Assembly: GCA_016235165.1 (NCBI GenBank)
Contig: JACRLX010000044.1
Coordinates: forward strand, 1 to 64,000
DNA from: Rhodocyclales bacterium
GTDB taxonomy: Bacteria; Pseudomonadota; Gammaproteobacteria; Burkholderiales; Rhodocyclaceae
DNA length: 64,000 bases
Direction: 5' to 3'
Position numbers and translations under genes: made by a program. The notes under the pieces are model-generated. The model ran no database searches. It had not been told where the DNA came from and saw only the letters and a list, made by a program, of their open reading frames with translations. Positions 1 through 64,000 of this stretch are shown here, in pieces (positions within the stretch are counted from its first letter, which is position 1; every line of letters begins with the position of its first letter).

Positions 1-1
1 T

Positions 2-481
2 GAGCAAAATCCAGGGGAATCACCCCTTGTCTGCCCTCGAACAGGCCGATCACCCAATGAAAATGGCATTTCCGTCACGTTTTCGTCTCGATTTCAATTC
101 GTCGCTGCTTTTTGCGGTGGCTTGTTCAGCGTTTCCCTAGCCGCATTGCGCACTTCTATTGGCGAATATTCGTCACTAATATTTTTGGGCAGACAACAAA
201 GTGGCGACGATGATGTCTTGCGTGGCGCAATAAGCTACGCAAACCTCGGCTTGATTGAAAAATTGGAAGAGGCTTATTCCAAGATTGCTGTAAAACCGCG
301 AGAAATTATAGAAAAAAAGGATAGTGGCGTAAGTATGTTTTCACGCGAGTTTAGGAACGCAGCATGGGAACAAACGCGCAGTATAAATGTTAATACATTG
401 ATTACAAATACATTGTCAGGTGCGCTATTTAATTCCTTAGATGGGTGGAGGCGCAACCAATTTCTGAAATTAGTTGGATAG
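2..481 (+). CDS. Hypothetical protein, 5' end outside window
   Basis: The frame is open from the first bases of the window to a TAG at 479-481, so the true start lies to the left. About 159 residues are visible. A hydrophobic stretch around visible residues 33-47 (FVAAFCGGLFSVSLAAL) could be a membrane segment; the remainder is polar and helix-rich (KLEEAYSKIAV). An internal TTG at 122 is a possible but unlikely start. Base composition is clearly more AT-rich than the cobalamin genes that follow, suggesting a different origin. I recognise no family. Confidence 0.4.
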   Translation, partial: EQNPGESPLVCPRTGRSPNENGISVTFSSRFQFVAAFCGGLFSVSLAALRTSIGEYSSLIFLGRQQSGDDDVLRGAISYANLGLIEKLEEAYSKIAVKPREIIEKKDSGVSMFSREFRNAAWEQTRSINVNTLITNTLSGALFNSLDGWRRNQFLKLVG

Positions 482-613
482 CACGCGAGAATGATTAGCC
501 ATAGATAAAAGAGTCTGCGGATGCGAGAACTAATTGCGAAAAGGTAATCCCCGCCTCCCCCTCTCGCTCGCTCGTGTATATGTTGATATCTCCACTTCAT
601 ATCGGAGCGAAAA

Positions 614-946
614 ATGACTTCATCATTTACGCAACAGAACCTTAGAGAATTGGCCCGCATCTACACTCAGGAAGGCATTGCAAAAAAGGTTGGTCATGGA
701 CTTAATCAACGACAAATCAGCGGCGTCATTCACGGGGAACGTCGTCTAGCAACGGTCCAATCGCACGCCATTGAGCGTGAATTTGGGATTCCTAGAGGAT
801 GGTTGAGTAACTACCCGATCAAATACGTATTGTCTCTTCTAAGAGAACTCCGGCAAATCTGTCCCGACGATCAAAAGCTAGAGTTGCTCCACCGGTTTTT
901 GAAAACCGCTTTGGACAATGCTCCATCAAGAACGCCGGTTGCCTAA
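614..946 (+). CDS. Small XRE-like helix-turn-helix protein, hypothetical
   Basis: This is a 110-residue protein with ATG at 614 and a CGGAG ribosome site just upstream. Residues about 9-60 read like a lambda-repressor-type helix-turn-helix: a helix NLRELARIY, then GIAKKVGHGLNQRQISGVIHG and an IEREFGIPRGWL ending typical of small phage or plasmid repressors. The C-terminal half is an amphipathic helix pair without recognisable motif. It sits alone in an AT-richer segment between an unplaced gene and a toxin-antitoxin pair. DNA binding is inferred from pattern only; target and role are unknown. Confidence 0.45.
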   Translation: MTSSFTQQNLRELARIYTQEGIAKKVGHGLNQRQISGVIHGERRLATVQSHAIEREFGIPRGWLSNYPIKYVLSLLRELRQICPDDQKLELLHRFLKTALDNAPSRTPVA

Positions 947-1112
947 TCCTGATCTGTATAGTCGCCGTTGGCACGAGCAGGACTGCGTGTAACGGGCCAC
1001 AACTGCTATTAGCTCAGGCTGGTCAGATATAGGAAATGTGATGGGGCTTAGCGTCTTCTTTCGGTAAGTCTGGATGTCCGCAGAGGGTCGCCAACTGCCC
1101 CTTGGCAACGCC

Positions 1113-1146
1113 GGAACGAACCGTCGCGCCGCGACGCCTTCGTTCC
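1113..1146. repeat. Interrupted inverted repeat upstream of brnTA
   Basis: GGAACGAA at 1113-1120 pairs with TTCGTTCC at 1139-1146, and inside it GTCGC (1123-1127) pairs with GCGAC (1131-1135) around a GCC loop. The result is a two-part stem just upstream of the brnT promoter. No T-run follows on the plus strand, so it is not a classical terminator. It may be an operator or a mobile-element relic. Confidence 0.5.
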
Positions 1147-1154
1147 GCCTTGCC

Positions 1155-1182
1155 TTGACATTCCCAGGTGCATCAATACACT
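1155..1182 (+). promoter_or_regulatory. Candidate sigma70 promoter of brnTA
   Basis: TTGACA at 1155-1160 is a perfect -35 hexamer. After 16 bases, TACACT at 1177-1182 serves as the -10. Transcription would begin at about 1189, exactly at the likely ATG of brnT, which would make the message leaderless. BrnA-type antitoxins commonly repress their own promoter. Confidence 0.5.
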
Positions 1183-1188
1183 GTACGC

Positions 1189-1476
1189 ATGATCGAGTTC
1201 GAGTGGGATGCGGCGAAGGCTACGGCCAACATCAGGAAACACGGGGTTTCGTTCGACGAGGCGCGGTCTGTTTTCTACGATGAGTTCGCTGTCCAGTTCT
1301 TCGACGAAGATCATTCGACGGATGAAGAACGGTTCTTGTTGCTGGGCATGAGTACGGGGGCGCGCCTGCTACTCGTTTGCCACTGCGAACGAATGTCCGG
1401 TCACACCGTTCGCATCGTTTCCGCCCGAAAAGCCACTAAACGTGAAAGTGCGTTTTATGGAGGTGAGCAATCATGA
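1189..1476 (+). CDS. brnT: BrnT-family toxin (type II toxin-antitoxin)
   Basis: BrnT toxins are small RelE-fold ribonucleases that stop translation. The protein from ATG 1189 starts MIEFEWDAAKA, the standard BrnT N-terminus. It continues with the conserved NIRKHGVSFDEA segment (HGV...F.EA), a DEERFLLLGMS strand, and the C-terminal RIVSARKATKRE signature. A GTG at 1168 would add seven residues but lies inside the likely promoter, so ATG 1189 is preferred. The length, about 95 residues, is normal. Its stop overlaps the downstream BrnA start (ATGA), the usual coupled arrangement. The target RNA is not predictable. Confidence 0.88.
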   Translation: MIEFEWDAAKATANIRKHGVSFDEARSVFYDEFAVQFFDEDHSTDEERFLLLGMSTGARLLLVCHCERMSGHTVRIVSARKATKRESAFYGGEQS

Positions 1477-1697
1477 AATCCGAATACGATCTCTCCAAGC
1501 TGAAGTCGCGCAGAAATCCCTACGCATCGAAGCTCAAGACACCCGTTACCATGCGTCTGTCCGAAGACGTTGTTGCGTACTTCAAGCGCATGGCGCTTGA
1601 TGCCGGTGTTCCCTACCAAAGCCTGATCAATCTTTATCTGCGCGACTGCGTGACACAGCATCGGCAAATACAGATTGCCTGGCCCACCAAATCCTGA
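1473..1697 (+). CDS. brnA: BrnA-family antitoxin
   Basis: A 74-residue BrnA/CopG-type antitoxin whose start overlaps the brnT stop by four bases. The ribbon-helix-helix core is visible as TPVTMRLSEDVVAYFKRMALDAGVPYQSLINLYLRDC: a beta strand with TMRLS, then two helices with the GVPYQSLIN turn. This domain binds the operon promoter and, with BrnT bound, should repress it. The N-terminus (MKSEYDLSKLKSRRNPYA) is the typical toxin-binding arm. The pair appears intact. Confidence 0.87.
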   Translation: MKSEYDLSKLKSRRNPYASKLKTPVTMRLSEDVVAYFKRMALDAGVPYQSLINLYLRDCVTQHRQIQIAWPTKS

Positions 1698-1764
1698 GCC
1701 GTCGTTCCAATGTCGAAGCGGCTCTCACGGTCCGCCTGATGCCGCTTCAGGTCTTCGGCATCTG

Positions 1765-3213
1765 CTACGCCATCCCGATCAGTTCCAGCTTCATCGCCCC
1801 TTCCACCGCATCCGCCAGCCGCTCCAGGTCGGCCTCGCGCCGCGTCGTGAAGTCGACCGCTTGCGGCGCCGCCAGGCCGGCCCAGGCGAGCAGTGCGCTG
1901 AGCGCTTCGGGGGTGTCGAAGAGGCCGTGGCAGTAGCTGCCGAGGATTGCGTTGTCGTCGCTGATGGCGCCGTCGGGCTGGCCGGCCAGGGTGGCGGCGG
2001 GGCGCTGTAGCGCTGGGCCGCGCGTTACGCCCATGTGGATCTCGTAGCCACTTACCGCCGGACTGCCGGGCAGTACGAGGCGGCCGGTTACATTGCGCAG
2101 TTGCTTTTCGGCTTCGAGCTCGGTTTCGCAGTCGAGCAGGCCGAGGCCGGGCTGGCTGCCCGGCGCGCCTTCGAGGCCGAGCGGATCGTGCAGCGCGCGG
2201 CCCAGCATCTGGAAGCCGCCGCAAATGCCGATCAGCTTGCCGCCGTAGCGCAGGTGGCGGCGGATGGCGGCTTCATGGCCCTGCTCACGCAGCCAGGCGA
2301 GGTCGGCCTGCACTGCCTTGGAACCGGGCAGGACCAGCAGGTCGCAGGCGGGCAGGGTGTCGCCGGGGCCGATCCACTTGAAGTCGACCTCTGGATGCAG
2401 GCGCAGCGGGTCGAGGTCGTTGTGATTTGAGCAGCGCGGATAGGCGATGGCCACGGCCCTGAGCTTTGCTTCGGGCTTGGCCGCGCTGTGGGTGGCGATG
2501 GCATCTTCGGCGTCGAGCATCAGGCCGTGCAGGTAGGGCAGCACGCCGAGCACGGGCTTGCCGCTGCGCGCCTCCAGCCAGGCCAGGCCGGATTGCAGCA
2601 GGCCGATGTCGCCGCGAAAGCGGTTGATGACGAAGCCCTTGACGCGCGCCTGTTCGCTGGCGGAAAGCAGGTCGAGGGTGCCGACCAGATGGGCGAAGAC
2701 GCCACCGCGGTCGATGTCGGCGACGAGGATCACGGGCACGTCGGCGGCCTCGGCGAAGCCCATGTTGGCGATGTCGCGCTCGCGCAGGTTGATCTCGGCA
2801 GGGCTGCCGGCGCCTTCGACGATCACCCAGTCGAATTCGGCCCGCAGGCGCTGCCAGCTTTCCATCACCGCGCCCATGGCGACGGTCTTGTAGGTGTGGT
2901 AGTCGCGCGCATCCAGCGTGTCGATGGCGTGGCCATGGACGATGACCTGGGCGCGGCGGTCGGTGGTGGGCTTGAGCAGCACCGGGTTGAAGTCGATGCG
3001 CGGCGCGATGTTCGCGGCCTGCGCCTGCAGCGCCTGGGCGCGGCCGATTTCGCCGCCGTCGGCGGTGACGGCGGAGTTGAGCGCCATGTTCTGCGGCTTG
3101 AAGGGCGCCACCCTGATGCCGCGGCGGGCGAGGATGCGGCACAGCGCGGCCACCAGCACCGTCTTGCCGGCATCCGACGTCGTGCCTTGCACCATCAGGG
3201 AGCGTGCGGTCAT
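1765..3213 (-). CDS. cobQ: Cobyric acid synthase (CobQ/CbiP)
   Basis: Adds four amide groups to adenosylcobyrinic acid a,c-diamide using glutamine and ATP, giving adenosylcobyric acid in the cytoplasm. ATG 3213 gives about 482 residues, the usual size. The N-terminal dethiobiotin-synthetase-like domain has the P-loop GTTSDAGKT near residue 10. The C-terminal type I glutamine amidotransferase domain shows the nucleophile region [10 protein letters not shown] and the SYCHGLFD histidine motif. A GTG nine bases upstream is possible, but ATG 3213 overlaps the stop of the upstream ATPase gene as ATGA, which argues for coupling at 3213. It belongs to the wider cobalamin locus extending to 14 kb. Confidence 0.96.
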
Positions 3214-4379
3214 GGCAGCCACTCCGCGCCGTCTCCGAAGCCGCGGCGGCGTACCCTGGGGTTGAGGGCGCCGGGCGGGGCTGTGTCCTGATCGACGATC
3301 CAGGCGTCGGTGGCATCGGCGTCGTCCAGCATGTCGCCCAGATGGCGAGCCTGGCGCGCGCTGGCGCGGCCGGCCTTGATCTCGACGGCATGGCGTGTTG
3401 CGCCACGGTCGATCAGCAGGTCGATCTCGCCGCCGGCGGCGGTGCGCCAGAAGTGGAAGCTGCTTTGCGGGCGCGCCAGATGTTCGCGCCGCAACAGGTC
3501 TTCGAGAACGAAACCTTCCCAGCTGGCGCCGCGTATCGGGTGGGCGGCGAGCTGGTCGGGGTCGCCGATGTCGAGCAGGTGGTGGAGCATGCCACTGTCA
3601 CGCAGGTAGAGCTTGGGCGCCTTGGTCAGGCGCTTGCCGACGTCGCGGAACCAGGGCGTCAGGCGGCGCAGGATGAAGGTGGCCTCGAATGCGTCGATCA
3701 GGCGCGCCACCTTGCCGTGGCCGACGCCGAGTGCCGCGGCCAGGTTGCTGATGTTGAGCAGCCCGCCCTGCTGGTGGGCCAGCATGGTCAGCAGGCGGCG
3801 CGCCAGCAGCGGCTCGGCGGTAACGCCAAGTTGCGGCAGGTCGCGCTCGATGTAGGCGCGCAGATAGGCTTCGTGCCAGTCGCGGAATTCGGGACCGTCA
3901 GCCCAGGCATCGGGAAAGCCCCCGCACAGCCAGTGCCGGTGCCAGCGCCTCGCCACGTCGGGTTCGGCGACGGCGGTTTCGGCCGCCACCAGCGGGTCGA
4001 GTTCCAGCATGCCGACGCGGCCGGCAAGCGACTCGGAAACACCCCGTACCAAGGCCGGCTGCGCCGAGCCGAGCACGATGAAACGACCGCGGGCGCCGCG
4101 TTCCGCGTCGATCGCACCACGCAAGGCGGCAAAGAGTTGCGGCACGGCCTGCGCTTCATCGAGGATCAGTCCATGCTCGACTTGGCTATCGAGCTGGAAG
4201 CGTGGATCCTCGGTCCAGGTTTCACGTGTGCGCGGGTCTTCCAGGTCGATGTAGGCGTGGCCGGCGAAGGCTTGCCGTGCCAGCGTGGTTTTGCCGACCT
4301 GGCGCGCGCCAAGAATCAGCAACGCCGGAAAGCGCGTGGCCAGGGAACGCAGGCGGTCGACGGCGAGGCGATGGTGCAT
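3210..4379 (-). CDS. DUF4143-type AAA ATPase
   Basis: A 389-residue member of the AAA_14/DUF4143 ATPase group. Walker A is GARQVGKTT at about residues 23-31, followed by YIDLEDP and a Walker B-like GLILDEAQ. Sensor-like FIVLGSAQP follows, and the C-terminal DUF4143 half carries the restriction-endonuclease-like strand signature [11 protein letters not shown]...AVEIKAG. The family has no firmly assigned function and is often a stand-alone accessory gene. Here it precedes and overlaps cobQ by four bases, so the two are probably co-transcribed. No cobalamin role is known for the family, so I treat the association as positional only. It diverges from cbiB. Confidence 0.85.
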
Positions 4380-4534
4380 TGGAGGAAGGCTTTGCCAAAT
4401 AGGCTTGCATTTTTACTGTTTGATGACGAAAAAGCAAGGATAAAACCTGGGTGGCAGACGGACCAAGGTCCCGCCGGTAGAATCCCCGCTCCCGCTGCCG
4501 GCCGCCTTGGGCGGCCCATCCATCCGCCACCTTC

Positions 4535-5479
4535 GTGACCGCTTCGACGCTTCTGCTCATCCTCCCCCTCGGCCTGCTGCTCGACCACCTGCTCGGCGAG
4601 CCGCGGCGTTGGCATCCGCTGGTCGGCTTCGGCCATCTGGCGAATGCCATGGAGCGATCCCTGCGTCGCGGTGCCCCGGGAGGCGCCGTCGACAACCGCC
4701 TCCGCGGCAGCCTGGCCTGGCTGCTGCTGGTGCTGCCGCTGCCGCTGTTCGGCATCTGGCTGCTGGCAGTTCTGCCCTGGCCGCTGGCGCTGGCAGGCCA
4801 CGCGCTGTTGCTGTGGTTCGCGTTGGGCGGGCGCAGCCTTGCCGACCATGTCGGCGCGGTGGCGACACCGCTGGCGGCCGGCAAGTTCGACGATGCCCGG
4901 CGCGCGCTGGGCTGGATGGTCTCGCGCGAAACGGCAAGCCTCGATGCCGGGGAGATCGCCCGCGCTGCCGTCGAAACCACACTGGAGAACGGCAACGACG
5001 CGGTGTTCGGCGCACTGTTCTGGGCCGCGCTGCTGGGGGGGCCGGGAGCGCTGGCCTTTCGCCTGGCCAATACCCTGGATGCAATGTGGGGTTACAAGGA
5101 CCAGCGGCGCATTTATTTCGGCTGGTGCGCGGCGCGCGCCGACGATGTGCTGGGCCTGATCCCGGCGCGGCTGACGGCGCTGACCTATGCCCTGCTGGGT
5201 CGCTGCGGCAATGCGCTGTCCTGCTGGCGCAAGCAGGCGTCGGCCTGGTCCAGCCCCAATGCGGGCCCGGTGATGGCGGCCGGCGCCGGGGCGCTGGGCG
5301 TCAGCCTCGGCGGCGCGGCGGTTTATCACGGCCGCGTCGAACAGCGTCCGCTGCTCGGGCGCGGCCCGGCGCCCGATGCCAAAGACATCGGTCGCGCCCT
5401 GGCGCTGGTGCGGCGCGGCTCCCTGTTGTGGGCGGCACTGGGCCTGCTGCTTGGCGCCTGGGGGGCGCTCCATGCTTGA
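4535..5479 (+). CDS. cbiB: Adenosylcobinamide-phosphate synthase (CbiB; CobD in Pseudomonas naming)
   Basis: Integral membrane protein that attaches the aminopropanol-phosphate arm to adenosylcobyric acid. The 314-residue sequence opens at GTG 4535 with the family landmarks DHLLGEPRRWHPLVGFG. It has several hydrophobic helices and the conserved segments GWMVSRET, ETTLENGNDAVFGALFWAALLGGPGAL and NTLDAMWGYK. Its stop overlaps the downstream cobC start by eight bases, making a plus-strand group cbiB-cobC-btuF-btuF2. The upstream 155 bases separate it from the divergent ATPase-cobQ pair. I saw no cobalamin riboswitch box there. Confidence 0.93.
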   Translation: MTASTLLLILPLGLLLDHLLGEPRRWHPLVGFGHLANAMERSLRRGAPGGAVDNRLRGSLAWLLLVLPLPLFGIWLLAVLPWPLALAGHALLLWFALGGRSLADHVGAVATPLAAGKFDDARRALGWMVSRETASLDAGEIARAAVETTLENGNDAVFGALFWAALLGGPGALAFRLANTLDAMWGYKDQRRIYFGWCAARADDVLGLIPARLTALTYALLGRCGNALSCWRKQASAWSSPNAGPVMAAGAGALGVSLGGAAVYHGRVEQRPLLGRGPAPDAKDIGRALALVRRGSLLWAALGLLLGAWGALHA

Positions 5480-6455
5480 GCACGGCGGGCGCCTGCGCGA
5501 GGCGGCGGACTACTGGGGCATCCCGCTTGCCGACTGGGTCGACCTGTCGACCGGTATCGCGCCGTGGTCCTATCCCGTTGCCATTTCTGCCGCGGCGTGG
5601 CAGCGCCTGCCGGAAGACGGCGACGGCCTCGAAGCGGTGGCGGCGGCCTATTACGGCCACCCTGCGCCCCTGCCCCTGCCCGGCACACAGGCCGCGATCC
5701 AGTGGCTGCCGCGCCTGCTGCCGCCCTGCCGCGTTGCCGTGCTGACGCCCGGCTATGGCGAGTACGCGCCGGCCTGGCGCGCGGCGGGGCACCAGGTGCG
5801 CGAGATCGCGCTCGATGCGCTGGCCGCCGGCGATGCCGATGTCGTGATGATGGGGCGGCCCAACAACCCCGACGGTGCCACGTTGCCGAGCGCCGCGACC
5901 CTCGCCTTGGCGCGCGAGATGAACGCGCGCGGCGGCTGGCTGGTGGTGGACGAGGCCTTCGGCGACATGGCGCCAGCCGAGGCCCTGGCGCCACTGGCCG
6001 GCACCGAGCTGCCGCGCCTGGTGGTGCTGCGTTCGCTGGGCAAGTTCTTCGGCCTTGCCGGCGCGCGTGTCGGTTTCCTGTGCGCGGCACCCGATCTGAG
6101 CGCGCGCCTGGCGGCCATGCTCGGGCCCTGGGCCGTGGCTCATCCCTCCCGCATGGCTGCGCTACAGGCCTTGGGCGATCGCGCTTGGCAGACCCACCAG
6201 CGCGAGCGCCTGATGGCCGCCGCGCTGCGCCTGCGCGCGCTGCTTGGTCGCTACCGCTTGCCGGCGCGCGCGGTAGGCGGCCTGTTCTGCCATGCACCCA
6301 TGGCGCAGGCCGCCAGCCTGCACGAACACATGGCGCGGCGCGGCATCCTGCTGCGCCATTTCGATACTCCCGAGGCGCTGCGCTTCGGCCTGCCGGGCGA
6401 CGGCAACCAATGGCGGCGGCTGGACGCGGCCCTCGATACCTGGAAACCGACATGA
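5472..6455 (+). CDS. cobC: Threonine-phosphate decarboxylase-like PLP enzyme (CobC; CobD in Salmonella naming)
   Basis: Class I/II aminotransferase fold enzyme expected to make (R)-1-aminopropan-2-yl phosphate for the nucleotide loop of cobalamin. ATG 5472 gives 327 residues starting MLEHGGRLREAADYWGIP, with the family's DLSTGIAPW motif. Substrate-site MMGRPNNPDG and VVDEAFGD are present, and the PLP lysine lies in RSLGKFFGLAGARVGF. The frame stays open further upstream, but that part has no family character and ATG 5472 overlaps the cbiB stop. The stop TGA overlaps the btuF ATG, indicating tight coupling. Confidence 0.9.
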   Translation: MLEHGGRLREAADYWGIPLADWVDLSTGIAPWSYPVAISAAAWQRLPEDGDGLEAVAAAYYGHPAPLPLPGTQAAIQWLPRLLPPCRVAVLTPGYGEYAPAWRAAGHQVREIALDALAAGDADVVMMGRPNNPDGATLPSAATLALAREMNARGGWLVVDEAFGDMAPAEALAPLAGTELPRLVVLRSLGKFFGLAGARVGFLCAAPDLSARLAAMLGPWAVAHPSRMAALQALGDRAWQTHQRERLMAAALRLRALLGRYRLPARAVGGLFCHAPMAQAASLHEHMARRGILLRHFDTPEALRFGLPGDGNQWRRLDAALDTWKPT

Positions 6456-7333
6456 AGCACATCCTGACCTGCCTGGCGATCTGTCTGCTCGCCACCGCCG
6501 CGCGCGGCGAGATCCGCATTACCGACGACAGCGGCAGCGTGGTGCAGCTTGCGGCGCCGGCCAAGCGCATCGTCAGCCTGGCGCCGCACATCACCGAAAC
6601 GCTGTTTGCCGCCGGGGTCGGCGCGGCCGTGGTGGGCAGTGTCGATTACGCCGACTACCCGGAGGCGGCGAAGCGCCTGCCCAGGGTCGGCGGCTACACC
6701 AAGCTCGACCTCGAAGCCATTGCCGCGCTCAAGCCCGACCTGGTGATCGGCTGGCAGAGCGGCAACGTCGCCGGGCACATCGAACGCCTGCGCGCGCTGG
6801 GCCTGCCGCTCTACCTGTCGCAGCCGGGGCGGATCGACGACATTGCGCGCAACCTGGAGCACTTCGGCATGCTGGGCGGCAACGAGGCGGCCGGGCGCGA
6901 GGCCGCGGCGCGCCTGCGCGCGCGCCACGCCGACCTGCAAGGGCGCTACTCCGGCCGGCCGCCCGTCAAAGTCTTCTACCAGGCCTGGAAGCAGCCCTTG
7001 ATGACGGTCAGCGGACGCCAGATCATCAGCGACGTGATCCGCCTCTGCGGTGGCGTCAATGTCTTTGCCGATCTGCTCGGCATGGCGCCCAACGTCACGG
7101 TGGAAGCGGTGATCGCCGCCGATCCCGAGGCCATCGTCGCCAGCGGCATGGCCGAGGAGCGGCCGGAATGGCTGGACGACTGGCGGCGCTGGACGCAGAT
7201 GACGGCGGTGGGCCGGCAGAACCTGTTCTTCATCCCGCCGGCACTGATCCAGCGCCACACGCCGCGCCTGCTCGACGGTGCCGAGCGCATGTGCGCCTAC
7301 CTTGACTCGGCGCGCAGCCGGCGCCCGAAGTAA
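6452..7333 (+). CDS. btuF: Periplasmic cobalamin-binding protein of ABC importer (BtuF)
   Basis: A 293-residue class III substrate-binding protein. The cleavable Sec signal (MKHILTCLAICLLATAARG) is followed by the BtuF/FhuD fold: RIVSLAPHITETLFAAGVG, then VGGYTKLDLEAIAALKPDLVIGW. It should capture cobalamin or cobinamide in the periplasm and pass it to BtuCD, encoded on the opposite strand at 10-11.8 kb. ATG 6452 overlaps the cobC stop. The fold also fits siderophore binders, but the position inside the cobalamin locus decides the assignment. Confidence 0.88.
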   Translation: MKHILTCLAICLLATAARGEIRITDDSGSVVQLAAPAKRIVSLAPHITETLFAAGVGAAVVGSVDYADYPEAAKRLPRVGGYTKLDLEAIAALKPDLVIGWQSGNVAGHIERLRALGLPLYLSQPGRIDDIARNLEHFGMLGGNEAAGREAAARLRARHADLQGRYSGRPPVKVFYQAWKQPLMTVSGRQIISDVIRLCGGVNVFADLLGMAPNVTVEAVIAADPEAIVASGMAEERPEWLDDWRRWTQMTAVGRQNLFFIPPALIQRHTPRLLDGAERMCAYLDSARSRRPK

Positions 7334-7346
7334 GGAGGCAGCAAGC

Positions 7347-8159
7347 ATGGCCCGCCTGCCGCAACGCGTCGTCTGCCTGAGCACCGAGACTGTCGAGGTG
7401 CTCTATGCCCTCGGCGAGCAGGACCGCATTGCCGGCATCAGCGGCTATACCCTGCGGCCGCCGCAGGCGCGCAAGGAGAAGCCCAAGGTCTTCGCCTTTA
7501 CCAGCGGCGACATGAACAAGATCCTCGCCGTGCGGCCGGACCTGGTGCTGAGCTTCTCCGACCTGCAGGGCGACATCGCGCGCGACCTGGTCAAAGCTGG
7601 GGTGCAGGTTCATGCCTTCAACATGCGCAGCGTGGAGGACATCCTGGCCATGGTCGAAACTGTGGGACGCCTGGTTGGCGCCGCAGGCAAGGCGCTGGAC
7701 CTGGTTGCCGCGCTGGAACGGCGCATCGCCGAGGCGCGCCTGGCCGGTGATGCCATCGTCGCCCGCGCCGGGCGGCGGCCGCGCGTGTTCTTCGAGGAAT
7801 GGGGCGAACCGCTGATTTCCGGCGTGCGCTGGGCTTCCGAGCTGATTGCCGTCGCCGGCGGCGAGGACATATTCCCCGAGCGCGCGGTGATGCACGCCGC
7901 GCGCGATCGCATCGTCGCCGATCCGGCGGAGGTGCTGGCGCGCCAGCCGGACATCGTCATCGGCTCCTGGTGCGGCCGCCACTTCCGCCCCGAGCAGGTC
8001 GCGGCGCGGCCGGGCTGGGATGCGCTGCCGGCGGTGCGCGACGGGCAATTGCACGAGATCAAATCGGCGGTGATCCTGACGCCGGGGCCGGTGGCGATCG
8101 AGGAAGGCCTGCCGGCCCTGCTCAAGATCTTCGACGCCTGGGCAGCGAAGCGGGCTTAG
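7347..8159 (+). CDS. BtuF-like cobalamin-binding protein without signal peptide
   Basis: A 270-residue paralogue of the periplasmic binding protein family (RVVCLSTETVEVLYALGEQDRIAGISGYT...MNKILAVRPDLVLSFSDLQGD). A strong AAGGAGG ribosome site precedes ATG 7347. Unlike the preceding btuF it starts directly at the first beta strand (MARLPQRVVCLS), with no signal peptide or lipobox, so it is predicted to stay in the cytoplasm. It may chaperone or hand over corrinoids; that is inference. It ends tail to tail with cobB, the two stops overlapping at 8156-8159. Confidence 0.75.
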   Translation: MARLPQRVVCLSTETVEVLYALGEQDRIAGISGYTLRPPQARKEKPKVFAFTSGDMNKILAVRPDLVLSFSDLQGDIARDLVKAGVQVHAFNMRSVEDILAMVETVGRLVGAAGKALDLVAALERRIAEARLAGDAIVARAGRRPRVFFEEWGEPLISGVRWASELIAVAGGEDIFPERAVMHAARDRIVADPAEVLARQPDIVIGSWCGRHFRPEQVAARPGWDALPAVRDGQLHEIKSAVILTPGPVAIEEGLPALLKIFDAWAAKRA

Positions 8160-9445
8160 ACGAAGATCGCTGCCGTCGCTTGCGGATTCGACGGGAAGTA
8201 CAAGTGCATGTAGCTGGCGGTGAGGCGCCGACGTCGATACACCGCCTCGCCTTCGCGGCCGTCGGCGCGGGTGGCGTGGAGCAAAGGCGCTTGCGGCGTT
8301 TCGCTCAGCGAGTAGTGGAAGGCATGGCCCTGCAGGCGACCTTCTGGCAACTCGACTGCCAGCAAGCCGAGGCCTCCCAGGCGCTTCTGCATGCGGCTGC
8401 GGCCTGGCAGCAGGCCGAACATGGCGTGCGCCTCGCCATCGCCACTTTCCAGTGCATCGAAGCAGGCCATCATGCCGCCGCACTCGGCGAGCAGCGGCCT
8501 GCCGGCCTCGACATGGGCGGCGAGCGTCGCAGCCATGGCGCGGTTGGCGGCCAGCCGCGGGCCATGCAGTTCGGGATAGCCGCCGGGTAGCCAGATGGCA
8601 TCGCAGGCGGGCGGCGTGGCATCGTTCAGCGGCGAGAAGTAGGCCAGGCGCGCGCCCAGCATTTCAAGGCATTCGAGGTTGGCCGGGTAGTGGAAGCAGA
8701 AGGCCGGGTCGCGGGCGACGGCGATGGTCTTGCCCGCCAGCGCAGGTTCAAAAGTCGGCGCTGGTACCACGGCGAATTCGACCGCGGGCGGCAGTTCGGC
8801 GGCCGGGGTGGTGGCCAGCGCATCCGCCATGCGTTCGATACGGGCATCGAGATCGGCGATTTCGGCGGCGGGGAGCAGGCCCAGGTGGCGCTCCGGCAGC
8901 GCCGCGTCGATTTCGCGCGGCAGCGCGCCGCGCCAGGCTATGTCGGGCGGCAGCGTGTCGCGGCACAGTTGCGCGTGATAGTCGCTGCCGACGCGATTGG
9001 CCAGCACCGCCTCGATCGGCGCGCCGCCGCCGCTGTCGGCGCGGTAATGCTTGAGGCCCCAGGCCACGGCGCCGAAGCTGCCGGCCATGGCGCTGGCATC
9101 GAGCACCAGCAGCATCGGTACGCCCAGCCGCCGCGCCAGTTCGGCGGCCGAGGGCTCGCCGTCGTGCAGGCCCATCACGCCTTCGATCAGGATCAGGTCG
9201 GCATCGGCCGCCGCGCGCACCAGGCGCCAGCGCGCGTCGGCCTCGCCGCACATGCGGAAGTCGATGTTCTCGCAAGGGCTGCCGGCGGCGATGGCGTGGA
9301 TTTGCGGGTCGAGGAAATCCGGGCCGCACTTGAATACCCGCACGCGGCGTCCCAGGCGCCGGTGCAGGCGGGCCAGCGCGGCGACCACCGTGGTCTTGCC
9401 CTGGCCGGAGGCCGGCGCCGCAACGAGCAGCGCGGGGCAGTGCAC
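8156..9445 (-). CDS. cobB: Cobyrinic/hydrogenobyrinic acid a,c-diamide synthase (CobB/CbiA)
   Basis: ATP- and glutamine-dependent amidation of the a and c carboxylates of the corrin ring. Start GTG 9445 (MHCPALLVAAPASGQGKTT) places the P-loop at residues 9-18 as usual and gives about 429 residues. The C-terminal glutamine amidotransferase half has ECGGMMACFDALE (nucleophile Cys) and a GHAFHYS histidine region. The frame is open upstream, but that region is the cobO gene in another frame. It is the last gene of the riboswitch-led btuB-btuC-btuD-cobO-cobB operon, five bases after cobO. Confidence 0.94.
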   Translation of the reverse strand: MHCPALLVAAPASGQGKTTVVAALARLHRRLGRRVRVFKCGPDFLDPQIHAIAAGSPCENIDFRMCGEADARWRLVRAAADADLILIEGVMGLHDGEPSAAELARRLGVPMLLVLDASAMAGSFGAVAWGLKHYRADSGGGAPIEAVLANRVGSDYHAQLCRDTLPPDIAWRGALPREIDAALPERHLGLLPAAEIADLDARIERMADALATTPAAELPPAVEFAVVPAPTFEPALAGKTIAVARDPAFCFHYPANLECLEMLGARLAYFSPLNDATPPACDAIWLPGGYPELHGPRLAANRAMAATLAAHVEAGRPLLAECGGMMACFDALESGDGEAHAMFGLLPGRSRMQKRLGGLGLLAVELPEGRLQGHAFHYSLSETPQAPLLHATRADGREGEAVYRRRRLTASYMHLYFPSNPQATAAIFV

Positions 9446-9450
9446 GGAGC

Positions 9451-10056
9451 TCAAAACTCCATCCCCGGCATGGCCTTGATGCCGGCCTTGAAGGCGTGCT
9501 TCACCGGCTGCATTTCCGTCACCGTGTCGGCGGCGGCGATCAGGGCTTCGGGCGCGGCGCGGCCGGTGACGATCACGTGCTGCATCGCCGGCCGCGCGGC
9601 GAAGTCGGCCAATACCTCGTCGAGCGGCAGCCATTGGTACTTGAAGGCGTAGGTCAGTTCGTCGAGCAGTACCAGGCCGACGCCGGGGTCGCGCAGGTAA
9701 GCGGCGGCGACTTCCCAGGCGGCGCGCGCGGCGGCGGCATCGCGGCCGGCGTCCTGGGTTTCCCAGGTGAAGCCTTCGCCCATCACGTGCCAGGCGATGC
9801 CGGGCAGCTTGCCGAGCACGGCCTCCTCGCCGGTATCGGTGCGGCTCTTGACGAACTGCACCACGGCGACCCGCAGGCCGTGGCCGAGGGCGCGCGCGGC
9901 GACGCCGAAAGCAGCCGAGGACTTGCCCTTGCCGTTGCCGGTATTCACCAGCAGCACGCCGCGCTCGGCGGCCGCCGCCCCGATTTTCTGGTCGATGACT
10001 TCCTTCTTGCGCTGCATGCGCGCCTGGTGGCGCGCGTCGCGATCCGCTTCGTTCAT
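9451..10056 (-). CDS. cobO: Cob(I)yrinic acid a,c-diamide adenosyltransferase (CobO/BtuR type)
   Basis: Transfers the 5'-deoxyadenosyl group from ATP to reduced corrinoid. The 201-residue protein from ATG 10056 has the family N-terminus (ARHQARMQRKKEVIDQKI) and P-loop GNGKGKSSAAFG. AVVQFVKS, then LVLLDELTYAFKY (Walker B) and HVIVTGRAAPEALI follow, all diagnostic of CobA/CobO/BtuR. It lies four bases after btuD and five before cobB, consistent with one transcript. Confidence 0.95.
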   Translation of the reverse strand: MNEADRDARHQARMQRKKEVIDQKIGAAAAERGVLLVNTGNGKGKSSAAFGVAARALGHGLRVAVVQFVKSRTDTGEEAVLGKLPGIAWHVMGEGFTWETQDAGRDAAAARAAWEVAAAYLRDPGVGLVLLDELTYAFKYQWLPLDEVLADFAARPAMQHVIVTGRAAPEALIAAADTVTEMQPVKHAFKAGIKAMPGMEF

Positions 10057-10060
10057 GGTG

Positions 10061-10834
10061 TCATCCCGGGACAAGGTAGCGCCGCTCGCCGTCGGCAAGC
10101 TCGCGCAAGGGGTGGCCGTACAACTGCGTCAATAGCTCGGCCTGCATCACTTCGGCCACCGGGCCGATCACATGACGGCCGTCGCCGAACAGCAGCAGCG
10201 CGCGGTCGGCGTGGCGCAAGGCGAGGTTGATGTCGTGCAGCACCATCACCACGGCCAAGCCGGCGTCGCTCACCCGGCGCGAGAACAGGTCGAGCACGGC
10301 GACCTGGTGGTTGAGGTCGAGATGCGACAGCGGTTCGTCGAGCAGCGCGAGTTGCGGCGCCTGTGTCAGCAGGGTGGCGATCGCCAGGCGCTGGCGCTCG
10401 CCACCCGACAGGGTATGCACGTCGCGCAAGGCGAAGGCCTCCAGGCCGACGACGCGCAGGGAGTCGCGCGCCAGGGCTTCGTCGGCGCGGCTTTCCCAGG
10501 TCCAGCGCCCGAGCCAGGGGTGACGGCCGATCAGCGCGGTTTCCAGCACGCTGGCGGGGAAGGCGTCGAGCTGGTGCTGCAACAGCAGGCCGCGGCGCTG
10601 CGCGATCTGGGTCGGCGTCAGTTGCGGCAAGTCCTCGCCGCACAGCGCGATGCGGCCCGCACCCGGTGCACGCAGTCCGGCCAGCGTATGCAGCAGCGTG
10701 GTCTTGCCGGCGCCGTTGCGCCCGAGGATGGCCAGGCGCTCGCCGGCGGCGAGATGGAAGCGAAGATCGCGCACCAGGGTGAGGCCGCCGATTTCGACGG
10801 CGAGACCTTCCACGTCGAGCCGGTTCGCGTTCAT
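10061..10834 (-). CDS. btuD: Cobalamin ABC importer ATPase (BtuD)
   Basis: ATPase subunit of the corrinoid importer, 257 residues from ATG 10834. All nucleotide-binding motifs are intact: Walker A GRNGAGKTT (about 39-47), signature LSGGERQRLAIATLL, Walker B LALLDEPLSHLD and the H-loop VMVLHDINLA. The start overlaps the btuC stop by four bases (ATGA). Siderophore ATPases look alike, but the btuB/btuC/cobO neighbours and the upstream cobalamin riboswitch support cobalamin. Confidence 0.92.
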   Translation of the reverse strand: MNANRLDVEGLAVEIGGLTLVRDLRFHLAAGERLAILGRNGAGKTTLLHTLAGLRAPGAGRIALCGEDLPQLTPTQIAQRRGLLLQHQLDAFPASVLETALIGRHPWLGRWTWESRADEALARDSLRVVGLEAFALRDVHTLSGGERQRLAIATLLTQAPQLALLDEPLSHLDLNHQVAVLDLFSRRVSDAGLAVVMVLHDINLALRHADRALLLFGDGRHVIGPVAEVMQAELLTQLYGHPLRELADGERRYLVPG

Positions 10835-11823
10835 GTCTTCCCCATCTCCGGCTGGCGCGACAACAGGTAGAGGAAGACCGGCACGCCGAGCAGGGCGGTG
10901 AGCACACCGACCGGCAGCTGCTGGGGCGCCACGGCGGTACGTGCCAGGGTGTCGGCGCAGACCAGCAGCGCGCCGCCGGCGAGCGTCGCCGCGGGCAGCA
11001 GCAGGCGCTGGTCGTTGCCGGCCGCCAGCCTTACCAGGTGCGGCACGATGAGGCCGATGAAGCCGATGCTGCCGGCGGTGGTGACGGCAATCGCGGTGAG
11101 CAGCGAGGCCAGCACGTAGATCGCGCCGCGCAGCTTGCCGACGCCGACGCCGAAGCTCTTGGCCACCAGGTCGCCGCGCGCCAGCAGGTTGAGGTCGCGC
11201 GCCAGCGGCAGGGCGGCGGCCAGGCCCAGCACCAGCACGATCAGCGCCGGCCAGGGCGTGGCGGCGTGGGACAGGTCGCCCATCAGCCAGAACAGCATGC
11301 CGTGCAGCTTTTGCTCCGGTGCCACGGAAAGGATCAGCGCCACCACGGCGGCGGCGCCGGCGGCGACGATGACGCCGGTCAGCAGCAGGCGCGTCTGGGT
11401 CCAGCTGCCGTCGCCGCGCGCCAGGCCGAACACCAGCAGCACCGCGCACAGGGCACCGGCGAAGGCGCCGCCATGCATCGCCAGCAAGGGCAGGCTGAAC
11501 AGCATCGCCAGCAGCGCGCCCACCGCCGCGCCGCCGGAGACGCCCAGCACGTAGGGATCGGCCAGCGGGTTGCGCAGCAGCACCTGCATCAGGGTGCCGG
11601 CCAGCGCCAGCAGTCCGCCGCAGGCAAAGGCCGCCAGCGCGCGCGGCAGCCGCAGGTTGCGCACCACCTCGGCCGCCATGCCCTCGCCGTCGCCGAGGAG
11701 CGCGGCCAGCACGTCGCCGGGCGCAACCCGCAGCGAACCAGCGCCGAGCGCCAGCACGATGCTGAGTGCCGCCGCGATCAGCAGGAGCAGGTTAACCAGC
11801 AGGGCGCGGCGGCGGGTCGGCAT
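10831..11823 (-). CDS. btuC: Cobalamin ABC importer permease (BtuC)
   Basis: A 330-residue FecCD/BtuC-type permease with about ten hydrophobic helices. Family landmarks are LRLPRALAAFACGGLLALAGTLMQ, NPLADPYVLGVSGGAAVGA, LRGAIYVLASLLTAIAVTTAGSIGFIGLIVPHLVR and the C-terminal PVGVLTALLGVPVFLYLL. Two copies would form the inner-membrane channel with BtuD. It lies six bases after btuB and overlaps btuD. Confidence 0.93.
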   Translation of the reverse strand: MPTRRRALLVNLLLLIAAALSIVLALGAGSLRVAPGDVLAALLGDGEGMAAEVVRNLRLPRALAAFACGGLLALAGTLMQVLLRNPLADPYVLGVSGGAAVGALLAMLFSLPLLAMHGGAFAGALCAVLLVFGLARGDGSWTQTRLLLTGVIVAAGAAAVVALILSVAPEQKLHGMLFWLMGDLSHAATPWPALIVLVLGLAAALPLARDLNLLARGDLVAKSFGVGVGKLRGAIYVLASLLTAIAVTTAGSIGFIGLIVPHLVRLAAGNDQRLLLPAATLAGGALLVCADTLARTAVAPQQLPVGVLTALLGVPVFLYLLSRQPEMGKT

Positions 11824-11829
11824 CGGGGG

Positions 11830-13668
11830 CTATTTTGGCGCGTAACGCAGGCCGAGGAAGAGTTGCCGGTCCGGTACGGCGTAGGACCAGGCGTTCTCGT
11901 AGACGCGATTGAACACGTTGTTGAGCCGGACTTCGAGCGACCAGCTGGGGTCGATCTCGCGCGCGGCGTGCAGGTTGCCGATCGCATAGCCGCCCATGGC
12001 GCGGGTCTGTGTCGTGGTGTCGTAACGGCGGCCGATCGCCGTGGCTTCAGCGCCGACTTTCCAGGCGCCGGGCGAATAGCTCAGCGCCAGCTTCAGCATT
12101 TGCGCCGGACGACGTTGCAGCCGGTTGCCGTTGCCGGCGTCGACCGGCCGCATCAGGTCGAGGCTGGCGTCGGAAGTCCAGGCTCCCGTGCGGCTGCCGT
12201 AGGCGAGGCTGGTGCCGCTGATGCGCGCCTTGCCGATATTCACCGCTGCCACGGTGCCGGCGATCAGGTTGTCGATCTGGTTGTCGTAGACGGTGAGCGA
12301 GGCGTGGCGCAGGCCGCGCTCCCAACCCAGGGCGGCTTCACGGTTGCGTGCGGATTCCGGTTGCAGCGTCGCGCTGCCGAAACCGGGGAAGTACAGTTGG
12401 TTGAAACTGGGCGCCTTGAAGGCCGTGCCGACAGACACGCGCGCCTGCCACTCGGCGGCGAAGCGGTAGCCATAGCCCAGCGAGCCGGTGCGGCGCCCGC
12501 CGAATTGCGAGTTCCTGTCGTAACGCGCCGCCGCCTGCCAGCTGTGGGCACCAATCAGGCCCTGGTAGCCGATCACCACGGAGCGGACATTGCGGTTCTT
12601 GACGGCGTAGTTGGTGGTGCTGGTCACCGCCTGGTCGGTGTTTTCCAGTGCCAGCAGCAGGGCGCCGACCGGAAGTTGCAGCTCGTTCTGCCAGGTCCAT
12701 TGGTTCTGCGTGGTGGCAAACTGGCTGCGGGCCGGGGCAAAGCTGCTGCTGTTGTCTTCGCTGAGACCCCAGCGCAGGGTCGAGGTCCAGATTGCATTGA
12801 GGCGGTTGCGCAAGTAGGCGCTGCGCGCCAGGGTCTTGTCGCGGTTGTAGGCGTCGACGGCGACACCACCGCCGTCGAAGGCATTGCGGCTGACGGCTTC
12901 GAGCAGCGTTGCCCCCAGTTCGTGGCCGGGAGCGAGGCTGTAGGCCAGGCGCGCGGACAAGGCGCCATTGCCATAACCGTCGGCATCGGCGTTCGGCACT
13001 GCGCCATTGGCGATGCGATAGCGCACCGGATCGGCGGCGACGTTGACGCCGTCAGTGGTCATGCGCGACAGGCCAAGGCTGTAGCTCCAGCCGCTGCTGC
13101 CGCCTGATATGCCGGCTTGCAGTTCGCGGGTGGCATGCGAGCCGATGCCGGCGTAGGCGCTGGCGCGTGCTTCGCCTTCGCCGCGCCGGGTGAACACCTG
13201 GATCACGCCGCCGATGGCATCCGAGCCATAGAGGCTGGACGCCGGACCGCGCAGGATCTCGATACGCTCGATTTGTGACAGGGGCAGGTTTTGCAACGAG
13301 GGATTGCCGGAGGTGACCGATCCCAGCGGCACGCCGTCGACCAGCAGCAGGGTGTGGCCGGACCCGGTGCCGCGCAGGAAGACGCTGGCGTTCTTGCCGA
13401 CGCCGCCGTTTTCGATGACGTGCAGGCCGGGTTGGCGCGACAGCAGCGTGGGCAGGGTGGTGGGGCCGGCCTGTTCGATGGCCTCGCGGTCGATCACCGT
13501 GATGTCGGCGATTACCTCGTTGGCGCGGGTGGCCTGGCGTGTGGCGGTGACCACCACGGCGGCGAGGTCGAAGGCCGGTTCGGCGGCGACGGTACTTGCT
13601 GCGGGAAGCAGGAACAGGGCGAGCGCCAAGCCGGATGGCCTGGCGGCGGATGTGACAAAGCGAGACAT
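11830..13668 (-). CDS. btuB: TonB-dependent cobalamin outer-membrane receptor (BtuB)
   Basis: A 612-residue outer-membrane receptor. The signal peptide ends near ASTVAAEPAF, the TonB box is AAVVVTATRQ, and the plug carries LLSRQPGLHVIENGGVGKNASVFLRG plus IERIEILRGPASSLYGSDAIGGVIQVFTR. A 22-strand-type barrel follows, ending in an aromatic-rich strand (RQLFLGLRYAPK). It heads the import/synthesis operon and sits behind a cobalamin riboswitch and a stem-loop adjacent to its AAGGAG ribosome site, so it should be switched off when adenosylcobalamin is plentiful. Confidence 0.92.
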   Translation of the reverse strand: MSRFVTSAARPSGLALALFLLPAASTVAAEPAFDLAAVVVTATRQATRANEVIADITVIDREAIEQAGPTTLPTLLSRQPGLHVIENGGVGKNASVFLRGTGSGHTLLLVDGVPLGSVTSGNPSLQNLPLSQIERIEILRGPASSLYGSDAIGGVIQVFTRRGEGEARASAYAGIGSHATRELQAGISGGSSGWSYSLGLSRMTTDGVNVAADPVRYRIANGAVPNADADGYGNGALSARLAYSLAPGHELGATLLEAVSRNAFDGGGVAVDAYNRDKTLARSAYLRNRLNAIWTSTLRWGLSEDNSSSFAPARSQFATTQNQWTWQNELQLPVGALLLALENTDQAVTSTTNYAVKNRNVRSVVIGYQGLIGAHSWQAAARYDRNSQFGGRRTGSLGYGYRFAAEWQARVSVGTAFKAPSFNQLYFPGFGSATLQPESARNREAALGWERGLRHASLTVYDNQIDNLIAGTVAAVNIGKARISGTSLAYGSRTGAWTSDASLDLMRPVDAGNGNRLQRRPAQMLKLALSYSPGAWKVGAEATAIGRRYDTTTQTRAMGGYAIGNLHAAREIDPSWSLEVRLNNVFNRVYENAWSYAVPDRQLFLGLRYAPK

Positions 13669-13681
13669 GATTGCTCCTTGC

Positions 13682-13701
13682 GGCCTGCGTCCCCGCAGGC
13701 C
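13682..13701 (-). promoter_or_regulatory. Stem-loop next to btuB ribosome site
   Basis: On the minus strand GGCCTGC (13695-13701) pairs perfectly with GCAGGCC (13682-13688) around a six-base loop. It ends a few bases before the AAGGAG at about 13673-13679. It lies downstream of the riboswitch aptamer, so it may be part of the expression platform or shape access to the ribosome site. No T-run follows, which argues against termination here. Confidence 0.45.
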
Positions 13702-13799
13702 AGATTGGGCACTTGAACGAATGTGTCGCAGGGAGCAGTGACGAGAGCGGCCGGGGACGTCGGCGGCCGACGCACGCTGCCACCCCGCAGCGCATTCAA

Positions 13800-13982
13800 C
13801 CGTGTTCCTGGCCGGTCTCCGGGCTTGGAAGTCTTGGTTCGTCGCCTTCCCGGGGTGACCCAGTGGCTTTGTGACGAACCCGCGCTTCCTTACCGTTGCG
13901 GGGGCAGCGCCGGAATCGAGTCTTGCGGACCCTCACCGGCTTCCCGTTTCACCCGGCACGGACTCCATGCGCGGGCACCACG
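13800..13982 (-). promoter_or_regulatory. Cobalamin (AdoCbl) riboswitch upstream of btuB
   Basis: Read on the minus strand, the segment contains the conserved blocks of a class I cobalamin aptamer in order. They are GGTGCC near the 5' end, GGTGAAACGGGAAGCCGGTG, CCCCCGCAACGGTAAGG, then the B12 box GCCACTGG...CGGGAAGGCG, and finally AAGCCCGGAGACCGGCC. It lies about 130 bases upstream of the btuB start in a roughly 320-base leader. Ligand binding is expected to lower expression of the whole btuB-cobB operon. Confidence 0.95.
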
Positions 13983-13992
13983 AACAGATCGG

Positions 13993-13998
13993 ATTATA
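13993..13998 (-). promoter_or_regulatory. -10 element of the btuB operon promoter
   Basis: The minus strand reads TATAAT, a perfect -10 hexamer, about 10 bases before the riboswitch 5' end. No good -35 is seen at the expected spacing (around 14016-14021), so activation may be needed. The FNR-type box of nirS lies about 60 bases further upstream. Confidence 0.6.
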
Positions 13999-14054
13999 GC
14001 GCAGGCCGTTGCCCGGATGCGGGCCGGGTGGGGCCCTCCATATCGTTTCGCAAC

Positions 14055-14068
14055 TTGATGCTTATCAA
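14055..14068. promoter_or_regulatory. FNR/DNR-type box upstream of nirS
   Basis: TTGATGCTTATCAA is a perfect TTGAT-N4-ATCAA dyad, the site of FNR/DNR/NNR regulators. It is centred about 113 bases before the nirS ATG, leaving room for a start site near 14103 if it acts at -41.5. It predicts induction by low oxygen and/or nitric oxide. The Cys-bearing FNR homologue at 52320-53045 is a candidate ligand. Confidence 0.85.
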
Positions 14069-14174
14069 GGATATTGGGATTGCTGCGGCGCACGCTTTCA
14101 CCATTGCGCCAGGGAGGTTTTTTGCAGGGGCGCTGTCACGGGTTTTTCGAATACCCACTTACAAGGAGAGAAGT

Positions 14175-15851
14175 ATGAAAGGGAAGCTACTCGGATTCTT
14201 CGCGCTGTCAGCCATCGCCGGTGCCATGGGCAGCGCCTTTGCGCAGGATGCCGCGCCGACCCTGACGGCCGCCGAAAAGGAAGCCGCCAAGAAGATTTAC
14301 TTCGAGCGCTGCGCCGGTTGCCACGGCGTGTTGCGCAAGGGTGCCACCGGCAAGAACCTCGAACCGCACTGGACCAAGACGGCCAAGGACGGCACCAAGA
14401 CCGAAGGCGGCACGCGCAAGCTGGGCCAGGGTCGCCTGGAAAAGATCATCGGCTACGGCACCGACGGCGGCATGGTGAACTTCGACGACATCCTGAGCAA
14501 GGACGAGATCGCCCTGATGGCCAAGTACATCCAGAACACCCCGGATGTGCCGCCCGAGTACAGCTTCAAGGACACCATGGATTCGTGGAAGGTGATCGTC
14601 CCGGTCAAGGATCGCCCGACCAAGCAGATGAACAAGTTCAACCTGAAGAACATGTTCTCGGTGACCCTGCGCGACACCGGCGAAGTGGCGCTGATCGACG
14701 GCGATACCAAGGAAATCCGCAGCATCGTCAAGACCGGCTATGCGGTACACATCTCGCGCCTGTCGAAGTCCGGGCGCTATGTCTATGTCATCGGTCGCGA
14801 CGGCAAGCTGAGCCTGATCGATTTGTGGATGGAGAAGCCCGCCGTGGTCGCCGAGCTCAAGGTCGGCTTCGACGCACGTTCGGTGGATACCTCGAAGTTC
14901 AAGGGCTATGACGACAAGTACGCGATCGCCGGCTCCTACTGGCCGCCCCAGTACGTGATCATGGACGGCGACACGCTGAAGCCGCTCAAGGTGGTCAGCA
15001 CCCGCGGCATGACCGTGGATGGCGAGTATCACCCCGAGCCGCGCGTGGCCTCGATCGTCTCCTCGGAGATCAAGCCCGAGTGGGTGGTCAATATCAAGGA
15101 AACCGGGCAGATCCTGCTGGTCGATTACAGCGACATCAAGAACCTGAAGACCACCACCATCGAGTCCGCCAAGTTCCTGCATGACGGCGGCTGGGATGCT
15201 TCCAAGCGTTACTTCCTGGTCGCGGCCAACGCCTCGAACAAGATCGCCGCCGTGGATACCAAGCTCGGCAAGCTGGCCGCCTTGATCGACACCGCAAAGA
15301 TCCCGCACCCGGGTCGCGGCGCCAACTTCATGCATCCGAAATATGGTCCGGTCTGGGCCACGGGCCACCTCGGTGCCGATGTCGTAACGCTGATCAGCAC
15401 GCCCTCGGACAAGAAGGAGCACGCCAAGTACAAGGAGTACAACTGGAAGGTGGTCCAGGAAATGAAGCACGTTCCGGGCAACCTGTTCGTCAAGACGCAT
15501 CCGAAGTCCAAGCATTTCTGGGCCGACGCGCCGCAGAACCCGGACAAGGACACGGCGGAATCGGTCGCGGTGTGGGACATGGCCGACCTGTCCAAGCCCA
15601 AGGCCATGCTCAACGTGGCCAAGGACTCCGGCCTGCCGCCGACCAAGGCGACCAAGCGCGCCGTGCATCCGGAATACAGCGCCGACGGCAAGGAAGTCTG
15701 GATCTCGCTGTGGGGCGGCAAGACCGACCAGTCCGCCATCGTTGTTTATGACGACGCGACGCTGAAGGTCAAGAAGGTGATTACCGATCCGAAGATGATC
15801 ACGCCGACCGGCAAGTTCAACGTCTACAACACGCAGCACGACATCTACTGA
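14175..15851 (+). CDS. nirS: Cytochrome cd1 nitrite reductase (NirS)
   Basis: Periplasmic homodimeric enzyme reducing nitrite to nitric oxide. ATG 14175 follows an AAGGAGAG ribosome site and gives 558 residues. A Sec signal is cut near AFA-Q (residue 23). The N-terminal cytochrome c domain has CAGCH at 46-50, and the eight-bladed d1-heme propeller follows. H192 (GYAVHISRLS) is the expected proximal d1 ligand; H398 (TGHLG) and H442 (KTHPKS) match the catalytic His pair of the family by spacing. It is the first gene of a nine-gene nir run and is preceded by an FNR-type box. Confidence 0.97.
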   Translation: MKGKLLGFFALSAIAGAMGSAFAQDAAPTLTAAEKEAAKKIYFERCAGCHGVLRKGATGKNLEPHWTKTAKDGTKTEGGTRKLGQGRLEKIIGYGTDGGMVNFDDILSKDEIALMAKYIQNTPDVPPEYSFKDTMDSWKVIVPVKDRPTKQMNKFNLKNMFSVTLRDTGEVALIDGDTKEIRSIVKTGYAVHISRLSKSGRYVYVIGRDGKLSLIDLWMEKPAVVAELKVGFDARSVDTSKFKGYDDKYAIAGSYWPPQYVIMDGDTLKPLKVVSTRGMTVDGEYHPEPRVASIVSSEIKPEWVVNIKETGQILLVDYSDIKNLKTTTIESAKFLHDGGWDASKRYFLVAANASNKIAAVDTKLGKLAALIDTAKIPHPGRGANFMHPKYGPVWATGHLGADVVTLISTPSDKKEHAKYKEYNWKVVQEMKHVPGNLFVKTHPKSKHFWADAPQNPDKDTAESVAVWDMADLSKPKAMLNVAKDSGLPPTKATKRAVHPEYSADGKEVWISLWGGKTDQSAIVVYDDATLKVKKVITDPKMITPTGKFNVYNTQHDIY

Positions 15852-15879
15852 GAAATCGATCGAAACTTGATCGGCAGCA

Positions 15880-15908
15880 AGGATAGGGGGCGAAAGCCCC
15901 CTTATCCT
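15880..15908 (+). promoter_or_regulatory. Intercistronic stem-loop after nirS
   Basis: AGGATAGGGGG pairs with CCCCCTTATCCT (one bulged base) around a CGAAAG loop, 29 bases after the nirS stop. The six bases after it are not T-rich, so it looks more like a partial terminator or RNA-stability hairpin that keeps nirS message more abundant than the distal genes. Confidence 0.6.
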
Positions 15909-15946
15909 GTGAGGTATCAGGGTAATTCAGGCATGGGGGTAGTTCG

Positions 15947-16534
15947 ATGGGTACGGAAAACAACGGGTTCCTGGCGATGCTGAAGCGGCCAAGCGCCAAA
16001 TACTCGCTGCTCAGCATTCTGGTTGTCGGCTTCTTCAGCGGCATCTTCTTCTGGGGTGGATTCAACACCGGAATGGAAGCCACCAACACGCTGGAGTTTT
16101 GCATCGGCTGCCACGAGATGCGCGACAACGTATATCAGGAATACAAGAAGACCATCCACTACAGCAATCGCACCGGCGTGCGCGCGGTATGTTCCGACTG
16201 CCACGTGCCGAAGGACTGGACGCACAAGATGATCCGCAAGATCCAGGCGAGCAAGGAAGTCTGGGGCAAGATCACCGGCGTCATCGACACGCCCGAGAAG
16301 TTCGAGGCGCACCGCCTGCAACTCGCCGAGAACGAGTGGGCCCGCATGAAGGCCAGCGACTCGCGCGAATGCCGCAATTGCCACAGCTTCGACGGCATGG
16401 ATGTCGAAAAGCAGAAGCTGCGCGGCGCCAAGATGCACAAGATCGGCATCGCCGAGAAGAAGACCTGCATTGATTGCCACAAGGGCATTGCCCACAAGAA
16501 GCCCAAGGGCATGAAGGAAGATGACGACGAGTGA
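15947..16534 (+). CDS. nirT: NapC/NirT-family tetraheme cytochrome c (NirT)
   Basis: Membrane-anchored quinol-oxidising cytochrome that would pass electrons to periplasmic NirS. The 195 residues comprise an N-terminal anchor helix (about 19-40, YSLLSILVVGFFSGIFFWGGF) and four CXXCH motifs: CIGCH, CSDCH, CRNCH and CIDCH. A charged tail (KPKGMKEDDDE) ends it. The gene position directly after nirS matches the nirSTB order of Pseudomonas stutzeri. Confidence 0.92.
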   Translation: MGTENNGFLAMLKRPSAKYSLLSILVVGFFSGIFFWGGFNTGMEATNTLEFCIGCHEMRDNVYQEYKKTIHYSNRTGVRAVCSDCHVPKDWTHKMIRKIQASKEVWGKITGVIDTPEKFEAHRLQLAENEWARMKASDSRECRNCHSFDGMDVEKQKLRGAKMHKIGIAEKKTCIDCHKGIAHKKPKGMKEDDDE

Positions 16535-16588
16535 TCCCTCGTCGCCACCGGAAATAACCCCGATCGCATTGTTCGAAAGGAGCAGTAA

Positions 16589-17413
16589 ATGAGCAAGACC
16601 ATGGTTTCCACCGCCGTTGCCGGCGTCCTGCTGGCCCTGGGTTCGCACGCCGCCATCGCCGCCCCCGACTGGGGCAAGGTACCCAAGCGCGACGTGCATG
16701 TCTTCCATCCCGGCGTCACGCCGATCGAATGGGCGACCAAGAAAGCCGACCACAGCGGCACCGCCGGCATGAAGAAGGGCGAGACCTGCGCCGGCTGCCA
16801 CGAAGAGAAGGGTGCGCTGAACTTCAATTTCAAGCGTCTGGCCGACAAGGAACTGGAGCCAAAGGGGGCGCCCAAGACCATGACCTTCCCGGTCAGCGTA
16901 CAGGCCGCCTACGATGCCGCCAACCTTTACATCCGCCTGAGCTTCAAGGCCCCCGCGGGCGGCGCCGACAAGGGCGACAAGGACAACGAGGTCAAGGCCA
17001 CCATTCTTTTCGCCGACGCCAAGGTGCCGCAGGCCGACCAGTTCGGTTGCTGGCAAAGCTGCCACGCCGATGCCAAGACCATGCCCGGCGCCGACGACAA
17101 GAAGTCGAAGTATGTCGCCGCTGGCGCCTACGAACTGGTGCAGTGGGCCAGCAAGGGCAACAAGGTATCCGACGGCAGCGTGACCACCGAGCGCAAGATG
17201 AGCGGCGGCACGACGGGTGCCAAGGTGGAAGCCAGCAAGGCCGGCGACACCTACACAGTCACCTTTACCCGCAAGAATCCGGGCGAGGGCAAGAGCCTGC
17301 CCTTTGGCGTCGCCATCCATGCCGATCACTCGCACGGCCGTTTCCATCATGTCTCGCTGGGTTACAAACTGGGCATCGGTGCCGATGGCGACGTGAAGGC
17401 CGTGAAGCAGTAA
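16589..17413 (+). CDS. nirB: NirB-type cytochrome c-552 (EB_dh heme-binding fold)
   Basis: A 274-residue periplasmic cytochrome with a Sec signal (cut near AAIAA-P). It has one canonical CAGCH (67-71) and one atypical C-x3-CH motif, CWQSCH (154-159), consistent with a diheme protein. From residue 95 it has the beta-sandwich of the cytochrome c-552/DMSO-reductase-like heme-binding family (MTFPVSVQAAYDAANLYIRLSFKA). Position after nirS-nirT matches nirB of P. stutzeri. An AAAGGAGCAG ribosome site precedes it. It probably carries electrons in the periplasm; its exact partner is unproven in the family. Confidence 0.8.
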   Translation: MSKTMVSTAVAGVLLALGSHAAIAAPDWGKVPKRDVHVFHPGVTPIEWATKKADHSGTAGMKKGETCAGCHEEKGALNFNFKRLADKELEPKGAPKTMTFPVSVQAAYDAANLYIRLSFKAPAGGADKGDKDNEVKATILFADAKVPQADQFGCWQSCHADAKTMPGADDKKSKYVAAGAYELVQWASKGNKVSDGSVTTERKMSGGTTGAKVEASKAGDTYTVTFTRKNPGEGKSLPFGVAIHADHSHGRFHHVSLGYKLGIGADGDVKAVKQ

Positions 17414-17431
17414 TTTTCCGGAAAGCCGGAG

Positions 17432-17764
17432 ATGAACATCGCCGGTAGCTTGACGAAACGGGTGCCGGGCTTGCTGGCACTCGTTTTTTCTTTCGACGCC
17501 TGCGCCCAGCAGACCGTCGAGGTGACGATCCGGGACTACAAGTTCCTGCCCGCCGAAGTGCGCATCCACGCCGGCGATACGGTGAAGTGGACCAACCAGG
17601 AAAAGCGCACCAGCCATTCGGTGCTGTTTCCCGCCGAGAACGGGCTTGAATCGGAGCGCCTGTTCCCCGGCGAAAGCTGGCAGCGAAGCTTCACCGTGAC
17701 CGGTACCCATGCCTACCGTTGCGGGCCGCATGAGGAAATGAAGGGCGTGGTTCATGTCGATTGA
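17432..17764 (+). CDS. Cupredoxin (plastocyanin/pseudoazurin-like)
   Basis: A 110-residue secreted type 1 copper protein. The signal peptide ends at DACA-Q; the mature part begins VEVTIRDYKFLPAEVRIHAGDTVKWTN. The copper ligands are visible: His in TSHSVLF, then Cys, His and Met in CGPHEEM. Its place between nirB and nirC, where other nir clusters carry small cytochromes such as nirM, suggests it donates electrons to NirS. Its stop lies inside nirC (11-base overlap). The direct role is inference. Confidence 0.85.
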   Translation: MNIAGSLTKRVPGLLALVFSFDACAQQTVEVTIRDYKFLPAEVRIHAGDTVKWTNQEKRTSHSVLFPAENGLESERLFPGESWQRSFTVTGTHAYRCGPHEEMKGVVHVD

Positions 17765-18086
17765 TTCCGCCTTGCTCCGACTGCTCACGGCCTGCTGCCT
17801 CGTGGGCCTTGCCGGCGCCACGGCGGCCGAACCCAGCCCGGCGCGGCGGCAGGAACTGATACACCTGGTGCGCCAGGATTGCGGCTCCTGCCATGGCATG
17901 ACCCTGCAAGGCGGGCTGGGGCCGGCGCTGCTGCCGCGGACCCTGGCCGACAAGCCGGCCGAGGGACTGGTCGCCACCATCGTGTACGGCCGCCCCGGTA
18001 CCGCGATGCCGCCATGGCAAGGTTTTCTCGCCGAGGAGGAGGCACGGTGGATCGTCGGGCGCCTGCTCGAAGGCTTTCCCAAATGA
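17754..18086 (+). CDS. nirC: NirC-type monoheme cytochrome c
   Basis: A 110-residue periplasmic class I cytochrome c. A signal peptide ends near TAAEP, a single CGSCH heme site lies at about residues 43-47, and distal Met is probably in GTAMPPW. NirC in other denitrifiers supplies electrons during heme d1 maturation or to NirS. The start is embedded in the cupredoxin gene and its stop overlaps the nirF start (ATGA), showing tight translational coupling. Confidence 0.85.
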   Translation: MSIDSALLRLLTACCLVGLAGATAAEPSPARRQELIHLVRQDCGSCHGMTLQGGLGPALLPRTLADKPAEGLVATIVYGRPGTAMPPWQGFLAEEEARWIVGRLLEGFPK

Positions 18087-19285
18087 AGGCCGCACTGCAT
18101 CTGCTTCGGCTGCTTGCCGCGGTGCTGTTGCTCTCCGCCTGCGCCGGCACGCCCTTGCGCGAAAGCGGGAGTGCCGTGCAGTTGCGCGGCACGGGCGATC
18201 TCGGCCTGGTGATCGAGCGTGCCAGCGGTCAGGTCACGCTGGTGAATACCTCGATACGCGAGGCCTATGCCCGCATCGGCGGCCTGGGCGACCTGTCGCA
18301 CGCCTCGGTGGTGTATTCGCGCGACGCGCGTTATGCCTACGTATTCGGCCGCGACGGCGGCCTCTCCAAGATCGACCTGCTCGAAGCGCGTATCGTCAAG
18401 CGCGTGATGCAGTCGGGCAATGCCATCGGCGGCTCGATCTCGCAGGACGGGCGCATCGTGGTGGCGCAGAACTACACGCCGGGAGGCATCAAGGCCTTCG
18501 ATGCCGATACCCTGGAACTGCTGTCCGAGGTTCCGGCCGAATACGCACCGGGAAAATTTTCCAAGGTGGTGGGTCTGGCCGATGTGCCGGGCAACAGGTT
18601 TGCCTACGCCCTGTTCGATGGCGGCGAGATCTGGGTCAGCGATTTCACCGATCCGAAGAAGCCCGTGACGCAGCGCTTCCCGGCCGGGCAGCAGCCCTAT
18701 GACGGTCTCGTCACGCCCAATGGCCGTCATTACCTGGCAGGCCTGTTCGGCGAGGACGGCATTGCCATGCTCGACCTCTGGCAGCCGGAGCAGGGCGCGC
18801 GCAAGATCCTCGAAAAGTACGGCAGGGGCGAAGAAAAGCTGCCGGTGTTCAAGATGCCGCATTTGCGCGGCTGGTCGATGGCGGCGGGGCGCGCCTGGCT
18901 GCCGGCGATCGGCCGCCACGAGGTGCTGATGGCCGACGCCGACACCTGGCGGGAAACCGGCCGCGTCGCGGTCAAGGGGCAGCCGGTGTTCGTCATGGCC
19001 AGTCCCGACGGGCGCCAGATCTGGGTCAATTTCGCCTTTCCCGACAACGGCTGGGTGCAGGTGATCGATACCCTGAGCGGCAAGCTGGTGCAGACATTGC
19101 AACCCGGCAAGGCCGTGTTGCACATGGAATTCACGCCGCGCGGCGAGGCTGTCTGGATCTCCGCGCGCGACGACAATCGCGTCCTGATCTATGACACGCG
19201 CACGTTCCGCCAACTCGGCAGCCTGCCGGTGGAGGCACCCTCGGGCATCTTCTTCACTAGCCGCGCCGCACGCATAGGATTCTGA
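18083..19285 (+). CDS. nirF: NirF, heme d1 biosynthesis protein
   Basis: A 400-residue beta-propeller protein related to the d1 domain of NirS but lacking a cytochrome c domain, needed for heme d1 formation. ATG 18083 overlaps the nirC stop. The N-terminus (LLAAVLLLSACAG) has a lipobox, so it should be a lipoprotein on the periplasmic side. Propeller landmarks similar to NirS are SRDARYAYVFGRDGGLSKIDL, GGSISQDGRIVVAQNYTP and LHMEFTPRGEAVWISARDDN. A longer open frame exists upstream but overlaps nirC entirely. Confidence 0.93.
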   Translation: MKAALHLLRLLAAVLLLSACAGTPLRESGSAVQLRGTGDLGLVIERASGQVTLVNTSIREAYARIGGLGDLSHASVVYSRDARYAYVFGRDGGLSKIDLLEARIVKRVMQSGNAIGGSISQDGRIVVAQNYTPGGIKAFDADTLELLSEVPAEYAPGKFSKVVGLADVPGNRFAYALFDGGEIWVSDFTDPKKPVTQRFPAGQQPYDGLVTPNGRHYLAGLFGEDGIAMLDLWQPEQGARKILEKYGRGEEKLPVFKMPHLRGWSMAAGRAWLPAIGRHEVLMADADTWRETGRVAVKGQPVFVMASPDGRQIWVNFAFPDNGWVQVIDTLSGKLVQTLQPGKAVLHMEFTPRGEAVWISARDDNRVLIYDTRTFRQLGSLPVEAPSGIFFTSRAARIGF

Positions 19286-19287
19286 CC

Positions 19288-20295
19288 ATGGACTTTCCCT
19301 TCACGCCATTGGAATACGTCGTGCTCAATGACTGGCAGCGCGATTTCCCCATCGTGCGGCGACCCTTCGGCGAAATTGCCCGCCGCATCGGTGCCACCGA
19401 ACCGGAGGTGCTGGCCACTGTGGAACGGCTTAACGCCCGCGGCGCGATCGGCCGTGTTGGCGCGGTGTTTGCGCCGCGTCGCGTCGGCGCCTCGACGCTG
19501 GCCGCGCTGGCCGCGCCGCCGGAGCAAATCGAGCGCATCGCGGCCCTGGTCAGCGCCCGTCCCGAGGTGAACCACAATTACCAGCGCGAACATCGCTACA
19601 ACCTCTGGTTCGTCGCCACCGCCGCCGATCAGGTGGCGCTCGACGCCGCACTGGCGGCAATCGAGCACGATACCGGATGCCGCGTGATCGCCTTGCCGCT
19701 GGAGAACGAATTCCACATCGACCTCGGCTTCGATCTCCGCTCCGGCCACAAATCGGCGGCGCCTGCGGCCCCGCGACCGGCGCGGGAGCCGGACGCCGAG
19801 GACAAGCGACTCATGGCAGCTTTGCAATCCGGCCTGGAATTGTTGCCGCGACCTTTCCGCCAACTGGGCGAGACCCTGTTCATGGACGAGGAGGAAGTCA
19901 TCGCGCGGATATCCTCGATGGTCGAGGACGGCACCATCAAGCGCTTCGGCATCGTCGTGCGCCACCACGAACTGGGCTATCGCGCCAATGCCATGGTGGT
20001 ATTCGACCTGCCCGACGAGGAGGTTGATGCGGTCGGGGCACGGCTCGCCACGGAGCCCGGCGTCAATCTCTGTTATCGGCGCCGGCGCAGCCTGCCCGAT
20101 TGGCCCTACAACCTGTATTGCATGGTGCATGGGCGTTCGCGCGATGAGGCCGAGCCGGTGATCGATCGCCTCGCCGCGATCGCCGGTCAGCCGGCGACGG
20201 CCTTGTTCTCGACGCGCCGCTTCAAGCAATGCGGCGCGCGCTATTTTCCCGACGCGGCGGCAACCCGCTTGCTGGCCGAGCCAGCCCATGCCTGA
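19288..20295 (+). CDS. nirDL: Siroheme decarboxylase, fused NirD-NirL
   Basis: Decarboxylates siroheme to 12,18-didecarboxysiroheme in heme d1 synthesis. The 335 residues contain two AsnC/Lrp-like modules. The first (about 5-150) starts LEYVVLNDWQRDFP; the second (about 170-325) starts EDKRLMAALQSGLELLPRPF. Each has a winged-helix part and the ferredoxin-like segment (HNYQREHRYNLWFV; CYRRRRSLPDWPYNLYCMVHG). In other genomes these are separate nirD and nirL genes or a fusion. It lies three bases after nirF and overlaps nirG by eight bases. Confidence 0.92.
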   Translation: MDFPFTPLEYVVLNDWQRDFPIVRRPFGEIARRIGATEPEVLATVERLNARGAIGRVGAVFAPRRVGASTLAALAAPPEQIERIAALVSARPEVNHNYQREHRYNLWFVATAADQVALDAALAAIEHDTGCRVIALPLENEFHIDLGFDLRSGHKSAAPAAPRPAREPDAEDKRLMAALQSGLELLPRPFRQLGETLFMDEEEVIARISSMVEDGTIKRFGIVVRHHELGYRANAMVVFDLPDEEVDAVGARLATEPGVNLCYRRRRSLPDWPYNLYCMVHGRSRDEAEPVIDRLAAIAGQPATALFSTRRFKQCGARYFPDAAATRLLAEPAHA

Positions 20296-20758
20296 AGCAA
20301 GGGCGTCAGCCGCGCCTGACGACATCGACCGGCGCATCATCAATGCCTTGCAGGGCGATTTCCCGCTGGTAGACGAGCCTTACCGTGCCGTCGCCGGGTC
20401 GCTCGGGCTGGACGAGGCGGAGCTGCTGCGGCGCATCGACGCCATGCTCGAACGCAGGGTGTTGACTCGCTTCGGGCCGATGTTCCAGATCGAACGCGCC
20501 GGCGGCGCCTTCGTGCTGGCGGCGATGAAAGTGCCGGAACACGAGTTCGAAGGCGTGGCGGCGAAGGTCAACGCTTTTCCGGAAGTCGCCCACAACTACC
20601 GCCGTGACCATTCTCTCAACATGTGGTTCGTACTCGCCACGGCAACGCCGCAAGGCATTACCGAGGCCGTGACGGCGATCGAGTCGGCCACAGGACTGGC
20701 GGTTTTGCCCTTCCCCAAGGAACGCGAGTATTTCGTGGAAATGAAGCTCCATGCCTGA
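20288..20758 (+). CDS. nirG: Siroheme decarboxylase subunit NirG
   Basis: A 156-residue AsnC/Lrp-type protein with DIDRRIINALQGDFPLVDEPY at the start of the winged helix and VAHNYRRDHSLNMWFVLAT in the effector-like domain. The HNYRR histidine/arginine motif is conserved among siroheme decarboxylases. It works with NirDL and NirH on siroheme. Overlaps on both sides (eight bases each) show it is an internal operon gene. Confidence 0.9.
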   Translation: MPEARASAAPDDIDRRIINALQGDFPLVDEPYRAVAGSLGLDEAELLRRIDAMLERRVLTRFGPMFQIERAGGAFVLAAMKVPEHEFEGVAAKVNAFPEVAHNYRRDHSLNMWFVLATATPQGITEAVTAIESATGLAVLPFPKEREYFVEMKLHA

Positions 20759-21242
20759 CGCCGCACATCTCGATGCCCTTGACCGGCGCCTGATCGTCGC
20801 CACCCAGGCCGGCCTGCCACGCGTGTCGCGTCCGTATGACGCCATCGGAGCCGAGCTCGGTATTCCCGGTGGCGAAGTGATTGCGCGCCTGCAACGCATG
20901 CTCGACACGGGCGTGATCCGCCGCATCGGTGCCGTGCCGAACCATTACGCGATCGGTTACACGGCGAACGGCATGTCGGTGTGGGATGTCGCCGATGAGT
21001 GCATCGACGAACTGGGGGCCAGGGTGGGCGTGCTGGATTTCGTTACCCACTGTTACCGCCGTCCGCGTCGTCCGCCGGATTGGCCCTACAACCTGTTCGC
21101 CATGGTGCATTCGGGCAGCCGCGACGAAGTCGCCAACCGTGTCGCGGAGATTGCCGCGCTGCTGGGCGATGCCTGTCGCCGCCACGACATCCTCTACAGT
21201 ACCGCGATCCTCAAGAAGACCGGCCTGCGCATTGCCGGTTGA
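20751..21242 (+). CDS. nirH: Siroheme decarboxylase subunit NirH
   Basis: A 163-residue paralogue of NirG/NirL. The winged helix DALDRRLIVATQAGLPRVSRPYDAIG is followed by IRRIGAVPNHYAIGYTANGMSVWDV and THCYRRPRRPPDWPYNLFAMVHSGSRDEV, the latter close to the second half of NirDL. It is the last gene of the nirS operon and ends 16 bases before a convergent minus-strand gene. Confidence 0.9.
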   Translation: MPDAAHLDALDRRLIVATQAGLPRVSRPYDAIGAELGIPGGEVIARLQRMLDTGVIRRIGAVPNHYAIGYTANGMSVWDVADECIDELGARVGVLDFVTHCYRRPRRPPDWPYNLFAMVHSGSRDEVANRVAEIAALLGDACRRHDILYSTAILKKTGLRIAG

Positions 21243-21258
21243 GTTCCGCCTGCGCGGG

Positions 21259-21636
21259 TCAGGCGGATGTTTCGAGCTCAAGCCAGCGCCTGGCATCGCC
21301 GAGGCTGGAGAATACCTCGGCGGGAAAGGCGCGGCTCTCCCGGGTCATGTAGCGCATCGCCAGCCCGATGACGGCTGGGCAGGTGGCGACGATCGCCAGC
21401 TTGATCCGCGGATTGGATAGCCTCGCCGCCTGGTCGACCGCCCAGAGGTAGTCCATCTCGGCCGGCGTGGCGTCGCAGCCGGAAATGCGCGAGTAGTCGG
21501 CGATCACATAGCGGACGAGGTCGAAGCGGAAGTCGCCCTGGTAGGCAGTGCCGGCCCGCCTCATGTCGGCAAAGGAAACCTGCCCGGAAAAGGTGAGCGC
21601 CACGCCACAGGGCTCCCAGGCAAGTTCGTAGGCCAT
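21259..21636 (-). CDS. Hypothetical cytoplasmic alpha/beta protein
   Basis: A 125-residue protein without signal or membrane segment. The pattern of a beta strand ALTFSGQVSF, then RYVIADYSRISGCDATPAEMDYLWAVDQAA, and a second IKLAIVATCP followed by a long helix resembles the STAS/SpoIIAA-like fold seen in small orphan proteins of betaproteobacteria. No catalytic motif is visible. It converges with nirH and diverges from the hemerythrin regulator at 21785. Function unknown. Confidence 0.6.
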   Translation of the reverse strand: MAYELAWEPCGVALTFSGQVSFADMRRAGTAYQGDFRFDLVRYVIADYSRISGCDATPAEMDYLWAVDQAARLSNPRIKLAIVATCPAVIGLAMRYMTRESRAFPAEVFSSLGDARRWLELETSA

Positions 21637-21700
21637 CGCAATCTTTCGTTTCCAGAGTGTCGAGCAAGCGGCGTACTCTACGGGCCGTCCTGCGCAATGT

Positions 21701-21746
21701 CATCACCCCGCGGGGTGATGGTAATCGCCGGTGCCTTGCCTATACT
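21701..21746 (+). promoter_or_regulatory. Perfect palindrome plus -10 before the hemerythrin-LuxR gene
   Basis: CATCACCCCGCGGGGTGATG at 21701-21720 is a perfect 20-base palindrome. TATACT at 21741-21746 is a reasonable -10, so the palindrome would cover the -35 area, a classic operator position. A start site near 21753 leaves a short leader before ATG 21785. The regulator is unknown; autoregulation by the adjacent LuxR-type protein is possible. Confidence 0.5.
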
Positions 21747-21784
21747 GGATGTACGCGTTCAGGGACCACCTATTCAGGGTACGC

Positions 21785-22576
21785 ATGGGAATTATCCTTA
21801 CCGGTCACGCCGAGATCGATCACCAGCATGCGATTCTCGACGGCATGGTCGACGAGTTGGCGCGTTTCTGCGCGGAAATGGCTCGCGACAAGGACGCCTC
21901 GTGTGATCGATGCGGCATCCGCAAGCGCCAGCGCTGCGGCGCGACGCTGGGAGCGATCAACCGCGAGCTGAGAGCCTTTCTCGTCGGGCATGCGACCTAC
22001 GAGGAACGCATGATGGAGCTGTTGCCGCGTACCGCCATATGCCGTGCCCATGTCAAGGGACACAAGGCGGCCCACGCCGGCATCGCGAAACAGCTGGCGC
22101 GGCTTGCGCCGCAGATCGACAAGGAATGTCCTCGACTGCTCGCGGCGCGCCTGGAGGGAGTCGTGCGGGAATGGATGGGGGACCACGCCACGCTGTTCGA
22201 CGACAACCTGGTCAGGCAGCTGAGTCCGCGCAAGGCCAGCGAAATCGACCTCGACGGCGAACTGGTGGCCATTCTCGACGAATATGTCTTTCACAACCGG
22301 CCAACCGGGCCGAGGGGGTCGCTGGTTCCCGAGCGGGCGATCGACCGGAAAAAGCTGGAAGTCCGCGGACGCTTCGAATTGCTTTCGCCGGCGCAGCGCG
22401 AGGTCTTCTGGCTGGTGGTCAATGGCAGCAAGAACAGCGAGATTGCCGACGCGCTGGGAATCTCGATCAACACCGTGAAGTCGCATCGTGCGGCGGTCTT
22501 CCAGAAAATGGAAGTCAATTCGGTGCTCGATCTGGTGAAGAAGACCGACGTCCTGCGCCGCGGCTTCCGCAAGTGA
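21785..22576 (+). CDS. Hemerythrin-domain / LuxR-type HTH fusion regulator
   Basis: Numbered from ATG 21785 (about 263 residues). An N-terminal hemerythrin fold carries likely iron ligands H15 (EIDHQH), H69 and E73/E74 (GHATYEERMM), two of H89/H93/H97 (HVKGHKAAH), H134 and D139. Between the first two helices is an insert with C40, C43 and C51 (C-x2-C-x7-C). The C-terminal 65 residues are a LuxR/GerE helix-turn-helix (LSPAQREVFWLVVNGSKNSEIADALGISINTVKSHRAAVFQKM). It should be a transcription factor sensing O2, NO or redox state through the di-iron site; that is inference from fold and position between nir and nos. GTG 21731 is an alternative start, but ATG 21785 aligns with the domain. Confidence 0.85.
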   Translation: MGIILTGHAEIDHQHAILDGMVDELARFCAEMARDKDASCDRCGIRKRQRCGATLGAINRELRAFLVGHATYEERMMELLPRTAICRAHVKGHKAAHAGIAKQLARLAPQIDKECPRLLAARLEGVVREWMGDHATLFDDNLVRQLSPRKASEIDLDGELVAILDEYVFHNRPTGPRGSLVPERAIDRKKLEVRGRFELLSPAQREVFWLVVNGSKNSEIADALGISINTVKSHRAAVFQKMEVNSVLDLVKKTDVLRRGFRK

Positions 22577-22655
22577 AACTTCCCGCGCGTTGGCGCCTGC
22601 GGGACCGTTGAACGCGGTGCTCGCGGGTGTTATTGTCTGCCTACCGGGAATGGGC

Positions 22656-22675
22656 CCGGGGCATCTTGCCCCCGG
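22656..22675 (+). other. GC-rich stem-loop between hemerythrin genes
   Basis: GGGGCA (22658-22663) pairs with TGCCCC (22667-22672) around TCT, extended by CC/GG. It lies about 80 bases after the fusion regulator and 75 before the bacteriohemerythrin. The lack of a T-run makes termination uncertain. Confidence 0.35.
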
Positions 22676-22747
22676 CCTTCGACAGGTTTGGTCGCAGGTC
22701 GTGATCGTCATCGCCTTGCATGCCCGGATTGGCCACGGGAGGAGGCG

Positions 22748-23167
22748 ATGCCTATTGTTTGGCGTGATGCATTTAGCATTGGTTACAAGCAGATAGACCT
22801 TGATCATCGGCACCTGCTGGATCTGATCAACGTCGTCGAAGCGGCCCTGACCAGCGAGCATGCGCTGAGCAAGTTGCTGAATGCCATTGACGACTTGATG
22901 GAATACACGCGACGGCATTTCACCTTCGAGGAACGTTTGATGGCTGACGCCGTGTATCCTCATTTTGAAAGGCACAAGGCGGGCCATCTCGAACTGATCG
23001 AACAGCTGAAGCAGGCGGCGGCGCCGATTAAGGTTCTGGCGGCTGGTGAGGCGCAAATGACGAGCGCGGTTCCGGAGGCGGCTCGCGACGCTCTGGTCGC
23101 GCTACTGCGGCATTGGCTGGTTGATCACATCATCAAGGAAGACATGCAGCTGAAGCCGTTTCTGTAG
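22748..23167 (+). CDS. Bacteriohemerythrin
   Basis: A 139-residue single-domain hemerythrin preceded by an excellent GGGAGGAGG ribosome site. All di-iron ligands are present: DHRH, RRHFTFEE, HKAGH and HIIKED. It binds O2 (or NO) reversibly in the cytoplasm and may buffer or deliver it. It follows the hemerythrin-LuxR regulator by 171 bases, suggesting a functional pair. It converges with the diheme cytochrome at 23181. Confidence 0.92.
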   Translation: MPIVWRDAFSIGYKQIDLDHRHLLDLINVVEAALTSEHALSKLLNAIDDLMEYTRRHFTFEERLMADAVYPHFERHKAGHLELIEQLKQAAAPIKVLAAGEAQMTSAVPEAARDALVALLRHWLVDHIIKEDMQLKPFL

Positions 23168-23180
23168 GGGTGGGCATGGG

Positions 23181-23834
23181 CTACTGTTGTTCCTGGAGCG
23201 TGGTGATGTAGGCCAGGATGTCCTGCAGGTCGTCTTCCTTCAACTTGTTGAGGACTCCGCCAACGGCTTCCTCGTCGTGCGGCCGCTCGCCCTTGACGTA
23301 TTTCTCCATTTGCCGCTTGAGGTAGCTGGTGTACTGTCCGACCAGCCTCGGGAACATGCCGCGACCCATGCCGGTCTTGCCATGGCAAGTGACGCATTGC
23401 TTCTGGTACAGCACTTCGCCGTTGGCGAGATTACCCGGTATGCGCGGAATGATCATCACGCGTTCGGTCAGGGTCAAACGGGTCAAGGCATCGTCGCTGT
23501 CCTTGAACACCGGCCACTTGGTGGGTAGTTCGATCGATGCCAGGTAAGCGGCGATATCCTTGATGTCTTCGTCGGGAAGTTCGCGTTCCTGGGTATAGGG
23601 GTACATCGGGATGTTGATGCGCGTGCGGGCGCGAAACGCCTTGAGTTGCGATTCAAGGTACTTCGCGCCCTGTCCCGCCAGACGCGGGTATTCTCCGCGC
23701 GATCCGCCCTGGCCCAGTTCGCCGTGGCAGCCGGCGCAGGTGGTGTTGATTTCCTTTCCCTTGTCGAGGTTCTGGGCCTGGGCGCCGAAGGCGACGCAGA
23801 AAGGGATCAGGAGCAGGAGGATGGATCGCGTCAT
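23181..23834 (-). CDS. Diheme cytochrome c (c4-like)
   Basis: A 217-residue periplasmic cytochrome c4-type protein. The signal peptide (MTRSILLLLIPFCVAFGAQAQ) is followed by two similar c domains with CAGCH and CVTCH. Each is followed by the c4-family YPRLAGQGAKYLESQL / FPRLVGQYTSYLKRQ motif and a PDEDIKDIAAYL-type helix. It probably shuttles electrons to terminal oxidase or reductases. The longer frame upstream has no protein character. It is divergent from the RegB-like kinase, about 64 bases apart. Confidence 0.88.
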   Translation of the reverse strand: MTRSILLLLIPFCVAFGAQAQNLDKGKEINTTCAGCHGELGQGGSRGEYPRLAGQGAKYLESQLKAFRARTRINIPMYPYTQERELPDEDIKDIAAYLASIELPTKWPVFKDSDDALTRLTLTERVMIIPRIPGNLANGEVLYQKQCVTCHGKTGMGRGMFPRLVGQYTSYLKRQMEKYVKGERPHDEEAVGGVLNKLKEDDLQDILAYITTLQEQQ

Positions 23835-23898
23835 GAGGTCAGGTGCCGATTCGGTGCGGCGGATTGTCGCAGCATGTTGGCGGGCGTTTCCTTGATCT

Positions 23899-25182
23899 GT
23901 GTCGGATAATTCGCCGATGATCCCACTCCCGGTCGATGACGGCAATTTGTTGCTGGACCAGCGCCGAACCATCATCCTGCGCTGGTGGCTGTTGGCGGCG
24001 GCCACGCTCGCCGTGTCCTCGGCGCCGACTTTGCTCGGACTGGCCCTGCCGCTGCCGCCCATGCTGGCGGTGTTGCTGGCGCTGGCCGGTTTCAATGCCT
24101 GGTTGCTATGGCGGCCGTCGCGGCGCGAGGCGGTGCGCGGCGGCGAGCTTTTCGGCCAGCTTTGCGTCGACCTGGCGGCGCTGGCAGTGCTGCTCTACCT
24201 GTCCGGGGGCGCCGCGAATCCCCTGATCTCCCTGTTGCTGATTCCCGTCGCCGTTGCCGCCCTGTCGCTGCCGGCGCGACTGACCGCCGTGGTGACCGCG
24301 CTCGCGGTCGCGATCTATACGCTGCTGACCGGCTTGTACCTGCCGCTGGCGGTGGATGATGTCGAGCGCGCGGCACGCCTGCACCTGGCCGGCATGTGGC
24401 TGACCTTCGTGGTTTCGGCGGCGATGATCGCCTGGTTCGTGGCGCGCATGACGGCCTCGATCCGCGAACGCGACCGGGATCTTGCGGCGGCCCGCGAACA
24501 GGCCTTGCGCGATGAACGCGTGGTGGCCCTGGGGGGCATGGCGGCGGGGGCCGCCCACGAACTGGGCACGCCGCTGGCGACGATAGCCGTGCTGGTCGGC
24601 GAACTCGAACGCGATGCGACCCTGAATGCGGATGTACGTGCCGACCTGGCCCTGGTGCGCGAGCAGCTCGCCCTGTGCAAGGGCATCATCAGCGGCATGG
24701 CGCAACGCAGCGGCGCGGCGCGGACCGAGGCCTTGCAAGCGCAGGATGCCGCCGACTGGTTGCGCGGCGTGGTGGCCCGCTGGCAGGCGATGCGGCCGCG
24801 GGCCGGTGCCATCGTCTCGGTCGCGGGCAAGGGCGTGCCGCCGTGGCTGGCCTTCGATCCGGCGCTGGAACAGGCCGTCGGCAACCTGCTCAACAATGCC
24901 GCCGATGCCTCGGCTGGGGCGATCGCCGTGACGCTCGACTGGGATGCAGCCCGGCTGCGCCTGGCGATTCGCGACCAGGGGCCCGGCTTTGCCGTCGAGG
25001 TGCTGCGCCAGGGCGGGCGCCAGCCGATGCCGCCCCACCGGGGTGGTGCCGGCATCGGCCTGCTGCTGAGCTTTGCCGCCATGGAACGCAACGGCGGGCG
25101 CATCACGCTGGAAAATCCGCCCGACGGCGGCGCGCTTGCACGCGTCGAGTTGCCGTTGGCAAGCCGCGAGGGAGCATCCTGA
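23899..25182 (+). CDS. regB: RegB/PrrB-type redox sensor histidine kinase
   Basis: A 427-residue kinase with about six membrane helices (residues 28-185). SGGAANPL (102-109) corresponds to the RegB quinone-binding loop motif GGxxNPF. The H-box is AAGAAHELGTPLATI with phospho-acceptor H220. C260 (REQLALCKGII) lies exactly 40 residues after it, the same spacing as redox Cys265 to His225 in R. capsulatus RegB. The ATPase domain has NLLNNAADAS and GGAGIGLLLSF. GTG 23899 is used; ATG 23917 is an alternative. It is two bases upstream of its response regulator. It should sense the quinone/redox state and adjust anaerobic genes. Confidence 0.88.
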   Translation: MSDNSPMIPLPVDDGNLLLDQRRTIILRWWLLAAATLAVSSAPTLLGLALPLPPMLAVLLALAGFNAWLLWRPSRREAVRGGELFGQLCVDLAALAVLLYLSGGAANPLISLLLIPVAVAALSLPARLTAVVTALAVAIYTLLTGLYLPLAVDDVERAARLHLAGMWLTFVVSAAMIAWFVARMTASIRERDRDLAAAREQALRDERVVALGGMAAGAAHELGTPLATIAVLVGELERDATLNADVRADLALVREQLALCKGIISGMAQRSGAARTEALQAQDAADWLRGVVARWQAMRPRAGAIVSVAGKGVPPWLAFDPALEQAVGNLLNNAADASAGAIAVTLDWDAARLRLAIRDQGPGFAVEVLRQGGRQPMPPHRGGAGIGLLLSFAAMERNGGRITLENPPDGGALARVELPLASREGAS

Positions 25183-25184
25183 AC

Positions 25185-25724
25185 ATGAGCGAATCGATAC
25201 TGATCGTCGAAGACGACGCAACCTTCAGCGCCACGCTTTCCCGCGCCCTGCGACGGCGCGGATACGACGCGCAGGTCGCCGCGACGCCCGAAGAGGCGCT
25301 GGAGCTGGCGCTTGCCGGGCGTCCGCAATCGATCGTGCTCGACCTCAATCTCGCCGGCGCCTCGGGTCTCGCCTTGCTGCCCAGACTGCGCGAATGCCTG
25401 CCCGAGTCGCGCATCGTGGTGCTGACCGGTTACGCCAGCATCAGCACCGCCGTCGACGCGATCAAGCTCGGTGCGGTGCAATACCTGGCCAAGCCGGTCG
25501 ACGTGGATACCTTGCTGCGCGCCTTCAGTCACCGTGCAACGACCGTCGCTCCGGCCGAACTGCCGCCTCCCGCGGTGCCGATGTCGGTGGATCGCATGGA
25601 ATGGGAACACATCCAGCGCGTGCTGCGCGAGCACGAAGGCAATATTTCGGCCACGGCGCGCGCACTCAACATGCACCGCCGAACCTTGCAACGCAAGCTG
25701 CTCAAACGCCCGGCGAAACAGTAG
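25185..25724 (+). CDS. regA: RegA/PrrA/ActR-type response regulator
   Basis: A 179-residue two-domain regulator. The receiver has ILIVEDDATF with phospho-acceptor D53 (VLDLNL), the conserved VLTGYASISTAVDAIKLGAVQYLAKP, and a proline-rich linker (PAELPPPAVP). The C-terminal Fis-type helix-turn-helix EWEHIQRVLREHEGNISATARALNMHRRTLQRKLLKR is nearly diagnostic of RegA/PrrA/ActR. It is partnered with the upstream kinase. The nirS and nosZ operons on either side are plausible targets. Confidence 0.92.
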   Translation: MSESILIVEDDATFSATLSRALRRRGYDAQVAATPEEALELALAGRPQSIVLDLNLAGASGLALLPRLRECLPESRIVVLTGYASISTAVDAIKLGAVQYLAKPVDVDTLLRAFSHRATTVAPAELPPPAVPMSVDRMEWEHIQRVLREHEGNISATARALNMHRRTLQRKLLKRPAKQ

Positions 25725-25727
25725 TCC

Positions 25728-25781
25728 CTAGGGTGTGTTCTCAATTGGGCAGCTCGCCGACCAATTGAGAACACACCCTAG
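25728..25781. repeat. Perfect 21-bp inverted repeat, MITE- or hairpin-like
   Basis: Arms at 25728-25748 and 25761-25781 are exact reverse complements, separated by a 12-base loop. Each outer end is CTAG, which could be a four-base target duplication flanking a 46-base element whose ends read GGTGTGTTCTC. It lies between the convergent regA and a small minus-strand gene and contains that gene's stop codon. There is no T-run, so intrinsic termination is uncertain, though a 21-bp stem could still block both transcripts. Confidence 0.75.
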
Positions 25782-26248
25782 TGGCCGATGCCGAAGCGGT
25801 GGGGCACGGCGATGCGCTGGCGATCGGTTTCGATCAACACCGTCGCCACCCAGTTCATCCCCCCGGAAACGCAGACCGGCAGCGAAGCTTCGCCTTTAAA
25901 ACGGCCGCCGTCGGCCGGGTCCAGCGCGACCCGGTTGTATCCCATGTTCATGGTCTCGCCGGCGAAATCGACTTCCACCTTGCGCGCCAGCATGCCGCTG
26001 ATCGCCACCTCCACTTTCAGCGGCGTCAGAATGGGGATGGGGCGCGGGAGGATGGATAGTTCAATGCGCCCGCCGTCCGCCAGGCGCGTCGCGCAGGCCT
26101 GACGCTGCAAGTCGCAAGCCGGGTCTGGCTGCGCCTTGACGTCGGCCTTGGGCAGCAACAGCGGTGAGAAGTAGTGCCCGGCGGCGGCAATGCCAAGCAG
26201 GAGCGCCAGCATGGCCAGGGTCGATACCGTCGATCGGTCGAGCTTCAT
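25778..26248 (-). CDS. Membrane-anchored FixH/YtkA-like periplasmic protein
   Basis: A 156-residue protein with one N-terminal membrane helix (about 10-30) and a periplasmic beta-sandwich. It includes GRIELSILPRPIPILTPLKVEVAISG, a MNMGYNRVAL segment and PVCVSGGMNWVATVLIETDRQRIAVPHRF. The Cys pair near residues 45-52 (CDLQRQAC), MNMG and the terminal H-x-F could bind metal. The shape resembles FixH or YtkA-like proteins linked to copper enzymes. It is divergent from nosZ; a NosZ-related role is inference. Its stop TAG lies inside the inverted repeat at 25761-25781. Confidence 0.6.
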   Translation of the reverse strand: MKLDRSTVSTLAMLALLLGIAAAGHYFSPLLLPKADVKAQPDPACDLQRQACATRLADGGRIELSILPRPIPILTPLKVEVAISGMLARKVEVDFAGETMNMGYNRVALDPADGGRFKGEASLPVCVSGGMNWVATVLIETDRQRIAVPHRFGIGH

Positions 26249-26298
26249 CGCCCTGGCGGCCTGATTCGGAGTGATTTCAGCATGGTGCGTAAGCGAAA

Positions 26299-26312
26299 TT
26301 GATTCACGTCAA
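26299..26312. promoter_or_regulatory. FNR/DNR-type box upstream of nosZ
   Basis: TTGATTCACGTCAA matches TTGAT-N4-ATCAA with one substitution (GTCAA). It is centred about 134 bases before the nosZ ATG. A -41.5 position would give a start near 26347 and a long leader. It supports anaerobic or NO-dependent control of nosZ. Confidence 0.7.
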
Positions 26313-26439
26313 GGTCAGGGCAGGCCTTACCGGCGCAAAGTGCGACAAATTGCCGCAGGGGTTTGCGCGCCGCGGCACGCCGAAGTTGGAAGCAAATACA
26401 GCAGTGACTCGAAGTATCAACCGGAATGGGAGCGAAACA

Positions 26440-28728
26440 ATGAAAAAGTTTAACAAGCAAGCCTCCACGCTGCTCCTCGCGGCGGGAATGGGGCTGGCGG
26501 CGACCGCCTGGTCGGCCGACAACCTGCAGGACGTGCTCAAGGCGCGCGGCCTGTCCCAGCAGGACCTGCTGGCGGCGGCCAAGACCTACGTGCCGACCGG
26601 CAAGCGCGACGAATTCGTCACCTTCAGCTCGGGCGGCCAGTCCGGCCAGGTCATCGTCTATGGCGTGCCCTCGATGCGCATCCTCAAGTACATCGGCGTG
26701 TTCACGCCCGAGCCCTGGCAGGGCTACGGCTTCGACGAGAACTCGAAGAACGTGCTGAAGCAGGGCCGCATCGACGGCAAGGACATCACCTGGGGTGACA
26801 CCCACCACCCGGCCGTGTCCGAGACCAACGGCGAGTACGACGGCCAGTTCCTGTTCATCAACGACAAGGCCAATCCGCGCCTGGCGGTGATTGACCTGCG
26901 CGACTTCGAAACCAAGCAGATCGTGGTCAACCCGATCTACAAGTCCGAGCACGGCGGTGCCTTCGTCACCACCAACACCGAGTACGTGATCGAGGCGGCG
27001 CAGTATCCGGCCCCGCTCGAAAACAAGAAGTTCTTCCCGCTGGAAGAGATGAACGAGAAGTACCGCGGCGGCGTCACCTACTGGAAGTTCGACCGCAAGG
27101 AAGGCCGCATCGTGGCCAAGGACTCCTTCTCGGTTGAACTGCCGCCTTACTGGCAGGATCTGTCGGATGCCGGCAAGGGCCCGTCCGACGGCTGGTCGTT
27201 CACCAATTCCTTCTGCTCCGAGCGTTACGTGGGCGGCATCGAAAAGGGCCGTCCGCCGTATGAAGCCGGCTGCTCCGCCAAGGACACCGACTACCTGCAC
27301 GTGATCAACTGGAAGAAGGCCGCCGAAGTGGTCAAGGCCGGCAAGGCCAAGCAGATGAATGGCCACAACCTGATCACGATCGAGACCGCGATCAAGGAAG
27401 GATTGCTCTACCTGATCCCCGAGCCGAAGAGCCCGCACGGCGTGGACGTCACCCCCGACGGCAAATTCATCGTGGTTGCCGGCAAGCTCGACACCCATGT
27501 CTCCGTGTACAGCTTCGAGAAGATCCAGGCCGCGATCAAGGCCGGCAAGTTCGAGTCCAAGGATTCCTACGGCATCCCGGTGCTCGGCTTGAAGGACGCG
27601 CTGCATACCCAGGTGTCGCTGGGCTTGGGCCCCTTGCATACCCAGTACGACAGCAAGCCCTGCGTGGCCTATACCTCGCTCTACGTGGATTCCCGGGTCG
27701 CCAAGTGGAACTACTGCGAAGGCAAGGTGCTGGACAAGCTCAGCGTGCATTACAACATCGGCCACCCGATGACCATGGAAGGCGATTCGACCAAGCCGGC
27801 CGGCAAGTATCTCGTCGCGCTGAACAAGCTGTCGATCGACCGCTTCGTCCCGGTCGGGCCGCTGCAACCGCAGAGCCACCAGCTGATCGACATCAGCGGC
27901 GACAAGATGCAGCTCTTGTATGACATGCCGCTGCCGCTGGGCGAGCCGCACTATGCCGTGTCGATCGCCGCCAACAAGCTGAAGCCCGCCGTGCGCTACA
28001 AGGTCGGCACCGACAGCCGCACCGACAAGCCGCATCCGGGCGCGGTGCGTGCCGGCGAGGAGAAGACGGTCAAGAAGGGCAACAAGGTCGAAGTCTTTGC
28101 CACCCTGATCCGCTCGCACATCACTCCCGAGACCATCGAGGTCGATGTCGGCGACGAGGTGACGATCCACCTGACCAACCTCGAGCGCGCGCAGGACGAG
28201 ACCCACGGCTTCACGGTGTCGACCTACAACACGCATGCCTCGATCGAGCCGGGCAAGACCGTCAGCGTCAAGTTCAAGGCCGACAAGGAAGGTGTCTATC
28301 CCTACTATTGCACGGAGTTCTGCTCCGCCCTGCACCTGGAGATGATGGGCTACCTGCTGGTCAAGCCGAAGGGCTGGAAGCCGACCAAGACCACCCTGGC
28401 CAAGGGCAACTACACGGAAGCGGACTACAAGGCGACCGTGAAGAAAGTAGCCGACACCCAGGCGATCATCGACTCCGTCGTGGCTTACATTACCAGCGTA
28501 AACTACAAGGACTTCCCGGATGTGGTGGCGATGGTGGAAGACGCCTTCGACCAACTGGGCAAGACCAAGGGCCTGAAGGAGAAGCATGAAGGCTTTGCCG
28601 CCAAGAAGGACTGGGAGAATGCCAACCTGTGGGCCGAGCAGATCTGGCAGTACCAGGTCAAGACCGCCGACCTCGGATTGCGCGCCAAGACCTACCTTGA
28701 GCAGAACGGCGCCAAGAAGGTCAAGTAA
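26440..28728 (+). CDS. nosZ: Nitrous oxide reductase, clade II (Sec-exported) NosZ
   Basis: Periplasmic copper enzyme reducing N2O to N2, 762 residues from ATG 26440. The signal peptide is Sec type (MKKFNKQASTLLLAAGMGLAATAWSA) with no twin-arginine motif. The CuZ propeller motif is DTHHPAVS (120-127), the DxHHxxxS form of clade II rather than DxHHxH. CuA is CTEFCSALHLEM at 624-635. About 115 residues follow CuA (KPTKTTLAKGNYTEADYK to the end), a helical extension with no CXXCH heme motif; in some clade II enzymes this place holds a cytochrome c domain. An FNR-type box precedes it and a strong terminator follows. Confidence 0.97.
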   Translation: MKKFNKQASTLLLAAGMGLAATAWSADNLQDVLKARGLSQQDLLAAAKTYVPTGKRDEFVTFSSGGQSGQVIVYGVPSMRILKYIGVFTPEPWQGYGFDENSKNVLKQGRIDGKDITWGDTHHPAVSETNGEYDGQFLFINDKANPRLAVIDLRDFETKQIVVNPIYKSEHGGAFVTTNTEYVIEAAQYPAPLENKKFFPLEEMNEKYRGGVTYWKFDRKEGRIVAKDSFSVELPPYWQDLSDAGKGPSDGWSFTNSFCSERYVGGIEKGRPPYEAGCSAKDTDYLHVINWKKAAEVVKAGKAKQMNGHNLITIETAIKEGLLYLIPEPKSPHGVDVTPDGKFIVVAGKLDTHVSVYSFEKIQAAIKAGKFESKDSYGIPVLGLKDALHTQVSLGLGPLHTQYDSKPCVAYTSLYVDSRVAKWNYCEGKVLDKLSVHYNIGHPMTMEGDSTKPAGKYLVALNKLSIDRFVPVGPLQPQSHQLIDISGDKMQLLYDMPLPLGEPHYAVSIAANKLKPAVRYKVGTDSRTDKPHPGAVRAGEEKTVKKGNKVEVFATLIRSHITPETIEVDVGDEVTIHLTNLERAQDETHGFTVSTYNTHASIEPGKTVSVKFKADKEGVYPYYCTEFCSALHLEMMGYLLVKPKGWKPTKTTLAKGNYTEADYKATVKKVADTQAIIDSVVAYITSVNYKDFPDVVAMVEDAFDQLGKTKGLKEKHEGFAAKKDWENANLWAEQIWQYQVKTADLGLRAKTYLEQNGAKKVK

Positions 28729-28751
28729 GCAAGCCGCATAGCTGCACGTTT

Positions 28752-28787
28752 CGGGGGACAGACTCCAGGCTGTCCCCCGTTTTCTTT
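28752..28787 (+). terminator. Rho-independent terminator after nosZ
   Basis: CGGGGGACAG (28752-28761) pairs perfectly with CTGTCCCCCG (28770-28779) around an eight-base loop, followed by TTTTCTTT (28780-28787). It lies 23 bases after the nosZ stop and just before the next cytochrome gene. Probably it isolates abundant nosZ message or acts as an attenuator for the accessory genes. Confidence 0.88.
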
Positions 28788-28803
28788 AGGAAAGGAAGAA
28801 ACC

Positions 28804-29112
28804 ATGAACGCGAAATTGATTCTTGCCGCTGTCGCGGCTGCCTCCTTCGCCGCGCCCGTCCTCGCCGACGGCAAGGCGCTGTATCTGGAAAAGACCTGCA
28901 TCGCCTGCCACGGCAAGGATGCCAAGAAGCCGCTGACACCCGAGTATCCCAAGCTCGCCGGGCAGAATGCCAAGTACGCCGAGCGCCAGATGCTGGACAT
29001 CAAGAGCGGCGCGCGCGCCAACGGCAATGCGGCGGCGATGAAAGGCGTGATGCACCTGGTTTCCGACGAGGAAATCAAGGAACTCGCGAAATATTTGTCG
29101 GAAATCAAGTAG
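28804..29112 (+). CDS. Small monoheme cytochrome c
   Basis: A 102-residue secreted cytochrome with signal MNAKLILAAVAAASFAAPVLA, heme site CIACH, and c4/c5-type YPKLAGQNAKYAERQMLDIKSG. MKGVMHL may hold the axial methionine. It lies right after the nosZ terminator with an AGGAAAGGAAG ribosome site, in the place where clade II nos clusters carry cytochromes delivering electrons to NosZ. It could be read by leak-through from nosZ; I saw no separate promoter. Confidence 0.82.
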   Translation: MNAKLILAAVAAASFAAPVLADGKALYLEKTCIACHGKDAKKPLTPEYPKLAGQNAKYAERQMLDIKSGARANGNAAAMKGVMHLVSDEEIKELAKYLSEIK

Positions 29113-29135
29113 GGCGCCACGCGGCGGCGGCGCAA

Positions 29136-29149
29136 TTGATGCCCATCAA
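29136..29149. promoter_or_regulatory. FNR/DNR-type box upstream of the diheme cytochrome
   Basis: TTGATGCCCATCAA is a perfect TTGAT-N4-ATCAA dyad. At -41.5 spacing the -10 would be GATCAT (29172-29177, four of six matches) and the start about 29184, 27 bases before ATG 29211. This is the best-spaced of the boxes in the window. It probably drives the nos accessory operon. Confidence 0.85.
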
Positions 29150-29210
29150 TGAGCGCTGATATACGCGATGGGATCATGCCTGCAACCCAACCAACAGTGA
29201 GGAACATGAA

Positions 29211-29960
29211 ATGCGCAAGATACTGACCCTGGCCCTCTCCGCTGCCCTGCTGCCGGCTTTTGTCCTGGCCGCCGGCCCGCGCGACGCGCCCAAGGCCGCC
29301 GGCATCGAGTCCAAGGACTACCAGTGGGCGAAGATGGAAGGCGAGCTCAAGGAAGCCCTGGACAAGAAGGGCGATCTCAAGCGCGGCAAGGAAACCTATG
29401 AAATCTGTGGCGCCTGCCACCTGCCCACCGGGGCCGGGCGTCCCGACGGCACCTTCCCGCAGCTCGCCGGACAGCACACCACGGTGCTGATCAAGCAAAT
29501 GGCCGACATCCGCATGGGTCTGCGCGACAACCCGACCATGTATCCCTTCGCCAAGGAAATGACCGATCCGCAGGATCTGGCCGACACCGCCGCCTACATC
29601 CAGAGCCTGTGCATTCCGGTCGACCACGGCAAGTACGAAGGCCCGGACGCCGCCAAGCAGGTCGCCGCCGGCAAGGAGCTGTATGAAAAGCAGTGCGTCG
29701 AGTGCCACAAGGCCAACGGCGAGGGCGTCAAGGATAAGTTCTATCCCGTGCTCGCCGGCCAGCACTACAAATACCTGCTGCGCCAGATGACCGAAATCCG
29801 TGACGGGCATCGGCGCAACGCCAATCCGGACATGGTCAAGGTGATCAAGCCCTACACCAACGACCAACTGGTGGCGATCTCCGCCTATCAGTCCAGCCTG
29901 TCGATGCCGGGTTCGATGTGCAAGGCCGGCGCGGCGAAGGGCGGCGCCAAGAAGAAATAA
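29211..29960 (+). CDS. Diheme cytochrome c (c4-like) of the nos operon
   Basis: A 249-residue periplasmic cytochrome. The signal peptide ends at FVLA-A; a helical spacer of about 45 residues follows, then CGACH and CVECH domains. Each c domain has a c4-type FPQLAGQHTTVLIKQ / YPVLAGQHYKYLLRQ motif. Two additional Cys (SLCIPVDHG; GSMCKAG) sit at the domain ends. It is closely similar to the protein at 44284-45012. Position behind its own FNR-type box and before nosB/nosD suggests electron delivery from the NosGH/quinol side to NosZ. Confidence 0.87.
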   Translation: MRKILTLALSAALLPAFVLAAGPRDAPKAAGIESKDYQWAKMEGELKEALDKKGDLKRGKETYEICGACHLPTGAGRPDGTFPQLAGQHTTVLIKQMADIRMGLRDNPTMYPFAKEMTDPQDLADTAAYIQSLCIPVDHGKYEGPDAAKQVAAGKELYEKQCVECHKANGEGVKDKFYPVLAGQHYKYLLRQMTEIRDGHRRNANPDMVKVIKPYTNDQLVAISAYQSSLSMPGSMCKAGAAKGGAKKK

Positions 29961-29975
29961 AATATCGATCCGCAA

Positions 29976-30007
29976 GCCTGCGCGACGGCGTTGGCCGCCG
30001 CGCAGGC
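29976..30007 (+). other. Intercistronic stem-loop
   Basis: GCCTGCGCG-A-CGGC pairs with GCCG-C-CGCGCAGGC around GTTG, a 13-bp stem with one internal mismatch between the diheme cytochrome and the NosB-like gene. No T-run follows. It probably adjusts mRNA stability or read-through. Confidence 0.5.
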
Positions 30008-30048
30008 CGCGAGCGGGCTGCATCTCCCCCCAACGAATCGAGAACGAC

Positions 30049-31023
30049 ATGCAAGACAAGAAGAACCGGCTGGTCACGATCCTGACCCTGATCGGCATGG
30101 CGGCACTGATGGCCGCCTATTTCGCCCCCGTCTGGTGGGTTTCGCTGACTGCCCCGAACTACCCCAAGGACGCTTTCCCCGACGGCATCCGCATCCACTT
30201 TCATTTCGACGGCGTGTATAACGGCTGTAGCGCGGCCGGCAAGGGCACGCGCACGGCCGACGAGGTGCTGCAAAAGGATCTCGACCATACCGTCGAGCGC
30301 TATAACCCGGTGCTGGACAAGCAGAAGAACGTGAACAAGGATGCCGAGGGCCTCGATTGCGTGCACGAGATGAACACCATCAACCATTACGTCGGCATGT
30401 TCCCGATCGCCACCGGGGCGCCGGTGGAAAAGCCGATGGCCAAGTTCTTCTTCGGTTTCTTCGCCGCCATGCTGATCGGCTTCATCGCTCCGGCACGGCG
30501 TCGTGTGGCGGTGCTCGGCGCCGGGTTCGCCGCGGTTGCCGCCTGGATGCTGACCCACCAGTACGCGCTGGGCAACCTCGAAAGCCACGTCACCCATTAC
30601 GTAAACGAGGCCGGAACCTTTTTCAAGGAACCGGACAAGATCAAGGTCTGGGGCGACAACGTGCGCCTGGTGACCCACGGCGTCATCGCCGGCCTGATCC
30701 TGGCCATGGCCATCGTTCTGGCGGGGGTGGCCAAACTGCGCGGCTTCCAGTTGCTGCTGGTGCTGGTTCCCGCCCTGATGCCGGTCTTCTTTGTCCTCGA
30801 ATACGCCGGCTGGCTCTGGTTCTTCGGCCACAACCTGCATCCCTGGGGCGCCTTCACGGTGAAGCCCTTCATGCCCACGGTGTTCGGCGAGGGCAAGGTG
30901 GCGCAGTTCTCCACCTTCTCCTATCCCTACTGGGGCTACGGCCTGCTGCTGCTGTCCTCCGCCTGCCTGTTGCCGGCCATGTTGCTGCGTCGTCAGCAAT
31001 TGCGCGATGGCGGGGAGAGTTGA
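30049..31023 (+). CDS. NosB-like polytopic membrane protein
   Basis: A 324-residue inner-membrane protein with about six hydrophobic helices: near 9-32, then 138-158, 162-180, 215-240, 244-268 and 300-318. A large periplasmic loop (about 33-135) contains YNGCSA and LDCVHEMNTINHYVGM, i.e. two Cys and several His. Clade II nos clusters carry a membrane protein called NosB at this place (between nosZ and nosD), so I call it NosB-like from position and topology. Its biochemical role is not established. Confidence 0.65.
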   Translation: MQDKKNRLVTILTLIGMAALMAAYFAPVWWVSLTAPNYPKDAFPDGIRIHFHFDGVYNGCSAAGKGTRTADEVLQKDLDHTVERYNPVLDKQKNVNKDAEGLDCVHEMNTINHYVGMFPIATGAPVEKPMAKFFFGFFAAMLIGFIAPARRRVAVLGAGFAAVAAWMLTHQYALGNLESHVTHYVNEAGTFFKEPDKIKVWGDNVRLVTHGVIAGLILAMAIVLAGVAKLRGFQLLLVLVPALMPVFFVLEYAGWLWFFGHNLHPWGAFTVKPFMPTVFGEGKVAQFSTFSYPYWGYGLLLLSSACLLPAMLLRRQQLRDGGES

Positions 31024-31030
31024 GCGCGTC

Positions 31031-32422
31031 ATGAACCCGAAGCGCTGGCATGCCCTGCTGCCGGCCCTGCTGCTCGGTGTATCGACCCTGCTGGTGGCGC
31101 GTCCGGCCGACCGCGACGCGGGCGAGGACAAGCCGCCCGCCCTGGGGGCCACGGCCGATCTGTCACAGGCACCGCGGGTCGGTGTCGATCGGCCCAAGCC
31201 CACCTACATGCTGCACGAGCGCGACAAGCGGGTGCATGGCCTCAAGCCCTTCCAGGAACTGGTGGACGCGGCGCCGGCCGGCTCCGTGCTGCGGCCGCCG
31301 CCCGGCAGCTATGCCGGGCCGGTGGTGATGAAAAAGCCGCTCACCATCGAAGGCGGCGGCCAGGTCAGCATCGATGCCGGTGACAAGGGCACCGTGTTTT
31401 CGCTGGAAACCGACGGCGCGGTGCTGCGCGGCCTGCACCTGACCGGCTCCGGCGATTCGCACGACACCGACGATGCCTGCCTCGATGTGCGCGGCCATCG
31501 CAACACGATCGAGAAACTGGTGATCGACAACTGCCTGTTCGGCATCGACCTCAAGCAGTCCAGCGACAACCTGCTGCGCGGCAACAAGATCAGCTCCAAG
31601 CCGCGCGATCTGGGCGTGCGCGGCGATGGCCTGCGCCTCTGGTACAGCGACCGCAATCGCATCGAGGACAACGAGGTGATCGATTCGCGCGACATGGTGG
31701 CCTGGTATTCGCACGAGAATGCCTACCGCCGCAATGTCGGCCGCCGCAGCCGCTATTCGATCCACTTCATGTTCGCCAACAACAATGTGGTGGAGGACAA
31801 CGAGTTCCACGACAATTCGGTGGGCGTCTACTTCATGTACACCGAGGGCGGCATTCTCCGGAACAACCTGATATCCCACGCCACCGGCGCGGCCGGCATG
31901 GCGATCGGTTTCAAGGAGGCGAGCAACACGGTGATCGAAGGCAATGAAATCATTTATTGCGCGGTCGGCATCGGCTCCGACCTCTCGCCCTTCCAGCCCG
32001 ACAGCAAGATCTGGGTGAAGAACAACCGCTTCGCCTACAACGGCATCGCCATCAAGCTGACCTCCGAACTTGGCGGCAATGTCGTCACCGACAACGTCTT
32101 CGAGGGCAACCTGACCCACGTGGTGCAGGCCGGGCGCAACAAGTCCGGCCTCAACGACTGGCGCGGCAACTACTGGGACGACTACCAGGGATTCGATCGC
32201 AACGGCGATAATGTCGGCGATACACCCTATGAACTCTATGCCTTTGCCGACCAGATCTGGATTGAAATGCCGCCGGCGCGCTTTTTCAAGACCGCGCCGG
32301 TGATGGAGTTGCTCGACTTCCTCGAACGCCTGGCGCCGTTTTCCTCGCCCGAGCTGACACTCAAGGACGACAAGCCGCGCTTTCGCAAACCGGAAACGGA
32401 GAAAGGCAAGGTGAGGGGATGA
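31031..32422 (+). CDS. nosD: NosD, periplasmic copper-site maturation protein
   Basis: A right-handed beta-helix protein (CASH/NosD domain) needed with NosF and NosY to build the CuZ sulfide cluster. ATG 31031 (MNPKRWHALL) starts a membrane or signal helix; about 463 residues. Repeats of the type NNVVEDNEFHDNSVGVYFMYT and NTVIEGNEIIYC run through residues 150-380. The ending GNYWDDYQGFDRNGDNVGDTPY...FLERLAPFSSPELTL is the NosD signature. A frame extension to 31007 overlaps the upstream gene and lacks function. Its stop overlaps nosG. Confidence 0.93.
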   Translation: MNPKRWHALLPALLLGVSTLLVARPADRDAGEDKPPALGATADLSQAPRVGVDRPKPTYMLHERDKRVHGLKPFQELVDAAPAGSVLRPPPGSYAGPVVMKKPLTIEGGGQVSIDAGDKGTVFSLETDGAVLRGLHLTGSGDSHDTDDACLDVRGHRNTIEKLVIDNCLFGIDLKQSSDNLLRGNKISSKPRDLGVRGDGLRLWYSDRNRIEDNEVIDSRDMVAWYSHENAYRRNVGRRSRYSIHFMFANNNVVEDNEFHDNSVGVYFMYTEGGILRNNLISHATGAAGMAIGFKEASNTVIEGNEIIYCAVGIGSDLSPFQPDSKIWVKNNRFAYNGIAIKLTSELGGNVVTDNVFEGNLTHVVQAGRNKSGLNDWRGNYWDDYQGFDRNGDNVGDTPYELYAFADQIWIEMPPARFFKTAPVMELLDFLERLAPFSSPELTLKDDKPRFRKPETEKGKVRG

Positions 32423-33321
32423 GCGAGATGCGCAAACCCGACGAGGAGCAGCCTCGGTCGCAAGCAGCTGACGTCCCCGCTGCGCCCTCGGGGCCCGCCG
32501 CCAAGCCGCCGCCTTCGCGCGAGCGCCTGCAACAGGCGCGGCGCAAGTGGCTGCGCACCATCCTGCTCACCGGTGGCGTCACGGGTGCCGCACTGTCGGG
32601 CTTCCTGCCGCTGGTGTATGCGCGGACCAAGCGCCTGCGTCCGCCCGGTGCGCTGGACGAAAAGGACTTCCTTGCTTCCTGCATCAAGTGCGGGCAGTGC
32701 GTACAGGTCTGCCCGGTGCAGGCGATCAAGCTCGCCGACCTGGTCGATGGCTTCGGTGTCGGCACGCCCTACATCGATGCCCGCGACCAGGCCTGCGATT
32801 TTTCCTGCGATGCCGTGCAATGCATCCTCGCCTGCCCGACCGGCTCTCTGGTGTACAAGAAGCCGGCCTTCCTCGGCACGCGCAAGGGCGCCAAGCTCGC
32901 CGCCGCGCCCATCCTCAAGGCCAAGGAAAAGGATGCCGAGCCGACGCTCAACCTGGCCGAGCGCATTGGCGTGGCGCGCCTGACGCGGCCGGAATCCTGC
33001 CTCGCGATCAAGGGCCAGGGTTTCAAAGGCCAGACGCGCGGCGCGGGTTTCAAGGGTCGGTTGCGCTACATGGAGGTCGACCGCTGGAAGCCGATCAAGG
33101 TGGCCGATCATCCCTACGACATTCCGGAATGCGACCTTTGCGTGCGCGAGTGCCCGGTCAAGGGCGCCATCAGCATCGAGACCGTGTTCGCCCCCGACGG
33201 CAGCAAGCGCAAGTCGCCGGTGGTGCATGAGCCCTGCGTCGGCTGCGGCGTTTGCGAAATGGTCTGCCCGGTCGAGCCGACCTGCATCGTGGTCGAGGCG
33301 CGCGAGGTGTGGAATACATGA
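32419..33321 (+). CDS. nosG: NosG, NapG-type 4x[4Fe-4S] ferredoxin
   Basis: A 300-residue iron-sulfur protein. An N-terminal Tat-like/anchor region (RRKWLRTILLTGGVTGAALSGFLPL) is followed by four cysteine clusters: CIKCGQCVQVCP, CDFSCDAVQCILACP, CDLCVRECP and CVGCGVCEMVCP. NapG/NosG pairs with the membrane quinol dehydrogenase NapH/NosH to pass electrons to periplasmic cytochromes. It overlaps nosD and nosH by four bases each. NosGH replaces NosR in clade II systems. Confidence 0.92.
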   Translation: MSEMRKPDEEQPRSQAADVPAAPSGPAAKPPPSRERLQQARRKWLRTILLTGGVTGAALSGFLPLVYARTKRLRPPGALDEKDFLASCIKCGQCVQVCPVQAIKLADLVDGFGVGTPYIDARDQACDFSCDAVQCILACPTGSLVYKKPAFLGTRKGAKLAAAPILKAKEKDAEPTLNLAERIGVARLTRPESCLAIKGQGFKGQTRGAGFKGRLRYMEVDRWKPIKVADHPYDIPECDLCVRECPVKGAISIETVFAPDGSKRKSPVVHEPCVGCGVCEMVCPVEPTCIVVEAREVWNT

Positions 33322-34301
33322 ACCAATTCCTCAAGAACCGCTTCTTCGACCAGATCGCGGTGATGTTCGGCCGCGAGGCGAAGAAGCCGGTGGCGATCTC
33401 GCCCGTGGCGCAGCAGTTCCACGCCATGAAGCGCGCGACCAACAAGGAACGCCTCGCGGCGATGATCCGCGAGCACCACGCCACGGGGAAGAAGGTGCAC
33501 ACCTGGCGCAACCGGCGCTGGGCGGTGCTGATCCTTGCCAACCTGTTGTTCACCGTCTCCTTCTGGCTCGACATCCAGGTGCTCGAAGGCGCCCTGACGG
33601 CCTCCCGCTTCATCGGCTTCCACCTGATCGACCTGAATTCGGCCCTGCAGGTGATGCTGGCGCACAAGCACATCATCGTGAATCTGGTGATCGGCACGGG
33701 AACGATATTGGTGCTCTGGCTGCTGCTCGGCGGGCGGAGCTTCTGTTCCTGGGTCTGCCCCTACCACCTGCTCGCCGAATGGGCCGAGAACATCCATCTT
33801 TGGCTGGTGAAACAGAAGCTGGTCACCGATCAGCCGATGGACAGGCGTCTGCGCACGGGTTCCTGGCTGGTTTTCGCGGCTCTGGCGCTGGCCACCGGCT
33901 ACACCGTGTTCGAGGCCATCTCGCCCACCGGCATCGTCTCGCGCGCCCTGATCTACGGTCCCGGCCTGGCCCTGCTGTGGGTGCTGGCGCTGCTGGTGTT
34001 CGAGGTTTTCTTCTCGCGCCGCGCCTGGTGCCGCTATGCCTGCCCGATCGGCCTCACCTACGGCGTGGTCGGCATTTTCTCGCCGGTGCGCGTCAAGTAC
34101 ACCCTGGCCGAATGTTTCCACGAGGGCGATTGCCGCAAGGTCTGCCTGGTGCCGCACGTGCTGGACACCGTGATCAAGGGGCGCGCGGTCGATGTCGAGG
34201 TGCCGCTCGGGCCGGATTGCACGCGCTGCGGCCTGTGCGTCGACACCTGCCCGACCGGCTCGCTCAAATTCGAGGTCAAGGGCCTCTCCAAATTGATGTA
34301 G
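33318..34301 (+). CDS. nosH: NosH, NapH-type membrane quinol dehydrogenase
   Basis: A 327-residue membrane protein from ATG 33318. It has about four or five membrane helices, two CxxxCP motifs typical of NapH/NosR (CSWVCPYH and CRYACPIG), and C-terminal ferredoxin motifs CRKVCLVP and CTRCGLCVDTCP. It should oxidise (mena)quinol and transfer electrons through NosG to cytochromes. The nearby menA- and menG-like genes fit a menaquinol donor. Its start overlaps the nosG stop. Confidence 0.92.
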   Translation: MNQFLKNRFFDQIAVMFGREAKKPVAISPVAQQFHAMKRATNKERLAAMIREHHATGKKVHTWRNRRWAVLILANLLFTVSFWLDIQVLEGALTASRFIGFHLIDLNSALQVMLAHKHIIVNLVIGTGTILVLWLLLGGRSFCSWVCPYHLLAEWAENIHLWLVKQKLVTDQPMDRRLRTGSWLVFAALALATGYTVFEAISPTGIVSRALIYGPGLALLWVLALLVFEVFFSRRAWCRYACPIGLTYGVVGIFSPVRVKYTLAECFHEGDCRKVCLVPHVLDTVIKGRAVDVEVPLGPDCTRCGLCVDTCPTGSLKFEVKGLSKLM

Positions 34302-34308
34302 GCACACG

Positions 34309-35196
34309 ATGATCCGTTTTGAAAACGTCGCCAAGAGCTTTCGCAAATCGCGCGTGCTCGACGCCATCAACCTGGAGATCGGGGCCGCCGAGCGCGTCGC
34401 CCTGATCGGCTCCAACGGCGCCGGCAAGACCACGCTGATCCGCTGCCTGCTCGGCGAATACGCCTTCGAGGGCAAGGTCACGATCAACGGCCGCGATCCG
34501 CGCCAGGAGCGCACCGCCGTGCTCGGCACGATCGGCTTCGTGCCGCAACTGCCGCCACCGCTGAAAATGCCCGTGGCGCAGCTGATCGATTTTTCCGCCG
34601 CGCTGTGCGGCACCGATCCGGCAAATATTCATGAACTGGCGCGCCGCCTCGGCCTCGACCTCGATCCGATACTCACGCGGCCCTTCGTCAAGCTTTCCGG
34701 CGGCATGAAGCAGAAATTGCTGATCGCCATTGCGCTGGGCCGCGAGGCGAAAGTGCTGATCATGGACGAACCGGCGGCCAATCTCGATCCCGAGGCGCGC
34801 AAGATCTTCTTCGAGTTGCTGGCCGAGCGCCAGGACGACAGCACCATGCTGATTTCCAGCCACCGCCTCAACGAGGTCTCGGCCCTGGTCAATCGCGTGA
34901 TCGAAATGGACCTAGGCAAGGTGGTGCTCGATGACCGCGTCGCCGATGACGTTTCGCTCTCCGGCCAGTTCGCCTGCCGCATCGCCATCAAGCGCAACGA
35001 GGCGGCCTTCCTCAAGGCCATGCAGACCTGGAACTTCAGGGATACGGGGAATGGCCTGGAGTGGGTAGGCGTCGTGCCCGGCCCCGACCGGCTGCGCTTC
35101 ATGGGCATGACCTCGCGCTACGTGGCCCTGATCAGCGATTTTTCGCTGGCGGAAGCGGAAGGCGCAGGAGTCGGCGCTGGCGAGACGGTGAACTGA
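34309..35196 (+). CDS. nosF: NosF, ABC ATPase for NosZ maturation
   Basis: A 295-residue ATPase with Walker A GSNGAGKTT, signature KLSGGMKQKLLIAIAL and Walker B VLIMDEPAANLD, plus the SSHRLNE switch. A C-terminal extension of about 80 residues (ACRIAIKRNEAAFLKAM...) is normal for NosF. With NosY it forms the transporter that feeds CuZ assembly by NosD. It is seven bases after nosH and overlaps nosL. Confidence 0.92.
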   Translation: MIRFENVAKSFRKSRVLDAINLEIGAAERVALIGSNGAGKTTLIRCLLGEYAFEGKVTINGRDPRQERTAVLGTIGFVPQLPPPLKMPVAQLIDFSAALCGTDPANIHELARRLGLDLDPILTRPFVKLSGGMKQKLLIAIALGREAKVLIMDEPAANLDPEARKIFFELLAERQDDSTMLISSHRLNEVSALVNRVIEMDLGKVVLDDRVADDVSLSGQFACRIAIKRNEAAFLKAMQTWNFRDTGNGLEWVGVVPGPDRLRFMGMTSRYVALISDFSLAEAEGAGVGAGETVN

Positions 35197-35660
35197 TGGA
35201 TCGGCGCCGTTTCATCGCCTCGGGTTTTGCGCTGACACCATTGGCCGCCGCCCTGTCCGCTTGTGGCAGCAAGGGCGACTGGCCCGAGGGCATGGCCGAG
35301 ATCAAGTGGGACCGCGACACCTGCGCGCGTTGCTCGATGGTGATTTCCGACCGCCGTTTTGCCGCCGAGATGCGCGGCGGCGAGAAGGGCATCGTGTTCA
35401 AGTTCGACGACATCGGTTGCGCCATGTTCTGGTTGCGCGACAAGGCAAAGGACTTTCCCTGGATGGCCGAGCCGGCGACGCGGCTCTGGGTGGCCGACGC
35501 CGCGGGCAAGGGTGACAAGTGGCTGGACGCGCGCAAGGCGCACTACGCTGGCGGCGCCATGTCGCCCATGGGTTACAACTTCAGCGCACGCAGTTACGCC
35601 GAAGCCGGATCGCAGGGCTTCGAGGAAATGCGCCAGCACGTGCTGGCCAAGGGAAAGTGA
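35196..35660 (+). CDS. nosL: NosL copper-chaperone lipoprotein
   Basis: A 154-residue periplasmic Cu(I) chaperone for NosZ. ATG 35196 overlaps the nosF stop. The N-terminus has both a twin-arginine-like RRRFIASGF and a lipobox ALSAC. CARCSM and Met/His residues around FDDIGCAMFW and GGAMSPMGYNF are candidate Cu(I) ligands; MSPMGYNF is characteristic of the NosL family. It should hand copper to apo-NosZ. Confidence 0.88.
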   Translation: MDRRRFIASGFALTPLAAALSACGSKGDWPEGMAEIKWDRDTCARCSMVISDRRFAAEMRGGEKGIVFKFDDIGCAMFWLRDKAKDFPWMAEPATRLWVADAAGKGDKWLDARKAHYAGGAMSPMGYNFSARSYAEAGSQGFEEMRQHVLAKGK

Positions 35661-35661
35661 A

Positions 35662-36489
35662 ATGAAGCAGCTCTGGTTGACGGCAAAACTCGACATCGTT
35701 GAATCCCTGCGCGCGCGATGGTTCCAAGTCTATAGCCTGGTCTTCGGCGGCATCGTCGCGCTGCTCTTCCTGTTCGGCCTCACCGAATCGCGCGTGCTGG
35801 GTTTCATCGGCCTCTCGCGCCTGCTGGTGACATACATCCAGCTGACCATGGCGATCCTGCCGATCTTCGTGCTGATCACAACGGTGCGCTCGGTGGCGGG
35901 CGATCGCGAGGCCGGCGTCTATGAATACCTGCTGTCCTTGCCGGTGTCGCTGGCGGCCTGGTTCTGGGGCAAGATTCTCGGCCGCTACCTCGTCATCTTC
36001 CTGCCGGTGTTCGCCGCCATGCTGCTGGCCGTGGCGATCGCCCTGGTGCGCGGCATCGAGGTGCCCTGGGCCATGTTCGGCTACTACACGGCCCTGCTGG
36101 CGGTGATGTGCGCCTGCTTCCTCGGCCTCGGCATGCTGATCTCGGCGCTGGCGCGCAGCACCGACATGGCGCAGGGCGCGGCCTTCGTCGTCTGGCTGAC
36201 GCTGCTGCTGTTCCTCGACCTGATCCTGCTCGGCGTCATGATCCAGGGCAAGGTCTCGCCCGAGCTTGCCGTGAGCATGGCGCTGGCCAATCCGCTGCAA
36301 GTCTTCCGCACCGCCGCGCTGGCCCTGTTCGATCCGCAGCTGATCGTGCTCGGGCCTTCGGCCTATGTCATCCTCGATATGTTCGGGGCCACCGGCTACA
36401 AGATATTTGCGCTGGTGTATCCCACGCTGCTCGGTGTTGCGGCGGCAACGCTGGGCTACCAGTTGTTCAAGCGGGGCGATTTGCCGTGA
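35662..36489 (+). CDS. nosY: NosY, ABC permease for NosZ maturation
   Basis: A 275-residue permease with six hydrophobic helices starting at residue 22. Landmarks are FQVYSLVFGGIVALLFLFGL, FVLITTVRSVAGDREAGVYEYLLSLPVS (the coupling region of ABC-2 permeases) and FLGLGMLISALARSTDMAQGAAFVVWLTLLLFLDL. ATG 35662 begins two bases after the nosL stop. The NosFY channel supplies the sulfur species for CuZ via NosD. Confidence 0.92.
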   Translation: MKQLWLTAKLDIVESLRARWFQVYSLVFGGIVALLFLFGLTESRVLGFIGLSRLLVTYIQLTMAILPIFVLITTVRSVAGDREAGVYEYLLSLPVSLAAWFWGKILGRYLVIFLPVFAAMLLAVAIALVRGIEVPWAMFGYYTALLAVMCACFLGLGMLISALARSTDMAQGAAFVVWLTLLLFLDLILLGVMIQGKVSPELAVSMALANPLQVFRTAALALFDPQLIVLGPSAYVILDMFGATGYKIFALVYPTLLGVAAATLGYQLFKRGDLP

Positions 36490-36974
36490 TGAGACGCCTG
36501 CTGCTGCTGATCGCGGTCATCGCCTCGTCACTGGCCCAGGCCGCCGGCAGCGACGCCCTGTTCGCCGCGAAGCACAGCAGCAGCGATGACAAGCCGGTCG
36601 CCCTCGAAAGCTTTCGCGGCAAGCCGCTGATCGTGAATTTCTGGGCGCGCTGGTGCGCGCCCTGCCGGGTCGAGATTCCGGAGCTGGCCAAGACCCAGGA
36701 CAAGTACGGTAAGCGTGGCCTGACGGTGATCGGCATCGGTCTCGAAGACAAGGCGGAATCGGTGCGCGACTTCATGAAGGCCTACGACATGAACTACACC
36801 GTGCTGCTGGCCAGGAGCGGCGGCATCGAATTGATGCAGGCGCTGGGCAACAGCCGCGCCGGCCTTCCATTTACCGTGGCGATCAATCGCCGTGGCGAGA
36901 TCGTCGCCAGCAAGCTGGGCGCGATGAATCGCGCCGACCTCGATGCCGCCGCCGAGGCGGCGCTGAAGCGCTGA
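36489..36974 (+). CDS. TlpA-like periplasmic thioredoxin
   Basis: A 161-residue secreted thioredoxin-fold protein. The signal peptide ends at LAQA-A, and the active site is FWARWCAPCRVEIPEL. A GLPFTVAINRRGEIV cis-Pro region follows. It probably reduces disulfides during cytochrome or copper-centre (CuA, NosL, Sco) assembly. Its ATG overlaps the nosY stop and its stop overlaps the ubiE-like start, so it is inside the nos transcript. Confidence 0.88.
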   Translation: MRRLLLLIAVIASSLAQAAGSDALFAAKHSSSDDKPVALESFRGKPLIVNFWARWCAPCRVEIPELAKTQDKYGKRGLTVIGIGLEDKAESVRDFMKAYDMNYTVLLARSGGIELMQALGNSRAGLPFTVAINRRGEIVASKLGAMNRADLDAAAEAALKR

Positions 36975-37744
36975 TGGCATCGCTGCCGCCGGACCACGCG
37001 CTCGGCACCAGCTTCGGTCGCGAGACGGTCAGCAGCGGCGAACGCCGGCATCGCATCCGGCGCGTCTTCGAGGCCGTGGCGCCGCGCTACGACCTGATGA
37101 ACGACCTCATGTCCTTCGGCATCCACCGCCTGTGGAAGCGCCGCCTGGCGCGCGGCGTCGCCGTCGGCCGTGGCCTCGTCGTCGATCTCGCCGGCGGTAC
37201 CGGGGACGTGGCCCGCCTGCTTGCCGGCGAAGGCCGCCGCGTGGTGGTCTGCGATCCCAGCCTGCCGATGATGCGCGAGGGCGTCGCGCGTGGCGCGGCC
37301 ATCGAGTGGTTGGCCGGCGAGGCCGAGTCCTTGCCGCTGGCCGATGCCAGCGTCGATCTGCTGACCGTGGCCTTCGGCCTGCGCAATGCCACACGCATCG
37401 AGGCGGCGCTGGCCGAGGCCCGCCGCGTGCTGAAGCCGGGTGGGCGGTTCGCCTGCCTCGAATTCTCGCGACCGGCGTTTTGGCTGGCGCCCTTCTACGA
37501 CCTGTATTCCTTCCTGGTGATTCCGCGCCTGGGCGCCCTGGTGGCCGGCGAGCCGCTGGCCTACCAGTATCTCGTCGAATCGATCCGCCGTTTTCCGGAC
37601 CAGCGGGGCTTTGCCGCCATGATGGCGCAGGCCGGTTTCGAGGACGTGCGCTGGGAAAATGTATCCTTCGGCATTGCCTGCATTCATTTCGGGCACTTGC
37701 CCGAAGTCGGCAAGCCACAAGAGCGGAAGCCGCCCATCCCATGA
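36974..37744 (+). CDS. UbiE/MenG-type quinone methyltransferase
   Basis: A 256-residue SAM-dependent methyltransferase. UbiE signatures are visible: VFEAVAPRYDLMNDLMSFGIHRLWKRR, motif I LVVDLAGGTGDVARLL, the TVAFGLRNATRIEAAL loop and RRVLKPGGRFACLEFSRP. It should methylate demethylmenaquinone (and/or a ubiquinone precursor) at the ring carbon. It starts one base inside the thioredoxin stop and overlaps menA. Placement with menA suggests a menaquinone rather than ubiquinone job; a second housekeeping ubiE would be expected elsewhere. Confidence 0.85.
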   Translation: MASLPPDHALGTSFGRETVSSGERRHRIRRVFEAVAPRYDLMNDLMSFGIHRLWKRRLARGVAVGRGLVVDLAGGTGDVARLLAGEGRRVVVCDPSLPMMREGVARGAAIEWLAGEAESLPLADASVDLLTVAFGLRNATRIEAALAEARRVLKPGGRFACLEFSRPAFWLAPFYDLYSFLVIPRLGALVAGEPLAYQYLVESIRRFPDQRGFAAMMAQAGFEDVRWENVSFGIACIHFGHLPEVGKPQERKPPIP

Positions 37745-38655
37745 GACCCGAACTGCCTGCCGCCGTGACGACCGCGCCGCCCACCGGTTGGCGCGTGTGG
37801 TGGACGGCGGCCCGTCCGCGCACGCTGAGCATTTCGGTGACACCGGTTCTGGTCGGCAGCGCATTGGCCTGGAGCCAGGCCGGCAGCATCGCCTGGCTGC
37901 CCCTGCTGGCCAGCCTGCTGTGCGCCATGCTGATCCAGGTCGGCACCAACTTCCACAACGACGCAGCCGACTTCGAGCGCGGCACCGACAATCCCGAGCG
38001 CATCGGTCCGCTGCGCGTCACGGCGGCCGGCTGGGCCAGTCCGCGCGCCGTGCGTCTGGCCGCGGCGGTCAGCTTCGCGTTGGCGGCGGCCTGCGGCAGT
38101 TATCTGGTGGCGGTTGGCGGCTGGCCGATACTCGTCATCGGCATCGCTTCCCTGCTGGCCGGCTGGGCGTATTCGGGAGGGCCGTGGCCGATTTCGCACA
38201 CGCCGCTGGGCGAGATGTTCGTTCTCGCCTTCTTCGGCCTCGCCGCCGTGGCCGGCAGCCATTGGCTGCAACTTTCCGGCCTGCCGCCGGCGGTGTGGAT
38301 TGCCGGTGGCGCCGTGGGCCTGCCGGCGGCGGCCGTGCTGCTGGTCAATAACTATCGCGATTGCGAGGGCGATGCGCGCAGCGGCCGGCGCACCCTGGCC
38401 GTGCTGATCGGCCGCGAGATGTCGCGCCGGGTCTATGCGCTGCTGATGATCGCTCCGTATGGCGCGCTGCTGCTGCTTGCCGGCGACGGGCGGTACGGCG
38501 CCTTGACCGGATTCCTGGCGCTGCCACTGTCGCTGTCCCTGGTGCGCCGCCTGTGGCGCACGGCGCCGGGGCCCCAGCTCAACCTGCTGCTGGCCGACAC
38601 GGCCCGCGCCGGCTTCGCGCTCGGGCTCCTGCTGGCCCTGGGCTTGCTGTTGTGA
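37741..38655 (+). CDS. menA: MenA-like 1,4-dihydroxy-2-naphthoate prenyltransferase
   Basis: A 304-residue UbiA-superfamily membrane prenyltransferase. The first Asp motif is GTNFHNDAADFERGTDNPERIGPLRVT; the second is NNYRDCEGDARSGRRTLAV, both as in MenA. Eight or nine hydrophobic helices cover the rest. It should attach the polyprenyl tail to DHNA in menaquinone synthesis. It overlaps the methyltransferase (ATGA) and the next transporter. A menA gene inside a nos operon is unusual for a betaproteobacterium, where ubiquinone dominates. The upstream men genes (menF/D/C/B or mqn) are not in the window. Confidence 0.87.
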   Translation: MRPELPAAVTTAPPTGWRVWWTAARPRTLSISVTPVLVGSALAWSQAGSIAWLPLLASLLCAMLIQVGTNFHNDAADFERGTDNPERIGPLRVTAAGWASPRAVRLAAAVSFALAAACGSYLVAVGGWPILVIGIASLLAGWAYSGGPWPISHTPLGEMFVLAFFGLAAVAGSHWLQLSGLPPAVWIAGGAVGLPAAAVLLVNNYRDCEGDARSGRRTLAVLIGREMSRRVYALLMIAPYGALLLLAGDGRYGALTGFLALPLSLSLVRRLWRTAPGPQLNLLLADTARAGFALGLLLALGLLL

Positions 38656-39545
38656 AGCTGCCCATCGTCGAACTGTTCCTGCCCCTGGCGCTGGGCTTCA
38701 TCATGTTCTCGCTCGGCCTGACCCTGGTGGTCGCCGATTTTCGCCGCGTGTTCCTGCGTCCGCGTGCGATGCTGCTCGGCTTCGTTGGCCAGATTTTCCT
38801 GGTGCCGCTGGCGGCGCTGGTCATGACACTGGCGTTCGGCCTTGGCGGCGAGATGGCGGTCGGACTGATGATCCTCGCCGCTTGCCCGGGCGGTGTCAGC
38901 TCCGGTTTGCTCACTCATCTGGCACGTGGCGACACGGCGCTCTCGATCTCGCTGACCGCGGTAACCAGCATTCTCGCCGTGCTCACGGTGCCGCTGGTGG
39001 TCGATGCGTCGATGCAGCATTTCATGCATGCCGGGGCGCGGGTCGAGTTCCCGCTCGGCAGCATGGTGCGCGGCGTATTCCTGCTGACCACGGTGCCGGT
39101 CGTGCTGGGCATGGGCCTGCGCGCCTGGCGACCCGGCGTCGCCGCGCGCATCGAGCGTCCGGCGGGACGTCTGGCCACGGCGCTGTTCGTACTGATCGTG
39201 CTGGCCACCTTCTTCAGCCAGCGTCAGGTCCTGCTCGACAATCTCGGTCGCGTCGGCCCGGCGGCCATGCTGCTCAACCTTGCCGTGATCGCCGGCGGAT
39301 TCGCCCTCGCCGCCACGGGGGGGCTCGGGCGGCCCGGGCGGATTGCGGTGGCCACCGAATGCGGCCTGCAAAACGCCGGGCTCGGCATTTTCATCGCCGC
39401 CGGCGTGCTCCACTCGCCGGCGATGGCGGTGCCCAGCGTGGTCTATGCGCTGTTGATGAACCTCGGCGCGATCGCCTTCGTCTTCCTGATGCGCGGCGAC
39501 GGTCGCGACGCGGGGTGCGGCCCGGCCGAAGCTGCCAGTCGATGA
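38652..39545 (+). CDS. BASS-family (bile acid:sodium symporter-like) transporter
   Basis: A 297-residue membrane protein starting at GTG 38652, which overlaps the menA stop. Nine or ten helices carry BASS motifs: AACPGGVSSGLLTHLARGDTALSISLTAVTSILAVLTVP and ATECGLQNAGLGIFIAAG (the E-x-G-x-QN sodium-site region). The substrate is unknown; relatives move organic anions with sodium. Its co-transcription with menA could point to a quinone precursor or a sulfur/organic anion. This is speculative. Confidence 0.85.
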   Translation: MKLPIVELFLPLALGFIMFSLGLTLVVADFRRVFLRPRAMLLGFVGQIFLVPLAALVMTLAFGLGGEMAVGLMILAACPGGVSSGLLTHLARGDTALSISLTAVTSILAVLTVPLVVDASMQHFMHAGARVEFPLGSMVRGVFLLTTVPVVLGMGLRAWRPGVAARIERPAGRLATALFVLIVLATFFSQRQVLLDNLGRVGPAAMLLNLAVIAGGFALAATGGLGRPGRIAVATECGLQNAGLGIFIAAGVLHSPAMAVPSVVYALLMNLGAIAFVFLMRGDGRDAGCGPAEAASR

Positions 39546-40741
39546 AGCCGTTCATGGCTTTTGCCGCCGCGCTTTTCGCGGCGGCCGCGTTCGCGGCGCC
39601 AGCGCTGCAGCCGCTGATCGATGCCACGCCGCCGGGGGGCACGTTGAAGCTCGCGCCGGGGGCCTATGCCGGGCCGGCGCGGGTCACCCAGGCCATCACG
39701 CTCGATGGCGGCGGCAAGGCGGCAATCGTCGGCGACGGGCGCGGCACGGTGCTTACCGTCAATGCCAATGGCGTGAGCTTGCGCGGATTGCGCATCGCCG
39801 GCAGCGGCGAATCGCACGACGCGGTCGATGCCGGCATCCTGCTCGAAGGCGATGGCCACACAGTCGAAAACAATGTCATCGAGGACGTGCTGTTCGGCAT
39901 CCACCTCAAACGCGTCAATGGCTCGCGCATCGCCGGCAACCAGGTTACCGGCAAGCCGCTCGACCTTGGCATGCGCGGTGACGCGATCCGCCTCTGGTAC
40001 AGCCGCGACAACCGGGTGGACAACAACCGCTTCCGGCGCGCGCGCGACCTTACCTTCGCCAACTCGCCCGATAATCACGTCACTGGCAACCGCTTCGTCG
40101 ATGGCCGCTATGGCATGCACGTGATCTTTTCGCCGCGCCTGCGCGTGGAGAACAACTACCTCGGCCATACCGGCACCGGCATCATCGTGCTCTATTCGCC
40201 CGACCTGCTGCTGCGCGGCAACCACGTCGCCCATGCCCTGACCGGCGGCGGCGCCGGCATCGTGTTCAAGGAAAGCCACGACGCGCTGGTGGAAGGCAAT
40301 GAAGTGCTGCACTGCTCGGTCGGCCTGCGCGTCGATGCGCCGCCGGAATCGGTGGGCAAGCTGACGGTGCGCGGCAACCGCTTCGCCCACAACATCGTCG
40401 GCCTCTTCTTCTATGGCGAGGAAGGTGGCCATCGCTTCACCGACAACCGTTTCGAGAACAACCTGACCACCGTCGGCATCAGCGCCCCCGGCGCAGGCAG
40501 CGCCAACGTCTGGCGCAACAACTACTGGGACGAATACCAGGGCTTCGACCGCGACGGCGACGGCATCGGCGATACGCCGCACGAAGCCTACCTGTTTGCC
40601 GACCGCATCTGGATGGAAACGCCGATGGCCACCTTCTTCCGCAACTCGCCGGTGCTGGAGATGCTGGATTTCCTCGAACGCCTGGCACCATTCTCTTCGC
40701 CGCATCTGGTCCTGCGCGATCCCGCGCCGCGCATGAAATAG
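39542..40741 (+). CDS. nosD: Second NosD-type beta-helix protein
   Basis: A 399-residue secreted parallel beta-helix protein (signal AAALFAAAAFAAP). It is clearly homologous to the NosD at 31031: both share the opening PGGTLKLAPGAYAGP-type motif, the GIHLKRVNGSRIAGNQ repeats, and the ending NNYWDEYQGFDRDGDGIGDTPHEAY...FLERLAPFSSPHLVLRD. Two different NosD genes in one cluster is unusual. It overlaps the BASS gene (ATGA). It may serve a second substrate enzyme or have split duties with NosD1. Confidence 0.88.
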   Translation: MKPFMAFAAALFAAAAFAAPALQPLIDATPPGGTLKLAPGAYAGPARVTQAITLDGGGKAAIVGDGRGTVLTVNANGVSLRGLRIAGSGESHDAVDAGILLEGDGHTVENNVIEDVLFGIHLKRVNGSRIAGNQVTGKPLDLGMRGDAIRLWYSRDNRVDNNRFRRARDLTFANSPDNHVTGNRFVDGRYGMHVIFSPRLRVENNYLGHTGTGIIVLYSPDLLLRGNHVAHALTGGGAGIVFKESHDALVEGNEVLHCSVGLRVDAPPESVGKLTVRGNRFAHNIVGLFFYGEEGGHRFTDNRFENNLTTVGISAPGAGSANVWRNNYWDEYQGFDRDGDGIGDTPHEAYLFADRIWMETPMATFFRNSPVLEMLDFLERLAPFSSPHLVLRDPAPRMK

Positions 40742-40776
40742 CCCACTACAATCGACGCCAACAACAAGGAAGCCGC

Positions 40777-41172
40777 ATGAAAATTCACCGACTCGCATCA
40801 TTGTTCGCCATCGCCGTACTCTCGACGCCGTCCCACGGGGATACCGTTCCCGGCTACGCCGGGAACATAACTTCTTCCCTCGCCGCCGACGCCGAAGCCG
40901 GCCTGGCCGCGGTTACCGACCTCGGCGGCATCAACGGCACGGCACTGGCCTGTTCCGACATGAAGTCGGCGGCGCGCGCCCGCGAGCTGATGCTGGCCCA
41001 TGCGCCCAAGACCCCGCGCTTCGGCGCCGCCTACGAAGAAGCGACCAACGCCGCCTTCAACGCCCAGACCCGCTCCGGCAAGCCCTGCGCCGACCCGGTC
41101 GAACGCACGGCGCAGCTCAACCAGCTGGCCCTGCGGCTGGGCGAGGCCCTGCCGATCGCGCCCAGGCAATGA
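40777..41172 (+). CDS. Hypothetical secreted protein
   Basis: A 131-residue protein with a Sec signal (MKIHRLASLFAIAVLSTPSHG). The mature part is helical with only two Cys (ALACSDMKS and GKPCADP), perhaps disulfide-bonded. An AACAAGGAAG ribosome site precedes it. Its stop overlaps the Sco start (ATGA), so it is coupled to a copper chaperone. I recognise no family. Confidence 0.7.
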   Translation: MKIHRLASLFAIAVLSTPSHGDTVPGYAGNITSSLAADAEAGLAAVTDLGGINGTALACSDMKSAARARELMLAHAPKTPRFGAAYEEATNAAFNAQTRSGKPCADPVERTAQLNQLALRLGEALPIAPRQ

Positions 41173-41792
41173 GGCCTGCGGGCCGGACCTGCCGCACCGG
41201 CGTGCTGTTCGCCGCATTGCTGGCGGCCGGATTTACACCGCCGCCGGCCCTGGCCGCCGATGTGCGCCACGCGGCCGCGCCGGCCGACACGCTGCCGCTG
41301 CTGCCGCGCTACCTGCTGATGGACGTGCAGGGCCGGGCGGTGAGCCATGAGGATTTTCGCGGCCGCTTCCAGCTCGTCAGCTTCGGCTTCATTTCCTGCC
41401 CCGACGTCTGCCCGACCACGCTGCTGGAGGTCAGGCAACTGCTCGAAGCCCTGGGCGACAAGGCCGGGCGGGTGCAGGCGATCTTCATCACGGTTGATCC
41501 CGAACGCGACACGCGCGAGGTGTTGCGCGACTACACGGCGGCTTTCGACAAGCGCATCCTCGGCCTTACCGGCAGCCCCGAGCTGGTGCGCCGCGCCGCC
41601 GAGAGCTTTCGCGTCCAGTATGAGACGGTGCGCGAACCGGGTGCCGCGGCCGACAACTACACCATGAACCATACCGCCGGCATGGTGCTGCTCGACCCGC
41701 GCGGGCGCTTCCTGGCGCGTTTCGGATACGGCATGGGCGCGCACGCGATGAGCGAGCGCCTGCTGGCCGAGATCGCCGCCGAGCAACGCTGA
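41169..41792 (+). CDS. SCO1/SenC-type copper chaperone
   Basis: A 207-residue thioredoxin-fold protein, secreted or membrane-tethered by the N-terminal helix. The copper ligands CPDVCPT and the downstream His (NYTMNHTAGMVLLD) are intact, as is FITVDPERDT. Sco proteins metallate CuA sites of oxidases and, in some bacteria, NosZ. Since NosZ has a CuA centre and this gene follows the nos run, a NosZ role is likely. Confidence 0.88.
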   Translation: MRPAGRTCRTGVLFAALLAAGFTPPPALAADVRHAAAPADTLPLLPRYLLMDVQGRAVSHEDFRGRFQLVSFGFISCPDVCPTTLLEVRQLLEALGDKAGRVQAIFITVDPERDTREVLRDYTAAFDKRILGLTGSPELVRRAAESFRVQYETVREPGAAADNYTMNHTAGMVLLDPRGRFLARFGYGMGAHAMSERLLAEIAAEQR

Positions 41793-41805
41793 GCGTCGGC
41801 TCGCG

Positions 41806-43071
41806 ATGCCGGACCGCCGCCACTTCCTTGCCAGCGGGCTGGCGCTGGCCGCCGGGCGTTCTCTCGCCCAGCTATCGCCACGCGCCGCCGGGCGCGTGCT
41901 CATCGTCGGCGGCGGCTGGGGTGGCCTTGCGGCGGCGTCACGCCTGCGGCGCAACGCGCCGGAACTCGACGTCACGCTGGTCGAACGCGAGCCGGTGTTT
42001 CGCTCCCTGCCGCTGTCCAACGCCTGGCTGGTCGGGCGCGCGCCCGAGGTCATTGCTCCGGCGCAGCACGCTGCCATTGCCGCGCAAGTCGGCTACCGCC
42101 ACCTGCGCGCCGAGGCCACCGCCATCGATCGCGCGCAGCGACGGCTGCACACCGCGCAGGGCGTGCTCGATTACGACTGGCTGATCCTGGCGCCCGGCAT
42201 CCGCTACGACTATGCGCCCTGGCTGGGCGACGACGCGCGCGCCATCGAGGCCGTGCGGCGCGACTTTCCGGCAGGCTACGTCGCCGGAGAACTCGACGCC
42301 CTCAAGCGCAAGCTGGTCGACTTCAAGGGCGGCGTGCTGCTGATGACCGTGCCGCCCGGGCCTTCGCGCTGCCCGCCGGCACCCTACGAGCGCGCCGTGA
42401 TGATCGCCTGGTGGCTCAAGTCGCGGCGCATTCCGGGGCGGCTGATCCTGGTCGATGCCGGGGGCGGCATGCAGCGCTTCAATCGCGTATTCGCCGAGCG
42501 CTATCAGGACCAAATCCAGCACCTCACCCACGCCACGGTGAAGGCGCTCGACCCCTATGCCAAGTCCCTGCAAACCGAATTCGACGAGATCCGCTTCGAC
42601 GATGCGATCATCATCCCGCCGCAGGCGGCGCCGGACATCCTGCGCCAGGCCGGGCTGCTGGAAACCGATGCCGCCGGCGGGCCCGGCCACTGGGCCGCCT
42701 TCGACCCGCTGCGGCTGCACGCCATCGGCGACGAACGTGTGTTCATCGTCGGTGACCTGCTCGGGCGCGCCTCGCCGCTGTTCGGCGCCTACCCCAAGAG
42801 CGCCCACATGGCAGCGCGCCTGGGCCGCATTGCCGCCGACGGCATCGCGGCGCAGGCGCACGGCGTGTCGCCAGCGCCGACTTTTCCCGAGAGCGTGTGC
42901 TTCGTACATACCGACGTCGAGCCGGCCGAGGCCTTGCGCATCGAGGCCAGCTACCGCCAGCGCGGCGATGGCCTGATCACGCAGAGCGTGCGCCAGCGCG
43001 AGGAGCCTCAACCGCGAGGGGAAGACGCGGAGTGGGCGCGCGCGCTCTTCGCAGAAATGCTGGCATCCTGA
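41806..43071 (+). CDS. FccB/SoxF-like flavoprotein (sulfide dehydrogenase family)
   Basis: A 421-residue periplasmic FAD protein. The N-terminus PDRRHFLASGLALAAG looks like a Tat signal; the Rossmann FAD site is VLIVGGGWGGLAAASRL. A second part has VPPGPSRCPPAPYERA, as in flavocytochrome c flavin subunits, and a C-terminal FCSD-type ESVCFVHTDVEPAEALRIEASYR. No separate cytochrome subunit is adjacent. It may oxidise sulfide or a related thiol. It closes the plus-strand series begun at nosZ, 13 bases after sco. Confidence 0.82.
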   Translation: MPDRRHFLASGLALAAGRSLAQLSPRAAGRVLIVGGGWGGLAAASRLRRNAPELDVTLVEREPVFRSLPLSNAWLVGRAPEVIAPAQHAAIAAQVGYRHLRAEATAIDRAQRRLHTAQGVLDYDWLILAPGIRYDYAPWLGDDARAIEAVRRDFPAGYVAGELDALKRKLVDFKGGVLLMTVPPGPSRCPPAPYERAVMIAWWLKSRRIPGRLILVDAGGGMQRFNRVFAERYQDQIQHLTHATVKALDPYAKSLQTEFDEIRFDDAIIIPPQAAPDILRQAGLLETDAAGGPGHWAAFDPLRLHAIGDERVFIVGDLLGRASPLFGAYPKSAHMAARLGRIAADGIAAQAHGVSPAPTFPESVCFVHTDVEPAEALRIEASYRQRGDGLITQSVRQREEPQPRGEDAEWARALFAEMLAS

Positions 43072-43160
43072 CCGATTTCGCCCCCTTGGGCAGCCTGCAC
43101 ATTCTTGTGCGGCGCGAAACGCTCGCTGATATTGCCGTGATTCAAGGCGCGCGAGCCTGC

Positions 43161-43673
43161 TCAATGCCTCGCAAACACGCTGGTCTTGCCGTCCGGTCCG
43201 ACCAGCAGGGTGTTGTAGGCCTCGCGCCTGACCTCGCGTTCATTGCTGGCGTTGTCGAGGATGGTGCAGGCGGTTTCGCAGAAGGGGTTCGACTGTTCGC
43301 GGCCGGGCGCGCCGCGCGGCAGGCCGGGCACGGCGAGGCCGCGCGCCTTGGGCATTTCCTTCAGCAGCAGCTGGATGTCCTCGGCCGGGACATGGCCCTC
43401 GATGAAGTAGTTGCCGACCTTGGCCGTATGCACCGACTCCAGCCCGGCGGGCACATTCAGCCAGCGCTTGAGGCGCGGCATGGTGGCGGCTTCCTTTTCC
43501 TCTATCGTGACTTCGAAGCCGGCCTGGCGCAGGTGGTCGGCCCAGTCGATGCAGGCCAGGCAGGGACTGGGGACGTAGACGGTGATCGGCGGCAGGCCCG
43601 GCCTGGCCGCGTCGGCGGCCAAGGCGCCGCCGCCGGCGAGGGCAAGCGCCAGCGCGACGAGCGTCCTCAGCAT
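43161..43673 (-). CDS. DUF411 metal-binding periplasmic protein
   Basis: A 170-residue secreted protein from ATG 43673 (MLRTLVALALALAGGGALA). It has the DUF411 pattern: SPCLACIDWADHLRQAGFEV (C-x2-C), then SVHTAKVGNYFIEGHVPAEDI and GLAVPGLPRGAPG. The usual CxCC/CHTA Cys residues are partly replaced (LACI, VHTA). DUF411 proteins accompany copper-handling genes. A 34-residue tail with ETACTILDNASNEREV follows. It is preceded by and overlaps the ankyrin gene. Confidence 0.85.
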   Translation of the reverse strand: MLRTLVALALALAGGGALAADAARPGLPPITVYVPSPCLACIDWADHLRQAGFEVTIEEKEAATMPRLKRWLNVPAGLESVHTAKVGNYFIEGHVPAEDIQLLLKEMPKARGLAVPGLPRGAPGREQSNPFCETACTILDNASNEREVRREAYNTLLVGPDGKTSVFARH

Positions 43674-44164
43674 GGCTTGCCGGCCTGGCAGCCCTTGAGC
43701 AGCCAAAGCGAAACGATGCCGGCCACCTCGTCGGCGCGCACCTTGCGCGCCATGCTCAACACGTCACGCCCGGCGTCGGTTTTTGCCGCCGGGTCGGCGC
43801 CGGCTTCGAGCAGTAGTTTCGCGTTGGCGCTGCGGGTGGAAAAGGCCGCCATGTGCAGGGGCGTGCGGCCTTCGCCGTCGCGCGCATTGACCGCGGCGCC
43901 GGCGGCGAGCAGGGCCCTGAGCGGGCCGCTGTCCTCGTTCATCGCCGCATAGTGCAGCGGCGTGATGCCCAGCGGCGTGCGGGCGTCGCGCGCCTTCGGT
44001 GTGGCCTTGAGGATGGCTTCCACCTCCTGCCGCTTGCCCATGCGCGCGGCGTCGTGGATCGGCTGCTCGTTCATGCCCAGCAGTGTCTCGGCCGCATGGG
44101 CGGGGGGTAGCAGGCCGGCGAGGATCAGTATCGCCAGTCCGCCGATTCGGGTGGAAATGTTCAC
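43667..44164 (-). CDS. Periplasmic ankyrin-repeat protein
   Basis: GTG 44164 with a GGAG ribosome site starts a 165-residue protein with a signal peptide (LAILILAGLLPPAHAA). Three ankyrin repeats follow: NEQPIHDAARMGKRQEVEAIL, LGITPLHYAAMNEDSGPLRALLAAGA and EGRTPLHMAAFSTRSANAKLLLEAGA. A C-terminal CQAGKPC could be a disulfide or metal site. Ankyrin proteins in the periplasm often shield partner proteins. The gene is coupled to DUF411 (seven-base overlap) and divergent from the diheme cytochrome at 44284. Confidence 0.85.
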   Translation of the reverse strand: MNISTRIGGLAILILAGLLPPAHAAETLLGMNEQPIHDAARMGKRQEVEAILKATPKARDARTPLGITPLHYAAMNEDSGPLRALLAAGAAVNARDGEGRTPLHMAAFSTRSANAKLLLEAGADPAAKTDAGRDVLSMARKVRADEVAGIVSLWLLKGCQAGKPC

Positions 44165-44283
44165 GTCGGGTTCTCCTTCCGCAAGCACCGATGTTAACCC
44201 TTGGTCAGGATCCGGCATTGATCCAAAACAGGCGCCAATATGCGACCATTGCGCGTCCGGAAACTCGTCTGCACGGAGAAAGC

Positions 44284-45012
44284 ATGTCCTTGTCCAAATA
44301 TTCCCTGCTCCTGGCCATGGTGCTTGGCTTGGGCGCCTGCGCAGCGGACCCGGTGCCGCATCCGTCGCAGACCTCGGCGCGGGCAAAGGGGCCGGCCGCA
44401 GCCGAAGCCGAACGCGCGCTGGCGCTTGCCGACGGGGGGAATGCCGCTGCCGGCAAGCTCGCCTACGAGGTCTGTAGCGCCTGTCACCTGCCGTCAGGTT
44501 TCGGCCGTCGCGATGGCGGCTACCCGAAACTGGCCGGCCAGCACGCGACGGTGCTGATCAAGCAGATTGCCGACATACGCGCCCAGGTTCGCGACAACCC
44601 CAGCATGCACGGTTTCGTCAAGGAACTGCGCGATCCGCGCGATATCGCCAATGTTGCCGCGTATATCGAAAGCCTCTGCATTCCTCCCGGCAATGGCCGT
44701 TATACCCTGCCGGATGCGGCGGAGCAGATCGCCAGGGGGCGCCAGATGTTTGCCCGCGAGTGCGCCGATTGCCACCAGGCGAGCGGGCAGGGCAACAAGG
44801 AGAAGCGCTATCCCGTCGTCGCCGGACAGCACTACCGTTACCTGTTGCGCCAGATGCAGGACATCCGCGATGGCTACCGGCAGAACGGCGACCCGGACAT
44901 GGTCAAGACCATCGCGAAATACAAGAACGACCAACTGCAAAGCATGGCCGCCTTTCTCGCCAGCCTGGATACTCCCGGCACTCCCTGCGAACCGGCGCCC
45001 GTCCGGAAATGA
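44284..45012 (+). CDS. Diheme cytochrome c (c4-like) lipoprotein, paralogue of 29211 protein
   Basis: A 242-residue diheme cytochrome with lipoprotein-type signal (LLLAMVLGLGACAAD; the lipobox Cys anchors it to a membrane). Heme sites are CSACH and CADCH. c4-type YPKLAGQHATVLIKQIADIR and YPVVAGQHYRYLLRQMQDIR motifs are very close to those of the 29211 protein. It precedes nirJ, separated by a region with an FNR-type dyad. It probably links quinol oxidation to nitrite or N2O reduction; the acceptor is unknown. Confidence 0.87.
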   Translation: MSLSKYSLLLAMVLGLGACAADPVPHPSQTSARAKGPAAAEAERALALADGGNAAAGKLAYEVCSACHLPSGFGRRDGGYPKLAGQHATVLIKQIADIRAQVRDNPSMHGFVKELRDPRDIANVAAYIESLCIPPGNGRYTLPDAAEQIARGRQMFARECADCHQASGQGNKEKRYPVVAGQHYRYLLRQMQDIRDGYRQNGDPDMVKTIAKYKNDQLQSMAAFLASLDTPGTPCEPAPVRK

Positions 45013-45034
45013 GGCGCGCCGGGCCGGCCGGAGC

Positions 45035-45048
45035 TTGACAGCTGTCAA
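45035..45048. promoter_or_regulatory. FNR/DNR-type dyad upstream of nirJ
   Basis: TTGACAGCTGTCAA is a perfect palindrome matching TTGAT-N4-ATCAA at all but one base per half (TTGAC/GTCAA). It is centred 42 bases before the nirJ ATG, so a -41.5 start site would fall at the start codon. TAGAGT (45072-45077) is a possible -10. The spacing suggests either a leaderless message or a repressing or variant role. Confidence 0.65.
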
Positions 45049-45083
45049 GGCGCCGCCGGCGCCGGCGGAGCTAGAGTGAGGCC

Positions 45084-46238
45084 ATGTTCCGCATCTCCCA
45101 GTTCATGCAGGAAATCGCCGCGCCGCCGCCGCCGGGGCCGGTGCGCTCAGTTGCCAAACCCGCCCCCGGGCCGGTGGTGATCTGGAACCTGATCCGCCGC
45201 TGCAACCTGACCTGCAAGCACTGCTATTCGATCTCGGCCGACAAGGACTTCGCCGGCGAGCTGGGCACGGCGGAAATCTTCGCCGTGATGGACCAGCTCA
45301 AGGCCTTTCGCGTCCCGGCGCTGATCCTTTCCGGCGGCGAGCCGCTCTTGCGGCCCGACATCTTCGAGATCTCGGCGCGCGCCAAGGCCATGGGTTTCTT
45401 CACCGCGCTGTCCTCCAACGGCACGCTGATCGACGCCGCGATGTGCGAAAGGATAAGGGCCATCGGCTACGACTACGTCGGCATCAGCCTCGACGGCCTG
45501 GGTGCGACGCACGACAGGTTCCGTCGCATGCAGGGTGCATTCGACAAGTCGCTCGCCGGCATCCGCCTGTGCCGCGACGCCGGGCTCAAGGTCGGCGTGC
45601 GCTACACCATGACCCAGGACAACCACCAGGACCTGCCCGGCCTGCTCAAGCTGGTCGAGGACGAGGGCATAGCCCGCTTCTATTTCTCGCACCTCAACTA
45701 CGCCGGGCGCGGCAACAAGAACCGCAAGGACGACGCCCTGCACCAGATGACGCGCAGCGCCATGGACCTGCTGTTCGACACCTGCTGGGACTACCGGGAG
45801 CGCGGCCTGCAAAAGGAATTCACCACCGGCAACAACGATGCCGACGGGGTATATCTGCTCTACTGGCTGCGGCGCCGCTTTCCGCACGAAGTCGAGCGCA
45901 TCCGCGCCAGGTTGCAGCAATGGGGCGGAAATTCCAGCGGCGTCAATGTCGCCAACATCGACAACCTCGGCAACGTCCATCCCGACACCATGTGGTGGCA
46001 TTACTCGCTGGGCAATGTACGCGAGCGCGATTTCGGCACGATCTGGAACGACCTCTCCGATCCGCTGCTGGCCAGCCTCAAGGCCCGGCCGCGCAAGGTC
46101 GGCGGACGCTGCGGCGCCTGCGCCCACTTCGCCATCTGCGGCGGCAACACGCGGGTGCGCGCCCAGCAGTTGACGGGCGACGCCTGGGCGGAGGACCCCG
46201 GCTGCTACCTCAGCGACGAGGAAATCGACATCGTTTGA
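45084..46238 (+). CDS. nirJ: NirJ, radical SAM heme d1 biosynthesis protein
   Basis: A 384-residue radical SAM enzyme that converts 12,18-didecarboxysiroheme by replacing propionates with oxo groups. The [4Fe-4S]/SAM motif is CNLTCKHC near residues 39-46, followed by LSGGEPLLRPD and SLDGLGATHDRFR. The C-terminal SPASM-type cysteines are CGACAHFAICGG...DPGCYL. It lies apart from the nirS operon behind an FNR-type dyad. Its last 34 bases overlap the convergent exbD. Confidence 0.95.
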   Translation: MFRISQFMQEIAAPPPPGPVRSVAKPAPGPVVIWNLIRRCNLTCKHCYSISADKDFAGELGTAEIFAVMDQLKAFRVPALILSGGEPLLRPDIFEISARAKAMGFFTALSSNGTLIDAAMCERIRAIGYDYVGISLDGLGATHDRFRRMQGAFDKSLAGIRLCRDAGLKVGVRYTMTQDNHQDLPGLLKLVEDEGIARFYFSHLNYAGRGNKNRKDDALHQMTRSAMDLLFDTCWDYRERGLQKEFTTGNNDADGVYLLYWLRRRFPHEVERIRARLQQWGGNSSGVNVANIDNLGNVHPDTMWWHYSLGNVRERDFGTIWNDLSDPLLASLKARPRKVGGRCGACAHFAICGGNTRVRAQQLTGDAWAEDPGCYLSDEEIDIV

Positions 46239-46747
46239 CCTCGGGTGAGGTTTTGCCGCGCGGTGCGCCGTAATCGCCGTTCCGCCAGCGCCGACTCCTG
46301 GCGCGGCAGCGGGCAGGCGCGAGCCGCGGCGTATTCCTCCGGCGTGCTGACGAAGCCTATCCTGAGCAAGCCCGCCCTGGCGGCCAGGGCCATCACCTGG
46401 GCCACGCTTTCGTAGCGCGCCTTGCGATCGGCGCGCAGGTGCAGTTCGGGCTGCGGCTGCCGCTGCGCCTCGGCGCCGAAGCGCGTGGCGAGTTCGGCCA
46501 GGGGCACGGGCTCACCGTTCCAGAACAGCTTGCCGTCCTCGCGGATGCCGAACTCGATGTGCGTCGGCCGGGTGATGTTCGCGGCGGACGCCGCCCTGGG
46601 CAGGTCGATCTTCACCGCATGGGTCAGCAGCGGCGCGGTGACGATGAAGATCACCAGCAGCACCAGCATCACATCCACCAGCGGCACCACGTTCATGTCG
46701 GCCACGGGCGCGCCGTGGTGCCGGCGGGAAATATCAGCCCTGGCCAT
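46205..46747 (-). CDS. exbD: ExbD-type TonB-system proton channel subunit
   Basis: A 180-residue protein from ATG 46747. It has an N-terminal MNVVPLVDVMLVLLVIFIVTAPLL helix with the essential Asp, a periplasmic domain (KIDLPRAASA...ELHLRADRKARYESVAQVMALAARAGLLRIGFVS), and an arginine-rich C-terminal tail of about 30 residues. It overlaps exbB by 14 bases. Last gene of the six-gene TonB operon. Confidence 0.9.
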   Translation of the reverse strand: MARADISRRHHGAPVADMNVVPLVDVMLVLLVIFIVTAPLLTHAVKIDLPRAASAANITRPTHIEFGIREDGKLFWNGEPVPLAELATRFGAEAQRQPQPELHLRADRKARYESVAQVMALAARAGLLRIGFVSTPEEYAAARACPLPRQESALAERRLRRTARQNLTRGQTMSISSSLR

Positions 46748-47405
46748 GCTTGACCGCCAGCAGGACGTAGAGCTCATGGGCGAAGGATTCCAGACGCGCC
46801 AGCCATATCCGGTTGCGCCGGTTGAAGGCGTTATAGGCCAGCACGGCAGGGATCGCCACCGCCAGCCCCAGCGCCGTCATGATCAAGGCCTCGCCCACCG
46901 GGCCGGCCACCTTGTCGAGCGTACCCTGGCCGCTCATGCCGATCTGCACCAGCGCGTGGTAGATGCCCCAGACCGTGCCGAAGAGTCCGATGTAGGGGGC
47001 CGCCGAACCGGCCGAGGCCAGTATCGTGAGGCCGTGCTCGGCGTCGGCCGCTTCGCAATCCACGGCGTTGTTCAGCGTCCGGGTCAGATACTCGCCGATG
47101 CCACCGGCCGCCGCCAGCCTGCCTTCGCCGCCCTGGGCGCGGACCTTGAGCGCTTCATCGGCCAGCGCGGCAAAGGCATTGTCGGTGCCATCCTGGAGCA
47201 TGGCGGCGACCTCATCCAGCGAGCGCGCCTGCCAGAAGCCTTGCACGAAGGCATCGGCGCGCCGCCTGGCCAGCCAGTTGCCCAGCGCGCGGGAGACGAT
47301 CAGGTACCAGCTTGCCACCGAGAGCAGCAGCAGCACGGCCAGCACGCCGCGGCCGACACCGTCGGTCTGTGACAGAAAGTGGGCAAAGCCCAGGCCTTGT
47401 TCCAT
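46734..47405 (-). CDS. exbB: ExbB-type TonB-system proton channel subunit
   Basis: A 223-residue membrane protein with three helices: residues about 14-35, then 125-150 and 165-190. The MotA/TolQ/ExbB signature is ILASAGSAAPYIGLFGTVWGIYHALVQI followed by GPVGEALIMTALGLAVAIPAVLAYNAF. It forms the proton-driven motor with ExbD energising TonB. It lies four bases downstream of tonB. Confidence 0.92.
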   Translation of the reverse strand: MEQGLGFAHFLSQTDGVGRGVLAVLLLLSVASWYLIVSRALGNWLARRRADAFVQGFWQARSLDEVAAMLQDGTDNAFAALADEALKVRAQGGEGRLAAAGGIGEYLTRTLNNAVDCEAADAEHGLTILASAGSAAPYIGLFGTVWGIYHALVQIGMSGQGTLDKVAGPVGEALIMTALGLAVAIPAVLAYNAFNRRNRIWLARLESFAHELYVLLAVKHGQG

Positions 47406-47409
47406 GGGA

Positions 47410-48036
47410 TCAATTTCCTTGCAGTACGAATTTGAAGGGCTGCAACGCGACGGCGCGCACCGGCCGGCCGTCGCGCCGCGCCGGGGTGCAGCGCCAGGTC
47501 TTCACGGCGGCAAGGGCGGCTTCGTCGAGCCGCGGATAAGCACTGCCGCTTGCCACGCTGGCAGCGACAACCTGGCCTCGCTCATCGAGCTCAACCTTGA
47601 GCACCGTGATGCCGGCTTCCCCCATGCGGCGCGACAGCGGCGGATAGCCCGGCGCGGGACGCTCGGGGCAGGCCACCGAGAGCTCCGCGGCCATGACGAC
47701 CGGGCCGGCCGGCAAGGTGACGGGCGGGGCTTCGATCGCCGGCGCCGGCGTGGGGGTGAGCGGCGGCGCGATGTAATCGGCGGGGGCGGGTGTCGGGCTC
47801 TCGGCGACAATCTGGCGCGGCTGCGGCTTCTCGATGGGGCGAGCCTGGGGCGGCGGGCGCGTCGGCGCTTCCTGTTTCGCCGGCGCCGGGGGGGCGATGA
47901 AGTTCACGAAGAGCGCCGCCGTTTCATCGGGGCCCGGGATCAACCGATGCTGCCACAGGCCCCAAAGGGCGGCGACGTGCATGGCGGCTACCAGAGTCAC
48001 CCCGGTGAGCTTGTCCCATGCCAGTTGCAATTTCAT
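47410..48036 (-). CDS. tonB: TonB energy transducer
   Basis: A 208-residue protein with an N-terminal membrane helix (GVTLVAAMHVAALWGLW) and a proline-rich periplasmic spacer with repeated Pro/Ala/Lys (RPPPQARPIEKPQPR). The C-terminal TonB domain reads GYPPLSRRMGEAGITVLKVELDERGQVVAASVASGSAYPRLDEAALAAVKTWRCTPARRDG. It would drive the receptor encoded upstream in the same operon and probably BtuB too. Confidence 0.92.
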   Translation of the reverse strand: MKLQLAWDKLTGVTLVAAMHVAALWGLWQHRLIPGPDETAALFVNFIAPPAPAKQEAPTRPPPQARPIEKPQPRQIVAESPTPAPADYIAPPLTPTPAPAIEAPPVTLPAGPVVMAAELSVACPERPAPGYPPLSRRMGEAGITVLKVELDERGQVVAASVASGSAYPRLDEAALAAVKTWRCTPARRDGRPVRAVALQPFKFVLQGN

Positions 48037-48048
48037 CCGGATCCCGCT

Positions 48049-48540
48049 TCAAGGACGCAGAAACTCGCGCAGGACATGCGCCGCAGGCGACCCGGCATGG
48101 AAGCGCGCCGTCCCCTTGGCGGGGATCAGGGCGACGTAGGGCGTCAGCCCGCGCCAGTCCGGATTCACCGTATGGCGCAAGGCCTGCGCGTCGCCATCGA
48201 AGGCATACAAGGCGTGGGCTCCGCGGTAGTGGCGATCCTTGATCAGATCCGCTTCCTGGCCGGCGCCGTCCATCACCACCACCGCGAGCCGCGCCCGGGA
48301 ATTCGATTGGCGCATGGCTGCCGCGAGCTGGTCGATCACCCTGGGGCAGTGCACGCAATCCGTGGTCGAAAACACCACCACCCGCGGGTGCCCCTTCGTA
48401 TGGGCCAGCTCGCGCCAGGTGTTGGCGCCGAACCCAAGCACGGCCTGCGGCGCGGCGCCTGCCGGCGCGATTGGCGCAAGCAGCGCGGCGAGGACGGCGA
48501 GCGGCCGCACCCGGCGCTCAAGGAGAGATCGGCAGGACAT
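48049..48540 (-). CDS. Secreted thioredoxin-like protein
   Basis: A 163-residue protein from ATG 48540 (MSCRSLLERRVRPL...APIAPAGAA signal). The fold core VVVFSTTDCVHCPRVIDQL carries a CVHC redox/metal motif, followed by ARLAVVVMDG and a GLTPYVALIPAKG cis-Pro-like region. It overlaps the BNR-fold gene by 23 bases. It may keep Cys in the neighbouring receptor or BNR protein reduced, or bind metal. Confidence 0.75.
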   Translation of the reverse strand: MSCRSLLERRVRPLAVLAALLAPIAPAGAAPQAVLGFGANTWRELAHTKGHPRVVVFSTTDCVHCPRVIDQLAAAMRQSNSRARLAVVVMDGAGQEADLIKDRHYRGAHALYAFDGDAQALRHTVNPDWRGLTPYVALIPAKGTARFHAGSPAAHVLREFLRP

Positions 48541-49723
48541 GGATTTCCCTTGCGGTGCGCCACAGGACGCGGATGCCCGCGGGCGTCGCCAGCATGCGCG
48601 GGTGATCGTTTTCATCGCTGCTGGTTGCCAGTTCGCGCAGGGCAAAGTGGGCGCCGTCGTCGGCCGACACCCAGGCCCGCAGGCGGGTCTGCGTACCGTC
48701 GTAGCTGCGCCAGGCGATCGCCACCTGGCGGCCGGAGGCGACGACATCGGCATGTTCCGCGCGTGGGTCGGGCAGTTCCCGCGCCTCGCCCTCGGGTGAG
48801 CCCACGGGCGACAGCCGACCGTAGCGAACGGCGGCGCGGCCGGCCTTTTCGCCGAACCAGACCGCGTGGTAGCCGCCCTGGGTCGAGGCAGCGAGCCCCG
48901 GTCCGTGATGGGGGCAGGCATCGAGCTTCCAGTCGTCGAAGCTGGCGCGCACCGGAGCCTTGTCCCCGCCGAGGATGGCGAAGGCGTGATCGCGGACGTT
49001 GGGTTCGAACACATGGCGCCACATCGCCGCCAGCCCGCCCTCGGGCGTTGGCGCCACGGCGATGCGGCAGCACTCGCAGCTGTGGTCGGCGAGCTTGATG
49101 TCGGGCCCGAAGCTGAGGCCGCCATCGCGCGACTCGTTGCGGTAGATGGCCGCGCCGGCATAGGCGCTCTTCGCGGAAGCGGTGCCAGCCGCGTTCGCGG
49201 CCAGCACTTGGTCGCGCTTGTCGATCCAGACCACATGCAGCACGCCGGCACGGTCGAAAGCCAGCGACTCGAAGCGATGGGTGATCAGCTGGCGGTCGCG
49301 ATGGATGGTGAGTGGCGCGGAAAAGCTCTTGCCGCCATCGTCCGAGCGCAGCATGCGGATTTCGCCGGTGTAGGGCTTGGCCAGCGGCTGGGTATAGGAA
49401 ATCACCACCCGGTCATGCGGCCCGAAGGCGATCTTGGGCCGGTTCTCGCCATCGGCGGCGATCCTGTCGTTTCCGCTGTCGAGCAGTTGCGCATCGCTCC
49501 ACGTGAGGCCGAGGTCCGTGCTGGTGCGGACAAACAGCCTGCCATCGGGATTCAGCCCGACCACCCACAACAGTCCGCCGGGTGATACCGCGGCGCCGAT
49601 CGCCAATCCCGGCTTGGCGGGCCGCGCCGCCTTGGCCGCCACCCGTGGCGTATCCCCATGCCCCTCATGGGCGGCAAGTGCCGCTGTCCAGGTGAAGGCG
49701 ATCGCGGCAAGTAAGTACTTCAC
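48518..49723 (-). CDS. Secreted BNR/sialidase-fold protein with Cys/His clusters
   Basis: A 401-residue secreted protein starting at GTG 49723, which overlaps the receptor stop (GTGA). The signal peptide ends at TAALAA-H and is followed at once by HEGHGD. Several Asp-box repeats (SDDGGKSFSAP; SRDGGLSFGPD; SADDGAHFALR) show a sialidase-type six-bladed propeller. DHSCECCRIAVAPT and LDACPHHGPGL are Cys/His clusters suited to metal binding. No sialidase Arg triad is evident, so enzymatic sialidase activity is unlikely. It is probably a periplasmic partner of the TonB receptor. Confidence 0.78.
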   Translation of the reverse strand: MKYLLAAIAFTWTAALAAHEGHGDTPRVAAKAARPAKPGLAIGAAVSPGGLLWVVGLNPDGRLFVRTSTDLGLTWSDAQLLDSGNDRIAADGENRPKIAFGPHDRVVISYTQPLAKPYTGEIRMLRSDDGGKSFSAPLTIHRDRQLITHRFESLAFDRAGVLHVVWIDKRDQVLAANAAGTASAKSAYAGAAIYRNESRDGGLSFGPDIKLADHSCECCRIAVAPTPEGGLAAMWRHVFEPNVRDHAFAILGGDKAPVRASFDDWKLDACPHHGPGLAASTQGGYHAVWFGEKAGRAAVRYGRLSPVGSPEGEARELPDPRAEHADVVASGRQVAIAWRSYDGTQTRLRAWVSADDGAHFALRELATSSDENDHPRMLATPAGIRVLWRTAREIHVLPISP

Positions 49724-51888
49724 CACGCCGCCTCGATGCCGGCATACAGGGTTCGCGGCAGGCCCGGTGACAGGGTCGGCGCGGCACCTGTCCCGCCCGC
49801 GCTGTCGGCATGGCGCTTGTCTGCCAGGTTCATGATGCGTGCGGCGACCGACAAGCCCTTCGACAAGCGATGGCTGGCGCGCAGGTTCCACAGCGCGTGT
49901 CCGGCGTATTTCCCCGTGTTCGCCGCATCGAGCCAATAGGAGCCCATCTTCACCCATTCGAGCTGGGCCGTGGTGCCCGGCGCCGGACTCCAGGTGAGGC
50001 GTGCATTGCCGAGCTGCCGGGGCGCGGATTCGATTTCCTTGCCGTTCAGGTTGGCGCCGGTGAACTGGTTGGTGATCCAGGTTTCGTAGAAATGCCTGGA
50101 ATGCGACCAGGCCAGGTCAAGGCGCCATTGATTGCCGAGCGCCTTGCCCAAGCCGAGTTCCACCCCCTGGTGTTTGGTGCTGCCGTTGTTGGTGGATACC
50201 GTGGTCTGGTTGGCGGCATCGCGCTGGCTGAGGATGTCGTTGTCCTTGTTCAGCGAATAGGCGGTCAGGTCGTAGCTCCAGCCGCCAGCATCTCCCCGCA
50301 GCCCGAGTTCATACTGCTCCGCCACGATCGGCTGAAGTTGCAGTGCGTCGGTGGCCCTGGTTTGGGCCCGGGCCGCCGTCGTATCGTGCCCGGCGCGGAA
50401 CAGGTTGCCTTCGCCGGGCGCGCGAAAGCCCTGGTTGTAGGAGGCATAGACGTGGGTGGCGGAAGTCAGGGCAAAGTTCGCCCCCAGCTTGGGGCTGGCC
50501 CTGGAGAAGGACCGCGAACTGCCCGCGTTCTGCCAGTAATGCTTGGCGCCGAACACCAGATCGCCTGCGGCCAGGTTGTTGCTGGCCTTGTAGCCCATGC
50601 TGTCATAGCGCAGCGCCGCCGTCAGGCGCAGGTTTTCCGCCGCAGAAAACTCGAAATGCAGATAGGGCGAGGCGCTGTGATAGCTTACGTCGTAGTCGTA
50701 GATGCGCGGACCCACGGCATAGCAGGTGAACTTCTGGGCGCTGGTCGCCGTGCCGGCCACGTTGCATCCGGTGAAGCTCAATGCATCTTCGATCCGCTTT
50801 CCGGGACTGTAGTCAAGGTCGAGGCCGGCGATCAGCCTCGGCCGCATGGCCCCCGCAAAGTCCCTGCGCCATTTCAGCAGCAAGCCCAGTGAGTTCACGT
50901 TTGTCTTTTCGATCCGTGGATCGCCGGTCGCGGCGGTGCTGAAGTTGTAGGAACCGTTGAGGTCCATGCTGTTGTGCCGGAAGTAGGGCGTGAGCGAGAG
51001 CAGCGTGTCGTTGCCGAGGTCCGTGTCGAGATTGGCCGAGATCCGCAGCGCTTCGACCTTGCGGTAGGCCACCGGCCGCGCATTCACGGTCGGCGTGTTT
51101 TCATACTCGAACGGGGTCAGCGCCGAGTTCGCGCCGGTCTGCTGGTCGATCCTGGTGTAGCCGAGTATGGCCTTCAGCGCGGTGTCGTTGGCGGGTGAAT
51201 GGTCCCAGCGCAGATTTACGCTCCGCCGGTCGTAGGCGGTCTGGTCGCGCCAGCCGCCGGTGTGCGAGAGATTGACATCGGCGCGCAGCGCACCCTTGAC
51301 CTGCCGCCCGCTGTTGGCGCTGCCCAGCAGCCGATGCCAGCCATGGCTGCCGACCTCGCCGGACAGCTCGGCGCCGCTGTCACGGTTTGGCGCGCGGGTG
51401 AGGATGTTGACCGTGCCGCCGATCGCGTCCGAGCCATACAGCGCCGAGCCGATGCCCTTCACCACTTCCACGCCGCCGGCCTGCGGCAGGTTGATCTCAT
51501 AGAGCGCGTTGTGGTTGAAGAAGCCGGTGGCTCGCGTCGGTATGCCGTCTTCCAGATACAGGTAGACGGGGTCCGTGCCGATCTTCTGCCGTATGCCTGT
51601 GGTATGGCCTTCGCCGTTGGTGACATTCACCGCCACGCCGGGAATCTGCCCGAGCAGTTGCTGTGGGTGCGCAGGCGCGGTCAGCTTGATGCTGCCGGCG
51701 TCGATGACGCCGACCGATGCCGACGCTTCCGCCAGCGGCGTGGCCTCGCGCGTGCCGGTGACGGTGACTTCGGACAGCAGGGGCTGTTGCGCCCACGGTG
51801 CGGGGCTTGCCGCCGAAAACGCGGCGGCGAGCGCCACGGCGGCGGCCCGCCGACCGGGGCGCGGCAAGGGTGACGGGGTGCAGGACAT
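49720..51888 (-). CDS. TonB-dependent outer-membrane receptor (metal/metallophore type)
   Basis: A 722-residue receptor from ATG 51888. Signal peptide ends at PAPWA-Q, TonB box LLSEVTVTGTRE. The plug carries LLGQIPGVAVNVTNGEGHTTGIRQKIGTDPVYLYLEDGIPTRATGFFNHNALYEINLPQAGGVEVVKG and GSALYGSDAIGGTVNILTRAP. The barrel closes with PRTLYAGIEAAW. It begins an operon that also encodes the BNR-fold protein, the thioredoxin-like protein and its own TonB-ExbB-ExbD. The substrate cannot be read from sequence. Copper (as for NosA/OprC receptors) is inferred from the denitrification and copper-protein context. Confidence 0.88.
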   Translation of the reverse strand: MSCTPSPLPRPGRRAAAVALAAAFSAASPAPWAQQPLLSEVTVTGTREATPLAEASASVGVIDAGSIKLTAPAHPQQLLGQIPGVAVNVTNGEGHTTGIRQKIGTDPVYLYLEDGIPTRATGFFNHNALYEINLPQAGGVEVVKGIGSALYGSDAIGGTVNILTRAPNRDSGAELSGEVGSHGWHRLLGSANSGRQVKGALRADVNLSHTGGWRDQTAYDRRSVNLRWDHSPANDTALKAILGYTRIDQQTGANSALTPFEYENTPTVNARPVAYRKVEALRISANLDTDLGNDTLLSLTPYFRHNSMDLNGSYNFSTAATGDPRIEKTNVNSLGLLLKWRRDFAGAMRPRLIAGLDLDYSPGKRIEDALSFTGCNVAGTATSAQKFTCYAVGPRIYDYDVSYHSASPYLHFEFSAAENLRLTAALRYDSMGYKASNNLAAGDLVFGAKHYWQNAGSSRSFSRASPKLGANFALTSATHVYASYNQGFRAPGEGNLFRAGHDTTAARAQTRATDALQLQPIVAEQYELGLRGDAGGWSYDLTAYSLNKDNDILSQRDAANQTTVSTNNGSTKHQGVELGLGKALGNQWRLDLAWSHSRHFYETWITNQFTGANLNGKEIESAPRQLGNARLTWSPAPGTTAQLEWVKMGSYWLDAANTGKYAGHALWNLRASHRLSKGLSVAARIMNLADKRHADSAGGTGAAPTLSPGLPRTLYAGIEAAW

Positions 51889-52028
51889 GCAAATCTCCGG
51901 AACATGGGGTAGCAAAGGCAGAGCGCGCATTTTGGTGTCGGGTCCGTCGGGGCGGGTGTGGCAAATAGCCGCATGCGACCAATTGCCGCGCGACACGATG
52001 TCGCAGGCATCGGGCTTTGCGCGGCTGG

Positions 52029-52042
52029 TTGACGGCGATCAA
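52029..52042. promoter_or_regulatory. FNR/DNR-type dyad in the receptor-fnr interval
   Basis: TTGACGGCGATCAA matches TTGAT-N4-ATCAA with one change. It lies 141 bases upstream of the TonB receptor ATG and about 278 bases upstream of the fnr-like ATG, and just ahead of a nosL-like remnant. It could have served the remnant gene and may now act on the receptor operon. A TAAAAT at 52228-52233 is a weak -10 candidate for the fnr-like gene. Confidence 0.6.
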
Positions 52043-52081
52043 GGATGCGGCCCGCCGGCGCGGTTCACGCCGAGAAGGGCG

Positions 52082-52200
52082 ACCGCTGCCGATCCGCTAG
52101 ACCGGACATTCGAGAGGTACCCGAAGTGCCCGTTTTGCGGCATGGATCGCAGGGAGCATCGCCGGGCGCGCATCGACGATGGACGCTTCAGCAACAACGG
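52082..52200 (+). pseudogene. NosL-like remnant
   Basis: A plus-strand frame in the otherwise empty 51889-52319 interval reads RTFERYPKCPFCGMDRREH and then drifts into DDGRFSNNG. YPKCPFCGMDR resembles the C-x2-CGM metal-binding segment of small NosL-family proteins found in denitrifiers. There is no convincing start, the sequence is only about 40 residues long and the second half is degenerate, so I regard it as a decayed or truncated gene behind the FNR-type dyad at 52029. Chance resemblance is possible. Confidence 0.35.
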
Positions 52201-52319
52201 CCCGGCTTCGGCAAAAGTCGGGACTGGTAAAATCCGGATCGTTATTGGAGTGATCGCAATACCGTTGCAGCGATCCTTCCCCACGGGTTTGCCAGAGCGA
52301 TCGTTCAGTATCCCTTTTC

Positions 52320-53045
52320 ATGATCAAGACCCCGCCACAGATCCGCTGCCAGGGCCGCAGCAACTGCAACGCCTGCGCTCTCCGCCGCGACATGGTATGC
52401 AGCGAGGTCACCCTGGAAAAACTGATCGACTTCCATGCCGGGATCGATGACTTCGAATTCGAGGCCGGCGCATCCCTGTTCGCGATGGGCGATGTGGCCG
52501 AGGCGGTGTTCTGCCTGCGCATCGGGGCGGTGAAAATGGTGCATCTGGAACCCGGCGGCAGCATGCGCATCGTGCGCGTTTTGTTGCCCGGCGACGTCGC
52601 CGGGCTCGAATCGATTTTCCGCGCCAGTCACGAGTACTCGGCGATCGCCATCGACCACGTGCGCGCCTGCCGGATTCCCATGCCGTATTTCCTCAAGTTC
52701 ATCGATAGCCACCCGACGCTGCAAATGCGCCTGATGGAACGATCCCAGACGGCGTTGAGCGAGGCACAGAACTGGCTGGCGCAGATCGTCGGCGGTGCCA
52801 TGCCGGCGCGCGTGCGGCTGGCCCGCATGCTGTTGAAGCTGCGCCTCGATCGTGGCGACCGCATCTTGCGCTTTCCGGGCGAGGACATGGCGGCGATACT
52901 TGGGGTCACCTTCGAGACCGTAAGTCGGGTGACCTCGGAGTTCGTCCGCCTGGGAATCCTTTACAAGGGACACGGCGCCAGCGGCAAGCGATATTTCCGG
53001 GGCGATATCGCGGCGCTGGAAAAAATCGCCAGCGGCGACGGCTGA
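52320..53045 (+). CDS. FNR/CRP-family regulator with four FNR-like cysteines
   Basis: A 241-residue Crp/Fnr regulator. N-terminal Cys 10, 16, 19 and 27 (C-x2-C-x7-C in the last three) and a Cys in RACRIPMPYFLKF, aligned with Cys122 of E. coli FNR, could ligate an oxygen-sensitive [4Fe-4S] cluster. The cyclic-nucleotide-like barrel is FEAGASLFAMGDVAEAVFCLRIGAVKM. The winged helix is FPGEDMAAILGVTFETVSRVTSEF, whose E-x2-SR matches FNR recognition of TTGAT half-sites. It is probably the regulator of the boxes listed here. nirN follows 31 bases later. No good ribosome site is seen at ATG 52320. Confidence 0.88.
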   Translation: MIKTPPQIRCQGRSNCNACALRRDMVCSEVTLEKLIDFHAGIDDFEFEAGASLFAMGDVAEAVFCLRIGAVKMVHLEPGGSMRIVRVLLPGDVAGLESIFRASHEYSAIAIDHVRACRIPMPYFLKFIDSHPTLQMRLMERSQTALSEAQNWLAQIVGGAMPARVRLARMLLKLRLDRGDRILRFPGEDMAAILGVTFETVSRVTSEFVRLGILYKGHGASGKRYFRGDIAALEKIASGDG

Positions 53046-53076
53046 ATGAAATCGGATTTTTTTGGGGTGGATAAGC

Positions 53077-54684
53077 ATGAATGCGATGACTGAACTCGTG
53101 TTGCGCCGGCTGACGTGGCTTGGCGGCCTGGCCCTCCTGTGCGCAGGATTTGGCACGGCGCTGGCCGCCGACGCCCCCGCCCTCTACCAGCAGCATTGCG
53201 CGGCCTGTCACGGTCCCGGGCGCCTCGGCCTCACCGGCCCGGCGCTGCTGCCCGAAAGCCTCGCGCGCCTGCGCAAGCCGGAGGCCGTCAAGCTCATCAC
53301 CGAGGGCCGCGCGGCAACGCAGATGCTCGGTTTTGCCGATCGCCTGAAGCAGGAAGAGGTCGCCGCGCTGGCCGACTACATCTATACCGCCGTGTCGCCA
53401 GCGCCGACTTTTACCGAGGCCGACATCCAGGCTTCGCGCCTGGTGCATCACGCGCCGGGCAGCCTGCCGGGCAAGCCGGCCGAGCTGTTCAAGGGCGTGG
53501 ACATGATGAACCTGTTCATCGTGGTCGAGACCGGCGACCACCATGTCACGCTGCTCGACGGCGACAAGCTGGAACCCATCCACCGCTTCCCCAGCCGCTA
53601 TGCGCTGCACGGCGGGCCGAAGTTCACGCCGGATGGTCGCTACGTCTTCTTTGCGTCGCGCGACGGCTGGATCAGCAAGTTCGACATCTGGAACCTCAAG
53701 GTGGTGGCCGAGATCCGCGCCGGCATCAACACCCGCAACGTCGCCGTCTCGGGCGACGGCAAGGTCCTGGCGGTGGCGAATTACCTGCCGCACACCCTGG
53801 TGCTGCTCGATGCCGACCTCAATCTGCTCAAGGTGCACGAGGTGTGGAACAAGGAGCACAAGGAAAGCTCGCGCGTTTCCGCCGTCTATGACGCCGCACC
53901 GCGCCAGAGCTTCGTCGCCGCGCTGAAGGACGTGCCCGAGGTCTGGGAGATCAGCTACAACCCCAAGGCCGACGACATTCCGGTCGGCATGATCCACGAC
54001 TTCAAGTACAAGGAGGGCAGCTTCGTTCCCGGCTTCCTCAATCCGCGGCGGACCTTCCTTGCCGAACCGCTGGACGATTTCTTCTTCACCCAGGACTATG
54101 CCGAACTCATGGGGTCGAGTCGCGAGGCCGGCCGTGGCCAGGTGGTGCACCTCGACGTGAGGAAGAAAATCGCCGACCTCAAGCTGCCCGGCATGCCGCA
54201 CCTCGGTTCCGGCATCACCTGGAAGTACGCGCCGCCCGGCGGTGCCGAACGCACGGTGATGGCCACGCCCAATCTCAAGGAGGGCCTGGTGACGGTGATC
54301 GACATGAAGAACTGGCAGACGCTTGCGACCATTCCCACGCTGGGCCCCGGTTTCTTCATGCGCAGCCACGAGAACACGCCCTACGCGTGGACCGATTCGA
54401 TGATGTCGAAGGGCAAGGACACCTTGCAGGTGATCGACAAGCGCACGCTGGAAAAGGTCGCTGAGGTGAAGACGAATCCGGGCAAGACCCTGGCCCATGT
54501 CGAGTTCACGCGCGACGGCAAATACGTGCTGGCCAGCCTGTGGGAGCGCAAGGCGGATGGCGGCGCGCTGATCGTGTTCGACGCGGCGAGTTTCAAGGAA
54601 GTCAAGCGCATCCCGATGGACAAGCCGGTCGGCAAGTACAACCTGTACAACAAGATCAACCGTTCGGAAGGTACCAGCCACTGA
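53077..54684 (+). CDS. nirN: NirN, dihydro-heme d1 dehydrogenase (cd1-like cytochrome)
   Basis: A 535-residue periplasmic paralogue of NirS. The signal ends at TALAAD; the cytochrome c domain has CAACH (residues about 38-42). The d1-type propeller carries FPSRYALHGGPKFTPDGRYVFFASRDGWISKFD, GMPHLGSGITWKYAPPGG and PGFFMRSHENTPYAW. NirN oxidises dihydro-d1 to heme d1 before transfer to NirS. ATG 53077 is chosen over the upstream GTG 53062 because GGGGTGG lies at ribosome-site distance. It is in the same transcript as the FNR-type gene. Confidence 0.9.
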   Translation: MNAMTELVLRRLTWLGGLALLCAGFGTALAADAPALYQQHCAACHGPGRLGLTGPALLPESLARLRKPEAVKLITEGRAATQMLGFADRLKQEEVAALADYIYTAVSPAPTFTEADIQASRLVHHAPGSLPGKPAELFKGVDMMNLFIVVETGDHHVTLLDGDKLEPIHRFPSRYALHGGPKFTPDGRYVFFASRDGWISKFDIWNLKVVAEIRAGINTRNVAVSGDGKVLAVANYLPHTLVLLDADLNLLKVHEVWNKEHKESSRVSAVYDAAPRQSFVAALKDVPEVWEISYNPKADDIPVGMIHDFKYKEGSFVPGFLNPRRTFLAEPLDDFFFTQDYAELMGSSREAGRGQVVHLDVRKKIADLKLPGMPHLGSGITWKYAPPGGAERTVMATPNLKEGLVTVIDMKNWQTLATIPTLGPGFFMRSHENTPYAWTDSMMSKGKDTLQVIDKRTLEKVAEVKTNPGKTLAHVEFTRDGKYVLASLWERKADGGALIVFDAASFKEVKRIPMDKPVGKYNLYNKINRSEGTSH

Positions 54685-54828
54685 GAGCTTGTGAATAAAT
54701 CTACTGCGCGTGCCGGATCGGGGCTTGGGCGGTGCTCGCTATCCTCGCGTATAACCACATACGCTCCGGTAGCTGCGCTCCGGCCGCGCCCCGCTGCGGC
54801 CCGCTCGCTGCGATTTCTTCACAAGCTC
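54685..54828. repeat. MITE-like element with terminal inverted repeats
   Basis: GAGCTTGTGAATAAATC at the left end matches the reverse complement of the right end (GAGCTTGTGAAGAAATC) at 16 of 17 bases, including a perfect 11-base outer repeat (54685-54695 and 54818-54828). Inside is a small hairpin GCGTAT...ATACGC. The element of about 144 bases encodes nothing and starts one base after the nirN stop. The rest of the gap to 54978 shows no gene. It is probably a non-autonomous mobile or dispersed palindromic repeat. Confidence 0.75.
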
Positions 54829-54978
54829 CGGCGGGCGGGCGGGCGCTGGCCCTGCCGGCTACGTAGATTCCGCAGTTCGCTGCGCGAATCACCGATATGT
54901 CCATGGTGGTAGGCGTGAGATGATCGCGCGTACTGGCGGGGCCTGTCCGTGATGTCGGATCGATTGGAGTCCACCCAT

Positions 54979-55149
54979 ATGCGGTCGAAGTCATTCCTGC
55001 TCCTTGCGCTGTTCCTTGGCCTGGTCTCGGCGGTGCGCGCCGACAAGCCGACCATCACGGTCAGCACCAACAACACGCCGCTGTACCCCCCGGCCGATGG
55101 CGTCGCCCTGGTGCGCAGCAGGCGACTTGGAGCACTCAAGGCGGAATAG
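54979..55149 (+). CDS. Short secreted peptide or truncated binding-protein gene
   Basis: ATG 54979 gives a 56-residue product with a clear signal peptide ([21 protein letters not shown]). It is followed by [25 protein letters not shown], which resembles the first strand of a periplasmic binding protein, and then an abrupt end. It lies 14 bases before the hybrid kinase. It may be a 5' remnant of a solute-binding protein that once worked with the kinase. No ribosome site stands out. Confidence 0.4.
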
Positions 55150-55163
55150 GCGGCGCCGACACC

Positions 55164-57509
55164 ATGTTCTCAAGGCGCAACCGCGACTTCCTCGGACTCG
55201 ACAGCCGCCTGACGCGACGCGTGCTGTCATGGGCGCTGCTGGTGGGTGGCGCTACCTCGCTGCTGGTGTCGGCGGCGGAAGCCTGGTTCAGCTATCGCGT
55301 GCGACTCGATCACCTGGAGCAGCATCTGGCGGCAGTTGCCCGGTTCTCGACGCCGGCGCTGGAAAAGAGCCTCCGGGCCTTCGACCAGGAACAGGTGATG
55401 CTGCAGGTAAACGGGCTTTCGCGCCTGCCCGAGGTTCATCTCGTGGTCCTGCAACAGCCTGGCCTGCCCGAACTGCGGCTGGGCCAGCCGGTGCCGGCCG
55501 GCGAGATCCTGGAACATGGCATTGCCCTTTATCACCGGGACGGCGAACGGCAGCGGGAGGTCGGCAGGCTGTCGCTGATCACCGATCTGCGGCAAATCCG
55601 CGCCGAATACCTGCGTCACGGACTGATCAGCTTCGGTGCCAACGCCGTGCTGATGCTGCTCATCGTGGTGCTGTCGGTGATGATCTACCATGAGATCGTG
55701 CGCCGGCGGCTGCGGGTGATAGCCGAGGAACTGACCAACGTGACCCCCGACGAGTTGCGTCGTTCCCCGCCCCGGCAGGCTCCGGCGGCGCTTGCGGCAC
55801 GCGACGAGATCGAGGAAGTACTGGCGGCCGTGGTCGCACTGAAAGCCACGGCGGCAGGTGCGCTGCGTACGGTCGACCTGCGCAACGTCCTGCTGCACGA
55901 AAGCGAGGAGCGCTATCGCAACCTGGCGGAAAACTCCGCCGACTGGGTCTGGGCCACCGACCTGGAGGGACATCACATCTACTCCAACCAGCATGGGCTC
56001 GACATCCTGGGCAAATCCGCCGACGAGTTCATCGGCAGCGACCCGCTGCCACTGGTGCATCCCGACGACCGGATGAAGTTCGCCGAAACCCTCAGCCGTG
56101 CCATCGGCGACAGGCGAGGCTGGAAGGGCGTGGTGATCCGCTGGCAGGCGGCGGATGGCGGCTACCGCAACCTCGAATCGAATGCCTCGCCGATCTTCGA
56201 CGGCGAGGGTGGCCTGCTGGGCTTCCAGGGTGTCGACCGGGATGTCACCAAGCGCCTGCGTACCGAGGCGGAACTCGAACAGCATCGCACCCGCCTGGAG
56301 GAACAGGTGCTGGCGCGGACCTGCGAGCTGGCCGAGGCCAAGGAGGCGGCGGAGGCGGCGAACATCGCCAAGAGCGCCTTCCTCGCCAACATGAGCCACG
56401 AAATCCGCACGCCGATGAACGGCATCGTCGGCATGGCCCACCTGTTGCGGCGTGGTGGCGTGACGCCGCAGCAGGCGCATCAACTGGACAACATCGATAG
56501 CGCCGCCGAGCACCTGCTGGAGATCATCAACGACATTCTCGACATTTCCAAGATCGAGGCCGGCAAGTTCAAGCTGGAGTCGCTGCCGCTCGACATTCCG
56601 GGTCTGCTGCACAAGGTCGGTGCGATGTTGTCGGAGCGGGCAAGGGCCAAGGGCATACGTTTGGCAATCGACGCCGCTTCGCTTCCGGATCGCCTCATCG
56701 GCGACCCGACGCGCCTGCAGCAGGCCTTGCTCAATTATGCCAACAACGCCCTGAAATTTACCGAGACGGGAACGGTCACGCTGCGCGCCACCTCGGGCGG
56801 CGACGAAGCCGAAGCGGCGACGATCCTGTTCGAGGTCATCGACACCGGCGTCGGGATTGCCCCGGAAATCATTCCTCGCCTGTTCGGTGCCTTCGAACAG
56901 GCCGACAACTCGACCACCCGCAAGTACGGCGGCACCGGGCTCGGCCTGGCGATCACGCGGCGCCTGGCCGAACTGATGGGAGGCAAAGTCGGCGTCGATA
57001 GCACGCCGAACGTCGGCAGCCGCTTCTGGTTCAGCGCCCGTTTGCGCCGCGGGGCAGATGCCGCCGCCGCCAGCACCGCCGGTGCCGCGACGGATGCGGA
57101 GCAGCAGATTCGCCTTGGCTTCTCCGGCCGGCGCATCCTGGTGGTCGACGACGAACCGGTCAATCTCGAAGTGGCGCGCATGCTGATCGAGGAATCCGGC
57201 CTCGCGGTGGATACGGCGGAGGATGGCGAGCGGGCCTGCGCCATGGCGGCCACGGCGGCCTATGCCCTGATCCTGATGGACATGCAGATGCCACGCATGG
57301 ACGGGCTCGACGCCACGCGCCGCATCCGCGGGAATCCCGCATGCGCGCGGACTCCCATCGTCGCCATGACGGCGAACGCCTTCGCCGATGACCGGGCGCG
57401 CTGCCTGGAAGCCGGCATGGACGACTTTCTCGCCAAGCCCTTCGATCCGGCGTTGCTGTTCGAGACCCTGCTGCGCGGATTGCGCCGTGCGCAGGCGGCG
57501 ACGGCGTGA
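55164..57509 (+). CDS. Hybrid sensor histidine kinase (PAS-HisKA-HATPase-REC)
   Basis: A 781-residue membrane kinase. Two membrane helices (about 21-43 and 152-175) bracket a periplasmic domain. A PAS domain (about 245-365: [27 protein letters not shown]) follows, then His[23 protein letters not shown]-box [13 protein letters not shown] boxes [18 protein letters not shown], and a receiver [22 protein letters not shown] with [13 protein letters not shown]. All catalytic motifs look intact. The input signal is unknown; no output regulator is adjacent on this strand. Confidence 0.93.
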
Positions 57510-57590
57510 CGCCCGAGCGGCGCGGCGGGCCTATACTTCGCTGATCGAGGTGCCGCCTTCGCCGGCGCCGACGCTTCGGGGAGCCGGACC

Positions 57591-57887
57591 ATGAGCCACA
57601 AGCACCGCAACGTCCTGCAGGCTGTCTTTCAGGATCCGATCAGCGCCAACATCCACTGGCGCGAAGTCGAGTCGCTGCTGAATCACCTTGGCGCCGTGGT
57701 CGAACCCGGACACGGCGCGCGCTTCCGCGTCATCCTGAACCGCCACGAATTCACGGTGCACCATCCGCACCACGGCAACGAGATGGGCCGCAGCGACATC
57801 CGCTACCTGCGCGAGCACCTGGCCGCCGCCGGCGTCAGCCTGTCGGCCTACGATGCGCGCGAGAAGCCGGCCGGCGGCGCACCCTAG
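57591..57887 (+). CDS. Orphan HicA-like (YcfA) protein
   Basis: A 98-residue protein. The core WREVESLLNHLGAVVEPGHGARFRVILNRHEFTVHHPHHGNEMGRSDIRYLREHLAAAGV follows the HicA double-stranded RNA-binding-like pattern: an ESLL helix, then a G-x-G-x-R-F strand, and a C-terminal helix with a conserved RYLREHL. No HicB antitoxin gene is next to it. It could be a stand-alone RNA-binding protein. Its stop overlaps the convergent kinase stop by four bases. Confidence 0.75.
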   Translation: MSHKHRNVLQAVFQDPISANIHWREVESLLNHLGAVVEPGHGARFRVILNRHEFTVHHPHHGNEMGRSDIRYLREHLAAAGVSLSAYDAREKPAGGAP

Positions 57888-59758
57888 CGTCCGCGGTCGG
57901 CGCCGTCCTGGCCCTGCGCATCGGCTTCGGGCGGCTCGATCGGCAGCGAAATGCGAAAGCGGGTACCGACGCCGAGTTCGCTGTTCACCTCGATCTTGCC
58001 GCCGTGCTTCTGGATGATGCCGTAGGACAGCGACAGCCCCAGCCCCGTTCCCTTGCCGATGGGTTTGGTGGTGAAGAAGGGATCGAAAATGCGTTGCAGG
58101 TTTTCCTCGGGAATGCCCGCGCCGGTGTCGGCGATTTCCACCCAGACGCCGTCCGCCTGCGTCCCGCAGCGCAGGGTGATGGTGCCGTGCTTTCCCTCCG
58201 GCGTCGCCTGCGCCGCATTCACCAGCAGGTTCATGAACACCTGGTTGAGCTGCGAGGGCAGGCAGCGGATATTCGGCAGTTCGCCGTAGTCCTTGACCAC
58301 GTCGGCGCGATACTTGATTTCGTTGTTGACTACGTTCAGCGTCGAATTCAGGCCTGTCCTCAGGTCCGCCCATTCCCATTCGTTCCGTGTGTCGACCCGC
58401 GAAAAATCCTTGAGGTCGGCGACGATCTTCTTGACCCGGACGATCCCGTCGCGCGATTCCTTGAGCAGTTCCGGAATGTCATCCTTCAGGTAGTCCAGTT
58501 CGGCGTCCTGCTTCAGCTGCTTCAGCCGTGCGATCAGGGCGGCTCCGTCCGGATGGCCCCGGAAGGCCTCGCCTAGCAGGACTTCGCCTTCGAGGTAGCC
58601 CTCCAGCAGCTTCAGGATGTGCTCGAAGTAGCGTTCCAGCGAGCCCAGGTTGGATTGCACGAAGCCTATCGGGTTGTTGATTTCGTGTGCCACCCCTGCG
58701 GCGAGCTGGCCGATCGACGCCAGCTTTTCCGACTGCACCAATTGCTGCTGGGCCTGCTTGAGGTCGGCATGCAGGGCCGAAAGCTCGGCGAGCTGACGCG
58801 TCAGTTCGGCCTCTGCCTCTTCGCGGCGGGCGACGTCCGCCTCGAGCTCGCGCGTGGCCTCGCGCAACTGCTCGCCGCGCATGGCCGCGAGCTGCTCCAG
58901 TTCGCGTTTGGACTTGATCAGCTCGGATTCGGCAAAGCGCTGTTCCGTGAAGTCCTGCAGCGTTTCCACGGCCCCGGTGACGCGGCCTTCGGGGTCGGTG
59001 AGCGGCGCGGCGACGAAATACAGCCAGCAGCCCTGTTCGCCGAAATGGGGAAAGAAATCCTCCGCCTCGTAGGCGCCCGCGACGAGCTGCGAGCGCGTCA
59101 GGCGCTTGTCGGCATACAGCGCGCTGATGCGCTTTTCCATGCCGCCGTCGACGATCAGGTCGGCCATGGTCGGGCGCTCGCGGTCGTAGAAGATGCGCTG
59201 CTGGCTGCGGGTGCCCAGGACATCGGCGGCCTTGATGCCGAGGATCTGTTCGCAGGCCTTGTTCCAGTGCGTGATCAGATGGTCCTTGTCGATGACGAAG
59301 GTGGGCACCGGATTGCCGTCGATGATCTGCGCCAGCACCTGCTTGGCTCGATTCTGCAGGGTCTCGGCGCGCCGGCGTTCGGTGGTGTCGAGATAGCTGC
59401 CCAAGGCGATGTCGCGTCCCTCGACATGCATCAAGGTCGCCACGATCTCGGCCCAGCGCTCCTCGCCGTGCGCGGTGAGCAGCGCTACTTCGTAACGCGC
59501 CGGCACGGCCATCCCCTGCATTCGCGCCTGGCCGCGCGCCTTGACCGCGTCGCGCAGGCGCGGCTGGAACAGCTCCCAGAATTTCATCGCCAGCAGCGCT
59601 TCGCGGCTGTAGCCGGTCAGTTCGCACATCGCCTGATTGACTAGGACCAGTTCCGCGCCGGCGTGGGCGGCAATGGCGCTGGGCATGGCCTCGACCAGCG
59701 CCGTCAATTGGGCCATGGAGAATGTCGTGGCCGGGTCTGCCGTGGTTTGATCGTTCAT
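57884..59758 (-). CDS. Soluble PAS-PAS sensor histidine kinase
   Basis: A 624-residue kinase from ATG 59758, without membrane helix. PAS domains are at about 15-130 (TALVEAMPSAIAAHAGAELVLVN) and 150-275 (VLAQIIDGNPVPTFVIDKDHLITHWN), followed by a long coiled coil (ELEQLAAMRGEQLREATRELEADVARREEAEAEL). The H-box is QLAAGVAHEINNPIGFV and the ATPase motifs are VFMNLLVNAAQATPEG and GKGTGLGLSLSYGII. It is a close relative of the partial kinase at 63568-64000. Last gene of the minus-strand signalling operon, two bases after the HDOD gene. Confidence 0.9.
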   Translation of the reverse strand: MNDQTTADPATTFSMAQLTALVEAMPSAIAAHAGAELVLVNQAMCELTGYSREALLAMKFWELFQPRLRDAVKARGQARMQGMAVPARYEVALLTAHGEERWAEIVATLMHVEGRDIALGSYLDTTERRRAETLQNRAKQVLAQIIDGNPVPTFVIDKDHLITHWNKACEQILGIKAADVLGTRSQQRIFYDRERPTMADLIVDGGMEKRISALYADKRLTRSQLVAGAYEAEDFFPHFGEQGCWLYFVAAPLTDPEGRVTGAVETLQDFTEQRFAESELIKSKRELEQLAAMRGEQLREATRELEADVARREEAEAELTRQLAELSALHADLKQAQQQLVQSEKLASIGQLAAGVAHEINNPIGFVQSNLGSLERYFEHILKLLEGYLEGEVLLGEAFRGHPDGAALIARLKQLKQDAELDYLKDDIPELLKESRDGIVRVKKIVADLKDFSRVDTRNEWEWADLRTGLNSTLNVVNNEIKYRADVVKDYGELPNIRCLPSQLNQVFMNLLVNAAQATPEGKHGTITLRCGTQADGVWVEIADTGAGIPEENLQRIFDPFFTTKPIGKGTGLGLSLSYGIIQKHGGKIEVNSELGVGTRFRISLPIEPPEADAQGQDGADRGR

Positions 59759-59760
59759 GG

Positions 59761-60609
59761 TCACCCCAGTATGTTGGTCATGCCATCGAATTGCCGCTCG
59801 GTCCTTTTCAGTACCGCGGCCAGCGCTTCCCGGTCCAGCCCGACCCGGCGCCAGGCCGCATCCTGCGGTGTCGGCACCATGGCCAGCGGACCCCCCGTCA
59901 GATCCAGGGCATGCGCAATGACATCGGCAAGATGTACGATGTCCGCCATGTCGGCGGCCGTGCCGGGCGCCACCGGATTCACGCAATGATGGCGTGCCAC
60001 CGCGTCGGCGATGGAGTCCGGGATGCGCCAGTGGCGGCACAACTCGCTGCCGATCTGCGCGTGGTCGAAGCCGAGCACGGCCTGCTCGGCTTCGACCAGC
60101 AGGCAGTCGTCCGCATCGCGCCGCCGCGTGATCTCGGCGACGATGTCGGGGTGGGTGGCGACCAGCACCAGGCGTCCGATGTCGTGCAGCAGGCCGGCCA
60201 GGAACAGGGCTTCCCCACGCATGCCGGCATGCGCGGCGAGCGCCTGGGCGCCGCAGGCCACCGCCAGGCAATGGCGCCAGAAGTTGCCCGCCTCGATGCC
60301 GGCGCCGGCGCTGGCGGGCCAGGCGGTGGCCAGTCCGGCAGTGGCCACCAGCGAACGGACGTTGATGAAACCAAGTACCGTGATGGCTTCGGCGATCGAG
60401 TCGATCCTGCCCTGCACGCCGTAGAAGGGCGAATTGGCGACCCGCAGCGTGCGCGCCGCAAGCGCCTGGTCGTTGCCTATGCCATGCGCCAGGCGGTCGA
60501 TGTCGACATCCTCGTCGTTCAGGGTTTGCAGCAGATCGACTACCACGGTCGGCAGCGAGGGCAGGGCGCGCAGACCGCCGACGATCCGGTCCAGGCTGGG
60601 CACGTTCAT
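59761..60609 (-). CDS. HDOD-domain protein
   Basis: A 282-residue HDOD (metal-dependent-hydrolase-related output) protein. LRALPSLPTVVVDLLQTLNDEDVDIDRLAHGIGNDQALAARTLRVANSPFYG is the typical opening. IDSIAEAITVLGFINVRSLV follows, and then GLLHDIGRLVLVAT. HDOD proteins act as regulatory output or scaffold domains in signalling, usually without catalysis. Start overlaps the preceding small gene. Confidence 0.88.
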   Translation of the reverse strand: MNVPSLDRIVGGLRALPSLPTVVVDLLQTLNDEDVDIDRLAHGIGNDQALAARTLRVANSPFYGVQGRIDSIAEAITVLGFINVRSLVATAGLATAWPASAGAGIEAGNFWRHCLAVACGAQALAAHAGMRGEALFLAGLLHDIGRLVLVATHPDIVAEITRRRDADDCLLVEAEQAVLGFDHAQIGSELCRHWRIPDSIADAVARHHCVNPVAPGTAADMADIVHLADVIAHALDLTGGPLAMVPTPQDAAWRRVGLDREALAAVLKRTERQFDGMTNILG

Positions 60610-60935
60610 CGGATGTCCTCCAGTCTATGTGCCAGCACGGCCTCGAACAGCTGGCGCGCGGCGGCGTCGGGGTGTTCCAGGTCGCAGTGGCGGAACAGCT
60701 GCCGCAGGCGCAGCTCCAGGGCTTCGCGCGCCGCCTGCAGTTCGACCTCGTCGCACGGGCGCGCCACCGCCAGCGTGGCAATGCCGCGGGCGGCGAGCTT
60801 CTCCAGCGCGGCTTCGGTGAGCACGGTTCCCGCGGTCAGCAGCACCTGGCCGTCGCCGGCGCGGACATCCTCCGCCAGCCGTGTGCCGGGCACTACCCCG
60901 TCCAGGGCAAGGGAGATCGAAGCTTCGGTGTTCAT
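60606..60935 (-). CDS. Small signalling-operon protein, hypothetical
   Basis: A 109-residue protein, MNTEASISLALDGVVPGTRLAEDVRAGDGQVLLTAGTVLTEAALEKLAARGIATLAVAR. The motif (PGTRLAEDV...LL..GTVLTE..L.KL...GI) is like the short beta-barrel module found before HD-GYP domains in c-di-GMP proteins. It overlaps its neighbours by four bases on each side. Probably an accessory to the HDOD/receiver pair; the specific function is unknown. Confidence 0.7.
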   Translation of the reverse strand: MNTEASISLALDGVVPGTRLAEDVRAGDGQVLLTAGTVLTEAALEKLAARGIATLAVARPCDEVELQAAREALELRLRQLFRHCDLEHPDAAARQLFEAVLAHRLEDIR

Positions 60936-61765
60936 GGCCCATCCTCCGGCATGAAGATCAGCAGAAAGCCGCGCTGCTGCATGATCGATTCGACCGCGTG
61001 GCAGCTCAGGCGAAACGCGCCTTCGTCCATTGCCAGCGTCGTCTCGCCCCGGCCGGCGGCGATCAGCTCGGCGACCACGGGCGGCAACGCGTCGGCCACG
61101 CCGACGCCGAGCAGCGCGCGCTGCGCCAACTGGCGGGCGGCAGTGGCGTTGGCAAATACCAGCAGGCCGTCGGTATCCACGCCCAGGATAGGCAGCGGCA
61201 CGCAATTTACGATCTCCTGCGTCGCGGCCAGTGCTGCCTCGCCCAGCGCCGCGCGCAGGCGCTGCGTGTCCAGCGCCTGCTGCAACTCGAGGTTTACGCG
61301 GACCAGTTCGGCATTGGCGGTCTTCAACTGCTGGCCCAGGCGGCGGTTCTCGTCGCGCAGCGCCTTGCCGCGGAAGGCGTCCGCGATCTCGGCCTTGAGC
61401 GCCTCGTCCTCCCAGGGTTTGGAGAGGAACTTGTAGATCGCGCCTTCATTGATGGCATCGGTGATGCTTTGCAGGTCGGCATAGCCCGAAAGCACGATGC
61501 GCACCGTGTCCGGATAGAGGTCCTTGGCCTGGCGCAGGAACTCGACGCCGCTCATGTTCGGCATGCGCTGGTCGGAGACGATGACATCCACCCGGCGTCG
61601 CGCCAGTTCGTCGAGGCCGGCCTCGCCGCCGACGGCGGTGAGCACCTGGTAGGGTTCGCGGCGCAGCAGGCGCTTGAGCGAGGAAAGAATGCTTTCCTCG
61701 TCGTCGACCAGGAGCAAGGTCGGCTTTTCGGCTGGCGTCGCAGTGGCGATGGGCGGGTCGATCAT
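60932..61765 (-). CDS. Response regulator with C-terminal PAS-like domain
   Basis: A 277-residue protein. The receiver TLLLVDDEESILSSLKRLL has the phospho-acceptor in VIVSDQRMPNMSGVEFL and the VLSGYADLQSITDAINEGAIYKFLSKPW segment typical of RpfG/HD-linked receivers. A coiled coil (RRLGQQLKTANAELVRVNLELQQAL) leads to a PAS-like domain (about 190-270; PLPILGVDTDGLLVFAN). No enzymatic or DNA-binding output is seen. The receiver is closely similar to the C-terminal receiver of the next gene upstream. Confidence 0.85.
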   Translation of the reverse strand: MIDPPIATATPAEKPTLLLVDDEESILSSLKRLLRREPYQVLTAVGGEAGLDELARRRVDVIVSDQRMPNMSGVEFLRQAKDLYPDTVRIVLSGYADLQSITDAINEGAIYKFLSKPWEDEALKAEIADAFRGKALRDENRRLGQQLKTANAELVRVNLELQQALDTQRLRAALGEAALAATQEIVNCVPLPILGVDTDGLLVFANATAARQLAQRALLGVGVADALPPVVAELIAAGRGETTLAMDEGAFRLSCHAVESIMQQRGFLLIFMPEDGP

Positions 61766-61777
61766 GGCATCCTCCGG

Positions 61778-63571
61778 TCAGGGCGTGAGCTCGCGGTCGC
61801 CGTGGCGCAGAACATGCTCGCGGAACCCCTCGCGGATCTGTTTGCGCAGGTCGTCGCCGTCCCACGGCTTGGTCAGGAAGCGCCAGATCGCGCCGTGGTT
61901 GACGGCGTCGGTGACGCTTTGCAGGTCGGCATAGCCGGACAGCACCATGCGTATGGTCTGGGGATGGATGCTCTTGACCCGGCTGAGGAATTCGGTCCCC
62001 GACATGCGCGGCATGCGCTGGTCCGAAATGATCACCTGGACTTCGTTGCTGGCAAGCATTTGCAGGCCCTCCATGGGGTCGGTGGTGGTCAGGATGCGGT
62101 AGCCCTCGCGGTGCAGCAGCCGTTTCAGCGAGTTCAGGATGGCGATTTCGTCGTCGACCAGCAGCAGGGTCTCGGCTACCGCCCGGTCACCAAAGGCGAC
62201 ACGCCGTCCTTCCGCCAGCAGCGCCGCGAACTGCGCCGCCGGCAAGGGCCGGCTGAACAGGAAGCCCTGCATTTCGTCGCAGCCGAGCTTGCGCAGGAAG
62301 TGCATCTGGGCCTCGGTTTCGACGCCCTCGGCGATCACCGTCAGTTGCAGGCTGTGGGCCAGTCCGATGATGGCGCGGGCGACGGCGGCGCTGTTGGGGT
62401 CGCAGCACACCTCATTGACGAAGGAGCGGTCGATCTTCAGGTACTCGACGGGCAACTGCGTCAGGTAGGCGAGGCTGGAATAGCCGGTCCCGAAATCATC
62501 GATCGCCAGCTTGGTGCCGGCTGCATGCAAGGTTTGCAGCAGGGCGATGGTCTGCGCCGGAGATTCCATCACCATGCTTTCGGTCAGTTCGAGTTCCAGC
62601 CAGCGACTGTCGAGACCGGCAGCCGCCAGGTGCCTTTGGCAGACCTCCGGCAGGGACCGCGTCGCCTCGTGCTGGCGCAGCTGCTGCTGCGAGACATTGA
62701 CGCCCACGGTGACGATGCCGAGGCCGCCGTCGAGCCATTCGCGCTGCTGGCGGCAGGCCTCGGCCAGCGCCCATTCGCCGATCGCCACGATCAGGCCCGT
62801 CTCTTCGGCCAGCGCAATGAAATCCCCCGGTGCTACCAGCCTGTCGTCGCGTTGCCAGCGCAGCAAGGCCTCGGCGGCGACCACCCGCCCGCTGCGCAGA
62901 TCCACGCGCGGCTGGTAGTGCAGCACCAGTTCCCTGCGCTCCAGCGCGCGGCGCAGCGCGCCTTCCAGCTGCAGGCGGTCGACACCGCCCGGGTCCGCGG
63001 CCTCGACGTGGAAGGCGTAGCGGTTGCGGCCCGCCTGCCGCGCCTGGGTCAGCGCCTGCGCGGCCTTGTCCAGCAGGTCTTCGGCCGTTTCGCCGTGTTC
63101 GGTAGACAGGGCGATGCCGATAGAGCCGCTGGCGTGTATTTCGCGCCCCTGCACATCGATCGGCATGGCGATGGCATCGAGAATCTTGCGCGCCACGATG
63201 GCGATGTCCTGCCGCATCGCCACCTGTGGCATGACGATGATGAAGCCCTGGCCGCCGCGCCGGGCGACGGTGTCGGCGCGGCGCAGGCAGGCGCCCAGAC
63301 GCCGGGAGGTCTCCTGCAGCAAGCGGTCGGCGGCGCGATGGCCCAGCGTCCGGTCGATGCGTTCGAAGTCGTCGAGTCCGAGCTCCAGCACCGCCACCGC
63401 CTTGCCCTCGCGGGTCGCCAGGGCCAGCGACTGGGCCAGGCGGTCGGCCAGCAGGCCCTCGCCGGGCAGGCCTGTCAGCTCGTCGCGGTAGGCAAGGACA
63501 GCGAGCTTGCCATCCTTGCGTCCCTTGACGCCGGTGCGGTAACGGCAATGGCGGCTGGCGTCCATGCTCAT
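61778..63571 (-). CDS. Degenerate GGDEF - EAL - receiver protein (c-di-GMP phosphodiesterase)
   Basis: A 597-residue protein from ATG 63571, whose start overlaps the upstream kinase stop. The GGDEF domain (about 30-190) has GGQGF instead of GGDEF, so cyclase activity is unlikely. The EAL domain (about 200-450) is intact: EALLRW, ELTESMVM, IDDFGTGYSSL, VIAEGVETE and QGFLFSRPLP. A receiver follows at the C-terminus (TLLLVDDEIAILNSLKRLL, VIISDQRMPRMSG). It should hydrolyse c-di-GMP under phosphorelay control. The C-terminal rather than N-terminal receiver is uncommon. Confidence 0.88.
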   Translation of the reverse strand: MSMDASRHCRYRTGVKGRKDGKLAVLAYRDELTGLPGEGLLADRLAQSLALATREGKAVAVLELGLDDFERIDRTLGHRAADRLLQETSRRLGACLRRADTVARRGGQGFIIVMPQVAMRQDIAIVARKILDAIAMPIDVQGREIHASGSIGIALSTEHGETAEDLLDKAAQALTQARQAGRNRYAFHVEAADPGGVDRLQLEGALRRALERRELVLHYQPRVDLRSGRVVAAEALLRWQRDDRLVAPGDFIALAEETGLIVAIGEWALAEACRQQREWLDGGLGIVTVGVNVSQQQLRQHEATRSLPEVCQRHLAAAGLDSRWLELELTESMVMESPAQTIALLQTLHAAGTKLAIDDFGTGYSSLAYLTQLPVEYLKIDRSFVNEVCCDPNSAAVARAIIGLAHSLQLTVIAEGVETEAQMHFLRKLGCDEMQGFLFSRPLPAAQFAALLAEGRRVAFGDRAVAETLLLVDDEIAILNSLKRLLHREGYRILTTTDPMEGLQMLASNEVQVIISDQRMPRMSGTEFLSRVKSIHPQTIRMVLSGYADLQSVTDAVNHGAIWRFLTKPWDGDDLRKQIREGFREHVLRHGDRELTP

Positions 63572-64000
63572 CCCGGCGTCGCGGCGGAGGACTCGTCGCC
63601 CTGCGCCGGCGTTATCGGCAGCGTGATGGTGAAGCTGGTGCCCTTGCCGACCTCGCTCGCGACGTCGATCTTGCCGCCGTGGCGCGCGACGATGTTCCAG
63701 GACAGCGAGAGCCCCAGGCCGGTGCCCTTGCCGACCGGCTTGGTGGTGAAGAAGGGATCGAAGACCCTGGCCAGCACTGCCGGCTCCATGCCCGATCCGG
63801 TGTCGCTGATCGAGACGCGCACCGCGCTGTCGCCGATGCTTTCGGTGGCGATCGTGATCTCGCCCTTGCCGACGATGGCGTGGCCGGCGTTCACCAGCAG
63901 ATTCATGAACACCTGGTTGAGCTGGGAAGGCAGGCAGAGGACCTTCGGCAGACTGCCATATCGCTTGTGCACCGTGCAGTGGTACTTGAGTTCGTTCCAC
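63568..64000 (-). CDS. Sensor histidine kinase, C-terminal part (gene runs off window)
   Basis: Only the last 143 residues or so are visible, from base 64000 inward. They contain the ATPase domain: LCLPSQLNQVFMNLLVNAGHAI (N-box), ISDTGSGMEPAVLARVFDPFFTTKPVGKGTGLGLSLSWNIVARHGGKIDV. The same segments occur in the kinase at 57884-59758, so the two are paralogues. It is the most upstream visible gene of the minus-strand signalling operon and couples to the EAL gene (ATGA). Confidence 0.88.
   Translation of the reverse strand, partial: WNELKYHCTVHKRYGSLPKVLCLPSQLNQVFMNLLVNAGHAIVGKGEITIATESIGDSAVRVSISDTGSGMEPAVLARVFDPFFTTKPVGKGTGLGLSLSWNIVARHGGKIDVASEVGKGTSFTITLPITPAQGDESSAATPG

Follow-up and report, generated by a model that had tools for sequence, protein, structure and literature searches.

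The window analysed here, a 64,000-nucleotide stretch of DNA from a Rhodocyclales bacterium, carries a clade II nitrous oxide reductase operon with a Sec-dependent NosZ and NosG/NosH-type genes, the NapG-like score of NosG lying below its cut-off (Table 1). The nosZ gene starts at the ATG at 26440, and the profile search was run from 26443; a family match for nosL was looked for and none was found, so that this gene is assigned by its position. Downstream of nosZ, the genes nosY, tlpA, ubiE, menA, BASS, and nosD2 follow one another with every junction overlapping. The order tlpA–ubiE/menG–menA–BASS–nosD2 behind nosY had been read in a preliminary description of this DNA, and the coordinates and family profiles bear it out. 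The four-base overlaps given there hold for three junctions (ATGA at ubiE/menA, GTGA at menA/BASS, and ATGA at BASS/nosD2), whereas nosY/tlpA and tlpA/ubiE overlap by a single base (TGATG). The five-gene row recurs with its order unchanged in genus mates and behind the nos genes of two Burkholderiales-type MAGs, with protein identities of about 48–83%, and this recurrence places the arrangement beyond chance.

Table 1. Features of the nos cluster and its operon tail in the window.
Feature	Position	Strand	Evidence
FNR/DNR-type box, one mismatch, 141 bases upstream of nosZ ATG	26299..26312	+	pattern scan, consensus match only
nosZ, Sec-dependent clade II nitrous oxide reductase	26440..28728	+	TIGR04246, 921 bits (cut-off 625)
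FNR/DNR-type box, perfect, 75 bases upstream of second cytochrome c gene	29136..29149	+	pattern scan, consensus match only
Cytochrome c of nos cluster	29211..29960	+	Pfam PF00034
nosD, first copy	31007..32422	+	TIGR04247, 365 bits
nosG, NapG-like ferredoxin	32419..33321	+	best match NapG NF007012, 126 bits (below cut-off 269)
nosH, NapH-like membrane ferredoxin, presumed quinol dehydrogenase	33318..34301	+	TIGR02163, 223.5 bits (cut-off 213)
nosF, nosL, nosY (copper maturation)	34309..36489	+	nosF: ABC ATPase by translation; nosY: ABC2_membrane_2; nosL: position only
nosY	ends at 36489	+	ABC2_membrane_2; tlpA next
tlpA-like periplasmic thioredoxin	36489..36974	+	Redoxin PF08534
ubiE/menG methyltransferase	36974..37744	+	TIGR01934, 248 bits (cut-off 158)
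menA, DHNA polyprenyltransferase	37741..38655	+	NF004751, 277 bits (cut-off 264); TIGR00751, 172 bits (cut-off 102)
Transporter of the BASS fold, with DHNA (or a close relative) as predicted import substrate	38652..39545	+	PF01758
nosD2	39542..40741	+	TIGR04247, 340 bits (cut-off 300)
Small ORF (no Pfam match), then SCO1/SenC copper protein	40777..41792	+	

The two boxes in Table 1 were found by a pattern scan with the FNR/DNR-type consensus. Among 11 stretches (the window and others with at least 100 bases upstream, out of 22 examined), 10 carry a box that deviates from the consensus at no more than one position, 69–90 bases upstream of the second cytochrome c gene; in the remaining stretch, L138, the box at 75 has two mismatches. 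The perfect box at 29136 is possibly the promoter region of the operon tail, as a candidate picked by its pattern. Between 25600 and 44000, the scan for sigma-70 sites returned one site against 2.2 in shuffled sequences, and 15 terminator-like sites were counted against 12.6; neither count is evidence by itself.

MenA retains both Asp-rich motifs, the residues of which are identical in all 105 aligned rows. The genome has two copies of ubiE; the nos-linked one passes the subfamily cut-off and falls below stricter equivalog cut-offs (for example, 249 against 351 bits for NF001242), and the second copy (G000:C52) is also above the TIGR01934 cut-off, at 247 bits. Purifying selection is apparent on both MenA and BASS, with a median dN/dS of 0.07–0.15 in two genera and of 0.25–0.32 in a further three-genome set.

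The search for a DHNA pathway in the genome, which is 99.99% complete, covered MenD, MenB, and MqnC. The best MenD match, at 52 bits, is far from the cut-off of 244, MenB gives no match at E 1e-70, and MqnC gives none at E 1e-3. The weak MenD-like matches (30–52 bits), all far below the cut-off, were read as other ThDP enzymes. The futalosine route was also set aside: the genome is without MqnC, and the MqnC-related protein found in 15 of 200 relatives is below the cut-off in every case (298–338 against 428 bits). With the three markers absent, DHNA (1,4-dihydroxy-2-naphthoate), the substrate of MenA, is therefore not produced by any known route, and on these markers the gene content is that of a scavenger, with menA and ubiE present and MenD, MenB, and MqnC missing. 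The preliminary description had proposed that N2O reduction draws on a dedicated, co-induced menaquinone pool, and had named the absence of any DHNA-producing pathway as the finding that would speak against it. The search comes near that finding for the three markers it covered, and an endogenous pool is not supported for this genome; the evidence gives most support to a guess made in passing in the same description, namely that a precursor is what the transporter moves.

The slot between menA and nosD2 is filled by men genes in some relatives and by BASS in others, including this genome. Two genomes (G048 and G264) have the order menA–menB–menC–menE–menF–menD–nosD2, and 17 have menA–BASS–nosD2, with all three genes on the same strand in 14 of them. 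In eight relatives, the final part of the nos cluster has menA followed by five men genes (profiles were run for two of these relatives), and for this reason the menaquinone genes belong with nos, where the preliminary description had placed them. Only 28 of 108 genomes were found to have MenA at most 8 kb away from at least two nos genes, which speaks against the salvage reading given below; the count is a lower bound, as some stretches are short. In 28 of the 33 genomes with BASS, menA is at most 1 kb away, and contig ends can explain two more; in the remaining three (G342, G391, and G355), BASS resides inside the nos operon and menA elsewhere.

The distribution of the transporter was surveyed in 395 genomes of the family, 101 of which have this MenA. 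BASS occurs in none of the 52 MenA genomes with MenD and in 33 of the 49 without it (Fisher p 8e-15, uncorrected for kinship); at a completeness of at least 98%, the counts are 0/38 and 19/25. For 80 of the 101 genomes, MenB served as a second marker; it is above the cut-off in 31/31 MenD genomes, in 0/33 BASS genomes, and in 5/16 genomes with neither, suggesting that MenD was probably missed or lost in those five. Three BASS genomes (G463, G302, and G323) gave MenB-like matches of 311–320 bits; these were read as paralogues, since they fall short of the 343-bit cut-off and since in G213 a protein of this kind accompanies a true MenB. Eight further BASS-bearing records, reached through named loci, contain no MenD above the cut-off (two matches of 85–88 bits); six of them were not recognised in the family sample, their titles include Burkholderiaceae, Steroidobacteraceae, and Azonexus, and no completeness is given for them. 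A one-stop flag on the BASS matches of G311, G366, G378, and G274 was read as the natural stop, as these proteins reach the usual C-terminal end at 286–296 residues. In the MenA tree, supported branches require at least six BASS changes, and among independent pairs, BASS and the pathway change together in none, in opposite directions in about 4.5, and without difference in 5.5 (p 0.0625–0.125); the kinship-corrected exclusion is one-sided, of low power, and weak.

The BASS protein matches the SBF family (PF01758, 114 bits against a cut-off of 24.3) and has the helical two-domain fold of BASS proteins, with a TIGR00841 score of 178 bits, below the cut-off of 326. The menA-linked proteins form one clade (support 100/99). 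In the passages of PMC10645422 on ASBT_NM, the protein binds pantoate, Asn 115 is a sodium ligand, Asn 265 contacts pantoate and is needed for binding, and the replacement of Thr 112 by Val or Ala raised the affinity for pantoate. In contrast to ASBT_NM, ASBT_YF, and PanS, every linked locus examined has lost the sodium-ligand Asn of helix 4b: Gly or Ala stands at position 115 in 58/58 linked loci (Gly 85 in the window protein), and Asn in 47/47 unlinked ones. The equivalent of Asn 265 (N241 in the window protein) is invariant across a 40-row alignment, and the linked clade has Val or Ala in place of Thr 112.

Gene order, the absence of MenD, MenB, and MqnC, the exclusion between BASS and the men genes, the slot exchange, and the intact MenA motifs together lead us to infer that the operon tail is probably a module by which menaquinone is salvaged for N2O respiration. 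In this reading, BASS would take up DHNA, or a closely related compound, that neighbouring cells release, with transport predicted to be inward and coupled to sodium. MenA would prenylate the imported DHNA, and the nos-linked UbiE would methylate the product to give menaquinol, from which electrons may pass through NosH/NosG and the nos cytochromes c to the clade II NosZ.

A different aromatic hydroxy-acid might be salvaged instead, with MenA and UbiE yielding an unusual quinone; the altered BASS pocket, relative to ASBT_NM, and the shortfall of UbiE against the equivalog models would fit such a product, but MenA scores above DHNA-specific curated cut-offs and shares its family and catalytic motifs with the MenA of DHNA-pathway genomes, which makes this reading unlikely. 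It is quite improbable that the BASS substrate is an ordinary anion such as pantoate or pyruvate and that only operon history links the transporter to menA. BASS substrates are diverse, as the pantoate binding of ASBT_NM illustrates (passages of PMC10645422), and with Asn 265 kept and the affinity-raising residues at 112, the pocket is compatible with pantoate. However, the curated PanS model (NF047939) gives 88 bits, far under its cut-off of 400, and the exclusion of MenD and MenB persists in the three genomes in which BASS and menA lie apart.

We give slightly less credit still to the idea that the cell makes DHNA by a route that is non-homologous or escaped detection, and that BASS has another role in the operon. 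The three-marker search of this genome leaves room for such a route, as do 11 MenA genomes without MenD, MenB, or BASS (G452, G394, G233, G268, G293, G117, G059, G205, G071, G419, and G277), which also weigh against the salvage module, as MenA can evidently persist in them without either supply; by eye, no other transporter stood out beside menA in 18 stretches, including genomes without pathway and BASS. Against it, both men markers are missing from all 33 BASS genomes, and BASS occupies the very place of the men block. The dedicated endogenous pool is likely in relatives whose nos cluster continues past menA into the men block (G425, G264, and G048, for example), but for this genome it is very improbable, being contradicted by the three absent markers unless a missing stretch holds them.

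Salvage of DHNA through menA and ubiE alone has reportedly been seen in group B Streptococcus, and DHNA cross-feeding is already known from gut and oral bacteria. A precedent is Porphyromonas pasteri, which, as described in passages of PMC9704088, has retained just the final two genes and can grow with DHNA. The salvage module proposed here resembles such scavengers in that the final two enzymes are kept, the upstream pathway is gone, and DHNA would come from neighbours, and differs from them in that the passages of PMC9704088 and PMC5738691 name no transporter, whereas here a transporter gene is linked, within the nos operon of a betaproteobacterial lineage. Transporters of DHNA or menaquinone were undescribed as of the 2017 study, according to the passages of PMC5738691, and those of a 2023 paper on Lactiplantibacillus plantarum (PMC10746273) still expect unidentified quinone uptake and modification pathways. 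In the PMC open-access literature, with subscription literature mostly outside the search, no report was found that connects a BASS gene with the import of DHNA or a nos operon with men genes, and the phrase 'DHNA transporter' does not occur.

We lean, with less assurance than for the salvage module itself, towards a broader reading, in which the BASS clade with the lost sodium-ligand Asn would be the first identified DHNA importer and would mark a class of quinone-auxotroph N2O reducers, whose clade II N2O respiration uses menaquinone from a community-shared precursor, and in which import and synthesis cassettes are swapped in one operon slot. If true, some clade II N2O reducers, which are part of a greenhouse-gas sink, would rely on surrounding cells for the quinone by which the enzyme is driven, and this dependence could be read from one gene; the BASS distribution makes the question of DHNA import testable at once. 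Clade II nos operons of the Wolinella type, which contain NosGH, share with this one the Sec-type NosZ, NosG/NosH, cytochromes c, and NosDFYL, whereas here quinone genes (menA with the men block or BASS) and a second NosD are present. Betaproteobacteria mainly use ubiquinone, and the broader reading would offer an explanation for the presence of quinone genes in the clade II nos clusters of lineages that otherwise use it.

The second NosD, which the preliminary description had counted as part of the puzzle, is indeed present. It is conserved in both forms of the slot and recurs with the downstream ORF and the SCO-type gene, and on both counts it probably lies outside the quinone story; the small ORF and the SCO1/SenC gene are found again beside nosD2 or ubiE in relatives.

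The tail of the clade II nos operon reads nosY–tlpA–ubiE–menA–BASS–nosD2, with junctions that overlap by four bases at three positions and by one base at two, and curated profiles identify the products as MenA, UbiE, an SBF/BASS transporter, and a second NosD; the nosZ of the window is of the Sec-dependent type. Beyond the hairpin listed in the table, the terminator scan detected no further terminator-like site on the plus strand between 35766 and 43760, and such sites are not in excess in the region (15 observed, 12.6 in shuffles), which makes the terminator evidence weak. FNR-type boxes were called with the FNR consensus, and the pattern scan found none with at most one mismatch between 30000 and 44000. 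Conservation was examined in 22 stretches, of which 11 (window included) extend 100 bases or more upstream of the second cytochrome c gene. In 10 of these 11, a box with one mismatch or none stands 69–90 bases before that gene; the exception, L138, has only an upstream box with two mismatches. Because of the overlaps, the terminator layout, and the placement of the FNR-type box, the nos transcript would most simply account for the reading of the quinone genes, as judged from layout and consensus matching. Across the window, boxes with at most two mismatches are enriched (23 sites versus 8.35 expected; none of 100 shuffles reached that number).

Coordinates of features in the window and in related genomes (G) and stretches (L)
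Feature	Coordinates	Remark	Source
Cobyric acid synthase	window 1765-3222		
Perfect FNR-type box	window 14055		
Fused AhbA/AhbB-like siroheme decarboxylase	window 19288-20295		
Terminator-like hairpin	window 28752-28779	after nosZ	terminator scan
Perfect FNR-type box	window 29136	75 bases before second cytochrome c gene	pattern scan
nosD2, small ORF, SCO-type gene	window 39542-41792	small ORF at 40777; group recurs in L092, L211	
NirJ for heme d1	window 45084-46238		
Distant MenA-like prenyltransferase	L080:6210-7097; L012 near 3436 (L128:7263)	between tlpA and ubiE	
MenB-like piece with internal stop	G394:C1:71327-71899		

The window's own genome, 99.99% complete at 4.47 Mb in 57 contigs, was searched for the pathway markers MenD, MenB, and MqnC. 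The highest-scoring MenD match reaches 52 bits where the cut-off is 244, and nothing matches MqnC at E 1e-3 or MenB at E 1e-70. A second UbiE over the cut-off is encoded elsewhere in the genome, and therefore the nos-linked UbiE is additional to the copy presumably serving ubiquinone. Both Asp-rich motifs are kept in the window MenA, as in all 105 aligned MenA rows.

In an even sample of 395 genomes from the larger family, with only the best 4 to 6 first-look candidates per genome scored, MenA like that of the window (E 1e-38 or better) is present in 101, own genome included, after four weaker matches (1e-31 to 1e-34) were excluded before counting. MenD exceeds the cut-off in 57 genomes (52 of them within the 101), and 42 have a window-like BASS at E 1e-45 or better (33 within the 101). 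Among these MenA genomes, BASS is found in 0 of 52 with MenD versus 33 of 49 without, and at 98% completeness or more in 0 of 38 versus 19 of 25. No more than 1 kb separates BASS from menA in 28 of the 33 genomes; G210 has a fragment of menA adjoining BASS at a contig end, in G428 both genes reach contig ends, and in G342, G391, and G355 BASS stands behind tlpA in the nos operon with menA elsewhere. Nine BASS matches fall in genomes without window-like MenA: G378 has a menA piece adjoining BASS at a contig end, and the matches in G345, G043, and six genomes of one genus are more distant (35–44% identity). MenD exceeds the cut-off in none of eight records reached via named loci (two weak matches, 85–88 bits); six were not identified with any genome of the sample, completeness is not given, and one, a 9.6-Mb bin titled Victivallales, may be mixed.

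The position of BASS is occupied elsewhere by the synthesis genes. Behind nosY, G264 and G048 carry tlpA–ubiE–menA–menB–menC–menE–menF–menD–nosD2 on a single strand; foreign genes on the opposite strand intervene between menC and menE. In G425, menA in the nos operon is followed by menF–menD–menB–menC, with menE convergent. MenF, MenD, and MenB of G425 and G264 exceed their profile cut-offs; MenC (130.3 and 119.9, respectively, versus 130.55) and MenE (267 and 214 versus 330) are best matches under theirs. By similarity to these genes, five men genes lie behind menA in G058, G221, G348, G360, and G373. Besides the window, 16 genomes have BASS between menA and nosD2; nosD2 is on the opposite strand in G302, G441, and G279, and in G275 and G318 it lies upstream instead. 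G079 and G116 have the men block 2–4 kb from nosZ, mostly divergent from it. As either the men block or BASS stands between menA and nosD2, one position in one operon thus holds either synthesis or import genes.

MenB served as a second marker in 80 of the 101 MenA genomes, namely every one of the 49 lacking MenD plus 31 of the 52 that have it, and exceeds the cut-off in 31/31 MenD genomes, 0/33 BASS genomes, and 5/16 with neither MenD nor BASS; these five (G105, G359, G404, G338, and G320) probably have the pathway. With the pathway defined as MenD or MenB, BASS is found in 0 of 57 genomes with it versus 33 of 44 without, and eleven MenA genomes lack MenD, MenB over the cut-off, and BASS. Among the eleven, the MenB-like piece of G394 is interrupted and scores below the cut-off, the menA match of G419 is split over two overlapping frames, and G293, G117, G277, and G268 are 59–89% complete; G452, G233, G059, G205, and G071 are 90–100% complete, with nothing to excuse the absence, and the model leaves them unexplained. 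The internal stop in the G394 piece may reflect pathway decay or an assembly error, as may the menA frame of G311 (L094), which continues into the BASS start.

Kinship tempers these counts. The MenA tree comprises 105 rows (55 pathway, 39 BASS, 11 neither), including some genomes beyond the 101 and lacking a few of them; its 11 "neither" rows include G130 and not G419. On this tree the BASS label switches 8 times (bootstrap range 7–10; supported branches require at least 6) and the pathway label 14 times, with the bootstrap not fully settled. Supported sister contrasts include G425 nested in G037/G333, G116 versus G238, G079 versus G057/G486, G432/G412/G380 versus G342/G391/G355, and G070 versus nine BASS genomes and two with neither. 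Among independent pairs, BASS goes together with the pathway in 0, is opposed to it in about 4.5, and shows no difference in 5.5; the sign test gives p 0.0625–0.125, and the raw Fisher value is therefore not to be read at face value.

Most likely, given the pathway-loss logic and the linkage of both versions to nos, imported DHNA (1,4-dihydroxy-2-naphthoate) supplies the menaquinol that feeds NosZ. Neighbour-derived DHNA would cross the outer membrane and be brought into the cell by BASS, probably with sodium; MenA, restricted to outside DHNA because MenD and MenB are gone, and the nos-linked UbiE would convert it to menaquinol, from which electrons would pass via NosH/NosG to the nos cytochromes and then NosZ. 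This electron route is the least certain step, because NapGH in E. coli can also serve ubiquinol. In at least 28 of 108 MenA genomes, menA is no farther than 8 kb from two or more nos genes (18 of these genomes carry BASS, 10 the pathway); the count is a minimum, as some stretches are short. What this analysis adds is a candidate for the transporter, the observation that it trades places with the synthesis block, and a connection to N2O respiration; open-access literature searches turned up no earlier report, which does not prove absence in print. DHNA scavenging by the last two genes is already known (PMC9704088, PMC5738691).

The distant MenA-like prenyltransferase of two relatives (~34% identity) is, in L080, under every DHNA-prenyltransferase cut-off listed, and MenA-like matches as distant as this are common among 200 relatives. 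The small ORF behind nosD2 has no Pfam match at E 1e-5, and its group with nosD2 and the SCO-type gene also occurs in stretches showing no nosF or nosY, as if it were a separate copper module. Unlinked BASS homologues (L135–L178; 32–45% identity) keep the ordinary Asn and often come from records titled Euryarchaeota and Neomarinimicrobiota.
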